Assembly: GCF_032854445.1 (NCBI RefSeq)
Contig: NC_088301.1
Coordinates: 32,222,402 to 32,286,401, forward strand
Reading direction: 5' to 3'
Length of the DNA stretch: 64,000 bases
Source of the DNA: Liolophura sinensis
Taxonomy: Eukaryota > Mollusca > Polyplacophora > Chitonida > Chitonidae
In this document: piece by piece, positions 1 to 64,000 of the stretch
Layout: the number at the start of each line of letters is the position of its first letter
Position numbering within the stretch: position 1 is the first letter of the stretch
Translations under genes and position numbers: made by a program
The notes under the pieces: model-generated
Database searches by the model: none
The model's input: the letters and a program-made list of their open reading frames with translations, nothing else
What the model was told of the DNA's origin: nothing

Positions 1-705
1 GAAAGTGTCCAATAAACCAGTACACGTATATGGCTTCTACCAACTCACATCCTAAGGTCAATCATGCGAATCATGTTGTCTCGGGAGTGAACAAGAAGGC
101 GGCGCCCACTGGGGTGCATCTTGAGGTAGTTTATTGGTGTGCCCTGTGGAGAACAACATGACAAACTCAGAAAACAGAAACCATTCAACATCAGGTGTCA
201 CTGCAGGTTTCTGGAGTGAATAGCAATGGCAGGTCCATCAGGTTCACACAGAGCAACAGAATTTTTAAAGGCCAAGAATATTACATGTGGACAACAACTC
301 CTCAGATTGTTTGTTTTGATACAGGAAAGTTCTTAACACAACAACCAACCTCCTAAATTCTTTTGAAAAATTCTTTACGCAACAACCAGCCTATGTTCCT
401 TATGCAGCTACCCAGCTCCCAGCCAAGCCAACAGAATACTGCACTCTATAAAGCTTCACTAACATGCACATGACAGCGGTCAGTTTCTTGGGTCCAGGAA
501 ACAGGAGTGCATAACAAACTATCTCACTTATGACACAGTGTATTTTTAGAAGCAATTTTAGTCGATGAAATGTTATTTTTGGTTTTGATTTTTCCCTTTA
601 GGATACCATCTTACCTTCGAAACAAAGCTAAGCACAATTTTCTAGAATGCCTAAAGTCAATAGCACTTCCTGAATCAAATAAATGGGAAATCTTGTCATT
701 AATAA

Positions 706-1036
706 GATTGAGAGAGTGAGTGGGTGCTTTGTGTTTAATGTCACACTCAACAATTTTTCAGTCATATGACGACGAAGGAATCCTTTGGGTGTATGTAATG
801 TGCCTCCTTGTCGCAGGACGGGTTTCCACCGCTCTTTTGTCTAGTGCTGCTTCCCTGAGACGACTTACCAAGGTTAAGTAAGCCACCCCGCTTGAGCCAT
901 TATACTGATATGAATCAACCAGTTGTTGCACTATCCCCTTCATGCTGAACGCCAAGCGAGGAAGTTACAACTTCCTCTTTTAAAGTCTTAGGCGTGACTC
1001 GACCCAGGATTGATCCTGGATCTACCGCTCCCGAAT
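706..1036 (-). repeat. SINE-A copy, tRNA-derived, 5' truncated
   Basis: Minus-oriented copy. Its 3' end is the GAGTGAGTG(G/C)... run followed by a TTTAATGTCACACTCAACAA-like tail and its body ends at GGATTGATCCTGGATCTACC. It matches the fuller plus-strand copy at 46173-46536. The 5'-most tRNA-like part is missing. It lies in sequence 3' of the last visible AHI1 exon. Confidence 0.8.
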
Positions 1037-1765
1037 GGGAGTATAATATCATTCCTCACACAAATGTTACATGTATTTAACCAGACTGACTGACTTTTCA
1101 TTTTCACAGAAAGGGTAACTGTCGCTATAAGTTGTCGCCACTTATAAATTTTCACAGTAAAGGATACATTTTGAAATATAGTAAGTGATTAATAAATTAA
1201 TATGGATTAATTATACATACACGTATGTATTTATAACACTGTTCACATCTCAAGAATATAAATCCGTAAAATAACTTTTAAAAATTTAAAATGTGAAACT
1301 AGCTATACACATGAAAATTCTTTCTCTTTTTTTTTTCTTCTCTTAATTCTTTCATTAAAAGCATGCACAAATTCTTTTCTTACCATTAGCTCTGTTTCCT
1401 GTATTTCCTGATATAATCCCCAGTCCCGAATAAATCCTGATCAATAATAAGTTATACAGGTATATAGACCATATACCAGCAAACTGGTACTCATGTGTTT
1501 ATACATTTACTCAACATCAGTTAAATGCTTAATGTAACTGTACAAATTTTACTCATATATAGTAAAAAACAGACATGTTTAAAGACATGTACAACTTACA
1601 TATCAAGAAAACATACTTCCACATTCATTAACATGTTTTATGAGAGAAATACTGAAATAATTAAATGTACATTTACCAATGAACTTCAGTCTACATGTTT
1701 CCATGGAAACCATGAATAGTCATAACAGTCTCTCTATTAAAACAAAGCTTGGTACAAATTATCAC

Positions 1766-4700
1766 CTCTTCTACTTGGTTCTTCAGAAACATAGACATTC
1801 CATATTTTTATGCTTCCCAGACTGTCTGCTGTGTAGAGCTTGCTTCCATCATCATTAAAACAGAGAGAGTTCACATTGCCACGGTGACCCTCAATCTCTT
1901 GTAACAACTGCATAAAGAAGGTAAATTTGTGTCTTAAGTCATCTACTAAATAAAACTTCAATGAAGCGTGAATCCTATCCTATCCTGATTTATAACAAAT
2001 GAAATTGATAAGATGTTGTCACACATTTCACTGAAGAGTTAAAATTATAGTGGACAGATACGCCGTTTACTGTAATTTGTAAATAGAACAGTAATACCAA
2101 AGCAGTTCAAACACCAACTGAAGGTAGAAAGGTGATATTTTTAGAAGCCTGATTTATGGGTGAAAATAATTACGTGTATATAAAAAAAATTAGGCACAGA
2201 GTAGTACTAATAATATTTGGGGCCAGTTTCATGAAGTTCACTTTAGCTAAGTACATGTAAGCCCTTAAAGTAAAAGAAAGCTAAAATATGAGGTAAGGTT
2301 CATCAAACAGGCCAGTGAAAACTATGTGTAAAAATACTTTCATTTATTTTTCTACATTTTTCTGAAGAGTGTTGAAAAGCATTCATATATCTGAATTCTA
2401 TGGTGGGCTTTATGACCCATGCTGACGGTATCTAGGAACTCTGATGTCACATCACCTCTGTTTCCTGATACTGACAAGAAAAAAATTTTTGGGAACATTA
2501 TTCCAGTAATCATTTAGTCATGAGTAAAAAGAGTTATTCCAACAATCAGTGTGATGATTAGAGTTGGAAAAACTTCCTCTGATGTCAGAGTTCCTACACT
2601 CTGATTGTATGGCCCATAAAGTCCACCTTAGAATCCAAATGTTTGAACACCTTTATCTCTCTTTACAAAAATCTAACAAAATAGTTGAAAGTACATGTAT
2701 ATTTATGCATAATTTTATGTGGTCTATTAAGTGATACCTACTTGGATTTTTAAAGGTCTTTTCCTTTAACTACCACGATGACATATATTGTAGAGATATG
2801 AAATGCACTTAGCTAATGGCTACACAACATTAAGTATGCTTCATGAAACTGAGGTCAGGTACATACAGGTGAAAATTAAACTGGGAGAAAAGATTTATAA
2901 TTATTCATGGTACAATACATTAATCTTACAGAAAAGCATTGTTTCCCATGGTAAATATCACCGAAAATCATCAACATTCACTTTAAAATAAATACTGTAA
3001 AACAGTGCTGCTACAGGATGAATGACACTAACAAAGGACTTGGTACATATGACATTACCTCTGGGTTGGTCTTGTTAGGGGAGGTCCCCCAGACACGTAT
3101 CACCTGGTCATACCCCCCAGTCACGATTACAGAAGGCACACGGGGGTGGAACTGGGCAGTGTACACAAAGGCTGGGTGCGGCAGTAGTTGCTCAGACACC
3201 TTACTGAGATCTTGTAAATCCCACAATCTACACACAAAAAACACAACCAAATATTAGAAACCATTTCTATGGCTAAATATATTTACAAATTTATAAATTA
3301 AAAGTATTTATTTATCTATTTCAAAAAAAAAAATCCATATTCAAGAATTTTTCCTTACACAATGGCTGTCAGTTCTATGGGTGGAGGACTGCCTGGGTAA
3401 ACCCCAACCTTGGGCAAGTTACTGATGAACTTTCCCACATGAGTGAGTAAATGAGTGCTTGGGGTTTAACATCATACTTAACAATTTTTCAGTCATATGA
3501 AGACTAAGGAATCCTTAGGGTGCATGTAATGAGCCTCATTGTTGCAGAACAGATTTCCACCACTCTTTTATCCAGTGCTGCTTCACTGAGGCGCCTTACC
3601 GGAGGCAAGTAAGGCACCCCGCTCAAGCCATTATACCGATACAGTTCAACCAGTCATTGCACTATCCCCTAACTCCAAGCGAGGAAGTTACAACCTCCTC
3701 TCTTAAGGTCTTAGGTGTGACTTGATCCAGGATTGACTTTCCCACATGTGACACATAGATATGCTGCACCCTACTTATCTGATTCTTGTTCAACACCGTC
3801 CTCAAGAATTTTAGGACAGATGGATGGACATTCAAATGTTTGGAAATGAAATATTTGTGGGTTGATTTTCAAAACATTAATTTGCTTAAGGAATTTATAC
3901 GCTTAGGTCAACGTGGAATAATACAATTATTTTACCTACAATGTAAGGGAAGTGACAGAGATGTCCTATGGACTGAAGATGAAGGTAACTTGCCTGGCTG
4001 TGCCATCAGAAGAGGCTGACAACAGGTGGCTGTCCATGTTAGACCAACACAGATCGTATATTATGCCAAAATGACCTGATAATCGGGCAAGCAATTCTCC
4101 AGATGGAATCTGAATTGACACAATCAGGACATGAAAACAAAAAAGCTCACTGTACCTCATTTTGCCCTCAGGTTTCATTTCAAGTGCTCATTGCCCTACA
4201 TACATGTACATGTACATGTCCTACAAATACACATTTCACATTTAATTTTTACGCAAGGCTGACTGAAAGAAAACTAGGATGCTTCCACCCATACAGGTTT
4301 TCAACAATATGACTACAAGAGTGCAGATATAGGAATATGTTAATTTAAAGAACACCCAAGTTTATTATTGATTATTTTCCGTTTTCTAAGATACATAAAC
4401 ATGTAAAGGTGGGTAAAGAAGTAAGTAATTAAGTCAGTATTCACCTCATACAACAGAATGGGGTAGCCATCCCTATCCTGACAAGCACATGCTAGGCTCC
4501 TGCAAACAATAATTAACACCATAATTAGCTCAAGGGGTATACCAACTGTTCTTTTTCTTTCCAATGCTTATAAACAACTTCTTCTCCATTTAATTAGTTT
4601 TTGACAATGATTTCGTCTTTATTTATTTATTTGATTGTTGTTTAATGCCATACTTAAGAATTTTTCACTTATATAATGGCAGTCAGTTTAACAGGCTGTT

Positions 4701-5337
4701 GAAGTGGAGTGCCTGTGGTAAACCACCAACATCTGTTAAATTACTAAGGAGCTTTCCAAACATGCGTACTGGTAGAAGACTGGTCTTCAACAAACATTAG
4801 AACATCCACCCAAAAGAAAAGCAATTGTGATATCATGATGACAAAGAAAGAAATCTGGCTGCTGTATTTACAACAATATTAATTAACACAGTCATATGTA
4901 TGTTCTTGAATGAAAATTCAGAAAACGGTGCATCCCAAGTTGGGATATTTATGAATCCTGATTGCATCACATTATACATTATTGAGGACCATACTTTCAA
5001 CTATGACAAAAGTGGTATATATATATATAAGATTGCTAGAGTGAGTTTGTTGGGATATCTACATATATACAGAATACCATGAGTATTTAAAATGATTTTC
5101 AGTTCCTCTGTAAATCGATCAGGCGTTTGACATTGTGCTACATGTAATAATTATTCTGGCTATTAACCCCAACACTACTTCTGCTGCGTAAATTACCTTC
5201 CATTGTGGGAGAACTTGATGACGAAGCAGCCCTTGGTGCCACCATGAAGACTGAGTAAGAGACTGTTTGGGATTTTACATGCCTGTCCTGCTAGCCTGGC
5301 CCAGGTGGTCATGTACTTCTTCTGGGTATGATCACGC
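1766..5337 (-). CDS. AHI1: AHI1 WD40 segment, first repeats (5 exons)
   Basis: Encodes residues about 598-804. The segment starts at ARLAGQACKIPN and KFSHNG, then ACACQDRDGYPILLYE, GHFGIIYDLCWS, SASSDGTARLWDL, HPAFVYTAQFHP, VTGGYDQVIRVW, EGHRGNVNSLCF and GDSLG-like YTADSLGSIKIWN. WD, GH and IW signatures mark at least four blades. The 3994-4109 exon ends GCC-AG and is followed by GCAAGT, so the arginine of TARLW is completed across a GC-AG intron. The segment ends in phase 1 at 1766 and the remaining blades are outside the window. Confidence 0.92.
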
Positions 5338-8300
5338 CTACAAATACACATATGCAAAACACAAGGATCAGCAACTGCATCAATTTATCAGTCCTTTTTC
5401 ACAAGTAAAACAGACATGACCTAGGCTGCGACTAAACAGCTCTACGAGTCAGCTGTTCTTTCTGTCGGTCAGTTAGTCAGTCAGTCAGTCAAATTTCAGA
5501 CATCTTATCTGGTAAAATGGGCCATTCATTTCATGTGAGGCCTGGGTGCAAGATGACATGAAATCCTATACACTTAGTACCACAACTGTGAATTTGCACT
5601 TCACTTACTATATCAAGGCAATAGGGCAGTTTCAAGTTCAAACTCTTTTATTGTTGAAAGTAAAATAAGTCCAACTGTATCAAGCGACCTGTCAAAAATG
5701 TTTAGGAACTATTTTTGGTCCCATTCACTATACCATGGGCATCTGTAAAAAAAGTGTCATAAAAAGTAATTTAGAGTAGACGAATGAATGAGAAAACTGA
5801 GAATCTGAACGTTTTGTGAACTGGAGAAGTTCTTAAAGGAAAGAGGTGTCATTTGTGCCTCTGGAAAAGAGTGAGACAGGTGATCGGTAAATCGATTTTA
5901 AGAAGGTTGCTTTTCACCATTCATATGGTACAGTGGGATTGTTTTCACCTCAAAACTCCCCTATTCAAATGTGCACTGAAATAACTATAGCCTGATTACA
6001 AACATGCAGACAATATTTAAATGTTTAACTGCTGGACTACTAAAGCCATTTTTAGAAATCCAAAAAATAAAAGGATTTTACCTTCTGTGAATCAGTGATA
6101 CACTGACATAAAAGATTTATTATTTTATTTGTTTATTTCATCATTGTTTATTAACACTATACTCAAGTATTTTTCACTAATATGATGATGGCCACTTGTG
6201 TGGGTGTGCCACCATTAAGTACCGACATTCAGCAAGTCTGTCAAATTTCCCGCATGATATACAGATATAGCAGAATAAACCACCCACTTTTGGCAAGTTA
6301 CTGATTAACCTTCTAAAGTGTGACATCCAGATATGCATACCATATTGATGGAAAACAAATGATCATGAACAAATGCTAAACTGAGCAAACAGTCACATGG
6401 CTGATGGTTAATTTTCTAGAAGATTGCCATGCACTCACCACAGTAATAAAGTCACTCTGTACGTAAGTCAGTGTTTATAGTGCCAGTCCGACTAAAGTAC
6501 CATGTCTGACAGCATCTTCTGTTTGCATTTCTGCTGAACACATATCTACTACATGAGTGTAGTCAAATGGCTTACAAGAGTATTAAAGCTTTCTCTCTTT
6601 TCCACATTTCATACTTGGGCAGTCACATGTTTTTTACAATGTAGTTCTACATGTGCATGGAAACTTGTACAGCATAGCACAAGTTTTGACCCCACCCAAT
6701 TCCCCTCAGGTCGGGACTATAAATATTAACTTTTATTACTATTTATTGGACCGGCGTTTCACACTGCACTCAAGAAGATTTAACTTATGTGATGGTGGCC
6801 AGCAACTCGCACTGACTACAAATGCAATGGTGAAAGATTCCCGAGTTGTGTGTGACACTTCAATTTTTGATTGATTCACTGCTCTGCGTTGATTGTTCTC
6901 TAGTTCAGGCTGATTGGCACATGTTGACGCTGTTCATTCTGTCATAGCTGTGGACCCTTGCCAAAGGTGTTGGAAAACCATTTTTCCTAACAAAAATGAC
7001 TTCTTAAAGATCTAATTTTGCTGTTGCAATAATAACTGAAGCGCGTTCTTCAATGTTGAAGGTACATTTGGTCTCGGAATTGAAAGCATATATATGATAG
7101 GTTCACTGATGACGGCCTTGTCCACTAAATGACGTCCTAACAGTGTTGATTTGTTCGGGCCAACAATGACAAAGTCTTGCGACAACATTTTAATTATGGG
7201 AACACAAAGTAAATATAGAGACTTCACAAACACAGACATGCATTGACGTTGACCTAAACATGACCGTAAACTTATTGAGCCTACCTGTCAGTGCGACAGG
7301 TGAATTTTTTGGAACCTGCCGCTGATAACTGATGTCAGGTATGGACTAATCAACAAGGCCCCATGTCTCAGTAACGTATTATTTATTATTTATTTGATTG
7401 GTGTTTTACGCCGTACTCAAGAATATTTCACTTATACGACAGCAGCCAGCATTACGGCAGAGAGTGGGGGAAACCCATGACCATCCGCAGGTTGCTGACA
7501 GACCTTCCCACTTACGGCCGGAGAGGAAGCCAACATGAGCTGGACTTGAACTCACAATGACCACATTGGTGAGAGTCTCCTGGGTCATTACGCTGACCAA
7601 CTGAGCCACGGAGGCCCCGGTCTCAGTAAGGAACGAGGTGGAGAACTTACCTTGTTGAGCCTGTGACATGCAGACTTTTCTTCAGATCCTGATATGTCAT
7701 TTTTCCTACCTCCTGTTCACAGACAATAAATGGACAGTATTAAATGTTTGGGAGCAAAAATCTTAGACTGTATACAGTTTGTCTGATTTATAATGATAAT
7801 ATAATGACAAAAAAGTGTAGATGTTGAGAGATATGGTGTATAATTCTAAGGCATTTCCTCTACATGACAGATAAAAGAGGGGGGAAAAAAACAAAACAAC
7901 TCCCACTGACCTCTTGAGTTGCATAGAGTGACCTCATGGATGGCTGAACAGTAGACGGGGGTGTGATACCCTTTAGGGTCACATAAAGTGTGGAGGGGTA
8001 AGGACGACGAGTTGCGGTCTCCCACCACTGGTAGAGCTGAAAAAACAAAAACACAGCACAACCTACTTTATCTGTACCAGTCAGCAAATTAAACAGAAAT
8101 GCTGGTCAAAAATGATCCCAGCTGAAAATCTGCTACTTAGGAAATGTGAGAACTTTGGCTTTCCTTGCTTGGATAAATCTTTTACTTCGGAATGTTTGAC
8201 TATATAAAAAGCCTAGCCAGACGCTATACCAGGTATTTTTAGGAAAAGAATCCATTACACCTCATCAAATCAATTTTTCTCTATTTATCAAGGCTGATAT

Positions 8301-11300
8301 TTTGTGAAAGGTAGTTATCTGAGCTACCTAAAATTTTGTCCATGGCGAAGTTGCTCAGTTTTTCAGATTCTGGGAGTTCCACTTTTAGAAAGATGCTTTG
8401 AGAGGTGTTAGGCAGGTAGGATGGTATCCTAATGGAAAAATGTAAATTTTTAGTAATATCTCATGGCATTCAATTGCCTCCAAAAATGCATTTTGTGGTC
8501 GAATTGTTAGGTCATTTAGGTTATTCTAAAACAATACTAAAAATCTGAATGCCTTTGGTTTGATTTTTTGACAAAAATCTCTGGTATAGCTTCTTTAAGA
8601 ATTAGATATGATATAGTATAACCTACCTCAACTTGACCAGAATCCAATCGGAATCTCTCTGGGGGATGATACAACTGTAACCTTACTTTACTGCCTGCGT
8701 TCAGCTTGTCATTACTGCCCACTACCTACACAAGCCAACACAGACAATCAGCTTAATCAAATCATCATTCATGGAGATGTCTCGTTGTAACTAAATGACA
8801 TGTCCCAGCTTAAGCTACAAATGGGGTACATTTGATTAACTGAAATTCTGACCGCAATATGCATGTTACAGTTGGCTGTGTCATTATAGAAAAGCTTGTT
8901 AACAAAGAACCAGAGGCTAATCTCATGACTTTTGAAAACAACAGTGCAGGATATCAAAATATTTGCACAGAAAAATAAGGATGCTTTTTACAGTTCAAGA
9001 CAAATAAATATCAAAAGGAAGATAAATGCTATCAAATTTTGTTTTTGAAATGTGTGGGAATAGACACTGCATCAGTGCATTACTGGTAAGGGAGGTGAGC
9101 TTTCCAATGCTCCATGTAAATCAAAAAGACTGGAACCAATTACCAAAAACAGGAAAATATCAGGAGTTATCATCAGAAAGAGTGAAAATTAAGGCACAAT
9201 GATTATCGACTGAGACATGGTCGTCTACATGTGACACACTGTACACCTATTTTCCAAAAACACTATACTCTTTTGGAGTATCGGTTAATGCATTGACAAA
9301 ATCCTTGTATTTAGCTCCACAGCTATATAAATACATGTCACCTGTAACCCATAAAAAGGAACCTGTCAGGGGAGGCTGTTAAAATCAGAAGACAAATGGG
9401 TGTTATGTTGTTTAATAGCCAACTACATGTGCCATTCCTACCTCTAAATCCTCAACAAATTGTATGGTATATTAGAGGAATGTCACCTGATCTTAACAGG
9501 TTATTTGTTATATATTACTATAAAGCATAAGCATATATGCATGTATTATTTTATTTTTTCACATTATTTTCTATGATTTCTGTCAATTCCGCATGTGCCT
9601 CAACCTGAAATATTACATACTAGTTATGAATTGTCTCTAAATTGCACTTAGGTGAAACTTCACAAGTCAAAATTGTTAAGGATTTGGGCTCATGCTAACC
9701 CAATAATATCCAATTACATATTTCAGGTGTAGTTGACAAGAGAGCTTACCTTAAGAAAGGCCCATGCTATTCTGTGCCAGCCTCCCTGAGTCTTTGCCTG
9801 GTCATATTGTCGACTGGCTGTGTTCATACTCACAAAGTCTAATAGCTGAAAAGAAAACAGTCAAAGTCTCATGATCGTATGCAAATACCTCTCTACATAC
9901 AACCAAGTATTTCTTCCTTAAGCAATTGCTTTCAGATGCAATGGTTTCCATTTTGTATCTGATATTTACTATAGTGAACGCTTGGTGATGAATATGATTG
10001 AGTGTTTTATTATTTTGTACAAGTTATATTAAATAAACCTGCTCTGAATAATCTCCCTTGTTACATGACAGCGCCTATGATGTAATGCAAGACTATGCGT
10101 GATGCGTGATTTTGCGAAAAGTGGGACCTTGCCTATTAAAGTATGCAGTATATAGGTTTGTGACATGACAGTCACAAAAATACATATCCTGGGCTCTGCA
10201 GATAAGTTTACAAAATGAAAATCTGTCTTAAAGGTAGGTTGTCAACTAGTTTATACATTATAATTTAATTGCAATCCATATATACACAATCATTAAAACT
10301 AGAACTCACCTCAAAAAATATGATAACTTTTGGATCTTGTTGTATAAAATAATTAAAGTTTTCATTAAATACCAAAAGTTCTTCCCACATCGGTAATGTT
10401 GACCTGAAAAAAAAAGGGCAAGCTGTTGTCAAGTTTTCATAAACTAACTTCATATATCTATCATCAACAATGCTGATCAAGACAACAGTATAACCTGTAG
10501 ATAAATCAAAAAAGGCCTAAATGGTACAAATTGTAAGCGCATCTTTAGGAAGGTTGTGTTTTGACACAGAATGCTTGTGAGTATGCATCTGTTAACCATT
10601 AATGCTAAAAGATGTTGACTAAAGCGGCTATATTAGATAAGTTCTATATTTTGACTTGAATTGATAAAGTACATCAGGTATAACTTTTATATCAAGCACA
10701 AAAGGTTTATCAGCTAACTCACCTTTTCTCCTTAAAATCATATGGCTGGGTGATTATGGGCTGAATATACCCCAAGTTATCTTGATTGTTTTCATAAAAA
10801 GACGTGACAGGACGATCACTGAAAATAAAATCGTAAATGTATAATTCTGTATGACATAACGTAATAAGTTTGTGGTATAATGCAAAGATATTTCTTGACA
10901 AAGCATTTCTTTACCAAAATGTTCAGTCCATTTAATGTAGTAGAAACACCTATCCCTTCACTTTACAATACACAGACAGATTTGTTTTAACATTTGATGT
11001 GCACATTCACAAACCCCTTCTCTGAACGTGTCCTAGATTTATTTATTTCAATGTTCTAAAATGTTATCCTCAAGAATTTGTTCACTTATTCAGTGGCATT
11101 CAGTTTTATGGGTGGAGGAAACAGGAGTGCCCAGCCTTTGGGAAGTGATTGATGAATTCATCACATCTGATGTACAGACATGCGTACCAGTGTCCAGCAG
11201 CTCTACCTCACACTATTTGTACATGTAAAATATACTTTGACTATAGTATGAATGACAGTGCACATTGTCTTACACTGTAATTTCTTCATAGAGTATTAAA

Positions 11301-14300
11301 TCATTTAGTGATTAAAACTGTAAGTAGTGTACTGCAGCAAACCAATGTTAATCCACCTCTTTCAGGGTCACCTACTCTCATCATTTAGGTAACATCTGAT
11401 CAGGATCAGTGGTGACAAAAAACAAATTAATGATTGCTGCATATTCTTTCTAATTTTGAATTATGTTTTTTCAAAACCATTAATTTCTGATGTTGCCTGG
11501 AGTTTATACTTAAATGCAAGCCATCTTAATATGTTAGACAGCACAAAGCACCAGTCACATATAACTTACCTATGTTGTTTACGTAAATAATTTCCCGTCT
11601 TTTCATTCACAACATGGACGCGCACCAAAGGATGTAAAATATAGAAGTCATTTTTAAGCTTGTCTGTTCTGTGAATGGTCACAGCTAGAATACGGCCATC
11701 ATCCTCCACATCAGGGACAGCTTCCGCCTCGGCAAACTCATCAGCTGGTTCTGAAAACCATACATTTACAACATTATTTATTTATTTATCTGATTGTTTC
11801 TTAATGTCACACTGGATGATTTTTCACTCGTATGATGGCAATCAGTATTATGGGTGAAGGAAAACAGAGTTCTGGATGACAATGACGCACACTTGGTGAG
11901 TCACTGAAGAACGTTTGAGCATGTGGCGTAGATATGCGCACAATATTGGTGGAACATAAGTGATCACAACAGTCAGACAAGCTTCTCTAGGCAAAAAACT
12001 GAAAGGTAGCATAAATCACTAACTGGTATTAAAACACCATGATTAAAATTGTATATGTCTGCTGTTAGAGTGTGGATTTCAGTAATACATTCATGACGTA
12101 ATCTTCAATAATGTCTAGTTACTTCAGCAGAATCGAAAGCACATACCTTCCTCTTTCTTTTTCTTTCTCTTCTTTTTAATTTTTGTTGTTTCATCAACAA
12201 TTTGAGCTGTGTCTGCTTCGTCCCCAGTTAATGAAAGGGCGGATCTCTGGAAATCCCAACCACCAGTCCATAGTAAAACAGTTGTTGTCATTTTTAAACT
12301 GAAGATGTTAGTCACATACAAAGACAGATATCGCGCAAAATCTCCACAAGTATATAAAATGACTACAAATGAACACTGTTCTCTAAAACCAAAGATAGAA
12401 TTTGGTAATTTCAACAAAACACAAAAACACACTGCTTACTTTACACCTATAGACTGTGCATTGCTAGAATCTTGCAGACCTTTAGACATCAGAGCTTGCT
12501 TTCACACAGATTTCTTAAAAACTGCTTCTGCTAATGCAGTTTTAACTCACATCTGTGAATTTATGAATATTAAAATTTTTTTTCCCAGGAAAGCCCTTAA
12601 TTTGTCTTGTGAAGATCAGTGAATTTGGGTCATGACTAAACCAAGTGCACAGCTAATAGTAAAATTCACTAATTAGTATGACAAATGATGTGCTCAATGA
12701 TAACCTTTGATTTGTTTATCAAAAAGCAAAACTTAACAACAACATGGCACCAAATCCATCCATATCATATGATGTCCTAAGTGTGCCGCCTATCATGCAG
12801 ACAGGCCACCATACAGTGTTTGTCCTGTACAAGTCATTTCCCGCAGCTTTAACTGAATTAAACACAACTGCTCGTCTCTTTTTCACAAGGGAAACTGCAT
12901 CAAGCATTAAAGTGTCCTATAAAAAAATTTAAAAAAAACATAAAAACACAGAGAAAATAACCTCAATGCATAAGCCATTTATCAGGCTGTAACACATGTA
13001 TTTTACACATACCGGAGATTCAATGCTTTCTCCATCTACCTGTGGCGGACTGGGGCTAGGCTTTGTCTTCTTCTTTCTCTTCACTTTGACAGGAGCTTCT
13101 GCTGTTAGATCATCTACAGAGGCTGATCTATCTTCTTCTTTCCCCTCTCTTTTTTTCTTCCTCTGAACATCATGTGGCACTGCTTCCTCTCCAGTTACAC
13201 CTGTCTCTGATAACACTTTCTTGGCATGCCCTTTTTTCCTAGGTGTAGCAGTAGGGGAGACAACTGGTGATGTTACAGACTCTGTTTCTTCAGGACTCAA
13301 TGTCTCAGGGATACGCTTCTTCTTTTTCTTTACTTTCTTCTCCTCACCAGGGGAGACAACTTCTTTTTCCTCTGGGTACACAGCCTCAGAATTCGCTTCC
13401 TTCTTCTTTTTCTTCACTTTTTTCTGGGTTTCTGATGAACTAGAGGTAACCACAGGGGGTGCCAAATCAGATATTGACATGGTCCTGTGTACAGAGTCAT
13501 ATGCGAAAAGTGAGAATAGTTTTTGTGCATTTGGTGCTATCAGTTACATGTGACCGGGGCATGTTCTTTGATTATAAGAGGAAACTGCAGTCCGTTTCAC
13601 ATTTTGCTTCCTGGACTCCAGCAAACAAACAAAAAACAGTTTTCAATGCGCTTTATATTTACAGGGCTTTCATCATTACTTATTATGAATATGGTAAACG
13701 ATATAAAATTTCTCCAATGACTAAGTTGCTTGATGCTGATAGCTCTATCACTCTTTTATACAGAAAGGTGTTTGAGCTTTGTTTGAAAGACAAATGTAGG
13801 ATTATGTCCTGCTGAAAAATGTCAGTTTCAGCACCATATATGTACATGCATAAAGTAATATCTTATGACCAGTATTTCCCTCTAAAATGCACTTTTTGGG
13901 GCAAAATTTTTGGCCACTAACCTTAAATGTCTTATTAATATTTGCAAGCTTATTTGATTGGTGTTTTACATCATACCCAAGAATATTTCACTTATATGAT
14001 GGCATTATGAAGGGAGGAAGCTGGGCAGGTTGCTGGCAGTCACAGGTACATGTATTTATGAACAGTATTGCAAGCTCTTCCATATCTAGTTGCCTGTCCC
14101 GGGTTGTCTAACATATCACTCTCCATCTGTCAGACTTATCCCACACCTCCCAAACTGTGCCAAACCTCCCAAAATGCGCCAGACCTCCCAAACTGTTTCC
14201 GGCCTTCCAAATTGTCCCAGGCCTCCCAAACTGTTCTAGGAATCCCAAACTGTTCCAGGCATCTCAGATTACCCAAACTGTTCCAGGCCTCTCAGATCAC

Positions 14301-17300
14301 CCAAACTGTTCCAGGCCTCTCAGATCTCCCAAACTGTTCCAGGCCTCTCAGATCTCCCAAATTGTTCAAGGCCTCTCAGACCTCCTAAACTGTCCAGGCC
14401 TCTCAGACCTCCCAAACAGTAACCAAACTGTAACAGACACTATATCATTAGGACTGACTGTCCAGCATCACCTACCTGTCTGAGTCATTTTTCTCCTTTT
14501 TCTTCTGTAGACGTTTGCTATTTCGGGTGGAAAATGTTGTCTCATCTTCATAGGCAAGATTTTCTGTTCCTTCTGGAAATATAGGAAAGGGAAGTATATA
14601 CTGGACCTAAATCTGTCCCTATTGTACATGTAATACGCCAAATATCTGGAAACACACCCACATACACTCCTCATTCAAGCCCAAAACCTGTGAAATGGGA
14701 TCAAAATGTAAAAAACAAAACAAAAAAAAAACACAGCATTGTCCTTCAAAGAAACAAAAGTGCATACCAAATTTAAACAGTCTTTACACAATTAGTTTTA
14801 AAGGTAGCATGCTCACAAGACAAACAAACCCACTCATGAAAAGGTACAAATCAAGGAAAGTTGCTCCACCCCAACATAGGTTTATAGAACCCTACATTTG
14901 ATACTACCAATTCACACCTTGGCATCAGAAATAGAGAAAATCTCCTCCTATTTTATTTATTTATCTGACTGTAGTGTAAACCATACTGACGATTTTTTAT
15001 TCACTGGATGGCAGCCATTTTTTATGGATGCAGGAAAACAGGATTGTCCGGGCTAAAGCACAAACATTTGGCAAGTTACTGATAACCTCTCAACACGTGA
15101 TTTACAGACATGCAAACCATAAGCTGGAAGACAAATGCTGTTCAACGCAAGTTTGACAGACAGCCAGAAGGGGATCTACTGATTTCCTCTCCAAGGCTGG
15201 GTTTGAACTCACACCTCATTTGTCCGAGCAATATTTCTTCCTTAGACCACCACATGGCCAGCCTTAGTCGGCTTTACTATTACACTCAAACCTACCCAGT
15301 GTTTTATCTCTCTTTTTGTTGCTCTTCTCATTTTTAGGGCTGTCTCCAGGTACATATGTATTGGCAAGAATGGCTGCATCTTCATCTTTCACCAAACCCT
15401 CTCCTTTCTTCAGCTTCTCTAACTGTGAACAAGAAAATACTGAACAGTATTATTTAGTACACATACTAGACTTACCATCTGACAACATCTGTGTAAAAGC
15501 TGCACATTCCAAGAGTGTATTCTCAAAAAAAAAATTTTTATTTATGTATACAATGGTGGTCTGTGTGCCTAAGATGGATTCAGTTTATAACAGACCACTG
15601 GACTTCCTGCCAGAGATATAAGTCAGCTTTATACTAGTATGCCATAATCTCACCAGCATGTGTAACAAATTATCAACATGAAGAGCTTTTCACAGTCGTG
15701 ACAATGCATTTTAAATAATAAACAAAATTTTATCAGCAAAATTGTGAATTAAAACATTTAACATCTCTCATTCCCATAATCACTGTTCTCTCAACACCTA
15801 CACATATTGCAATTCTTCTAAGAAGTGCAGACCAGATGTCCCACAAATTATAGGTTTTTTTCAGAAAAAACTTACGATGTTTAGTTACATATCCTGACAC
15901 TAGCACCAGTGTATTACTTTAATTCTTCAACCTTTTTGCATCTTTGCAAGGTGTTTATTCAAGCATATTCAGAAAGCATTAGTTTGTTTAGACTGACAAA
16001 ATTACACTTTTTGTCAAGCCCTGAAATTGACCAATCCTACCAATACAGTTTTGTCCCCAAAATCAACTTAAAATGTGCATAAATTGCACTGAAAATAGCT
16101 CTTTCATATGCAAAAAGGTTGAGGAATTAGGGTAAACACAGACACAAAGAAAAAAACACACACATACATAAACATAACGACACAGTTGTAAACAAACACA
16201 TAAATACTGATGCACAGACATAACTAAAACTCAACATGTATACTTCCCCACAACTACTTTTACTATGTACTTTGTGCTACATGTACTACAACACCTTACC
16301 ACATCATCACTATCCTTGGGTTTCTTCTTCTTTTTCCCAACCTTCACATCACTGTTAATAAAAAACAAAAACAGACACTGGCCTTATATCATGAATACAG
16401 GTAAAGCTTGAATACAGACAAAGTTGAACCACTTTTTTGTTGCTTGAAAAATTCAAAAAAAAAAATTCTTCACAAATTAAACTTGCTCAAAGAAACAATG
16501 TTTACATTCTGCCTTTAGATACAAGTCTTTTTTTTAGCTGTCTCCATGATACTTGCTGCTAACAGGTGGTTAAAATTCCCCCTGCTCTATTCTATACAAG
16601 CAATGATTTATTTAGTCAATTGATTGGTGTTAGATGTATTCAGAAAATGTTCACTTTAATACTCAATGGCTATGTCTGTTATTTTAGTGGAGGGAGCTAG
16701 AGTGCCTGCAGATAGCCACCGCCCTACAGGTCCCACAATGATTATCCCTGGGACCTTACCACTGTATGGACAATTTCGCCAACATACAATTCCCACTATG
16801 CGCATGTCGACTTTTGTACATTTTCTTCTCACATATATGTAACCACCTTGCTTGATAAAAATGTGATTAGAGATAGATTTACTGTTGTTAGTTGATTTAT
16901 CTGCATCTTCAAAATGATCACTGGATTTTACAGCACATTTGACCCTTAATCCAGAGAACTATGAATTTGTTTTATAATCTTGGGGACTGGAGGATTGGTC
17001 TTTACAGTATAATAAACGTTCTACGGCAACTGAGAATTTGGACAATAATTAGGCTCGCTTCAACATGTAAGTATGCCAGGCCACTGAATCAGATGGTAGC
17101 ACATACACTGTGCATGTCACCTCATTGGATGAAGGATAAGTAGTTGTGAGATAGACAAACTGAAAAGTTCCACACAGGATGAGAATGTACTGGGTGGTGG
17201 GGGGGGGGCTTCGCTGCCAAAACACATGATGGATGACCAATCATGATAATTGTGCTACGTCTTGGAATTTAGATGCCACTGGTTCATTTATCGCATAAAT

Positions 17301-19684
17301 GCTTCAGATATTAATAGTGATATTATCAGATATTTTTGATACATTATTTTCACCAGCCATATTGCATTATCTTTTCTATATCTAAATTTTTGGTTTAAAA
17401 GATAGACAGAACCTGAATACTTGAGCATAAACTACATGAAGCTGAAAATATCACCGAATTTCTCCTGAAGTTTGGTATGTAAACATACATTTTCAGAAGT
17501 ACATAAAGGCCCTAACATGATACTTTTGATGCCAACATTTGTATTTTTTTTCTTTTAAATTAGTTAACTTCCAAAAAAATCTTATGTGCCACTGTAATGT
17601 GGAGGTATAAATCACATTCAAAATGTGTCACTTGAAAAATGCTAACCTTTAGGAGAAATACAGTTATAAATAAATAGCTTTTTGTAACATTTTTCAAAGA
17701 CTGTGTAAATTCTATCACCATAATTCTGTAAGCAATATCAGAGATTATCTTACCTGTTGCCCTGGTCTACCGCTTGTTTCAGCAACTGATCAAATCTTGC
17801 CTTGGTCTTTCTTGTGGCATCACTTTGTGGGGCTAATAATTGAATGAGAAGGTAAATGCAAAAGCTCCGAAATATAAGATTTTCATGTCTCATATAAAAG
17901 ACTACATGTACATGCATTTCAGATGTATCTGATTTAAAGGCAGCAGAATCTTGGTAACGCCCAGCTGAAGCATCAGTAACTATAGATTTTATATCTGTAG
18001 CCAGAATCTGAAATCTGGTTGTCTCATTTCCACTTTTTCTTCTATTCTCTCCCACTTTAGTTCTGTCAGAATAGGGTGCCTCACAGATGCTAAGACAACC
18101 CATGTCTAATCTTATGATGGTACAAAACTGCTATACAGCATCTCGTACAAAGGCTCCTGAATATATCATCAGGAAACAGCTGTGAATATTGCAGCTGAAT
18201 ATTTTCAAAAGCAAATTTTTTTTTCTTCAATGGACACAGTACAAATCACAGAATTTGAAATTTACAATAAAAATATATTGACAACACAGACAATGTGAAA
18301 TATAAAATATCACATTTTGCTGACATACATTTAAAGCAAAACCTTCAACAAAATATGCTATTTATGATACGTAAGACAGATTTCTTCTCATACCTAAAGG
18401 AATTTCCTCAACATCTTTCACAAGCTTTGTCCTTTCACTTTTCTTTTTCTTAGACTTTGTAAGGCTGGTACTGCTATCAGAAATTAAAACTGAAAAAGGA
18501 ATTAAAATAAATCATTTCTAAAGAGACAAAGGTAGACAGGCAGGCACCTTGTGTATCATATAGCCGAATGAATTTTAATGAATTTGTACTATTACTTCTT
18601 TCTGTATCATATTTTTTTCATAAAAAATACATTTTGTTTTTAAGTATTCACTTACATTTTTGAAATAAAATATATATTAATAAAAACTAATTTTGTTGAA
18701 GAATCCTCTATAAATCCCTGAGAGTGTATAAACGGTAGTATGCACATATACAGAAACTGAGCTAAAAGAGCTAGACCCAAGATGTATGACCAGTTTTACA
18801 GTGTTTTTAATACTGGTTACAGATATTTATATATTGGTTATATATTTTTAATACGGATTCTAGTGACTTTCCACAATAACGTTTTTTAACATACAGCAAA
18901 GAAAAGTGAAAGCAACTGGTTTTCTCCTAAAAAGACCAATGTCAAATTTACTATGGCTCAAAAGGAAAAAAATCGGGCACCTTCCCAGCCTCCAGAAGAG
19001 TACATTTGGTTATGCACATGTAGCCACGCAAATACTTGTTTATTTAATCTCATTCGTGCCTTCATTTATGTCATTAGGCATGCTTGGAGTAACTTGGAAT
19101 CTTTATTATGTGTTGCCATGATTCGCAAGAGCATAGTTAAGATGACAACATTTGAAGATGAGTTCTACGGCGATTTTGCATGACGGCAGAACACAATCAT
19201 TAGAGCAGAAATGAAAATTTCTCCAATGGAGCGCATTCTGACGTTGGTTTGGGGCCATCCCTGGCAGAACTTATTTTGCCAAGCCTAACGTCTGAGCAAT
19301 CTCGGACAACAGGTGACTATCTTGATGGTTTCTACATAACCCTGATAATTGGCATTTTGGGACTTGATTACGTTAAAACGTGAGGGAATCACGTATTTGA
19401 GATTTATTCGTTTCTATGCATTGAAATACAAATGGAATGTGTGCACCGTACCAATCACAATGCATGGTGTATTTTAAACTGCATGTCCTGTCACGTTTCC
19501 AACGCTCTCTTCTCCAGTCATTTTCCTTTGGTCAAGTTGTGCTACATTCGCTGTTTCCAAATCAACACTTGATCGTTAATGTTCCATGTTTACCTTTATA
19601 GACAGATCGTGATTGTCAAAGCATAGAAATTAGTAATGTAAGAATGACAATTCTTGAAATAGCCCGCTTACCGTCTTCCGCCAT
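1766..19684 (-). CDS. AHI1: Jouberin (AHI1) orthologue, 5' 20 coding exons, 3' end outside window
   Basis: Jouberin is a transition-zone/basal-body scaffold needed for ciliogenesis; loss in humans causes Joubert syndrome (family knowledge). Coding exons in transcript order: 19672-19684, 18394-18489, 17754-17832, 16300-16351, 15296-15422, 14476-14572, 13013-13484, 12147-12246, 11570-11750, 10723-10818, 10310-10403, 9750-9845, 8627-8725, 7911-8036, 7651-7712, 5197-5337, 4445-4499, 3994-4109, 3059-3227, 1766-1907. They sum to 2,413 nt (804 codons plus 1 nt) and every junction keeps phase. All borders read GT/AG except the donor after 3994, which is GC. The protein follows human jouberin nearly collinearly: lysine-rich N-terminus, a C2-like central region, then WD40 repeats. 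The last WD repeats and any SH3 domain must lie left of base 1; I found no further exon in 1-1765. The start is MAED; the next exon lacks an upstream in-frame ATG. Confidence 0.93.
3340..3425 (-). repeat. SINE-C fragment
   Basis: Holds CAAGAATTTTT...CACAATGGCTGTCAGTTC and GGTAAACCCCAACCTTGGCAAG-like text typical of the diverged SINE-C copies in this window. It directly precedes the SINE-A copy at 3441, inside an AHI1 intron. Confidence 0.5.
3441..3737 (-). repeat. SINE-A copy in AHI1 intron
   Basis: Minus-oriented, diverged copy containing the GAGTGAGT tail, the TCAGTCATATGA box, the block ending CCGATACAGTTCAACCAG and the GATCCAGGATTGA end. It lacks the tRNA-like head. Confidence 0.78.
3992..3993 (-). 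promoter_or_regulatory. AHI1: GC 5' splice site of a GC-AG intron in AHI1
   Basis: On the minus strand the exon ends CCAG and the intron begins GCAAGT, the classical consensus of rare GC-AG introns. The nearby GT (GTTACC, 4 nt downstream) would put the next exon in the wrong frame and destroy TARLWDL. The acceptor is the ordinary TAG at 3228-3230. Confidence 0.85.
4617..4800 (-). repeat. SINE-C copy in AHI1 intron
   Basis: Begins with a (TTTA)n tail, then TTGATTGTTGTTTAATGCC, CTTAAGAATTTTTCACTTATA and a GTGCCTGTGGTAAACC segment. The same order is found at 6118, 11039 and 14951. Confidence 0.65.
5687..5955. repeat. Dispersed repeat D, copy 1
   Basis: Shares GACCTGTCAAAAATG, an ACTATTTTT block, CATGGGC, GAAGTTCTTAA, GTCATTTGTGCCTC and GAGACAGGTGATCGGTAAAT with 43323-43600 and, less completely, with 29390-29640. 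No coding potential or tRNA-like head was seen. I do not recognise the family. Confidence 0.6.
6118..6330 (-). repeat. SINE-C copy in AHI1 intron
   Basis: (TTTA)n-type tail, then an ACTATACTCAAGTATTTTTCACT block, GGTGTGCCACC, and a second internal TTTTGGCAAGTTACTGATTAACC block. Diverged. Confidence 0.55.
6718..6835 (-). repeat. Fragment of SINE 3' region
   Basis: Contains ATTGGACCGGCGTTTCACACTGCACTCAAGAAG..TTTAACTTATGTGATGGTGGCCAGC in short form, matching the shared SINE-B/C 3' domain. Strongly diverged. Confidence 0.5.
7377..7618 (-). repeat. SINE-B copy, near full length
   Basis: Reads, in minus orientation, from a tRNA-like head (GGCCTCCGTGGCTCAGTTGG) to a 3' end of GGCGTAAAACACCAATCAAA and an (AAAT)n tail. 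It is inserted in the AHI1 intron about 30 bp from the exon 7651-7712. Confidence 0.85.
7651..11750 (-). CDS. AHI1: AHI1 central C2-like region (7 exons)
   Basis: Encodes residues about 346-597. Recognisable blocks in order: ILAVTIHRTDKLKNDF (human VLGVYIHRTDRLKSDF), HPLVRVHVVNEKTGNYL, ITQPYDFKEKR, WEELLVFNENF, KVIIFFE, WHRIAWAFLK, KVRLQLYHPPER, YQWWE and YPSTLYVTLKG. This is the best-conserved non-WD part of jouberin and has the beta-strand pattern of a C2 domain. Exons are 62-181 nt with phase-compatible GT-AG borders; the acceptor of 10310-10403 has a long pyrimidine tract. No key block is missing. Confidence 0.92.
11039..11210 (-). repeat. SINE-C copy in AHI1 intron
   Basis: TTTATTTATTTCAATGTTC tail, CTCAAGAATTTGTTCACTTATT, CAGGAGTGCCCAGCC and a TGATGTACAGACATGCGTACCA block. 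Confidence 0.6.
11775..11965 (-). repeat. SINE-C copy in AHI1 intron
   Basis: TTATTTATTTATTTATCTGATTG tail followed by TTTTTCACTCGTATGATGG and ACACTTGGTGAGTCACTGAA. Its tail starts about 25 bp upstream (in gene sense) of the AHI1 exon 11570-11750 acceptor. Confidence 0.6.
12147..19684 (-). CDS. AHI1: AHI1 N-terminal lysine-rich segment (8 exons)
   Basis: Encodes residues 1 to about 345. Exon 1 holds only 13 coding nt (MAED plus one base). Residues about 40-58 read RKTKARFDQLLKQAVD, matching the conserved RFEELLK stretch near the human N-terminus. The 472-nt exon 13013-13484 alternates basic blocks (KKVKKKKK twice, RKKKR, KVKRKKK) with acidic serine/proline spacers carrying several SP sites. 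Another K-rich run (KKKRKKKK) is in exon 12147-12246. Such runs resemble nuclear-localisation or microtubule-binding patches; that function is inference. The ATG inside exon 13013-13484 (MSISDLAPP) is not the start, because the upstream exons 14476-14572 and 15296-15422 join to it in frame. Confidence 0.85.
13947..14045 (-). repeat. SINE-B 3' fragment
   Basis: TTTGATTGGTGTTTTACATCATACC...AAGAATATTTCACTTATATGATGG is followed by a compressed GGCAGGTTGCTGGCAG block. Truncated and next to the 28-bp minisatellite. Confidence 0.65.
14128..14430 (+). repeat. AHI1: 28-bp minisatellite in AHI1 intron
   Basis: About ten imperfect units of CCCAAACTGTTCCAGGCCTC plus TCAGATCT. The left units are shorter and more diverged, the central ones nearly identical. 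It sits 45 bp downstream (in gene sense) of AHI1 exon 14476-14572, so length changes would alter intron size but not the donor. Confidence 0.85.
14951..15255 (-). repeat. SINE-C copy, longest in the AHI1 introns
   Basis: Starts with TTTTATTTATTTATCTGACTGTAG, continues through CAGGATTGTCC, CATTTGGCAAGTTACTGAT, GACATGCAAACCATAAG and ends in GATCTACTGATTTCC..GGGTTTGAACTCACACC, a B-box-like tRNA head in minus orientation. It ends about 40 bp from exon 15296-15422. Confidence 0.65.
16603..16735 (-). repeat. SINE-C fragment
   Basis: TTTATTTAGTCAATTGATTGGTGT tail and ATTCAGAAAATGTTCACTTTAATAC, then GAGTGCCTG. Diverged. Confidence 0.45.
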
Positions 19685-22160
19685 CGTTGTTTATGTCGAG
19701 TCCCGCAGAGATCTAAACTTCGTCGACACCATTGGTTGAAATTCCTCACGCATTGGTAAGGACGGGGAGGTAACCACGCCAAGCATATCATCGATGCCGA
19801 CAGAGCAATTCAATGCAAGTTCATACACGCTCCCAAAGGGGCGACGCTCAAACACATGACACCATTTGTGGTATATCTGTGCGCTGTAATTGTGTTCATT
19901 TATATTTAAATGTTTTATTTAGGCAATATATGATCGACTGCATAGTGAGAAAAAAATCCCCAGCCCTAAAAAGGCCCTACAGGTTATATTTAAAGTGATA
20001 TTCCCAACCAGTGAGGGCATCTTGTGAGTAAGGTTTGTATGACGGTCAAGGAGAACAACAGCTTTTGTCATGTTGTTTCACCAGTCTGGATAGAGTGATG
20101 CATTTTACAATGATTCGAATTTTTAACTGGGTAAGAGGGCGTTACAAACTGGTGGCAGCTGGTGGTTAAGTCTTACTTTCAAAGTTTTATTGTTTAAGAT
20201 TCCAAGGCTTAAAGTATTTTTGGAGAGCAAGGTTGATTTTATGCATCATCAACAATTTTCCTGAATGCAAATATTTATTTTTTATGCTATTTGCAAAAAT
20301 CCTTTCATAATGAGCTCTCTTTTCAAGTTTACCTTCATACGCGTCTTTGATTGCTAAATTTACTGTCTTTGGGTTTAACGTCTCTGCAAGTAGCCTACTC
20401 AGTCCGTCCTCTTGTATCACAATGGTGTCATTTATGTATGGCCCCGTTATAATCCGAAATCACCAGACAAGGATCGACCAGAACCCTTTGATTTCTGACG
20501 CAAAATGCCACGTTAGCTAGGAATTGCCAAGACTGCAAATCTTAAAGTCTTATACAATTCGACCCTGGCATGTAAAGTGCGCGTTCTAACCAGGCATCTC
20601 AGTGCAGTGCGTTTTGACCTTAAATCCAAGTCAGTTAAGAAGCATGTTTTTCAATGGCTTGGACCCACGAGGTGCGAGGGTTCAATCCCGGTCTCGGGCA
20701 GGCATCTTAATTGTAGATCTCGCCCACTCCTATTGTTCACGAGGCCTTAAGTGGTTCACTACGCTAGCGTGACTGTTTGCGCAGTCCATCGGTCACTTAA
20801 TACCACTTAACAGTCTTCCAACCACATGCATATGGTGTGCAAATCTGGGCGTCACACGTGGAAAAGTTTGTCAGTAACTAGCCAAAGGCGAGTGGTTTAC
20901 TCCGGGCAGTCTACTCATAAAGTTGACCGCCAAACTATAAGTGAACATTTTTTTTGGCGTGTTTGGGGTGTGTTGTTAAACAACAATCATGCAAAGGGTC
21001 ACTCAGAGAGTGCATACGTCCGCCAATGTTAAATGTACAAGTTACCGCACTCCAGGAAAGGGCTAGTACTCTGCACCTCTTCATCCTGTCTGTTAATAGC
21101 ATTAAAGCTGGAGACACATAAAAATTAATTAAAGTTCAAATTTAAGAGTGTGAAAAGTTAGTGGTAAACGTGGTCCCTTTTCCCCCGAATTCATTTTAAA
21201 GAGAGAAAAAAAAAAAACACTTGAAAGTAATTTTTGAATGGTGGGTATTTGGAACCACCTATTGGTGTATATTGTCTTTGCATAATAATATTATAAATGA
21301 GGATGTAACACAGGGTTAATGAATATATTTGCACTAGAATTTAGTCTTTTCAGCTAAAAATGTTCTCAACCTGGATTTTTATTCTATTTATATTATTAAT
21401 ATATTCATAAATATTATCATAATTCAGGATAAATTAATATGTTTGAATATAAACAACAAATTTGCATTCGAATAAATTTATCAGACAGGCATCACATCCT
21501 TATTTAGCACATTAGTATGCAAAGACGACATATACGAAGAGGTGTACCCAAATACCCAGCATACAAAAATATTTTCAAATAACCTTTCCTCCTGCAAGAA
21601 AAATTGAAAAAAATATTGCAAACCATATTTGCAAATAATATGTATCTTTAAAAAATGGTGGATTAGTGAAATGGATGTTGAACGCAAAACTATTAACTGT
21701 TTGACCCTTAGCCCAAGACCAACACGTGCACAAAATTTCACACACACGCTGCATGACTTCCCGTAAAGTTATTCTCAGACAGATTCAGACAGATAGACAT
21801 GTAGAAAAGCAAAGAGACAGAAAGACAAATAAAGCCCACAACCCTTATGGTTGTGAAGGTTATGCGATCTGTCAGTAATTTTATATATTTATTACCTCGA
21901 TCCGCCTTATTTGTCTGCCTGGCTGTGTGTATATACTTACCTCTGTTTTTCTCTCTGTATGTCTGTCAACAACTTTATGGAAGAAGTTATGCTGAGATTT
22001 GCATATTTTATCATTTTTCTTTAGAACTTATTTGACTCTTGAAGAAATATTTAGTAATATGTTTTGACAGACTCTTTTATTTGACTGTAGAAGACAAACA
22101 ATGACATATAAATTCGTATATTTCCATAATATGATACACACGTTGAAAGAGGCGCATGGA
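19685..22160. other. AHI1 5' flank and intergenic DNA
   Basis: About 2.5 kb between the AHI1 start and the first minisatellite. The AHI1 start region has no TATA box. A SINE-C copy lies at about 20690-20990. Reading frames here are short and unlike any protein I know. The stretch 21120-21480 is AT-rich with poly-A. No other gene is supported. Confidence 0.5.
20640..20990 (+). repeat. SINE-C copy with tRNA-like head
   Basis: Has GGGTTCAATCCCGGTCTCGG (B-box-like) near 20680, then GTGTGCAAATCTGGGCGTCAC, GTCAGTAACTAGCCAAAGG, GGTTTACTCCGGGCAGTC, and a 3' end of AAGTGAACATTTTTTTTGGCG..GTTAAACAACA. It is plus-oriented and shows the consensus order of the family in this window. Confidence 0.7.
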
Positions 22161-22164
22161 ACAT

Positions 22165-22975
22165 ATTAAAATAAAGTTACGACAACACTCCGTGAAGCAA
22201 CAAAGACAAAAATGTTGCAGCACCAATCTATAAAACAACACACAGAAACGTATCTCTGTGGAGCAACACACAGGAAAATGTTATAGCCTTAGTTTATGAA
22301 GCAACACACAACAAAACCTTCCAGCATCAATCTGTAAAACAACACACAACAAAACGTTACGGCATCAATCTGTGAAGCACCAGACAGGAAAACGTTGGAG
22401 CATTACTTCGTGAATTAGCACACAAGAAAACGTTACATCATCTTTCTGTGAAGCAACACAAAGGAAAACGTTACAGTATTACTATGTGAATTAACACAGA
22501 GGACAACGTTACAAAAACAACACAAAACAAACCCTTCTGTATCACTATAGGGCAGGAAAACATTACAGCATCATTATGTGAGACAACACATAAGAAAACG
22601 TTACAGCATTATTCAGTGAAGCAACACATGGGAAAACGTTACAATATTACGTTGTGAATCAAAACACAGGAAAACGTTACAGTATTACTAAATGAATCAA
22701 CACACCGAAAAACGTTGCAACATTACTTTGTGAATCAACACATAGGAAAACGTTACAGTATTACTATGTGAATCAACACACAGGAAAACGATACAGCATT
22801 ACCAGTGAAGTGGCACATTGGCAAAACAGTATCAATTGGTACGTAAACACCACAGCATCAAGCTGTGAGGCAGCATGTATGTAAATACACGGGTATGAAT
22901 CTATCAAGCAGTCCACGTGTAAACATTACAGTATCAATCTATCAAGCAGCTCACGTGTAAACATTACAGTATGAT
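22165..22975 (-). repeat. 39-bp degenerate minisatellite, array 0a
   Basis: About 20 units of AAAACGTTACAGCATCAATC plus TGTGAAGCAACACACAGG. Read on the minus strand the unit contains GCTTCACAGATTGATG, which matches GCTTCACAGACTGATC of the array before the receptor at 29680. It is thus a relative of the receptor-linked arrays, in minus orientation, with no receptor to its left. Confidence 0.85.
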
Positions 22976-23034
22976 ATATTATGGTCATGGGAACTTTCCG
23001 ATTAAGAACACAGATTGAGCGAGTATTCCTCCTT

Positions 23035-23825
23035 GTATCCAGTATTGGTTTGTAACGTTTGTAACAAAAGAAACGTGTCCACTACACGACTGGTTTGTAA
23101 CGTGTGACAAAAGAAACGTGTCCACTACACGACTGGTTTGTAACGTGTGACAAAGGAAACGTTTCCACTACACGACTGGTTTGTAAAGTGTGACGAAAGA
23201 AAAGTGTCTACTACGAGATTGGTTTGTAGCGTGTGACAAAGGAGAATTGTCTACTACACGATTGGTTTGTAAAGTGGCACACAAGAACAATGTCTTCTGT
23301 ACGATTGGTTTGTAAAGTGGCACACAGTAAAATTGTCTACTGCACGATTGTTTACATACATTGGTATACATGAAGGCTGTCTACTACACGACTGTTTACA
23401 TATATTGACACACATGAAAATTGTCTACCACACAATTGTTCACATATATTGACACACATGAAAACTACCTACCACACTATTGTTTACATATATTAGCACA
23501 CATGAAAACTGTCTACCACACAATTGTCTACATATATTGGCACACATGAAAACTGTCTACTACACGACTGTTTACATATATTGGCACACATGAAACTGTC
23601 TATTACACGACTATTTACATATATTAGCAGACATGAAAACTGTCTATTACACGATTGTTTACATATATTGACACACGTGAAAACTGTCTACTACACGATT
23701 GTTTACATACAATCAATGAAAACTGTCTACTACACGACTGTTTACATACAGTCAATGAAAACTGCCTACTGCACGATTATTTACATATATTGGCACACAT
23801 GTAAACTGTTAACTACACTACTGGT
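23035..23825 (-). repeat. 44-bp minisatellite, array 0b
   Basis: About 18 units of GAAAACTGTCTACTACACGA plus CTGTTTACATATATTGGCACACAT. On the minus strand the unit carries ATCGTGTAGTAGACAG, comparable to ATCGTGTATCCTGTGACAG of array 3. The left units use CTGGTTTGTAACGTGTGAC instead. It continues array 0a after about 60 bp. Confidence 0.85.
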
Positions 23826-23959
23826 TTGACAAGAGACACACTACGTTGATCCTTGAAACGGGAGAGAGAAAAAGTTTAATTGTACACAATTTACCCTACT
23901 ATTACAGGGCAAAAGGTGACAAAGACTAGTATTTATTGACACTAGTTAAGTTAGTTATC

Positions 23960-24176
23960 GGCAGTTAAGAATATTTCACTCATACGACGGCGGCCAGCAT
24001 TATGGAGAGCCCGGGGTAAACCCACGATCATCAGCAGGTTGGTGACAGACCTTCCCACGTGCGGCTGGACAGGAAGCTACATGTAGCATCAGCTAGACTT
24101 AAATTCACAGCGAAGCTTATAAGTCATTGTGCTGCGCTATAGTACGTCAAGAACCAGGCCACGAAGGCCTCGACAT
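23960..24176 (-). repeat. SINE-B copy
   Basis: AAGAATATTTCACTCATACG, CGGCGGCCAGCATTATGG, AGCCCGGGGTAAACCCACGA, and a head end of CCAGGCCACGAAGGCCTC. Lies between array 0b and the minus-strand receptor. Confidence 0.8.
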
Positions 24177-24746
24177 GGCGTAGCATTATAACTGGATACA
24201 TTTCAATTCTTCTGCTACCTGTACCATTGATACACAAGCACTACCAAACGCACTGTTTGACATATATTACAGTGGACGTGACGATTTGGTTATTAATTCC
24301 TCATATAAAGCGTGTATTATAGATGTGTGGTCGACGAAGCGTGTATTATCGGATAGCACGTCTATTAGAAAAGGCTTTTGGTTACCACGGTTACGGGAGT
24401 TTGATTAGCGACCTGTCTATTTATCGGAAAGTAAAGTGTGTACTGTATATAATGTAAACGCTTTAGCCCAATAAAATCGAAATAGACAGGTCTCGGTGCT
24501 AGCAGTTTTAGTGACACAAAGTCTGGTTAATGCATTCGATATTTACATTCAGTAAACTTATTCTGTGAAATTTCTAGAAAAATTGTAATAAATAGTACCT
24601 CGTACTTTGACATAGCCTCTATGTTGCCTTTTAATTCAAACAGTGCTAATTATTTTCGGCACTGACGAAACGCATATTGGCTATTCGATGTAATTATTTC
24701 GGCACTTCATGCAAGACAAAATCAATATTCGTATATTCAGACTGAA

Positions 24747-25652
24747 TTATTTTCTGCACTTCACGCAAGGCGAAACGTTACGTCTTGATAAGAAGAAATA
24801 CATAATAGGATTAAATATGCTATTGACTAAACTTAGCGATGACAACACTATTAAAATTGGGTAGGTACTTTCCGTCAGCTCTGTTCGAAGTAGATAATTT
24901 GTTATCAACATGATGTTGTATGGGAGATAACAGATGAGGAATGCAACAATTATTGCCATGACAGCTCGTGTGGATACCGTTTTCTGTGTTCCGTGAGTCT
25001 CGCTTTGTATCACGTGATTTCGGAATCTTGCCAATTTTGCAACGTGAAAACCCGAGATTAATAAAAACGGTAAGACGAAATCCGGAAGGATGAGAATACC
25101 GAGAACGAGATCGTAGTCTTTAGTAAAAACGCACGTTACAAAGAAACACGTGGGAGTCTCGAACTTACCAAAAATAACGGCGGCAAACGAAAACGAATTT
25201 TCAGCAATGAAAAGAGGCCACATCAAGACACAGACAAATTTTACTCGTGTGGCCGTTACGTGTCGCTTGGCAAAGAACGGGTGCACTACGAGCAGGTATC
25301 GCAGAACTGAGAAAGTTACGACACTGTAACCGCTAATAGCCATCGTAACACGAAATACGAACACCGTGAATCGGCAAGAAGTATCGGTCATCTGACCATC
25401 CATGAAATGAGTGTACAGGAGTGCCGACGGAGCCACTACGAGAGTGAATACATCTGCTACTGCGAGATTCATGAGCACTATATATGTGGGAGATGACCTC
25501 ATCATTTTGTCCTTTAATACACTGATTATCAACACGATGTTCAGAAAAGTTCCGGAATATGCAATTACGGCGTAAGACGCTGGACCTGCCCAAGGGCGTG
25601 CAGTGTCCGCCGAGTGAAACAACATGAAGTTGTCCGAAATGCATTGATTCAT
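24747..25652 (-). CDS. Rhodopsin-like orphan GPCR 1, intronless
   Basis: A 301-residue seven-helix receptor, probably chemosensory or peptide-like. The ligand is unknown. The start MNQCISDN was chosen because both paralogues begin MNQC or MNRC at the same point; an in-frame ATG 105 nt upstream (25757) would add 35 residues. Helix 1 has LN, helix 2 LAVAD, helix 3 begins at TSC and ends SVLRYL (L in place of the usual D of DRY), loop 2 has a partner Cys (PTC), helix 6 CYLPYN (Y for W), helix 7 NPIMY. An STRAVMA segment precedes helix 6. The C-tail is short and Cys-containing. No intron is needed. About 220 bp to its right begins array 1. Confidence 0.9.
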   Translation of the reverse strand: MNQCISDNFMLFHSADTARPWAGPASYAVIAYSGTFLNIVLIISVLKDKMMRSSPTYIVLMNLAVADVFTLVVAPSALLYTHFMDGQMTDTSCRFTVFVFRVTMAISGYSVVTFSVLRYLLVVHPFFAKRHVTATRVKFVCVLMWPLFIAENSFSFAAVIFGKFETPTCFFVTCVFTKDYDLVLGILILPDFVLPFLLISGFHVAKLARFRNHVIQSETHGTQKTVSTRAVMAIIVAFLICYLPYNIMLITNYLLRTELTESTYPILIVLSSLSLVNSIFNPIMYFFLSRRNVSPCVKCRK

Positions 25653-25869
25653 TGAGGAGTTGTGGAATAGGGGTTCTGGTGTACGGAACTGTGGTGTAAC
25701 TTGGTTACTAGCGTTCGAATGAAACAAAGAAATATTTAGCTTAGCATGCCAGCACACTGTAAAGCACAGAAAATTTTAAATGAAAGGGTACACGATCAAT
25801 TTGTAAGGTGTAGGTAACCGACTGAAGCTAATTGTAAGTAACAGAACAAACGACCTCAGAAAAATGGTA

Positions 25870-27450
25870 CCGTCAGGAAAACATGATACACGATCGGTTC
25901 GTGAAGAAGGCTGCCTGGAAAGTTGTTGTTGTCGAAATGTGAAGAATGAAACAAGGTAACTTTCCGTGGATATAAGATTATACCATATGCGGCAAGTCAG
26001 CGTACACGTTTGTCTTGTTACTTCCCTTAGCACATGAAAACTTTGAATTACAGGAAACAAGATCGAATTGTATAGCATAGCAAAGCGGGGAACACAAGCA
26101 AATTAGCTGTAACAGGATACATGGACAACCACTTCAGGAAATAATTCCGTCAAACTGAACACCCAAAGACATGACACACGAACCACTCGTAAAGAAGGGC
26201 ATAGGAAAACGACCAGATATAAAGCATGAAAAAGGGAAGTTTTCTCTAACAGAATATAAGATCACACTATGCAGCAATCAGCAAAACTGTTTACACGATA
26301 AGTTTGAGAGGAACCCTTGTACTCATGAAGAAGGACACAATAAGATTTATAACATTTTGAGGGTCACGTATTCCGATGCAGGATACGCCAACAGTTACAA
26401 AAACTGGTTCCCGAGAAAATGTCGCTAAACGATACACCGTCAATGTGAAAATTCTCATTACAGGATCATAAACAGGACAAATGGAGATCTCTTGTTACAG
26501 CATACACCATGAGAAACAGTGAAATGGAAATCTTCTGTCATTGGATACCCCATCACAAACAGGGCACATAAAGTATTCTGTTACAAAATGCACCATCAGA
26601 TACGGGGCACCTGAAATCTTTTGTTACACGCTTCACCATCTACATAAGGGCGCAGGAAATCTCCTGTTACCATCGGAAACAGGGAAATGGAAATCTTCTG
26701 TCATAGGATACTCTATCAGAAGCAGGGCACATGAAATATTCTGTTATACGGTACACCATCTTACAGAATACCATCAGATGTTGGGCACCTGAAATCTTTT
26801 GTTACAGGATACACTGTCAGAAACAGGGCACAGGAAATCTTCTGTTACTGGATACACCACTGGAAACAGTGTGCAGAAAATCTTCTGCTACAGGATACAC
26901 CATCAGATACAGGGCACCTGAAATCTTTTGTTACAGGATACATCATCTAAATCAGGGCACCCAAAATCTTCCGTTACACGTTACACCGTCAGAAACAGGG
27001 CGTAGGATACACCACCAGGTACAGTGCACAGAAAATCTTCTGCTGTAGGATACATCATCAGAAAACAGGGCTACAGAAAGTCCTCTGTAACAGGATACAT
27101 CATCAGAAAACAGGGCTACAGAAAGTTCTCTGTAATAGGATACACCATCAGAAAACAGGGCTACAGAAAGTCCTCTATAACAGGATACACCATCAGAAAA
27201 CAGGGCTACAGAAAGTCCTCTATAACAGGATACACCATCAGAAAACAGGGCTACAGAAAGTCCCTCTGTAACAGGATACATCATCAGAAAACAGGGCTAC
27301 AGAAAGTTCTCTGTAATAGGATACACCATCAGAAAACCGGGCTACAGAAAGTCCTCTGTAACAGGATACACCATCAGAAAACAGGGCTACAGAAAGTCCT
27401 CTGAAACAGCATAACCATCAGAAACAGGCCATCTGAAATCTTCACTGTTT
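25870..27450 (-). repeat. Array 1: 45-bp minisatellite in the 5' flank of GPCR 1
   Basis: The regular core (27035-27425) has about eight copies of CATCAGAAAACAGGGCTACA plus GAAAGTCCTCTGTAACAGGATACAC. The part nearer the gene is degenerate. On the receptor's sense strand the unit reads GTGTATCCTGTTACAG, the same core as arrays 2 and 3. Close to the gene, minus-strand text includes TTCACGAACCGATCGTGTAT, matching the array 3 unit. The 45-bp period is divisible by three, which opens long false reading frames. Confidence 0.85.
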
Positions 27451-28239
27451 GCAGAGGACAAACGAAATATCTGTCCCACGAAAAATGTAGCTTGACATTA
27501 GGCAATTGAACACCTGAATTGCCCGCACCTGAAGGTAACGCAGGGTATTGTCAGATGTACCCGTTGTTTTTAGCAACTATCTGTCATTCGCCGTTCGTTA
27601 ACGTGTTGTATAAATATGACCCTTTACCAGTTGTATTCTCTTTCTTACATATACATGCGTACGTATATTTGACTTTCCTCAATCGTCGACTAGTCGTTAG
27701 AGCTAGTGTTTACGACTGTGACTTTAGACAACAGTGATGTTAATGCAATTCACTCTTTGGACAAATAGGCCTATATATTTTAAAATCATAGATCGATATC
27801 AACTAATAGCATGACTCGGTTAAGTGATCTTCCGCCAAAATGGGCCTAGGTAGTGATTGGTACACAAATTCCCATGGTGTCTAACGGAAAGGCCACTACA
27901 TATAATATCTTCTGCTGACTCCATTACACCTTTGATAAAATCTCAGCTACGCTAAATTACACTGTGCAACAATCATCACCAGTGTTAAAAATCAATGCGC
28001 GATCCAGGGAACACTTAATGCTATCATCTAGACGGCCAATATATACTGTCCTCAATATAGCGTTCCTGAGTCCTGTTTCAGAAACAGATTGTATCTCTTG
28101 TTGGCGACTGATTTATTATCGTGATAAATTTTGCATTATTGTGCTTATAATGTGAAGGGGGGGAGGTGGCGGTCCTGATTTCTGTGCAACAAAATGTTAT
28201 GTTTCCACGGAATGTTTCAGTGAGCGCGATCCTGTAACT
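27451..28239. other. Gap between arrays 1 and 2
   Basis: About 0.8 kb separating two divergently oriented receptor/array units. No gene, SINE or motif could be supported; composition is mildly AT-rich. Confidence 0.4.
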
Positions 28240-28990
28240 GAAATTTTGTTTTCGTGCTTCACAGGCAACAAAAAATTTTCCGTTGTCTTTTGCAGACTGG
28301 TCGTGTATATTCTAACACAAATTGTGTGTCTGTGATTCAAAGACAGATCGTGCACCATTTAGTACAAGATATGTCTTCACAGGCTAGTCGTGTATCCACC
28401 AACACAAAGTCTGCCGTAGTGCTTCACAGACTGACCGTGTATCCTCTAACACAGAGTTTGTCTTTGTGCTTCTCGGACCGAACGCGCATCCTCTAACACA
28501 GAGTTTGTCTTTGTGCTTCACAGACTGACCGTGTATTTTCTAACACAGAGTTTGTCCTTGTGCTTCACAGACTGACCGTGTATTTTCTAGCACAGAGTTT
28601 GTCCTTGTGCTTCACAGACTGATCGTACATCCTCTAACACAGAGTTTGTCTCTGTGCTTCACGGACTGATCGTGTATCCTCTAACACCGCGTTTGTCTTC
28701 GTGCTTCAAAGACTGATCATGTATCCTGTAAGCATGTCTTTGTGGTTCAAAGTCTGATGATGTACCCCTCGACACATTGGTCTTTGTGCTTCAGAAACTG
28801 ATCGTGTATTTTGCAACTGAAAGTTTGTGCTTCACTGATTGATGGTGTATTCCGAAACACAAACACTGTGCTAACAGACTGATCGCGTACTCTGAAATAT
28901 GAACTCTGTGCTAGCAGACTGATCGTGTTTCCTCTATCAGAAAGTTTTCCGTCTTGGTACGCTGAGTGATCGTATATGTACCTTCTAAAT
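28240..28990 (+). repeat. Array 2: 47-bp minisatellite in the 5' flank of GPCR 2
   Basis: About 14 units of GCTTCACAGACTGATCGTGT plus ATCCTCTAACACAGAGTTTGTCTTTGT. Six central units are regular; the right-hand units shorten and decay toward the receptor start at 29680, with traces such as CACACTGATTGTG to about 29230. It has the same orientation as the receptor. Confidence 0.87.
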
Positions 28991-29389
28991 CGAAGTGATT
29001 CGTGTTTCTCTTATTGAACCTCTACCCAAAGTTTGTCTATGCTTCATGGGCTGATGGCGTATCGGTATCTTGTGACATAGAAGTTACCTTTGTGTACTTT
29101 GCAGTCTATTTGTGCTTAACACACTGATTGTGTTTTCGTCCAACATTTTCCTTTGTATTTCGCGGAGTCTAATAGAATCGGATTGTGTGTTCTCCACAGG
29201 AAAAAAATTGTGTTTAGCACACTGATTCTGGATCCTCTAAGGATCTCTCTTTTTTGTGTACATGACAGACAACATTGCAGTATAATGACTATCCGAATCA
29301 TCTGATCATTTCTCCCTTTCTGGAGAGGATCAATCAATGCTATGACTGAATGCATGCACGACATTTCTGAAGAAATAGTGTTCTTTCTT

Positions 29390-29640
29390 TTTTAACCACG
29401 ATACGGAAGTTCGAGTTCGTGAAAAGTTTTACAAAAAAGTTATTACGAGTAGAGAACAAAGGAGAAAATTAAGGAGCTGAATATTTGAGAACTTAAGGAG
29501 TTCATAAGGAAAGTGTCATTTGTGCCTCCATCACAGGGAGAAACAGGTGACTGGTAAATTACCGCTTACAAAAGTTGCCTATCACTGTGCCTAGGCACAA
29601 GAGGACCTTTTTTAACTTCAGCGACAAAAGGTTCCATTCT
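29390..29640. repeat. Dispersed repeat D, copy 2
   Basis: Contains AAAAAAGTTATTACGAGTAGAGAAC, TTGAGAACTTAAGGAGTTC, GGAAAGTGTCATTTGTGCCTC and GAGAAACAGGTGACTGGTAAAT. It ends about 40 bp before the ATG of GPCR 2, so it forms the promoter-proximal or 5' UTR sequence. Confidence 0.6.
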
Positions 29641-29679
29641 CAAAACCTGCTTGTTAATACAATACTTGCTTAACTAACG

Positions 29680-30591
29680 ATGAATCAGTGTACTTCGGAA
29701 AATTTTGTGTTCCTTGGGTCTCAAGACACCCCGGGGGCAGGGATTGGGATGGTGTCGTACATAGCAGTTGCCTATATAGGAGCTGTTTTAAACATGATCC
29801 TAATCATCCGGGTTTTGAAGGAGAAAACGTTGAGGTCGTCCTCCACTTATATTGTCCTTGTCAATCTCGCATTTGCGGATTGTCTGTCTTTAGTACTCGT
29901 TGCTTCTATGCTTATTTACTCGTACTTTTCAAATGGTTTAACGGATGGAGTGTGTTCGTTTGTCGTTTTTACCCTCCGTGTGTCGATGTCACTCAGCGCT
30001 TACAGTTTAGCGACTTTCTCATTTCTGCGATACTTACTACTGGTACACCCGCTTTTTGCCAGAAGTCACGTGACATAAAGCCGCAAACTTCTTTTTTGTC
30101 TGCTGATGTGGCCAACGTTTATGGCGCAAAACGCGTTTACTTTCTGGAGTGTGGTTTTTGGTAAATTTGAAACAGCCACCTGTGTTTTTGAACTTTGTCT
30201 TTTTATTCCTAGCTACGACCTCGTCCTAGGTATTCTTATTCTACCAGATTTTGTCTTACCATTTCTGTTAGTCACGGCATTTCACATAGCAAAACTGGTG
30301 AGATTTCGCCAACACGTGATACAAAACGAGACACACGGAGCACAAAGAACTGTATCTACCCGTGCTGTCATGGCAATAATCATGGTCTTTCTCGTTTGTT
30401 ACTTGCCTTACAACGTAATGATGCTTACGACGTACTTATTTCGGATAGAATTTTCTAATGTCACATACCCAATAATTGTTCTTTTGTCATCTTTAACCTT
30501 GGCTAACAGTATCTTTAACCCCATTTTATATTTCTTTTTATCACGCCGCCAATGTTTCGTTTTTTCGATCTGCCGAAAGCAGCCAGTTTGA
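29680..30591 (+). pseudogene. Rhodopsin-like GPCR 2 with one premature stop
   Basis: Paralogue of GPCR 1 and 3: MNQCTSEN start, LAFAD in helix 2, VCSF Cys of helix 3, FLRYLLL in place of DRY, CYLPYN in helix 6, NPILY in helix 7. An in-frame TAA at 30076-30078, just after ARSHVT at the end of intracellular loop 2, replaces the Ala codon of the paralogues. The downstream frame is unchanged and intact to the stop at 30591 (303 codons plus stop counting the TAA). No other lesion is seen, so this is a very young pseudogene, a null allele, or a sequence error. Translation would stop after helix 3. Confidence 0.88.
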
Positions 30592-30732
30592 AAACCCTAG
30601 TTTGTTTTCTGCAAGGATATTTCGGACGTCCTCAGTTAAGAGGAAAGGTGAGATGAATAACATTTTGAACACCTGAAACTCAACACCAAGCAAGTATTAC
30701 CTTCAAGCGGCCTTAAGCCTGTTTCAGGGAGG

Positions 30733-30890
30733 CTTATTTATTTATTTATTTCATTTATGTATTACGCCGTGCTCAAGAATATTTAACTTATACTACCGCG
30801 GCCAGCATAATGGTGAGAGGAAACCTGAAAGAGCACGGGGCAAAACCACAGCCTTCGGCAGGTTGCTGCCAAACGTTCCCACGTACGAAG
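30733..30890 (-). repeat. SINE-B copy, truncated
   Basis: (TTTA)n tail, TATGTATTACGCCGTGCTCA, AGAATATTTAACTTATACTA, CGCGGCCAGCATAATGG, then GGCAGGTTGCTGCC and the CCCACGTACG end. It lies about 140 bp past GPCR 2. Confidence 0.75.
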
Positions 30891-33430
30891 GTAGGTTTTA
30901 GTGTTGTCCTGCAATGGCCTCGGTGACGTTGCATGAATACAGACCGCAATCATTTCCAGACTCATGTTGTCGTTTGTGTATTTGTGGTCATTTTCCAGTT
31001 TTTCTGGCCATTGATAGGTGACTTTTTTTAGGACTGGCTTTGCCGCCATGTGTGCATCTGATGATATAAAAGGTGAAACATTTGCAAATGGAATATATAT
31101 CCAGACCTTTGTTGTGTTAGTCTTATTTCTATCGTGACACCTTGTCGAGATTTTTACCAGTTAATATGATTAAGACGTGGCGCATTGATAGAAAAACTTG
31201 GACAGCGACGAAGTGTGATATCTGGCAAACGGCCACGCGTAACCGGTGTAATATGGCCTCTTGCTAATTTATCTCAGATAGGGTTTTATTCTAACTGTTC
31301 ATGAAAATGCATAAATAGTAGCAAATTACACGCCACCTAGCAGCATGGCTTAGGTAGAATTAGGTAATGTTAATAGCAATTTATTATAGACGTGAATGGT
31401 CTAGAATTTCTCAAAATGCTGTGTCATCACATTTAACATTCAATACACATCTCACATGATGATTTGATGATCTGATGACACTAAGGCTAAGATTATTTTT
31501 TTTCCAGTTATTGTCGAATGAATACATTATGGAAAAAACGTGTGCAACTAAGAACGACACTGTTGACATATTTCATAAAAAATGGTCAGCCATTAGAGAT
31601 CAGGTTAGCTAATTGGTTAAATCATTATGAAGAAACTTCACTGTAACAAATTACATCACCCAGTACTACGTCAATGTTTTGTCTGTAACATACGTATATA
31701 TATATATAAGTATTTATGTACGTATACATATTCATGCTATGTCCTTGTAAATATGTATGTATATTTTGAGGTATATGATGTATCAATGTTACACGTATGT
31801 TGCAAATCCTGTAATTAAAAAAAAGGGTCGAGCGAGGGAAAGATGTTCTTCTGTACAAATTCCATACATAACCCATGTAATGAACGCAGTGGAAATGCTT
31901 TGACTTTGAACCAAAAGGGATTACTCTAATGAGTCACCCCAAATGCCTCTTTATTGTTCCGATCGAACCTTTTCTTGTCCCTAAGATTGTATAGCCTCTT
32001 CAAGGATTTATGTACTTCATTGTATGAAGTATCAGTCTAGCTCGTCAAGGAATTTATCTAACCTCGTTAAGGATTACGCTATCGGGACATCTTTAAGGAA
32101 CTATCTAGACAGTGGCGTCTGGACTCAATCTTATGACGTCATAGGCCCCCAATCACGTTGTTTTAGGACTAGGTCGGGAAGCTCTTTCTTGGTTAACTAG
32201 CAGTGTGCGTGTGTGCGTGTGTGAGTGTTTATGAGTGGGGAATGTTTAAAAGCGTTGAGGCCTCTTAATGAAATGGAATAAATTGGGTTTCATGTGCAGA
32301 AAGGCCATAAAATTACAATGATTTGAAATACAGGAAAAGCATGGTTTGAGGGCGTCGGCTGTATGTACATATCTCTAATGCATTTTCATTGACTCTGCTG
32401 ATAAGTTTGCCTACTTTTAGTGCGTGCACTGCAAGATACTGTTTACCGTGCTAAAAGCCATAGCGACATTAACACCATACTCTTATCGTGTTAAGACTGT
32501 TGAGGCGAGTATACATTAAGTATTTTGTCATATGAATTCATGAATTATGGTCAAGCAGTTGATCGAAAACTTGGTAACACACATATTCGAGAACACAAGT
32601 GAATCCAGTCCGAATATTGGCAAATTGTTTCAAGCGAGACAAAATAGTAGTTTTGGATTTTGACTGGTTCTCTTTGACCCGGACTTGTCACGTGAGGTGA
32701 GCAGACATCATGTGTGTAATCATGTGACGTGAAAATCTGACGACAAAATGAGACCAGCTCTTGACAGTCAACTTGTTACTGGACATTTAACCTGCACGTG
32801 AGTGACCTCAAATGGGTTTCAGTGTGGGACATTTTTAACTTGGCTAAAATGGTTGAAGTCAGTGAAGGTTACACACAAATGGCTAAACAGCGTTAGGCAT
32901 ATCTACTATTTCTCAGATATGTTCATAACCTAGTTAATTCTACATTCAACATTATACGTATACCTTTTATAGTTCTATAGAACACAGTCAATAGATTTTG
33001 TGGATTTCGTCTTCAACTTTTGTTCGAGTTTAAAAACTGTTTAACATACATGTCTATATGTGATAGCGAGGAGAGAGTGCTTATTAATAGTAAGCTATGG
33101 CAATGGTGATAGCTATCTGCTGTGTTGACCCACGCTCTGACTCACACACTGCTCATATGTGATCTAAACACTTTCGGGGAGAGAGTGCATTTCCGCGATT
33201 TGCGCGAAATCACTTGTGTCAACATTTCAAAACATAAACAAATATATCGGATGATATTTCTGGAGAGATACAAGAGAAGTGATTTCACTATAATGTGTGT
33301 GGTTTCCACTCAAGGAACTTCTCTGATACATCCAGCTTAATCTACTACTCTGACTCATTCGGTGTTGCTAACGTCATGTAGACCATGTTCGAAGTCCTGT
33401 CCGCCATATTCGTTGCTCCACGATTGGTTT
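30891..33430. other. Intergenic DNA between GPCR 2 and array 3
   Basis: About 2.5 kb without a supportable gene. Contains a short (TA)n at 31696-31707, a GTGTGCGTGTGTGAGTG run near 32208 and AT-rich text. Reading frames are short and without recognisable domains. Confidence 0.4.
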
Positions 33431-33559
33431 TGAATCCTCTAAGCTGAAACTCTCCGGGTGCTGTCACTCATTCTGACAATGTGCCTAGTAAAGGTCCAGT
33501 TTGATCTGTTACCTGCTTCACAAAAGGATTTGGTATTTTCAGGAAAGAGGGCCCTCGTA

Positions 33560-33945
33560 TCTCCTGTATCTTGTTCCACAGCCTGATCGTGTATCCTGTG
33601 ACAGAAAGATCTCCTGTGTCTTGCTTTCACAGCCTGATCGTGTATCCTGTGACAGAAAGATCTCCTGTGTCTTGCTTTCACAGCCTGATCGTGTATCCTG
33701 TGACAGAAAGATCTCCCATGTCTTGCTTTCATAGCCTGATGTGACAGAAAGATCTCCTGTGTCCTGATTTCACAGCTTGCTCGTGTATCCTGTGACAGAA
33801 AGATCTCCTGTGTCTTGCTTTCACAGCCTGGCCGTGTACACTGTGACAGAAAGATCCCCTGTGTCTTGCTTTCACAGCTTGCTCGTGTATCCTGTGACAG
33901 AAAGATCCCCTGTGTCTTGCTTCACAGCCTGATCGTGTATCCTTG
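33560..33945 (+). repeat. Array 3: 51-bp minisatellite in the 5' flank of GPCR 3
   Basis: Seven and a half copies of CCTGATCGTGTATCCTGTGA plus CAGAAAGATCTCCTGTGTCTTGCTTTCACAG; one unit has lost about 10 bp. Units are near-identical, so this is the youngest array. It stops about 70 bp before the receptor ATG at 34014. Each unit has a pyrimidine-rich tract ending CACAG, which looks like a 3' splice site. Confidence 0.9.
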
Positions 33946-34013
33946 ATCAACACCAAGGACTATACTCTCACTCAACACAGACTTTTCACAGATCTCTCAG
34001 CGATCCAACAGGA

Positions 34014-34904
34014 ATGAATCGATGTGTATCGGACGACCTGATGGTGATTAACTCTTATGGCATGTCGCACCTGTGGTTCAAATTTACTTACATAGCTATT
34101 GCTTACTCAGGTGGCATTTTGAATATTGTTTTAATCATTAGCGTGTTAAAACAGAAATCGATGAGATCTTCTCCTACATATATTTTACTAGTTAATCTCG
34201 CTTTATCGGACTTACTGTTTTTAACTATACCTCCTTCCGCCCAGTTCTACGCCTATCTTAAAGGCACTTTGTCGGACGGCATTTGTATATTTTCTATTTT
34301 CATATTCCGTGTAACTATTGTTGTCAGCGCCTATAGCGTTGTTACCTTTTCAGTGTTAAGGTATTTGCTCATTTGTCAACCACTGTTCGCTAGACGTCAT
34401 GTGACAGCAAAGAAAATGGTTGTCATCTGCCTTATCATGTGGCCCGTCTTAATGGCTGAAAATGGATTCTGTTTTGGAGCAGTGGTATTTGGTCATGCTC
34501 TCACATCAAACTGTTTCTTTGCCATGTGTGTATTTAAGCCGGGCTATGACTTTATTCTTGGCACTCTTCCCATACTTGATTTTGTACTGCCTTTTTTGTT
34601 AATCTCGGGATTTCACGTGAAAAAGCTGGTGAGTTTTAGAAAACACGCGGTACGAAGCGAGACAAGCGGTGCGCAAAGGAACGTTTCCGCACGTGCTGTC
34701 ATGGCAATCATTATAACGTACGTGTTATGTAACATCCTCTATAACCTCATGATTTTTGCCATCTACCTACTTAAGATAGAATTCTCTGAATCCATTTTCC
34801 CATGCTTAATAGTGTTATCTAATGTGATATTGTTCAACAGCATATTTAATCCAGTTATATATTTCTTTTTGTCTCGAGGTATACACACTTGTTGTCGTTG
34901 CTAG
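34014..34904 (+). CDS. Rhodopsin-like orphan GPCR 3, intronless
   Basis: An intact 296-residue receptor, paralogous to GPCR 1 and 2. Start MNRCVSDD aligns with the paralogues. Features: LALSD in helix 2, GIC at the top of helix 3, FSVLRYLLI at the DRY position, loop-2 Cys (SNCFF), ARRHVTAKK after helix 3, SARAVMA before helix 6, NPVIY in helix 7. Helix 6 reads LCNILYN where the paralogues have ICYLPYN, so the usual proline (P6.50) is missing, which is rare in class A. The C-tail ends HTCCRC, a likely palmitoylation patch. Array 3 directly precedes it and a polyadenylation signal follows. Confidence 0.9.
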   Translation: MNRCVSDDLMVINSYGMSHLWFKFTYIAIAYSGGILNIVLIISVLKQKSMRSSPTYILLVNLALSDLLFLTIPPSAQFYAYLKGTLSDGICIFSIFIFRVTIVVSAYSVVTFSVLRYLLICQPLFARRHVTAKKMVVICLIMWPVLMAENGFCFGAVVFGHALTSNCFFAMCVFKPGYDFILGTLPILDFVLPFLLISGFHVKKLVSFRKHAVRSETSGAQRNVSARAVMAIIITYVLCNILYNLMIFAIYLLKIEFSESIFPCLIVLSNVILFNSIFNPVIYFFLSRGIHTCCRC

Positions 34905-34997
34905 CCCTGTAAGTGAGATTAGGTCTGTGCTATGTATGCATAAAGGTATATATAGACCCTGTTCTTATTACCTTACTGTAAAAATTTAGTGTATATT

Positions 34998-35003
34998 AAT
35001 AAA
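34998..35003 (+). promoter_or_regulatory. Polyadenylation signal AATAAA after GPCR 3
   Basis: Canonical hexamer 94 nt past the stop codon in AT-rich sequence, the first such signal downstream. Confidence 0.6.
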
Positions 35004-35019
35004 ACATTTCAATACAATT

Positions 35020-35255
35020 CAGGCCGTGAACCCCACAGATGCATGAAGTCCTCGGCTTGCTCGCTGCGAGTGTCCGGTCTTTGATTAACAAGATTGCTTG
35101 TTTGAATCGCCTGCGACTTTGAGTCAGGAATTAGACAGGTGACTGGCGAAGGTCGGTCACATTTATTTCGGGCACATGGGTTTCCTTTACCCATAAAATC
35201 ACCCATGTCATATTTATAAGTAAAAATTATTGAGCACGGCGTTGAACACAAACCT
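35020..35255 (+). repeat. SINE copy, plus orientation
   Basis: Has TCCTCGGCTTGCTCGCTGCG, GACAGGTGACTGGCGAAGG, a GGGCACATGGGTTTCC block and the shared 3' end TAAGTAAAAATTATTGAGCA then CGGCGTTGAAC. Starts right behind the GPCR 3 poly-A signal. Confidence 0.6.
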
Positions 35256-35879
35256 TTTAGTATTTAATTACCTAAGATTCAATAATCATCTAAAAGATTT
35301 TTTACGCAATGTTTTAATTACAGTCGATTTTTTAAAAAAATTATTGATTGGTAATTGAATAATTAAAAAAATACTAATTTATGTATTATCCGCAACGGTG
35401 ACTTCTGGTTTAATGTCAGCGTCCGTACCATTCATCTCACATCACAAAAAAGTGTTTTAAAGGAGAAATCCTCACTAGAAATCTTTCAAAAACTCACAAA
35501 AACTGTTTCTAAAAATGCCATCAGTGTTTTTCAACTTTTCATCTAACTATCTGAGTTATGTGGTAGGCATTATGAGCTATAGTTAAATATTATTTGGCAT
35601 CAAATGGAGTTTCTCTTTGGCAAAATTATTGTAAAGTGCATTATTTTATGTTCCCTAACAACATTAAAAATATAGGCCTAATGTTTTAAAAAAAGAACAG
35701 TATAATAATACCATATGCATAAATCCCTGACAATTCGCAAATTTGGACGTATTTAATTATGTTTAAGACATATACTTATATACAAGTGAAGCTATCTTAG
35801 ATCCAGTTTTCAGGAATTTGCGGATTTCCTCCATCGCACTTTACATGGGCCTTGCCTTGCAGACCACTTGTCTTGTCTA

Positions 35880-36060
35880 GTGTGCATATATATACAAATA
35901 CCTCACACCTGGGAAAAGATAGTCAGTAATTTGCCAAAGGTTGGTAGTTTACACCGGGCACTCCGTTTTCCTCCCCTCATAAAACTGTCATCGCGTACGT
36001 GGAAAATTATTTACTGTGGTGTTAAAGAACAATAAATTAATTAATTAATTTATTTATTTA
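35880..36060 (+). repeat. SINE-C copy
   Basis: GTCAGTAATTTGCCAAAGG, GTTTACACCGGGCACTCC, TTTTCCTCCCCTCATAAAAC, then a 3' end GTGGTGTTAAAGAACAATAA and an (ATTA)n tail. Confidence 0.7.
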
Positions 36061-36461
36061 TCAATATATATTGGCTTTGCTAAAATTGATTAAAACAAGT
36101 CATCATCATGATCATCATCACTTTGAGACTCCATGCTAATCCTAGTGTCAATAAAAGTGACAAATTAACTGTTGTTATTCTCTCAATGTGAGTGCGGAGA
36201 AATCATTTCTTTTACCGAAATTTAAAATAACCAATCAGTCGTTGCAGCGGTAAAACGCTACTACTTATGCACAGTCAAATGGTTTCATCGCTGGGGGGCG
36301 GAAAGGAGTGGGTAAGTATAGCCACGGGGTAGTACATGCAGATAATATGGGTGCATAACCCATCCAACCGAACACAACTGGACGTTACAGTCGACTGCAG
36401 ACATAAAGGGTGTGTACTCTAACCGGCAAGGCGAACCACGTCACTGCGTCGTGGATTACAT

Positions 36462-36563
36462 ATGGGGTCAAAGTTATGCAGTTGTTCCAGTGGGTCTTCA
36501 ATACAGAGTAAGTCTGGCAGTCGGAAGGCATTCCGAGGAACCACGGGAGAACATTTTCAGCGG
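36462..36563 (+). CDS. Candidate first exon, N-myristoylated protein (uncertain)
   Basis: An ATG opens MGSKLCSCSSGSS, a pattern that would suit N-myristoylation with nearby palmitoylated cysteines. Thirty-four codons later comes CAGCGG followed by GTAAGG, a strong donor in phase 0. I could not find a partner exon between here and the ZP gene at 39342, so this may be chance or a relic. No family recognised. Confidence 0.25.
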
Positions 36564-37109
36564 GTAAGGCAGTTGTTGTTTTTTTATTTGTGCGTTCTGA
36601 TATTTACAGATAAGGCCTTGGCTTCGATCAGTAGGCTAAAAAGTTAAAACGCTTCTCTCTCAGCTTAGGAAATTCCGAAACAGATGCGGAATTTCAAGAT
36701 TTGAATTTTAAGTGGCTAGGTAGGCACCCAATAATCTGAGTTATGGGTTGTCACCGAGTTCGAGAAGGGCAAATCGAGTGAACACATTGTTTTCACGCCT
36801 GACATATCACTAAACAACACAGTCCAGGGAGAAAATCCGGGACGCTTTGACCCCGCTATCTTACTTCAAGACATATTTCACATTTCATGAGATATCTTAC
36901 TCTCATGTCAAAGTAACACTTTCAAGCGTCGTGTTTCGCATTATTAATGTGACAACTCTTGTAATGTTACAACCTGCACATAGTCATTGCGAGGCGAAGC
37001 ATTTTGGGATGTTGACATTAATATTTTAACATGTATCATGTTAATATTGCAACATTTTACGGGTTGACCGCTGCTCGGTTTTCCTCACTTTCTAACATTT
37101 TTTATAACA

Positions 37110-37252
37110 CAGATGTCTTCAGATGTTTATAATTCAGATGTATTTAGATGTTTATAATTCAGATGTCTTCACATGTTTATAATTCAGATGTCTTTAGACG
37201 TTTATACCACAGATGTCTTCAAATGTTTATACCACAGATGTCTTCAAATGTT
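37110..37252 (+). repeat. 25-bp minisatellite
   Basis: About six units of TTTATAATTCAGATGTCTTC plus AGATG; the last two units read ATACCACAGATGTCTTCAAA. Confidence 0.8.
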
Positions 37253-38382
37253 TAGTCTATACTGTTTACCTGTATTTTACGTCGCACTCAAGAATAATTT
37301 CATAATAGCCATTAATGAATGAAACCGCCATTGCACGGGAAACTACCGCACATTAGCATGTAATTTGCAAGCCTCCTGATCCAAAGCTGTTGGCAAACCG
37401 GAGAGAACTGGATTCGAAACTAAAATGTACCTACATTCTTAAACGTGTCTCTTGCGGCAAATTTTAATCTTAGTGACTCTTAAAAATTTTACAAGGAATT
37501 ATATTTTAATCACTCTTCAAATGATAATGATGTAAAATATATCTAAATATACTGAAAGTTGATTAAAGTTATTTAAATTAACACTAGACTGAAGTCAGCC
37601 TTTGGAGTGCGTAATGGGCCTCAAACACCTTACCCAACATCACACCTCAAGATAGCGGCTCACTCTTTTCAGTCAGAGATATAGTTATTGCAAATGGGTG
37701 AATAAATGTGGACATGACCATGTCATGAATCACATATTTCAAAACAGGGCGGTTTGAAACAAATATATAACACATTCACCAACTGAACAGCTTAACTTAG
37801 CTCGAAGTGACCTGGTGTTTATGCAGGGTCACCTTCTTTGAAGTGGCATTCGTGAGTAGTTTTTGTTTTTGTCTTTACTATGAATTAAGCAATGGCGGAA
37901 TAAAAAAGAATAAGATATAGCGGAATAAAAAAGATTAAAAAGATCCATTTAAACACCTTTCCCCTTGGATATTAACATCATGAGTTACATTCTCAAGGGC
38001 CAGGTTCGTTGAAATTTTTAAACGGGTTAACGTTGATTTAGGCCAGTGCGCACCGTGGCGCTTGTTTTCTATAACAATACCATAAACATTCTATAGCATA
38101 CTTGCTGAGACGCAAGAAAGAGTTGCTTTGGAGTCCTCCGGAAGATTTATACGGCTGTCTAACCTTGTATAGTGAGTCGGGTTGGTTTCTGTTAAATCAA
38201 GCTTGACCACTAACTTTTAGCAGTTGCAAATCTTTCAGAGCTGTTTGGTTACTGAACCGTGACTGAATAAATATTGTGCTTATTTGCACCCTTCCGTATA
38301 GTATTATATATTGAAACATCTACTTGGCGCTTTGTTATACGGTCCATTGTTTTGGCTTTGAACACCTGATCTTACATGTTGC

Positions 38383-38465
38383 TCCCACCATAATGCTGGC
38401 CGCCGTCGTATAAGTGAAATATTCTTGAGCACGGCGTAAAACACCTATCAAATAAATAAATAAAT
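38383..38465 (+). repeat. SINE-B 3' end
   Basis: CCACCATAATGCTGGCCGCC, GTCGTATAAGTGAAATATTC, TTGAGCACGGCGTAAAACACC and an (AAAT)n tail. 5' truncated. Confidence 0.85.
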
Positions 38466-38980
38466 CTTACATGTTGCCACAGCGATATTATAAAACAGTT
38501 ATCTCCCATTGGAAAGCATTTCTGAGTCTCTCTTTCACAACACCAATGCTGAAAAAGCATGTACAGATAATAATATCAGAGACGGAAAATAAAAATAATA
38601 AGACTTGGTTAGTTCGTAATGTCAGTGATTGATTTAGTTCTCTCTTTTCACTGAGTTTTATTGGCAATAATGGCGTAGCGTTCATTGAAAGCCACTTGTC
38701 TACCAGCAGTATGGTGTGGATGTTTGTGCGTCACGCGTGAAAAAGTTTATTGTTTCCGCACCGATAAAACTAAGTCACATCATATGAGGGAAAAATGTTA
38801 AGAAATGAAGTACATAAGTTCATTAATTCATTCAGATTTTTGTTTGTTTTAAATTGTGATTAATATATCACTTATAAGGATAACAGTCGGGTTTACAGTT
38901 TCCGATAGTTTGTGCACCCCGCCTGGTACATGGCAATTAACCTCTTTTCGTAAAGCTGTGCCCAGAAGCACCTGCATTGG

Positions 38981-39100
38981 GCAGAAATGGAATACGTAAC
39001 CTCCCTAGTCAGTGTGTCGCAAGACCCATAAGATGATGCGGCAGAAATGGAATACGTAACCTCCTTAGTCAGTGTGTCGCAAGACGCATAAGATGGCGCG
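38981..39100 (+). repeat. 60-bp tandem duplication upstream of the ZP gene
   Basis: GGCAGAAATGGAATACGTAA...CAAGACNCATAAGATG occurs twice with a period of exactly 60 bp (starts 38981 and 39041) and only a few differences. It lies about 240 bp before the ATG at 39342, in the presumed promoter. Confidence 0.9.
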
Positions 39101-39341
39101 TCTATCACGAGCATGGGTGGAACATATCACATAACCTGTTTTGCCTCCGTTAAAATATTTGACGCACACTGAAAATGTATTCTGCTTTCTGAAGTGCTTT
39201 TGTATTATTTGTCGTGGAATCAAACTTTCACCGATGGAATCGTAGTAAAATAACATTTTTGGGATTTTAGAAGGAGGGTCGTCTTTAGGAAAATATAACT
39301 CGTATGCTCTACTTTTCAGATAATGTTTATCATCTGACGCC

Positions 39342-42300
39342 ATGCACGTCTTGGAAGTCTGGTTGGTTCTACAATTGTGGTGTGTGGGACTTGCATGGTC
39401 GGCATACACTGTGGTAAGTCATTTCCGCGTGATCATGTCGCTGTCGTACTTTCTAGCTTTGAAACCAAAGCCCACAAGATTTGCAAGAATCTACGCAGAG
39501 TTTTTCTGAGCTCGCTGATAACCTGGCTTGCAATTATAATATCAGGTTAATTTAATAAGTTTCTTGTATCGTACCTCAAATTATGACTTATCTCTAATAT
39601 GTGTTACTAGAAATTGTCTCCTAACTATCACAATCTGAGGAAATAAAGCAAACACTTCATAAACTTCAGAACGAAGCTTTACCTACGAAGACAACTTTTC
39701 TTCCTTCAATAGGGATGGCTATTAACTTACCAAAGGTCAGTGGTTTATCCCGGTTTAATACCTCCTTGTTCCTCCTCCTATAGAATGTGAATATCACATA
39801 CCTAGCATTTCCAAAATACTAGTAGCTCAAAATCTAAAAGTTGAACCAAAAGATTTGCTTGTGGTTCAACCGAATACTCAAGAATGTTTTTCTTACACAC
39901 TGGAGGTCAGTTTTATGTATGGAGAAAACAGGAGTGCCTGGGGTAACCTTGCAAATAGCCCTCTGTAGAATTTCAATAGAAAATCAATTTATCATGAAGT
40001 TCAATAAGAAACGAGTTCTGTTCAGTGCTCTATAGAATTCCATGGAGTTCTATGGGATTTCTATAAGACATTTCTTCCAGAGTTAAACCACGTGCCTCTG
40101 GCCAGTTAATGACGATCTTTCCCAAAGGTGGCAAATGGTCTTTAGCGAACTTTACACGAACAGTGACTGTAGGGGAAACACGAACAGTGACTATACAAAT
40201 TCCCTGTCCAAGGCCGGGTTTGAATCCGCATCTATACGATGTTGTAACAAATGAAAGGGAAGCATCTTCATCACTTGGACTCAGTTCGCTCCTGAAGAGA
40301 ATTAAAGGTCACCAACTTGAAGCACACAAAGAAATCCATCTATCAATTCAATCAGTTTTCCACCAATGCATAGACCACAGCTTGGATATGGAATTACGAA
40401 GGCTAACAAGTTTTCACCATTGCATGCTTCTGTCTAGAGCCAGACAATTGTACCAGTCGAACCAACTGTGAATTCAGCCGAGCTGATCGTAGTGGAGAGC
40501 AGTACAAACACCGTGGTGACAACTTTTGCTGATTCGCAAAACATCTATCTTCGATACAACACTACAGGTAAGCTAGCGTCGTGCTCAACTGCCTGGTCAT
40601 GCCTTGTTGAAGCCTTCAGGTACAGATAACAAACTACCGGTACCTAAAATTAACTAGTAAATTAATAAATTAACAACTGGATATCTAATTAAATAGCAAA
40701 TAAAAGCCGATGTAATGGACTATGTATTGCGCTGCGAGATACTTTCATAACGCTTGTTTCAATTTGTTTGATTACATTCTTTTGTTATCTATCTCCGCAG
40801 TTATGACTAAAAACTATTGGCTGTTTTGTAAGGGACAGAGCCATATACTAGGAACTTTATTGTCGCCATCAATAAACCAATCTACAAATCAGTATATTGT
40901 TGTTAAGTGAGTTAAACTATAGGTCTATAGCATATGAATTGCCAGATCGACACGCGTTTTGAGCTATTGAGTGGTTTAAGGACGGCCATACTAATTTTCG
41001 AGTAAATTGCAAAGAAATTTGAAAATCAAATGCTCAGATATCAGAAAATATGGTTTGTTTTTCGTTTACCGTCTTGTTAACACAAAAAAGAATAAAAAAT
41101 TAAGCGGGCCCAATTTAGATTTAATTTGAAGTGTAATGGATGGCGATTTTTTTTTTGTACATTTTCAGGAATAGGCCAAGCCATAGCTAAACTGAAATAA
41201 CCTGGTTCCACACACTTTTTATAGTTATACAGACAAGTTTTTATCAAACTGCGTGAAAACTATATATTTTTCCAACTCTTAAGACACATCTAATAATCAC
41301 CAGTGATTACAATAAAATCCCAGTAGTTAAAATAAAAGCCCTGAGGTAAACTGACGAGAGGCCAGATTTCACCGGTTACGTGTGACCATTTGCCAACTAT
41401 TGCCAACTATCGCTGCTCTAGTCTTCTCTATGCTGTGATTTAACCTTTTATATCATTTCCAGTGAGTCCTTTGACTTTTATATATTGTCGAGCAGACTGC
41501 AAGATATTTCGCTTCAAGCTTCTTAAGGCATGAAAGCCTTGTGATCAACCTTTGTTCTCCCTGTAGTCGATTCCCAGTAGTATCTGGACAAATCCTTAAA
41601 GGGAGAGAAAAGAACTGAGTTGTCTTTTCATCTAAAAGTGCGTAAATTAAATTTTTTAGTGTTTTCCTTTAAAATTTACTCAGACGAGATTTTTGGATTG
41701 TATATCCCTTTAGAATGCACATGGGCGGAGTTGTTTTTTTTCCTTTAAAAGTACACATCCTCCAAGAAAAAATTCCGTCAATTGTTGGATGATCATTGCT
41801 CCACAGGTTTCGGGATAAGCCTGTACGACCTCCGCGCCTGTGACAATGCTGATTGTAGCTCCTACAACATACAGCTCCTTGACCAAAACGGGTAAGGTGT
41901 ATAGGCCAATTCCAATGAGCCATTACTGACTTCAGTAAAATGTTAAGTCCTCGTTAGAATGATTTTCGTTTTTTTGGTACTGAAAGTTGACTCATTTGTC
42001 TTAGGATAACATTTATGGGGTAGTCAAAATCCTAGTTTGTGGGGCCAAACGATAGGCTGGAAAATCATAGATTTGTGTGGCCTTTATGACAATAAGCAAT
42101 CGACGACACTCATATTCCCCTAGTGCAACTTTATATTCTTTGAACACTCCTTGTCTCTCACCGATACGGTGTGCATTTCTGTGGTTCACATGTGGGAAAG
42201 ATCATTATTAACTTGCCAAAGGTCGTTGGTTTACCACAGGTACTCTCATCCATAATACCCTGACACCAATGAGGTCGCTTTGAGTTAGAGTCCAGTTCAT

Positions 42301-42398
42301 GCATCCTGGCTTCCTCTCCGGGCGTACGTGAGAGTGAGTGCTTGGGTTTTAACGTCGTAGTCGTACGTGGGAAGGTATCAAGTTAATGTCCTGCATAT

Positions 42399-42475
<77 letters not shown>

Positions 42476-44584
42476 ATTTATTTACTTATTTATTTATTTG
42501 ATTGTTGTTTTACGTCGTACTCAAGAATATTTAACTTATACGACGGCGGCCAACATTATGATGGGAGGAAACCGGGATGAGCCCGGGGAAAGCCACGACC
42601 ATCCACAGGTTACAAGCAGGCCTTCTCAAGCACGACCGGACAGGAAGCCAGCATGAGCTGGATTGGTGAGAGGCTCTTGTGTCATTGAACCGTGCTGGCG
42701 CGCTAACTACCTCGGCCACGGAGGCCCCCATGTATGTCAGGAGATATCTTAAAGAACGATTTTTCTCTGGGCTCTGACCGGTCTCCACCCATCATAATGC
42801 TGGCCGCTGTCGTATAAGTGAAATATTCTTGAGCACAGCGCAAAACAGCAATAAAATAAAATAAATAAATAAAGAACAATTCTGAAAACGTAAAACTAGA
42901 AACAGGTCTGTTGAAATCCTTGCAGGTGCCCCACAGTGCACGCCGGCGTGGGAACTATAATCACTCGCGGTTTTGTTCGAGATACCGTGGATTCTCATAT
43001 CTACGAGACTCAAAGTTTTCAAATGTTCAAATGGGAAAATGGAAACAGGATGTTTTTTAAAGGGAAGAAGTCCGTGTGTGAGGCCGCTACACCAGCTTGT
43101 AATGACGTAAGTATGGACGTGGTTGTAGCAACCATTGTTACTGAAGTGCTTGCATGTAGTCCTCGATATTTCTTGTAGGATAACGATAAATGTCTGGTTG
43201 CTGTGAGATTTCGATACGTTGTATTAGGATGGCCATGTCTAATCGAATCCTAATCTTCAGGGGAGTGCCGAGTGCGTACTCTTTGTATCGCCGAAGGTAA
43301 AAAACGTCGTACTGTACCTGGTGACCTGTCAGAAATGCCAGGCAACTATTTTTCATAACATTTACTGTAACATGGGCGATGGAAAAAGGTTTTGGAAAAA
43401 GTTATTTAGAATAAACGAATAATGCAGACAACTGAGGAACCGAGCCTCTCTGAACTTAAGAAGTTCTTAATGTACAGTCGTGTCAGTGGCCTGTCCAGGA
43501 AATGGCGAGACAGGTGATCGGTAAATTAATGTCAACAAATGTTATTTAATATTTTTGAAAGGTCACATAAAACAGAAGGAATATTTTTACCTCTGGTGAT
43601 AAAAGAATTCGAATTCGAACTGCTCTATTCTCGTTTAGTCGATAAGCGATGTTCTCTTAACGGCCGATCGGTCCTTGACCAAAATCTGGTTGGCCAAGCT
43701 GAAGTAGTAAGTTTAACAACAATCTCAATAATAACCCAATACTCCGTACCTCCTTTCTGCAGATGTGCTCGGCGATTGGTCGGAGACGGCGGTCGCCTGT
43801 ACCTGAGGCCGATATTGTGACGCCACAGCCACCACGTAACGGGACATATCAGATACGTGGAACCGGCGGTCAAACATTCAACATAACCTTCAGGGATGGT
43901 AAGCTAATGGCACTGACATTTTCCGATGAGATGACCTTTGCTCTTACATACCTGTTCGTCTGGGGCCAATGCTAATTGCCAGGCGCCAGACTAATTTCAG
44001 ATTCTACAATGACCGTTTTGCAGATCGACTCTTCATTTCCTGTGAGACTACATCACAGACAGCTGTCTCTAGCCCATTGTTAGTCGACTGTTGTGCGACC
44101 TTTAATGAAGCAGATTGTATTTTGTCATGTCACTGGTATTTTCGACGTAACCACGAGAAAGCAAGTTGCAAATTTTGGGAACAACTGCATTTGTTGGCTC
44201 AGCTGCTGTGATACTAGTAAATCAGAAATGGATCAGATTTATACAAGCGCAAACTGGCATAAATGTACTGGGCGCCAGGTAGTGAAAATTCTCGATTGAG
44301 ACTCGAGATGACCACTTGGTATCTGGTGTCTAGCCCCAAAACTTTGTTTACTAAGATTCCAAGTTAGGTATAATTAATTCGCTTTTTATCTATGTTCGCT
44401 TGTTATGATTGTTTTTGCTTAACAATAATTTTCACGATCACTTATGCCTCAAGACCCAGTTCAAATGCACAGCCGTTTTTAAGGTTTGCAAACAATGCCT
44501 TTTTCACTTTTTTGTGTATGACCCGCCTTTTGCTCTGGGAACTTGTTGGCGTATAAAATGTTTTTTTTTTAATTTTTACACACA

Positions 44585-44638
<54 letters not shown>

Positions 44639-45583
44639 ATTGGTGTTTTACGCCGTACTCAAGAATATTTCACTTATACGACGGCGGCCAGCATTATGGT
44701 GGGTGGAAACCAGGCACAGCCCGGGGGATTTTTTTTTTTTTTACTTCGTTCTATCCAAATCAAGGTATGGTAAATATTGTGTCGCCAATGTAATATATAA
44801 TGTTACCAAAAAGGTAGAATGAAGATGTAAAGTCAGACAGACTGCCAAGTTGTTTGACCTCACAGTTAATTTCCGAACTCCAAGCGGGATGTAGCGCGAC
44901 GAGCTGGCTCTGTTATGTAATAGAATCAGGGCCTGGCTATTAGAGTGTGTTGATTTCAACCGGTCTCAGCCTCAGTCTGACACTAGAGTGATAATAATAA
45001 CACCCCACTACCTCGCTGCTTCCCTGCCTCGCTGCCTCGATGAATTGCGTCACTACCTCCTTGTGTCGCATCACTACCTCACTACTTGGTTAACTCGCTT
45101 CGCTACCTCACTACCTCTCTTCGCTACCTGGCCCTGTATTAGAAACGTCAGGTAACGAAATGTCCTCTGTCGTCTTCCATATCACATGGTGTAATGGGAT
45201 TTCGAAACTCCATTATTCATTTTTTCATTTTACTTTAAATTTACTTTTTATGTATTCTTCTAGATGGGAGAAATATTGCCTTACCTGACGGAAAACCTGT
45301 TAAAGGAGACAAGTTACCCGATACCCACAGCAAGCTTCAGTCTGAAACACTTGTTGAGAAGGCAAAAGGAACTGGACAGTTTGTATATCATCTTATGAAG
45401 GGGAATTCCATCTTTGCATTTGCGTGTGACGAATCAACTGATAGAAAGACCATGTCTGTCACAGTTCTCGGATTTCTGTCTGCCGTCAGTACGCTAGTGG
45501 CTGTAGCACTAACCTATAAAGTCCAAGCTACGAAAAGAAGATTGGCGGTGCAACCATATCTGTTGGAGCAATGGAGTCTGTGA
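39342..45583 (+). CDS. ZP-C-like domain single-pass membrane protein, 6 exons
   Basis: Exons 39342-39413, 40438-40567, 41807-41891, 42926-43106, 43763-43898 and 45264-45583 sum to 924 nt (307 residues) and all junctions keep phase with GT-AG borders. Exon 1 is a signal peptide (MHVLEVWLVLQLWCVGLAWS, cleavage probably after WSA). Residues about 55-166 resemble the ZP-N/ZP-C linker and ZP-C module: YLRYNTT, LRACDNADC, LLDQNGCP, SFQMFKW, VCEAATPACNDMC, then RRRR at 163-166, a furin-type site where ZP proteins are usually cut. A Thr/Ser-poor linker with N-glycosylation sites follows, then a transmembrane helix at about 265-286 (VLGFLSAVSTLVAVALTY) and a basic cytoplasmic tail. ZP proteins polymerise in extracellular coats. 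No clear ZP-N cysteine set is present. An acceptor 6 nt later (40444) in exon 2 is possible and would drop two residues. Confidence 0.78.
39865..40240 (-). repeat. SINE-C copy in ZP intron 1
   Basis: AATACTCAAGAATGTTTTTC, GGAGTGCCTGGGGTAAC, CCAGTTAATGACGATCTTTC, and the head end CCGGGTTTGAATCCGCATC in minus orientation. An inserted 100-bp segment interrupts the middle. Confidence 0.55.
42130..42390 (+). repeat. Mosaic SINE debris in ZP intron 3
   Basis: CTCTCACCGATACGGTGTGC, TTATTAACTTGCCAAAGGTC and GGTTTACCACAGGTACTC (SINE-C) are followed by CTGGCTTCCTCTCCGGGCG (SINE-B middle) and a GAGTGAGTGCTTGGGTTTTA piece (SINE-A). Pieces of three families are joined within 260 bp. Confidence 0.55.
42402..42472 (+). 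repeat. (TA)n microsatellite
   Basis: About 35 uninterrupted TA dinucleotides, directly abutting the tail of the minus-oriented SINE-B at 42473. Confidence 0.97.
42473..42727 (-). repeat. SINE-B copy, near full length
   Basis: (TTTA)n tail, TGATTGTTGTTTTACGTCGT, ACTCAAGAATATTTAACTTA, CGGCGGCCAACATTATG to CTCGGCCACGGAGGCCCCC. Minus orientation in ZP intron 3. Confidence 0.87.
42788..42884 (+). repeat. SINE-B 3' end, inverted relative to 42473-42727
   Basis: CACCCATCATAATGCTGGCC, GTATAAGTGAAATATTCTTG, AGCACAGCGCAAAACAG and an (AAAT)n tail. Together with the minus copy 60 bp away it can fold into a stem of roughly 75 bp. It ends about 40 bp before the ZP exon 4 acceptor. Confidence 0.85.
43323..43600. 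repeat. Dispersed repeat D, copy 3
   Basis: GACCTGTCAGAAATGCC, GGCAACTATTTTTCATAAC, CATGGGCGATGG, GAACTTAAGAAGTTCTTAAT and GAGACAGGTGATCGGTAAAT. It agrees with copy 1 over about 270 bp in the same order. Lies in ZP intron 4. Confidence 0.62.
44587..44635 (+). repeat. (TA)n microsatellite
   Basis: About 24 TA dinucleotides, directly joined to the SINE-B tail at 44636, as at 42402-42472. Confidence 0.95.
44634..44730 (-). repeat. SINE-B 3' fragment
   Basis: TTGATTGGTGTTTTACGCCG to CAGGCACAGCCCGGGGG, then a poly-T run. 5' truncated, in ZP intron 5. Confidence 0.87.
45003..45133 (+). repeat. Degenerate CACTACCTCGCTG simple repeat
   Basis: Repeated CTACCTC, GCTGCCTCG and CTTCGCTACCTC words with 8-14-bp spacing in the last ZP intron. 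Pyrimidine-rich; about 130 bp before the exon 45264 acceptor. Confidence 0.65.
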
Positions 45584-45627
45584 TTCGTTAGATGTTGTGG
45601 TCATAGCGACAACTTCATATCCGACTA

Positions 45628-45633
45628 AATAAA
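45628..45633 (+). promoter_or_regulatory. Polyadenylation signal AATAAA of the ZP gene
   Basis: Canonical hexamer 45 nt after the stop codon at 45583. Confidence 0.65.
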
Positions 45634-46172
45634 AGGGTTATCTTCCCGACAGTATTGTAATTTAGTAGTTGAGACGGCAACTTTCTCTTGGAATTAGAGA
45701 ACAAACAAAATAAACGCCATTCCCTGAATTTGTGAGACCTGTATATAAAAAACTGTTGTCCACATTTATATTTCTCTTATTTCTTGACAAAAACTACTCT
45801 TGTTACGTCATAAAGCTATTTGTGTCATACCACCAATGGTTACTTGACGCCCAGACGCGATTTCAATTTACTTGTCGTCAGTGGTAAGCACTGCTGGTGA
45901 GGCTAGGTTAACTTACTTTTCCACCCCCCTGACGACTTACTGATAGACATCATAATATGATGTTTTAGCGCACTATATGCCCCCACCCCGCTTCCCACGC
46001 ACAAATATGTATTCTTATATCAGATATGAACAATAGACTATACAGCTTAGAAAAGAACTGTTTAAGCGGTGATGGCTTTCTTTTGCGGATTAATAAATAT
46101 ATAATATAAACATTTATCACCAAAAAAGAATTCTTGTACATTTACCGTGGACATACAGGTTCTACAATACCG

Positions 46173-46536
46173 ACCGGCCCGGATAGCACGGTTGGTAGAG
46201 CGTCCGCTTCGGGACAGGTAGATCCAGGATCAATCCTTGATCGAGTCACACCTAAGACTTTAAAAGAGGAAGTTGTAACTTCCTCGTTTGGCGTTCAGCA
46301 TGAAGGGGATAGTGCAACGACTGGTTGACCCGTATCAGTATAATGGCTCGAGCAGGGCGGCTTACTTGCCTTCGGTAAGTCGTCTCAGTGAAACAGCACT
46401 AAATAAAAGAGCGGTGGAAATCCGTCCTGCAACAAGGAGGCACATTACACGTGCATGCACCCTAAGGATTCCTTCGTCGTCATATGACTGAAAAATTGTT
46501 GAGTACGACGTTAAACCCCAAGCACTCACTCACTCT
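46173..46536 (+). repeat. SINE-A copy, full length
   Basis: Best copy of family A. Head GGCCCGGATAGCACGGTTGG, TAGAGCGTCCGCTTCGGGAC (A-box-like) and GGATCAATCCTTGATCGAG (B-box-like), body with CTGGTTGACCCGTATCAGTA, and 3' end GAGTACGACGTTAAACCCCA ending in (CACT)n. Plus orientation. Confidence 0.88.
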
Positions 46537-47286
46537 ACAATACTGACTGCAGTTATATAAGTGAACTATTCTTGCGCGCGGGCATAAAATCCCAGACAAA
46601 TAAACCAAGCACACTAGCTGTGACATCTCTCATGTACGATCTTCTGTCGTCTGGTATCCGTAATATGCATTCAGACTTGTCAATCAGTCTGTATGTATTC
46701 GCTTGATTAAATCACGGTTAAAACTTCTAGTGTCTGAATGCAATTGATAAACCCCAAAATACATTCGGTAATTGATACCTTTCGACCAGTAATGTGCACT
46801 AAATATTACTTTTGGTGCTGAAACTTACATCTTGCCAGAAGGACATCACCAATTAAAGTTTGTCACCAATGGTAATTAAAGTTTGTTTATTTCAGTACCC
46901 CCAATCCATGCATGCGTGGTTAACATTCAAGATTAGCAAAACTTCAACCCTGCGCCAGTCACGAGTGCAGTATCAAATAGAGTAATTCAGAGAAATTGAT
47001 TTCAACGATTTTTTTATTCTCCCAATAAAGATACAATACTCCTCAGAGCAATCAATCTGTCTTAATATGTCTAGGCGGTAAATCGTCCTAAGAGTTTTGG
47101 AAATCACTGTCAGAACAGGGAGCGCTTTTAAAACACTGCGCAGTACTTTTTGCCTTCCCTTACAGATATTTGGATTATAAAACAACAAATCAGCCATCAA
47201 GACACATGACGGGTTCAGTTAGAAACTTACCACGCCCCTGGCAGATTCAGTAATTAGGCACCTAAGACACTGCACACTACTTCTAA

Positions 47287-47640
47287 CATGATGACCACTT
47301 CGGTATCCTAATGGTTAGAGCGTCCGCCTCGAGGCCAAGACCTGGCACCAGACCCGAGTGGAATCACACCTAAGACTAACATGGCACTTGTCGCTGTCAC
47401 GCTTGGCAATGAGAGTTTAGAGAAAGAAAACGGGATTGGTTGATCCGTTGTCAGTAAAACAGGGTGGGGTGTCATGTCTGGTGTCTTCGGCATGACATTT
47501 TAGTGGTGGCAGCAATTTGATGGCATCGACGCCTTATCACGAGGAGGCACAGTATATGTACATATAGCTATTGACTCCTCGTCGTAAAGTGACTGAAACA
47601 TTGTTAAGTGAGACATAAAAAGCTAAGCATTCTTTCATTT
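47287..47640 (+). repeat. SINE-A-like copy, diverged
   Basis: Head CGGTATCCTAATGGTTAGAG then CGTCCGCCTCGAGG, TCACACCTAAGACTAAC, GGGATTGGTTGATCCG, CTCCTCGTCGTAAAGTGACTG and AAACATTGTTAAGTGAGACA. The order follows SINE-A but many positions differ, suggesting an older subfamily. Confidence 0.65.
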
Positions 47641-48286
47641 ATTCATTCGTTCTAATCTTGATTATAAATTGACACATTTAAGCGCCAAAACAAATGCAGC
47701 ATCAGAAGCATCTCCTTTGCAATCAGGCATTTGTCACGCATGATGGTAAATGTACGAATTTGACAAGCATTACTGAAGCAAAGTCATGGCATTTTGAAGT
47801 CCTGGACGTGAGAATCACTACGTCAGCTGTTTTTCTCTCCTTATCTGTTCTTGAGAGTAAAAAGCCAAATTTGAGAAGAAATAACAAAGCACCTGCACCA
47901 GTAAAACACTGAAATGTTGGACCCGGCACTTCATTGTCACACCTAGTGGAAGAATTGGTGGTTAGTCTGGGCGTTTTTTATTTGTCTGCCTTTATCCAAT
48001 CCTGATACTAGACAAATTTAGAGGGAAGTATCAAAGCAACTTCCCTTGCAAAAACATGACATTTTCAACAAGGCGCTTATCACGGAAGATTCTGTGATTT
48101 GTAACTTAGCCTCAGTTGCGTCGGACCAGGACTAGTTGTAATCATTTCCAGGAACTAATCGGCGTCTCTTGGGGACTAAATCGGTGGCGACTAGGAATGT
48201 GACATAAGCGCTTTGTGCGAGACCCGAGCAGCATCGTGACTTGTCTGTGCAAACAAGTGTCACACATTTGCGTGACACTGAAATGA
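47641..48286. other. 3' flank of receptor L
   Basis: Gene-free. A minus-strand AATAAA (plus TTTATT at 47977-47982) lies about 305 bp past the receptor stop and is a possible poly-A signal. Otherwise nothing seen. Confidence 0.4.
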
Positions 48287-49927
48287 TCAGGCCTTCGTGG
48301 TTAGGCTTGAATTATTAGATGCTGCTGTGAACAGGTCCGTCGACAAAGTTACTGAAGGCAATGATTCCTTTCCTACTTTCCTAGCCAGCATTTGGACAAT
48401 TCTTTTGTTGGCACAATATGCCAGAGCTATAAACACGCCCTGGAGACCATTCAGAATGACAAACAGGTACCAGAAGACGTCACTTTGAAGGGCAGAGGCG
48501 ACGAAGCCAAACACCCAAGTAAAACCCAGTAGCACGGATAAGCGGCAGTAGGCGTTCAGGTGAGTTTTGTTAGCTCTGTTTTTAACAGATTTCATGTCCG
48601 GAACACTTCGGATTGCCAGTACAGTCTTAACAAAGCAAAATGTGTTGAAGACCAATATTATTGCCAGGGGCAGAGCGAAGAACACACCGATGTCTAAGGG
48701 ATCGCTTATAAAACACTTCTTTCGTCCATACCCAAAAGTCTCCCCAGAGGAAGTGGCTAGATTATAACCGAGGCAGCTGGACACGAAGATTAGAGCTAGC
48801 AAATGACTCACGCATGTGTATTTGAACAAAGCTCTACCATGCTCCGCCTTTGACCCGGCGCTGCTGATTACCGACATGTTGGTGAAGGAAGCATACATGT
48901 GGTAAGCGCTGACGGCCATCCAGCCAAATGTGGCCAGCCAGCTGTAGTGTATGACTACACCAATCACCCTACATGTTGTGACATCGTCTGTGCCGTCAAT
49001 ACCGGCTTGGAACAATAACTGAGCAAAAAACAGATGTAGTATAAGTGCCATAGTGTTTTTACCTGGTAGTGTTCGTAGTTGTGGAAGGAGACAGAAAATT
49101 ATGAAGGTTAACAACAAAGACAACATTGATAAGCATAGACAAGCAAAGGAAACAATCCCTATTGTGTTATCCGTAAGAGTAGCTGTTTGATTTTCACCAA
49201 GTTGTTCCAGTATACCAGATAATATACTTGAACAAAGTTTCAGCAAATCTTTACAATAAAGATGAGAGGATCTGTTCAACTTGACAAAGGTATTCTTGAT
49301 ATACAGAGTTAAATTGTGTTCATCGTAACTATGCTCGATGCCAGAAAGGTTCACTTCTATTTGGGGACAGTTTAGAGTATTGAATAATGGGATGATTTCA
49401 AATGTACATTCGTTATGCAGACAAATCTTCAAGCTTGCGGGTAGGGCCTCTTGAGCCAGAATACCAGGCGTATCATCTGACATAGAATCCAGACAATTGA
49501 CAGGTTCTGTATGTAAGCTGACATTCTGCCCACCTACGGTCAAACCTTTCAGACGATTCTCGAGGGCACGGAGCTTATCTTCAGTGTCAGATAAACTGTC
49601 AGTTGATGATGGAGCGAGAGTAATGTTGAGAAAGAACCCCAACGCGCGCTCAGCGTTGTTGTTGTCGGGGTTAGCGGTACTGTTGATGAGAATTTCACGA
49701 TACTCAGCGTAGAAAAGATGAAATGGTCGATATTCCAGCCATTCTTCCTTCAGTTCGTCCACGTAGGTTGTGACGAGATCTTGAAGATGACCATTGTCCA
49801 GGGGTGGGGAAAGGGTCACTTTCAATAACAGTTCATAGCCCTGAGCGTCTGCTGTTACGTACACAGGTTGACACACTCCCTCAGTGTAAACATGTCTTGG
49901 CGGACACTTCGTAGGCAGACAGTTTTC
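48287..49927 (-). CDS. Receptor L exon 2: ectodomain second half and 7TM
   Basis: 546 codons plus stop after the acceptor TTTCTCAG. Begins ENCLPTKCPPRHVY, continues with a region that fits no domain I can name, then seven helices starting near GIVSFACLCLSMLSLLLTF. The tail ends ASNNSSLTTKA. Nearly the same as receptor R exon 2 except for the stalk plus helix 1 and the tail. Confidence 0.92.
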   Translation of the reverse strand, partial: ENCLPTKCPPRHVYTEGVCQPVYVTADAQGYELLLKVTLSPPLDNGHLQDLVTTYVDELKEEWLEYRPFHLFYAEYREILINSTANPDNNNAERALGFFLNITLAPSSTDSLSDTEDKLRALENRLKGLTVGGQNVSLHTEPVNCLDSMSDDTPGILAQEALPASLKICLHNECTFEIIPLFNTLNCPQIEVNLSGIEHSYDEHNLTLYIKNTFVKLNRSSHLYCKDLLKLCSSILSGILEQLGENQTATLTDNTIGIVSFACLCLSMLSLLLTFIIFCLLPQLRTLPGKNTMALILHLFFAQLLFQAGIDGTDDVTTCRVIGVVIHYSWLATFGWMAVSAYHMYASFTNMSVISSAGSKAEHGRALFKYTCVSHLLALIFVSSCLGYNLATSSGETFGYGRKKCFISDPLDIGVFFALPLAIILVFNTFCFVKTVLAIRSVPDMKSVKNRANKTHLNAYCRLSVLLGFTWVFGFVASALQSDVFWYLFVILNGLQGVFIALAYCANKRIVQMLARKVGKESLPSVTLSTDLFTAASNNSSLTTKA

Positions 49928-52900
49928 CTGAGAAAAATAAAACGTGAAAACGGTATTCACCCTGTTTGCCCTGGGGCTAAACTAAAAATGTTGTCAACAG
50001 GTTAATCTTTGTCTCCCAATCTTTGGCTGCACTTAGCACATCTCATCTCTCGTTTTGACAATATTATAATTACACAGTATGTAATGTGCATTGAGAGACA
50101 ATTTATTTCAATAACAGTTCAGACCTGGTTTAAAAGGAATCGTCTTGGGGCACAGGTTAGAGGCAGGCAGTTTTGCTGAATGAAACAAATCTGACATATC
50201 AAAGAAGTTGGGAAAAGCTGAATATTCTTACCAAGTGGTAATAATATTTTTAGACATATTTTGTGGGTGACAACTTTACCATAACAATATTGACGTTGAA
50301 GACAAGGGTAATAATCTACACAAAATCATCTGAGCTTTTGATTGTGGTATACAATCTAGATTTTCATATTCTAGACTTATATACTCTTTAACTGAGGTGT
50401 AGTGGGAAAATAGATCTGATTAAAGAATTGATTAGAGACCAACAACGTTTACCTAAACAGGTGCGATCGACGCAGAAAATGACGCAACTTGGCTGATTAA
50501 ATATACAGTTGCGTACCTAAAATTGTCGCAATGGGTGTTAAAGGACAATAATAAGTTTACGGTGTATTTCGATTGTAACAAAAATAACATACCAGTACAA
50601 ATATAGTAACAAAGATTCTGATTGCGGGTTGCTGAAGTTTAACGAAAAAGGAATCGCTCGGGTTTATCCAAAAAATACAATGATGTGCTGCAGGGAGCGT
50701 GGGCCAGGCGCATACTCCTTACAGCGCACGCCTCGGGTCTCTACACTCTACGATTTTGTAAGTTCACTTAATGTAAACGATGTCTAAGTTTTTGCGTTAT
50801 AACAATGTAAAACGTAATTCTCAAATTGTTACAAGAATGTTTCCACACCGAGAGAAAACTTTGGGTCAACTGACTCAAAAATTTTAGTAATTTGAGTCAT
50901 ATGACCACATTATCTCAGTCATGGACGATACCATGGACGTGAGTTTTCCGACTAACCAAATGAGTCAAAATATGACTCAACCGAATCAGCTCCATTGAAT
51001 TACTCAGGTTTTTGAGTCAGGCGACTCAGACTTTTCCTTCAGTGCACATAACTGTAAACCCCCAGGTCAGATCTGCCCAAACCTCCAGGCCAGATCTGCT
51101 CTGGGTGTTCACCAGTAAGCTAGTCACATCAGTAACCAAGCCTTATGCTTGTGGGGGAGTGCCCATGGCCTGAGAGGGGGTGGGAGGTCACATGATCTCC
51201 ACACCCCAGCCTTGCCATGCGGCCCTTTGTTTTAGCCCCATTCCCTCCAAGACAGCCGAGCAGTCAAGACGTGTTTTGCCAAGATCACAGCCAGTCTTCA
51301 TTCATACATTTCACCCAGGTAAGAATTAAACCCTTGTGGTCTCAGAACACTTCCATAAACTGATATATGTAATTGTTGTTACATATGCACTTATCTGACT
51401 GTGCCATATAGGATATATTATGCACATCTTTTTGAGTAATTTAAGTTATTACTTCGGGTAGTCATTCACGAGTTAGTGTGATCTCTGCAAAGAGATACAC
51501 ACATTCTAAAAGGATTGGCTAAATAGATTTCAGGAATTTACACTAAGAAACAGGTGGGATAACTGCTTCTCCCATCAACCTGTTTACAGTGAAAATATTT
51601 GGTTAGCTGTGTTAGTTTGGGGTAAACCTCCACATTGGAACTATTAACCCACTTAAGTTCATTAGTTTTAAAAAGTGACGACTGTTTACTTAAATTAATC
51701 TGGAATTTAAGGATTATACCTTAAATTAGCTGTTGCCTAAACTTAACTTGATCTCCTAACTTCCAAAGCAGATAGTTCCTCTTACACTGGTTAACACATG
51801 GTCAAGCTTAATTCCTTTGTTTGAGCTGACCATGCCAGCCTCCAGTAGCTACAGACATGTGTATTACCCCAGTGTATGTAAGCAAGGTGGCAGCACATCT
51901 GGAAGGGATTAATTTCTCCTTGGCATCTATTGCCCCTAATGACCCCTGCTGGTTAATCTCATCCTATCAGCCCAGCCTCTATCCAGTGGCTAAACAAGAT
52001 GGCTGCACCAGCAGTACACAGGCCAAATGAAAACTCAGTACAAGAGCAACCACTTGTAACTGTTCTGAGTTTTTGTATTTAATTATGCCTGTGATTGTCC
52101 TAACACAACACAATCCTCAGAAATTACATATCACTGCAGATGCACATATACTGGAATTTATCATACTTTTGGACTTTGACATTTTGAGTCCAGTGTACAT
52201 GTTCTCTATGGCCAGTCAGTAAGCATTTGTTATTATTGTTGATAGATACATATATATGGATATTGACTTTGTATATACAGTTAATGTGCATATGGGCTAT
52301 CGCGTGGTAATATTGTATTTAGTTTATAGATATTATCCAAATCCCCTGTCTGACAATCATGTTGATGTTATATCGTTCGACTGATGTAGACCTGGTCAAT
52401 TATTGTTCCCTTATGAGGAATTGCATACATATATCTCATTGATAAATGGTTATCATGTTTAAATGTTTCCGTCATAATTTGTTATTCTGTCTAAATGCGT
52501 AATTTGACATTCTGACTACCTTAAGAACAAGAGTTACCAGCACATACTATACAATGACATATCACATACATGTGGTTATCATGCATGACCCGTATCATTG
52601 TTCCTCATGCAGTAACCGTTCTGGGTTGTACAACATGTATACAGCCCCTAGCATGAAAATGTACCACTCAGATTATTAATGCATACATTAGCATACACTA
52701 TTGATTTGTAACCTGTATGTTAAATGATCGAAAGAGTAATTTACGAATGTTATGTTTTGGTTGGAGGTGAAGGTCAGCTGGCATAGACCAGTATGTCTTG
52801 TTATATATGAGATATGACCTGGCATCATAAAATGCATTTGTACCCATCATGTGGATACACTGAGTCATCTAAATTTCTAATGCGAGCCTGGCCCCTTATT

Positions 52901-55070
52901 AGCCTGGCAACGTACTCGACATTATGTTTAGATGCCTCCCTTAAACAGGATACCGGTAACCCTGTGACCCTTGGCCTCTCTAGTATTGACTATATTGCAA
53001 TCATTGTTAGCATGATGTCACTTGGTTTCTAGATGCCATGCTTAAACGTTACATGCATTATGGTCTGACTGTCAGGCTGACCTCTCAACTTCAACCTACC
53101 GTGACCTACATGTATGTGTACAGGTCGCTGTGTATACATGTGGACACACATGTAACATGTATATTATATAATTGGGTTAATAATCATGTCCAACACCTGA
53201 ACTTGTTTAACTTACCTGTTATGACCATATGGCACTTCTATTAAGTCTTTGAAAGCTAAGTTCTGAATTATTTACTCATTAATACTTGAAAGCTCTAGTA
53301 GCTCCCCATTCCCTCCAAGACAGCCGAGCAGTCAAGACGTGTTTTGCCAAGATCACAGCCAGTCTTCATTCATACATTTCACCCAGGTGCTGTACCGTCT
53401 TGACTGCCAGACGTTACCCTCTAGGCTGCTTCTCCTTGCGAGTCCCTCAGCGGGAACACTACCCAAACTCAGAAGGAAGGAAGGAAGGGAAAGGAACATA
53501 TTTACACATACCCCTACTCTTATACTGATTACCTCTGTCTCACATAATAAATTCTCAGGCTGTGGCACTTGTGAAAATCCACCAGAGCATTTGCGTTCTT
53601 TGTCCAGCATATATTTAACACTTGTTCCCCCAAAAGCCACTCACGTGTCCACCCGACAACGTAAGATAGTCTCGCAGGTGATTCAACCGCAGACAAACAG
53701 GTCTTACATAACATAGAGCTTTCTTTGTTTTTTTCTTTTTTTTTTTTTTTTTCATATTCCTCGTACGTTTCTGCATCTAAAACTGGTACAATTTTTCACG
53801 GAACTGTGAGAATACATGTAAAATGACATGCTCATTCTACATCAGAACGGATTTTTATTTGTTTTAAATAGAAGTAGACAGAAATAAAGGAAGCTCTAAA
53901 AGTACCACGTAATGGGCAATTACTATCCTTTTAAGTCGGCAGATAAGAATTCGTCATAGAACATTAACTTACCATAAGTGGGTCAAACGTTTCGTTCTTG
54001 GAGCATTGGTCATTCTTCGATTGCTCTTTCCCTTTTCCAGCGTTCTCGGAGGGTCTAAGGTTGAAATCTAAAAGAACATTCAGCCCATGATATTCAGTCA
54101 TGTCTCTGAAAGTAACGTAATTGTCACAGTAACGATGAAGCACAATACCATTACAGAGAGCACAGAATACGTTACGGTAAGTCTCCTGGTTTATAGTTAC
54201 AGGAGCTCCAGACGATGAGTAACACAGTCTCTCGCTCACACTACTGTAATTACCACGGAGACTGACGTCACAGGTGCTGACGTAGGCGCTGTAACAGGGT
54301 CTGACGTAGACATCTGGCGGGGATACATCTCTGACGATACATTTATCCGACATTAGAACCCGTCGAGCAAGTTCTTCTCTGGACACACCTGTCACATGAA
54401 TTGCTCCTACTTGACACTCCACTGAAAGTCTCCACAGTGTAATGTTAGTGACGTCATAACAGGCAGCGCAGAAACGGTTCCTGTAGGTGACATTGGTGAC
54501 GACATCAGTGACTGGCGTCACCTCGTCGATGTTGGTTTCAGTGGCTTGCTCGCATTTACGTTTGTTGTTTTTGGTGTTTCCAGGTCTGTTGCCAGCCTCT
54601 GTGCAGGAAGTTACCATGAACGCATAAGAATTCATATCTATCCCCATGGACTTGTCAAGCCGCTTCACGCACGTCCAGGGAATGGACTGGGTTTTCTGTG
54701 TTCCACCCAGATCGGCACAGCAATCCCCGAAATCATGGCACAGAGAATCACACTCACAAGGCTCGCACTTCGCACAAGGTTGTGAACGCTCGTACCCTCC
54801 ATATGTGGAATTACAGAAAGAGCATCTACCGCAAGCAAAACTGTTAGCTTCAATGAGAGAATCAAAGTCTGACAAAGATTCATTTACGGCATATATCAAG
54901 GATAACTGCAGACTAGGTTGTAGGGGAATTTGGGCGTTAAAGTGGCCTGTCGGACCTGAAAACACAGTCATGTTTGGTTCAAATTTAACATAATCTGAGC
55001 ATATCAAACGTAGACTACACAGAAAGAAACCGATAGATGGAGAAGAAATTTGGATGAATCGCACCACCAT
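48287..55070 (-). CDS. Receptor L: somatomedin-B-like ectodomain plus secretin/Methuselah-like 7TM
   Basis: Two exons are supported: 53973-55070 and 48287-49927, phase 0 at the junction (DPLM|ENCLP), intron 4,045 bp. About 912 residues. The start at 55070 (MVVRFIQISS) gives a usable hydrophobic leader (FFLCSLRLICS); an in-frame ATG at 55127 is also possible. A TTTTCAG acceptor at 54956 offers a third choice, with a separate leader exon further right. Ectodomain: Cys-rich SMB-like block, then a long domain with many N-glycosylation sites. The 7TM has FALPLAIIL, GFTWVFGF and NGLQGVFIALAYCANKR, the class B signature. No GPS cleavage motif is visible. It is the head-to-head paralogue of the gene at 58479. 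Ligand unknown. Confidence 0.85.
50871..51019. promoter_or_regulatory. Cluster of five AP-1-like TGA(C/G)TCA heptamers
   Basis: Exact heptamers at 50871-50877, 50893-50899, 50961-50967, 50973-50979 and 51013-51019, with near matches (GACTCAG, TACTCAG) between. They lie in the long intron of receptor L. AP-1 (Jun/Fos-type bZIP) binding is family knowledge; use as an enhancer is inference. Confidence 0.55.
51236..51320. repeat. 85-bp direct repeat, copy 1
   Basis: Starts CCCCATTCCCTCCAAGACAG and ends CATTTCACCCAGGT; by eye identical to 53304-53388. It is followed by AAGAATT, so its last bases form a donor-like CAG|GTAAGA. Lies in the long intron of receptor L. Confidence 0.95.
51321..53303. 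other. 2-kb segment between identical 85-bp repeats
   Basis: 1,983 bp, AT-rich, rich in ACATGT/TACATG words, without a long reading frame, SINE or terminal inverted repeat that I can see. The shorter sister intron (59553-60226) has nothing comparable, so it was inserted in L or lost from R. Confidence 0.6.
53304..53388. repeat. 85-bp direct repeat, copy 2
   Basis: Same 85 bp as 51236-51320. Here it is followed by GCTGTACCGTCTTGACTGCC, so the donor-like end is lost. Copy starts are 2,068 bp apart. Confidence 0.95.
53973..55070 (-). CDS. Receptor L exon 1: leader and SMB-like ectodomain
   Basis: Ends CCACTTATG then GTAAGT (donor). Contains CGRCSFCNSTYGGYERS, CAKCEPCECDSLCHD and GDCCADLG, the Cys pattern of a somatomedin-B domain, then a Cys-rich region with NVTYRNRFCAACYDV and NVFCALCNG repeats. 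The first 40-60 residues are unlike receptor R, so the 5' boundary is the weakest part of the model. Confidence 0.8.
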
Positions 55071-55129
55071 GTCCTGTATCTGCACCATCTGTAGTTCCAA
55101 TACCTTGGGCCACTTTCCGGAATACAAAT

Positions 55130-57138
55130 GGCCTGTATCAGCTATGCAGATTACTCGTGTACATCAATGCATATTTTCATCTGGAGAGGGCATGAGCTAA
55201 CCGGATAACTTTTAAAGACCAGCTAGGATGAGTGGCAGTTTGGAACCTTCAGCTGTCATGTATTCGTGCATTTATATTATCAAATGGAAGATGTGGTTGG
55301 TCAATGGAGAAGGTGTATTTTGATATTACTCATTTGTCATGTTTATCAGACTCGATGGTTAGAATCCCCCGTTGAGGGTTATCCTTGGAGACCAAATGGC
55401 TCAATGGCGGCCATAATATTCAATGGACCATGCCAAACTGCAATTATTCAAATCTGGAATCCTCTGCGGCTAAACTCCTGCATTGTTTATTTGCAACCTA
55501 TTACATTTACATAGAGGCTTTGACTGTTTTAAGATTTAATAATATCACATGAGTTCTTTGACCGAAGATTTACCAACATTTAAGCATTCGGCCTGGCTAG
55601 TTGAGGCATGAATTAATTCCTTTCACTCTCAGATTTACAGCACTATTTTGCACTATACAACCCCAATTTTTCCAGTCGCCAACGATATGTTATAGTTGTC
55701 ATAATCAACCAGTGAAATTGTGATAGACTTCAAATAGCTAATCGAAAGCAAGTTTTCAAAGTTTAGCTGGTGGAGACATAATATTTTATCTTCGTAACGC
55801 TTGAACCACTTTTACATTTGTGGACATTTTTATGCAAAATGGTAATTCACGACTATCCACTGCGGGACATGAATTATTCAGCACTTGCTTTTATGATAAA
55901 TGCTCGCAGCGCAGTACTCCTTACATGACAATGAGCAGAACGCTCTCTTAAACTAATAAAACATTGTTTGTCTACATATTGTTGCTGGTTTGTTTGGGGC
56001 CTGCTTATAGAGCATATAAAGAGTCACTCCAAGATGAGCCGATATGACGTGAGACAACTTACCGTTATTTACGTCCAGCATTTTAGGGTTTGCGAGTTAC
56101 TGTCTTTTTATACCTCTAATAGATTTAATATATACAGAGTACTGTTTAAAAAGATAAGATAAGTTTTTTTGATATTTATTTATCTTTGCGTAATTCTTGC
56201 TTCTAATCGAGCACTCTTTCGCTCCAATCTTCTTTTTTGGAGATAAATTTCAGTGCGACCGGGCAATTTTACCCTTTTCTAGCCCCTGAACCTTGTACAC
56301 TGAACGAATGGGGGCTTACTGACCAAAAATCTCTGCCACATTGCTAGGATGGTATATGGTTGAAGGAATGCTGATGTAATATGCACGTATTAATGGTGAG
56401 CAGCGCAGACAAGATTTGTGGTCATAGAAATGCCTGTGGTGCCGATGTTTCTAATTCAACCAAATCAACTTCCTGAACATGTTTTGACTGTCATGGTTAT
56501 CTGGGCGGTGTGAATACATTAACTAAGGACTTGATCATCGACCCTTCCCTCCCCCTTTGTTTTCATGTTAATTCAAATTAAAACAAACCAAATAGAGTGA
56601 TGATTAGAACTGCTTGTGTCTAGAAGGTAGTTTTTTATTCAGGGTAAATTACACGCTCCTCAACACCATGGCTTAATCAAAATTAGGTAAAAAAAATATG
56701 CAGTGATTCCAAAATATTTGAACTGCCTGGTCTATAATTACCGGAAAAGCTGTATTGTCATCACATTCAGTATACAGATACATCACAATAATGCAAAGGT
56801 GTTTAGTGGAATATCATAAGACTGTTACCTTCGTGATTCCGAGACTCTCGGAATGTCTCCACATTACAATTTATTATCCATTCAGTTTAATGTTATTTTA
56901 AAGTTCAGAGCTGCTGAGCGTTCCCTTAGCCTGCCAGCCCTGAAACCGTCTTAGGATATTGTTAACTGACCTGTGATACTTTACTGACAATAAAAATATT
57001 TAATAGTGAAGCGAACATGTTTACCTCATTACCTTCTACAACCCATCCACATACAGTAAATTTCACAACCTTTCAAACAAAATGACACTAAAGTGGAAAC
57101 TAGCGCAAAGAAAGCCTTGCCAAAAAGACCCCAAAAGG
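55130..57138. other. Left part of the interval between receptors L and R
   Basis: About 2 kb between the receptor L start and the first SINE. AT-rich, no reading frame with recognisable content. It may contain the L promoter and a leader exon, which I could not locate. Confidence 0.4.
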
Positions 57139-57382
57139 TACTATTTATTTATTTGATTGGCGTTTTACGCCGTACTCAAGAATATTTCATTTATACTACG
57201 GGGGCCAGCATTATGGTGGGTGGAAACTGGGCACAGCCCGGGGGAAACCCCACGACCATCCGCAGGTTGCTGGCAGACCTTCCCACGTACGACCGGAGAG
57301 GAAGTCAGCATGAGCTGGACTTGAACTCACATCGACCGCACTGGTGAGAGACTCCTGGGTCATTACGCTGCGCTAGCTATGT
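57139..57382 (-). repeat. SINE-B copy, near full length
   Basis: (TTTA)n tail, TTGATTGGCGTTTTACGCCG, GGCCAGCATTATGGTGGG, GGTTGCTGGCAGACCTTCCC, then GGGTCATTACGCTGCGCTAG. Minus orientation. Confidence 0.88.
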
Positions 57383-57663
57383 ACAAACCAAAATTGTACA
57401 TAGTGCTAAACCGTCTTGGCTTTCGAAAGATCGTAGAATTTTAGAAATATTTTCTGTGACACCTTTTTTTTCTCTCTACGTATGTATGGTGGCAGACTGT
57501 GATCACTTTAAAGAATGGTGTTCATGTCGAAACTGACGTTCAAATGTATTCATCGTGATAATAAATATAAATTCGCAACGTTAGTAAACGGTCATCGTTT
57601 TAAAAAAAAAAGTTGTCATTTTAAAAAAAATCATATTTCATTCATGAAACATAAATCAAGTCT

Positions 57664-57916
57664 TAATCATGAGTGAGTGGGTGAGTGAGTGCTAAGGGTT
57701 TAACGTCGTCCTTAACAACGAAGGAATCCTTAGAGTGCATGTAATGTGCCTCCTTGTTGCAGGACGGATTTCCACCACTATTTTATCTAGTGCTGCTTCA
57801 CTGAAACGCCTTACCGAAGACAAGTAAGGCGCCCCGCCCGAGCCATTATACTGATACGGGTTAACCAGTCGTTGCACTATCCCCTTCATGCTGAAGGCCA
57901 AAAGAGGAAGTTACAT
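57664..57916 (-). repeat. SINE-A copy
   Basis: GAGTGAGTGGGTGAGTGAGT tail, TTTAACGTCGTCCTTAACAA, a 25-bp deletion, CACTATCCCCTTCATGCTGA and GAGGAAGTTACATC. Minus orientation; tRNA-like head missing. Confidence 0.85.
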
Positions 57917-58367
57917 CTTAATTATGCAATCTATTAATAATATTATTATTATTTATTTGATGATCGTAACACATGTCCAAAACGCAAATGGTTCCGAACC
58001 CTCTATCGGTATTTACCAAAAGTTTTTTTTTCATTTTTGATCATTTTCCACAGCGTGTTAGCTAGTGACGGCCAATATTTGATCAGACCCAAACTTCCAG
58101 CCATCAACAAATTAGTGTTAGCGCTAGAGGTTCATCAGCGGTTAAAGCACAATTCAGGTCACATCTCATTATCATGCAGTCACTTTCAGTAATTACTCAG
58201 CAGCTAATGGCTGTTGCAGACTGCGGCATTTGAATACCACTGATATTAAATGTTTAACTGTCAGCCGCATTCGGAGATCCCTGCCTGCAACAGTGAGCTT
58301 GTGACATACACGAGTTAATTTGGGCCGCTACGTTTACTGCTATTTTTTGTTCACAGTAATGGATGGA

Positions 58368-58374
58368 TATAAAT
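58368..58374 (+). promoter_or_regulatory. Possible TATA box of receptor R
   Basis: TATAAAT 105 bp before the ATG at 58479, the best such motif in the 500 bp upstream. Confidence 0.3.
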
Positions 58375-58478
58375 TACCCAGTTCTGGGTTTGCCATTACA
58401 GGCTGATACCATAGTATCTGACACAAAGCTTCGTGCATTCAGCAAGGAGTTGAGCGAGTCACTCATCAGTCTGTAAAC

Positions 58479-59552
58479 ATGCCACAGTATCTAACAGACA
58501 TAACAGTGTTCTGCGTATTTTTGCTTACTGGCAGTTGTGTCCATGGCAATAACTTTACCACCATTCCATCCGTAACTTTGCCAGTCAGAAACTTGTATAT
58601 TCCTGCGCTATTTCCACCATCATTGATATATTTCGTCAATGAATCTTTAACCGATTTGGATACTCTGATAGAGGCTAACAGTTTTGCGTGCGGTAGATAC
58701 TCTTTCTGTAATTCCACATATGGAGGGTACGAGCGTTCACTACCTTGTGCGAAGTGCGAGCCTTGTGAGTGTGATTCTCTGTGCCATGATTTCGGGGATT
58801 GCTGTGCCGATCTGGGTGGAACACAGAAAACCCAGTCCATTCCCTGGACGTGCGTGAAGCGGCTTGACAAGTCCATGGGGATAGATATGAATTCTTATGC
58901 GTTCATGGTAACTTCCTGCACAGAGGCTGGCAACAGACCTGGAAACACCAAGAACAACAAACGTAAATGCGAGCAAGCCACTGAAACCAACATCGACGAG
59001 ATGACGCCAGTCACTGATGTCCTCACCAATGTCACCTACAGGAACCGTTTCTGCGCTGCCTGTTATGACGTCACTAACATTACACTGTGGAGACTTTCAG
59101 TTGAGTGTCAGGTAGGAGCAATTCATGTGACAGGTGTGTCTAGAGAAGAACTTGCTCGACGGGTTCTGATGTCGGATAAATGTATCGTCAGAGATGTACG
59201 CCCGCCAGATGTCTACGTCAGACCCTGTTACAGCGCCTACTTCAGCACCTGTGACGTCAGTCTCCGTGGTAATTACAGTAGTGTGAGCGAGAGACTGTGT
59301 TACTCATCGTCTGGAGCTCCTGTAACTATAAACCAGGAGACTTACCGTAACGTATTCTGTGCTCTCTGTAATGGTATTGTGCTTGACCGTTATTGTACAT
59401 TTTTTGAAATTGAATTTGCTCCATTTCCAAGATATCATGGATTAAACGTCCTCCTAGATCTTAACCCCAAATCCTCTGACCAAGCTACAGGAAAAGACAA
59501 CTCTCTCTTGAATGACTCGTGTCAAACAACTGAAACATATGACCCCCTTACG
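58479..59552 (+). CDS. Receptor R exon 1: signal peptide and SMB-like ectodomain
   Basis: 358 codons, ending CTTACG followed by GTAAGT. From ANSFACGR onward it is very similar to receptor L, up to VFCALCNGIVL; the last 50 residues (DRYCTFFEIEF...) differ much more. Before residue 50 the two genes are unrelated at sight, consistent with a recombination edge. Confidence 0.9.
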
Positions 59553-61852
59553 GTAAGTATTTGTTTAGACAAAACCATATGCTTCTTTTTGACTTCAAAG
59601 ATATGAAACATTCCTGGAACTTCATTACACGATTTTATAACATGAAATACTGCTGTTGATGATTAATGAGTTACAGTGTTAGGCCATTGTCTTGGTGTCT
59701 TTCAGTGTTATACCATAATTTGATGCTGACGATTATCGCCTTCCAGACGCCATTGAAACACCTGAGCTATTCCACTTGAAGAAAATATAAGGAAAAATAA
59801 TAGTCATCTGATAATAAATCTATATCTAAAATATATATCTAAAATACATTCTCCTCCTTTAAAAACTTTTCTTCCACAAATTTAAATGCATTTGAATTTT
59901 AGGATGGGCGTGTTGGGCGCCGCTGATGATGCCACTGGCCAACCGTGTTGATTCTACACAATATATTTACAATCAAGACATAGCACTAAATAAATTGTCT
60001 CTCAATGTACATTACATACTGTGTAATTATAATATTGTCAAAACGAGAGACGAGATGTGCAAAGTGCAGCCAAAGATTGGGAGACAAAGATTAACCTGTT
60101 GACAACATTTTCAGTTTAGCCTCAGGGCAAACAGGTTGAATACCGTTGACCTTCAGACACAAGTTCTTTAACCAGACCACTTGTCACCCACAGCATACTT
60201 ATCTTTTCACGTTTTTTTTTCTTCAGGAAAACTGTCTGCCTACGAAGTGTCCGCCAAGACATGTTTACACTGATGGAGTTTGTCAGCCTGTGTACGTAAC
60301 AGCAGACGCTCAGGGTTATGAACTGTTATTGAAAGTGACCCTTTCCCCGCCCCTGGACAATGGTCATCTTCAAGATCTCGTCACAACCTACGTGGACGAA
60401 ATGAAGGAAGAATGGCTGGAATATCGACCATTTCATCTTTTCTACGCTGAGTATCGTGAAATTCTCATCAACGGTACCGCTACCCCCGATGACAACAACG
60501 CTGAGCGCGCGTTGGGGTTCTTTCTCAACATTACTCTCGCTCCATCATCAGCTGACAGTTTATCTGACACTGAAGATAAGCTCCGCGCCCTCGAGAATCG
60601 TCTGAAAGGTTTGACCGTAGGTGGGCAGAATGTCAGCTTACATACAGAACCTGTCAATTGTTTGGATTCTATGTCAGAAGATACGCCTGGTCTTCTGGCT
60701 CAAGAGGCCCTACCCGCAAGCTTCAAGATTTGTCTGCATAACGAATGTACATTTGAAATCATCCCATTATTCAATACTCTAAACTGTCCCCAAATAGAAG
60801 TGAACCTTTCTGGCATCGAGCATAGTTACGATGAACACAATTTAACTCTGTATATCAAGAATACCTTTGTCAAGTTGAACAGAACATCCTATCTATATTG
60901 TAACGATTTGCTGAAACTTTGCGCGACTGCAGTGTCTGATATACAACAACAACTTAACAAAGTCAGCGGTGAGGTCCTTGGTCTGATCTCCATCATCTGT
61001 CTGAGTCTCTCACTTGTGTGGTTGTTGTTAACTTTCATCATTTTCTGTCTCCTTCCACAACTACGAACACTACCAGGTAAAAACACTATGGCACTTATAC
61101 TACATCTGTTTTTTGCTCAGTTATTGTTCCAAGCCGGTATTGACGGCACAGACGATGTCACAACATGTAGGGTGATTGGTGTAGTCATACACTACGCTTG
61201 GCTGGCCACATTTGGCTGGATGGCCGTCAGCGCTTACCACATGTATGCTGCCTTCACCAACATGTCGGTAATCAGCAGCGCCGGGTCAAAGACGGGGCAT
61301 GGTAGAGCTTTGTTCAAATACACATGCGTGAGTCATTTGCTAGCTCTAATCTTCGTGTCCGGCTGCCTCGGTTATAATCTAGCCACCTCCTCTGGGGAGA
61401 CATTTGGGTATGGACGAAAGAAGTGTTTTATAGACGTGCCATTTGATATTGGTCTTTTTTTCGCTCTGCCCCTGGCAATAATATTGGCTTTCAATACACT
61501 TTGCTTCGTAAAGACCGTGCTGGCAATCCGAAGTGTCCCGGACATGAAATCTGTCAAAAACAGAGCTAACAAAACTCACCTGAACGCCTACTGCCGCTTA
61601 TCCGTGCTGCTGGGTTTTACTTGGGTGTTTGGCTTCGTCGCCTCTGCCCTTCAAAGTGATGTCTTCTGGTACCTGTTTGTCATTCTGAATGGTCTCCAGG
61701 GCGTGTTTATAGCTCTGGCATATTGTGCCAACAAAAGAGTCATAGACATGCTTAAAACAAGGTTCAAACCGTTGCCAGTTTCTACAGTGTCTCAGTCAAC
61801 CAATGTCACGAACTCATCTTCTCCCATTCACATCCAGTCGTCTAAGATCTGA
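58479..61852 (+). CDS. Receptor R: somatomedin-B-like ectodomain plus secretin/Methuselah-like 7TM
   Basis: Exons 58479-59552 and 60227-61852, phase 0 at DPLT|ENCLP, intron 674 bp with GT-AG borders; 899 residues. A signal peptide (MPQYLTDITVFCVFLLTGSC) starts it. Residues 71-113 form the SMB-like block (CEPCECDSLCHD, GDCCADLG). The following part has NVTYRNRFCAACYDV and NVFCALCNG, and several N-glycosylation sites. Residues about 608-850 form the 7TM with ALPLAIILAFN, GFTWVFGF, NGLQGVFIALAYCANKR. No GPS motif is seen, as in Methuselah-type receptors. It is a divergent-oriented paralogue of the gene at 48287-55070. Residue 74 is Tyr where the paralogue has Cys. Ligand and tissue are unknown. 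Confidence 0.9.
59553..60226 (+). other. Receptor R intron
   Basis: 674 bp, GTAAGT to TTCTTCAG. Its right part (59990-60120) matches the inverted 49980-50110 of the receptor L intron, for example AATTATAATATTGTCAAAAC and GCAAACAGG, showing that intron sequence was part of the duplication. Confidence 0.8.
60227..61852 (+). CDS. Receptor R exon 2: ectodomain second half and 7TM
   Basis: 541 codons plus stop after a TTTTTTCTTCAG acceptor. Starts ENCLPTKCPPRHVYTDG. The stalk before helix 1 (LLKLCATAVSDIQQQLNK) is clearly different from receptor L, while helices 2-7 are almost the same. The tail ends HIQSSKI. Confidence 0.93.
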   Translation, partial: ENCLPTKCPPRHVYTDGVCQPVYVTADAQGYELLLKVTLSPPLDNGHLQDLVTTYVDEMKEEWLEYRPFHLFYAEYREILINGTATPDDNNAERALGFFLNITLAPSSADSLSDTEDKLRALENRLKGLTVGGQNVSLHTEPVNCLDSMSEDTPGLLAQEALPASFKICLHNECTFEIIPLFNTLNCPQIEVNLSGIEHSYDEHNLTLYIKNTFVKLNRTSYLYCNDLLKLCATAVSDIQQQLNKVSGEVLGLISIICLSLSLVWLLLTFIIFCLLPQLRTLPGKNTMALILHLFFAQLLFQAGIDGTDDVTTCRVIGVVIHYAWLATFGWMAVSAYHMYAAFTNMSVISSAGSKTGHGRALFKYTCVSHLLALIFVSGCLGYNLATSSGETFGYGRKKCFIDVPFDIGLFFALPLAIILAFNTLCFVKTVLAIRSVPDMKSVKNRANKTHLNAYCRLSVLLGFTWVFGFVASALQSDVFWYLFVILNGLQGVFIALAYCANKRVIDMLKTRFKPLPVSTVSQSTNVTNSSSPIHIQSSKI

Positions 61853-62029
61853 AAGAAAGAAGGAAAATCACGTCTTTGGGTCAAGGTTTCTAAGATATGA
61901 TGAAAGCAGACAGCAACCACTTTGAGTTGAGCTGTTTCTTATGGGATAAATCCCCATTGACAATTAATTCGTCACCATTACATGTAAACAGACAAATTTG
62001 TTGACTTATATGATTTCTTTCTTTTTAAT

Positions 62030-62035
62030 ATTAAA
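62030..62035 (+). promoter_or_regulatory. Possible poly-A signal (ATTAAA) of receptor R
   Basis: Variant hexamer 178 nt past the stop at 61852, in AT-rich sequence. Confidence 0.35.
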
Positions 62036-62247
62036 TTGCTTTGTTATTTATTTATTTATTTGTTCGGTTCCTGTACATGACCGCTGTCACGTTTATGGGC
62101 TTAGGTTTATCGGTCAAAGCCCGGAATAAACATCGCCCTTTGGCATGTCCGTTAAAAATGCTACCGAAGACCGAGCTATCCGGAACTGGATTTGCGAACT
62201 GGTTCATCAAGGCTTAATTGTTTAAACGAACAGACAACACGAGAGCA

Positions 62248-62510
62248 GGGGGCCTCCGTGGCTCAGTTGGTTAGCGCGCTAGCGCAGCGTAATGACTCGT
62301 AATGACTCACCAATGCTGTCGCTGTGAGTTCAAGTCCTGCTTATGCTAGCTTTCTCTCCGGCCGTAGGTGAGAAGGTCTGCCAGCAACCTGCGCATGGTC
62401 GTGGGTTTCCCCCCGAGCTCTGCCCAGTTGCCGCCCACCATAATGCTGGCCGCCGTCGTATAAGTGAAATATTCTTGAGTACGGCGTAAAACACCAATCA
62501 AATAAATAAC
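62248..62510 (+). repeat. SINE-B copy, full length
   Basis: Best copy of family B: head GGGGGCCTCCGTGGCTCAGT, TGGTTAGCGCGCTAGCGCAG, GAGTTCAAGTCCTGC (B-box-like), middle CTCCGGCCGTAGGTGAGAAG, 3' end CGCCGTCGTATAAGTGAAAT, GAGTACGGCGTAAAACACCA, then AATAAATAA. Plus orientation. A short local duplication (AATGACTCGTAATGACTC) follows the A-box. Confidence 0.92.
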
Positions 62511-62511
62511 A

Positions 62512-63797
62512 CGAGACCAAACGTATATGCATCGATAAAGTATCCCACAGGAAGACTAAAGAAGATAACTTTTTGTTTTTGCGATGTTACACAACCGAGG
62601 TTTTTCAGTTCAAAGTGAGACATTCTAAAGTGCTATCGTATTAAGCAATCAGGCGTGAGTTATGTCTATAACAAAAATGACGCAATTGTTTCCGCTTATG
62701 TCACCCGGACCCTGTTTTGCCTTTTAACCATATGCGGAGTAGGAGTGGCGTCACATCGTATTTCGCGTTTCTCTAACATGGGGTATTCCATGGCCTCGTG
62801 AGAATTCCTGATTTATAGGTACCAAACACGTCAGAAAAGGAATGTCTGTGGCCGTTTAGGCCTGTTTTCACAACTTTTACTGAACATCTCAAGTTATATT
62901 ATTAGTTGTCTTTTCTTTCAAATTATACTAACCTTGCGAGACCAGTTGGATAGTGATTATAAATGGAACGAATCCGTTATTGTCGTTATCTTTTCCGTCA
63001 TGTGAAATATTAAAAAACGGGGTCGAGGCCATTGTAATTCGTAATGCCACTGGTATCTTTGCATTGAAATATTGTCCGCTAACAACATGCTTACAGTCCA
63101 GAATTGACACGTGTTTCTTCTTAAATATGATCTAAATAACACCCACTTAATCAGTGTGAGCTGAAAGTGTCACTCGTAACCCGTTGTACGTGTTGCTGAT
63201 TATATAATTATTGTTCTACCACAACAGCGAAATAAATAAAATAGGTTAAATGAAGACTACTGGACAAATACACAATAAGTGAACAGTGACGAAGAACTGC
63301 GCCATGAAGAAAGATACGATGGTCTTTTGTACGTTTCGTTGCATTACTTGAGGGAACAAAAAGATTGCATTTATCTCTGTTGTAAGATTTAGGTTTTAGC
63401 AAAATGACAAAGAAAATGTTATTGGTATATAACAGAATATCAGTTCACATACTTTTGGATCAACGTATAATGGGAAGGATTCTCACTGCAACAATAATTA
63501 GTGATTCACCCTGTCCGATGGCACTAATGCATACCTTACCCCCGAGAGTATCGCCTCGGATAGTTTCATGCAGATCAGGAATCACTGCTGAAGGGCAAAC
63601 ATCATGAAAGTGGAAATGCCAAGCGTGTGGGGAATCATAAAGTACTATCCTTATACCATCAGGAGCAGTTTGGAAACAGGAGGCAAGTATCAAGCCCGTA
63701 CTCGATATATGACCTGTTGGTAGCATTCGTAACCTTCTGAACACGTCCAATTCCACAATACTTTTGTTGGGTTATCTATAGCAGTGATCCTCAATTA
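62512..63797. other. Intergenic DNA right of receptor R
   Basis: About 1.3 kb; no gene, SINE or motif could be supported. Confidence 0.4.
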
Positions 63798-64000
63798 GCT
63801 TCTGACGTCGAATAAATGTGTATCGATGTGTACCCCCGTTAGATGTCTACGTTTTAGACTATCACGTCGTCTATGACGGCAGTCTCGTGGTAATTACAGT
63901 AGTGTGAGTGAGGCTACGGTACTTCGTTTCCTATAACTATAACCTAGATATAACGTGGCGTATTCTGTGAAATCTGTCACAGAAATAGGTCATCATGCTT
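63798..64000 (+). pseudogene. Decayed fragment of a third receptor copy (ectodomain exon)
   Basis: Matches receptor R 59163-59370: CTTCTGACGTCGAATAAATG, AGATGTCTACGTT, CAGTCTCGTGGTAATTACAG, TAGTGTGAGTGAG, CTATAACTATAACC and GCGTATTCTGTG in the same order, with several insertions, deletions and substitutions that break the frame. It runs into the right edge. No sign of the earlier part of the exon is seen to its left. Confidence 0.8.

Follow-up and report, generated by a model that had tools for sequence, protein, structure and literature searches.

In the current study, we characterized a group of tandem repeat arrays (A0-A3) in the chiton Liolophura sinensis that is associated with three paralogous GPCR genes (R1-R3). 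By sequence, the units of A1-A3 are one minisatellite family, with a unit of 43-51 bp, read in receptor sense; A0a is clearly related to it and A0b tentatively so. We tentatively favor the interpretation, to which we give a probability of roughly 0.4, that an old 5′ minisatellite was inherited together with the genes, underwent separate turnover in each copy and was kept alike mainly by exchange between arrays. The window, meaning the whole 64,000-nt stretch of DNA that was analyzed, corresponds to positions 32222402-32286401 of contig C7 in a genome of 609,464,459 bp in 632 contigs. The mitochondrial genes are arranged in what looks like the order ancestral for molluscs. All positions below are those of the window, in which the following features were recognized:

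A0a, 22193-22830, minus strand: degenerate 38-bp array located 3′ of R1, with no recognisable receptor behind it (TRF; extended to 22193 by DNA search)
A0b, 23044-23818, minus strand: 43/44-bp array, a tentative distant relative of the others (TRF)
R1, 24747-25652, minus strand: rhodopsin-type GPCR of 301 aa, open (7tm_1, E 1e-30)
A1, 25749-27443, minus strand: array 5′ of R1 (TRF, profile, identity bins)
A2, 28229-29103, plus strand: 47-bp array 5′ of R2 (TRF, profile, identity bins)
R2, 29680-30591, plus strand: rhodopsin-type GPCR with one in-frame TAA (7tm_1, second half only scanned)
A3, 33559-33943, plus strand: 51-bp array ending 70 bp before the ATG of R3 (TRF, profile, identity bins)
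R3, 34014-34904, plus strand: rhodopsin-type GPCR of 296 aa, open (7tm_1, E 5e-27)

Results

A first-pass annotation made from the sequence had placed tandem arrays of period 45, 47 and 51 upstream of the three GPCR paralogues, and both TRF and the 7tm_1 model agree with it. TRF reported a period of 45 on the R1 side (27004-27428, 9.5 copies), 47 on the R2 side (28375-28809, 9.4 copies) and 51 on the R3 side (33559-33943, 7.8 copies). A1 and A2 reach beyond these TRF bounds, to 25749-27443 and 28229-29103, respectively, with weak outermost units. Head-to-tail units of about 10-100 bp in several copies, as in other minisatellites, occur in A1-A3; a homogeneous part with degenerate edges is present in A1 and A2, and A3 is homogeneous nearly throughout. 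Within A1, young 45-bp units lie distally (27.06-27.44 kb) and are followed by older 43-bp units (26.44-27.06 kb) and then, on the gene side, by nearly erased units that continue down to 25749. A2 is homogeneous at 28.4-28.7 kb and decays from there in both directions, with the longer decaying stretch facing the gene, from which A2 is separated by a gap of 577 bp. A1 and A2 are 0.8 kb apart. No receptor-sense ORF of ≥120 aa was found over the arrays except that of R1 itself, which reaches 9 bases into its array, and the arrays were accordingly rejected as coding sequence; antisense to R1, a 126-aa ORF runs across A1. A structured RNA was likewise rejected, with zero Rfam matches at the gathering threshold within 20-36 kb.

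The in-frame TAA of R2 is at 30076-30078, and the solved structures nearest to R1 by sequence are chemokine and peptide-type receptors. A comparison of R3 with the genome returned at least 57 matches (132 of 259 candidates scored). Among the matches listed, only four have ≥50% identity to R3, namely R1, R2 and R3 themselves and a fourth receptor, R4, which lies on the same contig 0.56 Mb away; the remaining matches listed show 21-46% identity, and many are clustered on contig C6. R1-R4 form one clade in a 12-row tree (support 100/99), with no resolved order in its internal branching. Since only these four close members were listed, with mutual protein identities of 46-61%, the suggestion that the array is a present recombination substrate spreading the genes found no support. 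A search of the whole window with R1-R4 by tblastn yielded no convincing new receptor (best new E 0.15, at 11345-11512, which is not behind A0), and a lost receptor behind A0 was therefore rejected. Outside the arrays, the flanks of R1-R3 share short matches only. The longest of these, 113 bp at 70%, resembles a dispersed repeat.

In receptor sense, the unit common to A1-A3 reads GAT(C/G)GTGTATCCT.T.ACA and continues into a right half in which the arrays differ by indels. The shared core predicted earlier, or close variants of it, is seen in the units of A1-A3, and the likeness is even wider than the core, extending over the unit in dimer alignments and consensuses, with indels in the right half. 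When consensuses of A1 (as two subtypes), A2 and A3 were compared, with 200 shuffles per pair, z was 5.0-13.0 in receptor sense and ≤1.7 on the opposite strand, and raw scores between the arrays were 34-56, as opposed to ≤22 for 27 background array rows. A1 and A2 are the least alike, with scores of 36 and 34 vs. 42-56 for pairs with A3. Gapped consensus identities ranged from 31/42 to 38/43 (JC 0.13-0.32), but the shuffled mean is 0.72, making these identities and JC values unreliable as distances, and it is the raw consensus scores that carry the argument. Among 33 arrays from the loci examined, 12 pairs matched; five are A1/A2/A3 pairs, and seven join adjacent rows of one array complex. The dimer alignments also match across the unit junction, with gaps in the right half, and the tandem state therefore predates the split of the arrays. 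Separate growth of each array from one conserved single-copy 5′ element would account for the orientation and for a shared core with different periods, but unrelated breakpoints and periods would then be expected instead of units that are alike across the junction and beyond the core, and we consider such an origin very improbable.

A profile was built from 12 dimers drawn from A1, A2 and A3, so that these training stretches match by construction, and was used to search both strands of the window and 26 loci (242,612 bases). All 38 matches with E up to 10 (11 of them with E >0.01) fall at 22332-33943 and share the strand of the receptor beside them, with minus-strand matches as far as 27443 and plus-strand matches beginning at 28229. 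Orientation thus follows the gene, the inverted R1 included, as had been proposed. The profile had zero matches in the flank of R4, in the flanks of 20 distant receptors (one of them covered in part over its 3 kb) and in 84 kb of control DNA, which consisted of 12 hand-picked stretches of 7 kb at round coordinates.

Judged by its consensus, A0a clearly appears to belong to the family of A1-A3. Its raw scores with A2 and A3 are 36 and 38 (z 6.8 and 6.1; maximum of 28 in 200 shuffles), its score with old A1 is 24 (z only 2.2), and it holds three weak profile matches at 22332-22599, minus strand (E 0.05-0.24). A0b may tentatively be called related. Its scores of 28 and 30 with A2 and A3 (z 4.3 and 4.1) do not exceed the shuffled maxima, which are 28 and 32, respectively; background arrays score no more than 22. 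A0b showed zero profile matches and zero short-word matches to A1-A3. Under forced wraparound, the top score of the first A0b piece came from the opposite strand (z 12.5 against old A1). This speaks against same-strand membership of A0b; z-scores obtained for whole tracts by forced wraparound were discarded, since a tandem query inflates them.

As far as the following searches reach, the unit is largely private to this cluster. With ≤1 mismatch, the core pattern has 10 matches in the genome, nine of which are in these arrays; with ≤2 mismatches it has 44, including 17 in the arrays of the window, every one of them in receptor sense. As a control, the pattern in reverse has 10 genome matches in all. 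Hence neither arrays scattered through the genome nor a random orientation relative to the receptors, the outcomes named beforehand as speaking against the first-pass proposal, were observed. By coordinate comparison, all 27 core matches outside the window lie more than 3 kb from any listed receptor match. In DNA searches of the genome, A3 found itself and A2, A2 found itself and A3 (72% similarity over ~120 bases; E 2e-7 and 3e-7), A1 found only itself, and A0 found itself and its own edge. No array elsewhere was as close as A2 is to A3 in these searches, in which A1 missed even A2 and A3, so that relatives at the distance of A1 could escape. Within the same reach, related arrays at many places, as a dispersed satellite or transposon-derived repeat would show, were not found.

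Minisatellites are common in this genome. With presence defined as an array score ≥150 within 3 kb, they were present in 8 of 24 control 3-kb bins and in 6 of 20 distant receptor flanks, where one array sits at the very edge of the 3 kb. An array upstream of a receptor is as such ordinary, and it is the shared, locus-private unit that is unusual. This abundance, together with an assembly resting on ~14x HiFi reads according to the genome report (PMC11068029), could be taken to favor chance resemblance or an assembly artefact. We find either hardly credible, given that A2 and A3 are each other's only further match in the 609 Mb genome and that the background array rows stay well below the scores of the A1/A2/A3 pairs. 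The proposed tie to the GPCR family holds in a narrower form than first suggested: the A1-A3 unit family occurs at three of four close paralogues and at none of the 20 distant receptors. The array upstream of R4 has 19/24-bp units, 450-742 bp 5′ of the gene, and its unit is unrelated to A1-A3 (z ≤2.2).

The genes and the arrays have diverged to different extents. Four-fold identity is 0.38 for R1-R2 (n = 74, random 0.26), 0.28 for R1-R3 (n = 64, random 0.28) and 0.36 for R2-R3 (n = 58, random 0.27), and it is 0.90 (n = 220) in a control pair of adhesion GPCRs in the window. Silent sites of R1-R2 are therefore near random, though not wholly so, and near-random values in all R1-R3 pairs would speak against recent conversion of the coding parts. 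A minisatellite would be expected to drift at the pace of other neutral DNA. Since the silent sites of the receptors are near random and the units can still be aligned, neutral co-duplication alone fails, and the mismatch implies that the arrays exchanged sequence while sparing the intervening genes, or were under selection at the level of the array, or spread later as a local repeat into matching places. The earlier view that gene plus array was the unit of duplication, followed by expansion in each copy, is thus plausible as to inheritance of the array with the genes, but it leaves this mismatch unexplained.

Late local spread would mean that the minisatellite arose after receptor divergence and then multiplied inside the 12-kb cluster, with its gene-sense 5′ position being partly coincidence. 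It would directly explain the much lower divergence of the arrays compared with the genes, the lack of the family at R4 and the position of A0, which has no recognisable receptor behind it. The observed arrangement, three own-strand arrays 5′ of receptors, was obtained in 5,303 of 100,000 random layouts with a limit of 1,500 bp, which is compatible with such coincidence. With a limit of 600 bp, set when the 577-bp gap of A2 was already known, it was obtained in only 579 of 100,000, or in 4,259 of 100,000 when strand was set by block. Also against late spread are the nearly erased gene-proximal units of A1 and A2 and the finding that no copy was met outside the cluster in the genome DNA searches. 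We regard late spread as unlikely. The post hoc choice of the 600-bp limit and the fading of A2 on both sides nevertheless shift some weight toward it and away from our preferred explanation.

Scored in 100-bp bins, identity decreases toward the gene from 0.85 to 0.53 in A1 and from 0.92 to 0.54 in A2, with shuffled bins at 0.51-0.56; seven gene-side bins of A1 and A2, at 0.53-0.61, are not significantly above the shuffled bins. Profile matches are found inside the faded parts (26223-26299, E 8.6e-5; 29022-29103, E 2.2e-7). This gradient toward R1 and R2 points to an old association between array and gene. It is suggestive only, because decay at the edges is common in such arrays, A2 also decays distally, A3 barely decays and the seven bins are insignificant.

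Individual units were also compared, with one A3 end unit left out and three hand-cut A3 units added to the set. Old A1 units have a mean identity of 0.73 to A3 vs. 0.74 among themselves, at a shuffled level of gapped identities of 0.64. For 9 of 39 units, the most similar unit belongs to a different array. Both the equal closeness of old A1 units to A3 and to one another and these cross-array pairs are what exchange would give. However, all nine are older or edge units and the shuffled level is high, so that noise could produce the same count. Exchange driven by distance would also seem to be contradicted by the neighbors A1 and A2, which are the least alike, and by the A1 DNA query, which finds neither A2 nor A3.

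We also considered whether the unit is preserved by function. The core block ranks 19/43 among circular blocks in A1 (all units), 29/43 in A1 (old units), 23/47 in A2 and 33/51 in A3. Core columns are thus no better kept than the rest within arrays, which argues against a simple binding site. Splice-acceptor-like sites, as defined by a simple consensus that was not trained on this genome, occur on the sense strand at 8.0/kb in A2 and 18.2/kb in A3, compared with 1.8/kb in the 84 kb of control DNA; antisense densities are 0.0/kb and 2.6/kb, respectively. A1 is at background (1.8/kb), A0a has 3.1/kb and A0b has 0.0/kb. One such site lies 104 bp before the ATG of R1, inside the last degenerate unit (25749-25797, profile E 0.019). 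As a lead only, A1-A3 might lie in a 5′ leader intron.

A functional 5′ element, that is, a cis-regulatory or leader array with many binding-site or splice-acceptor-like copies whose unit is preserved by selection on the whole array, would fit the enrichment of sense-strand acceptor-like sites in A2 and A3, the site ahead of R1, the preserved gene orientation, and units that align at z 5.0-13.0 while four-fold sites are near random. The tandem state, however, multiplies any motif that occurs once per unit, so that the count of sites is not independent evidence, and neither the background level in A1 nor the zero in A0b fits a splicing role. The shared core being no better conserved than the remaining columns, R4 being without the unit and the zero Rfam matches in 20-36 kb tell against function as well, and we judge it somewhat unlikely. 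A putative tandem 5′ control or leader element specific to this receptor subfamily, in which selection acts on the whole array while single units decay and growth at the far end replaces them, appears improbable.

Discussion

The explanation that we prefer begins with an ancestral receptor that would already have carried a tandem array 5′ of its coding sequence. The array would have accompanied the gene through its copying and through one inversion, and separate growth and shrinkage in each copy would have led to the present periods of 43/45, 47 and 51. Occasional conversion or unequal crossing-over between neighbouring arrays may then have preserved the likeness of the units once silent sites had become random, and this last step is the least certain. 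Several observations count against this explanation, including the position of A0 3′ of R1 with no recognisable receptor behind it, the lack of the unit family at R4 and the tree, which supports no particular branching order within R1-R4. Old inheritance with exchange requires no function of the array, although in the upstream or 5′ leader region the array may modulate expression.

Related minisatellites at paralogous genes have a precedent in the zeta-globin and pseudo-zeta-globin genes, where related intronic minisatellites, each of its own length, accompany more recent duplicates. As in the globin pair, each paralogue of the chiton cluster has a related minisatellite of its own length; unlike in the globin pair, the arrays are 5′ of the genes rather than intronic, and the genes have near-random silent sites rather than being recent copies. 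By title and start of the abstract, no report of one minisatellite family 5′ of several GPCR paralogues was seen among the best-ranked 4-15 matches per literature search, outside subscription papers. In Trypanosoma brucei, long tracts of 70-bp repeats occur at expression sites and near VSGs, in an archive of >2,000 genes, and promote gene conversion (PMC4858185). The chiton arrays resemble these in being imperfect tandem repeats 5′ of members of a surface-protein gene family, but they are restricted to a single 12-kb cluster whose receptors are old and divergent, and conversion of the coding part is not seen in overall four-fold identity. Nor does the same repeat stand upstream across the gene family, as it does in VSG-type systems, being present at three of four close paralogues and none of 20 distant receptors. 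Minisatellites next to or within genes are also known from human VNTRs, which are associated with expression differences (PMC8096271), and from CeRep25B, which is found near alternative splicing regions in C. elegans (PMC4039745). Those are reported as single arrays or a dispersed family, in contrast to the one family that marks several paralogues of a single cluster here (PMC8096271; PMC4039745).

If a subfamily-specific control element were nevertheless the correct explanation, the minisatellite would travel with a receptor subfamily as a regulatory address, and repeat identity would outlive the randomisation of silent sites. More generally, the locus bears on how tandem repeats become tied to, and travel with, gene families.

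Other features of the receptor region

The reading frame of the plus-strand receptor R2, one of the rhodopsin-type GPCR paralogues R1-R3, is interrupted by a single in-frame TAA at 30076-30078 and is otherwise open; this codon may reflect a base error, a polymorphism or a young pseudogene. Downstream of R1 and R2, a 113-bp match (approximately 23967-24063 vs. 30775-30887; 70%, E 1e-12) lies on the same window strand at both receptors; it resembles a SINE-like, dispersed repeat.

Upstream arrays also occur at other receptors. At R4, a close paralogue 0.56 Mb away, a pyrimidine-rich 19/24-bp array lies 450-742 bp upstream of the gene (L001, 3443-3734); its sequence is unrelated to the arrays of R1-R3. 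A distant receptor on contig C13 has an unrelated 51-bp array roughly 2.1-2.6 kb upstream (L005, 1966-2548). In the interval that separates A1 from A2, which are divergent arrays, TATAAATA is found at 27609-27616, directed toward R2; it may occur there by chance. An array tract is also present 3′ of R1 (22193-23818), with no recognisable receptor behind it; it may have flanked a gene that has since been lost.

Other GPCR genes and contig C99

The window also holds two GPCR genes of the secretin-type 7tm_2 (adhesion-like) class, arranged as an inverted pair, with accompanying N-terminal ORFs:

48287-49960, minus, 7tm_2 GPCR gene
60146-61852, plus, 7tm_2 GPCR gene
53964-55127 and 58479-59606, inverted pair, N-terminal ORFs

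A Pfam search matched the ORFs to no family; by eye, they look alike. The two GPCR genes share 85% protein identity (0.90 at four-fold sites).

Elsewhere in the assembly, contig C99 carries seven COX1 copies spaced about 15.5 kb apart, an arrangement that resembles a mitochondrial genome concatemer.
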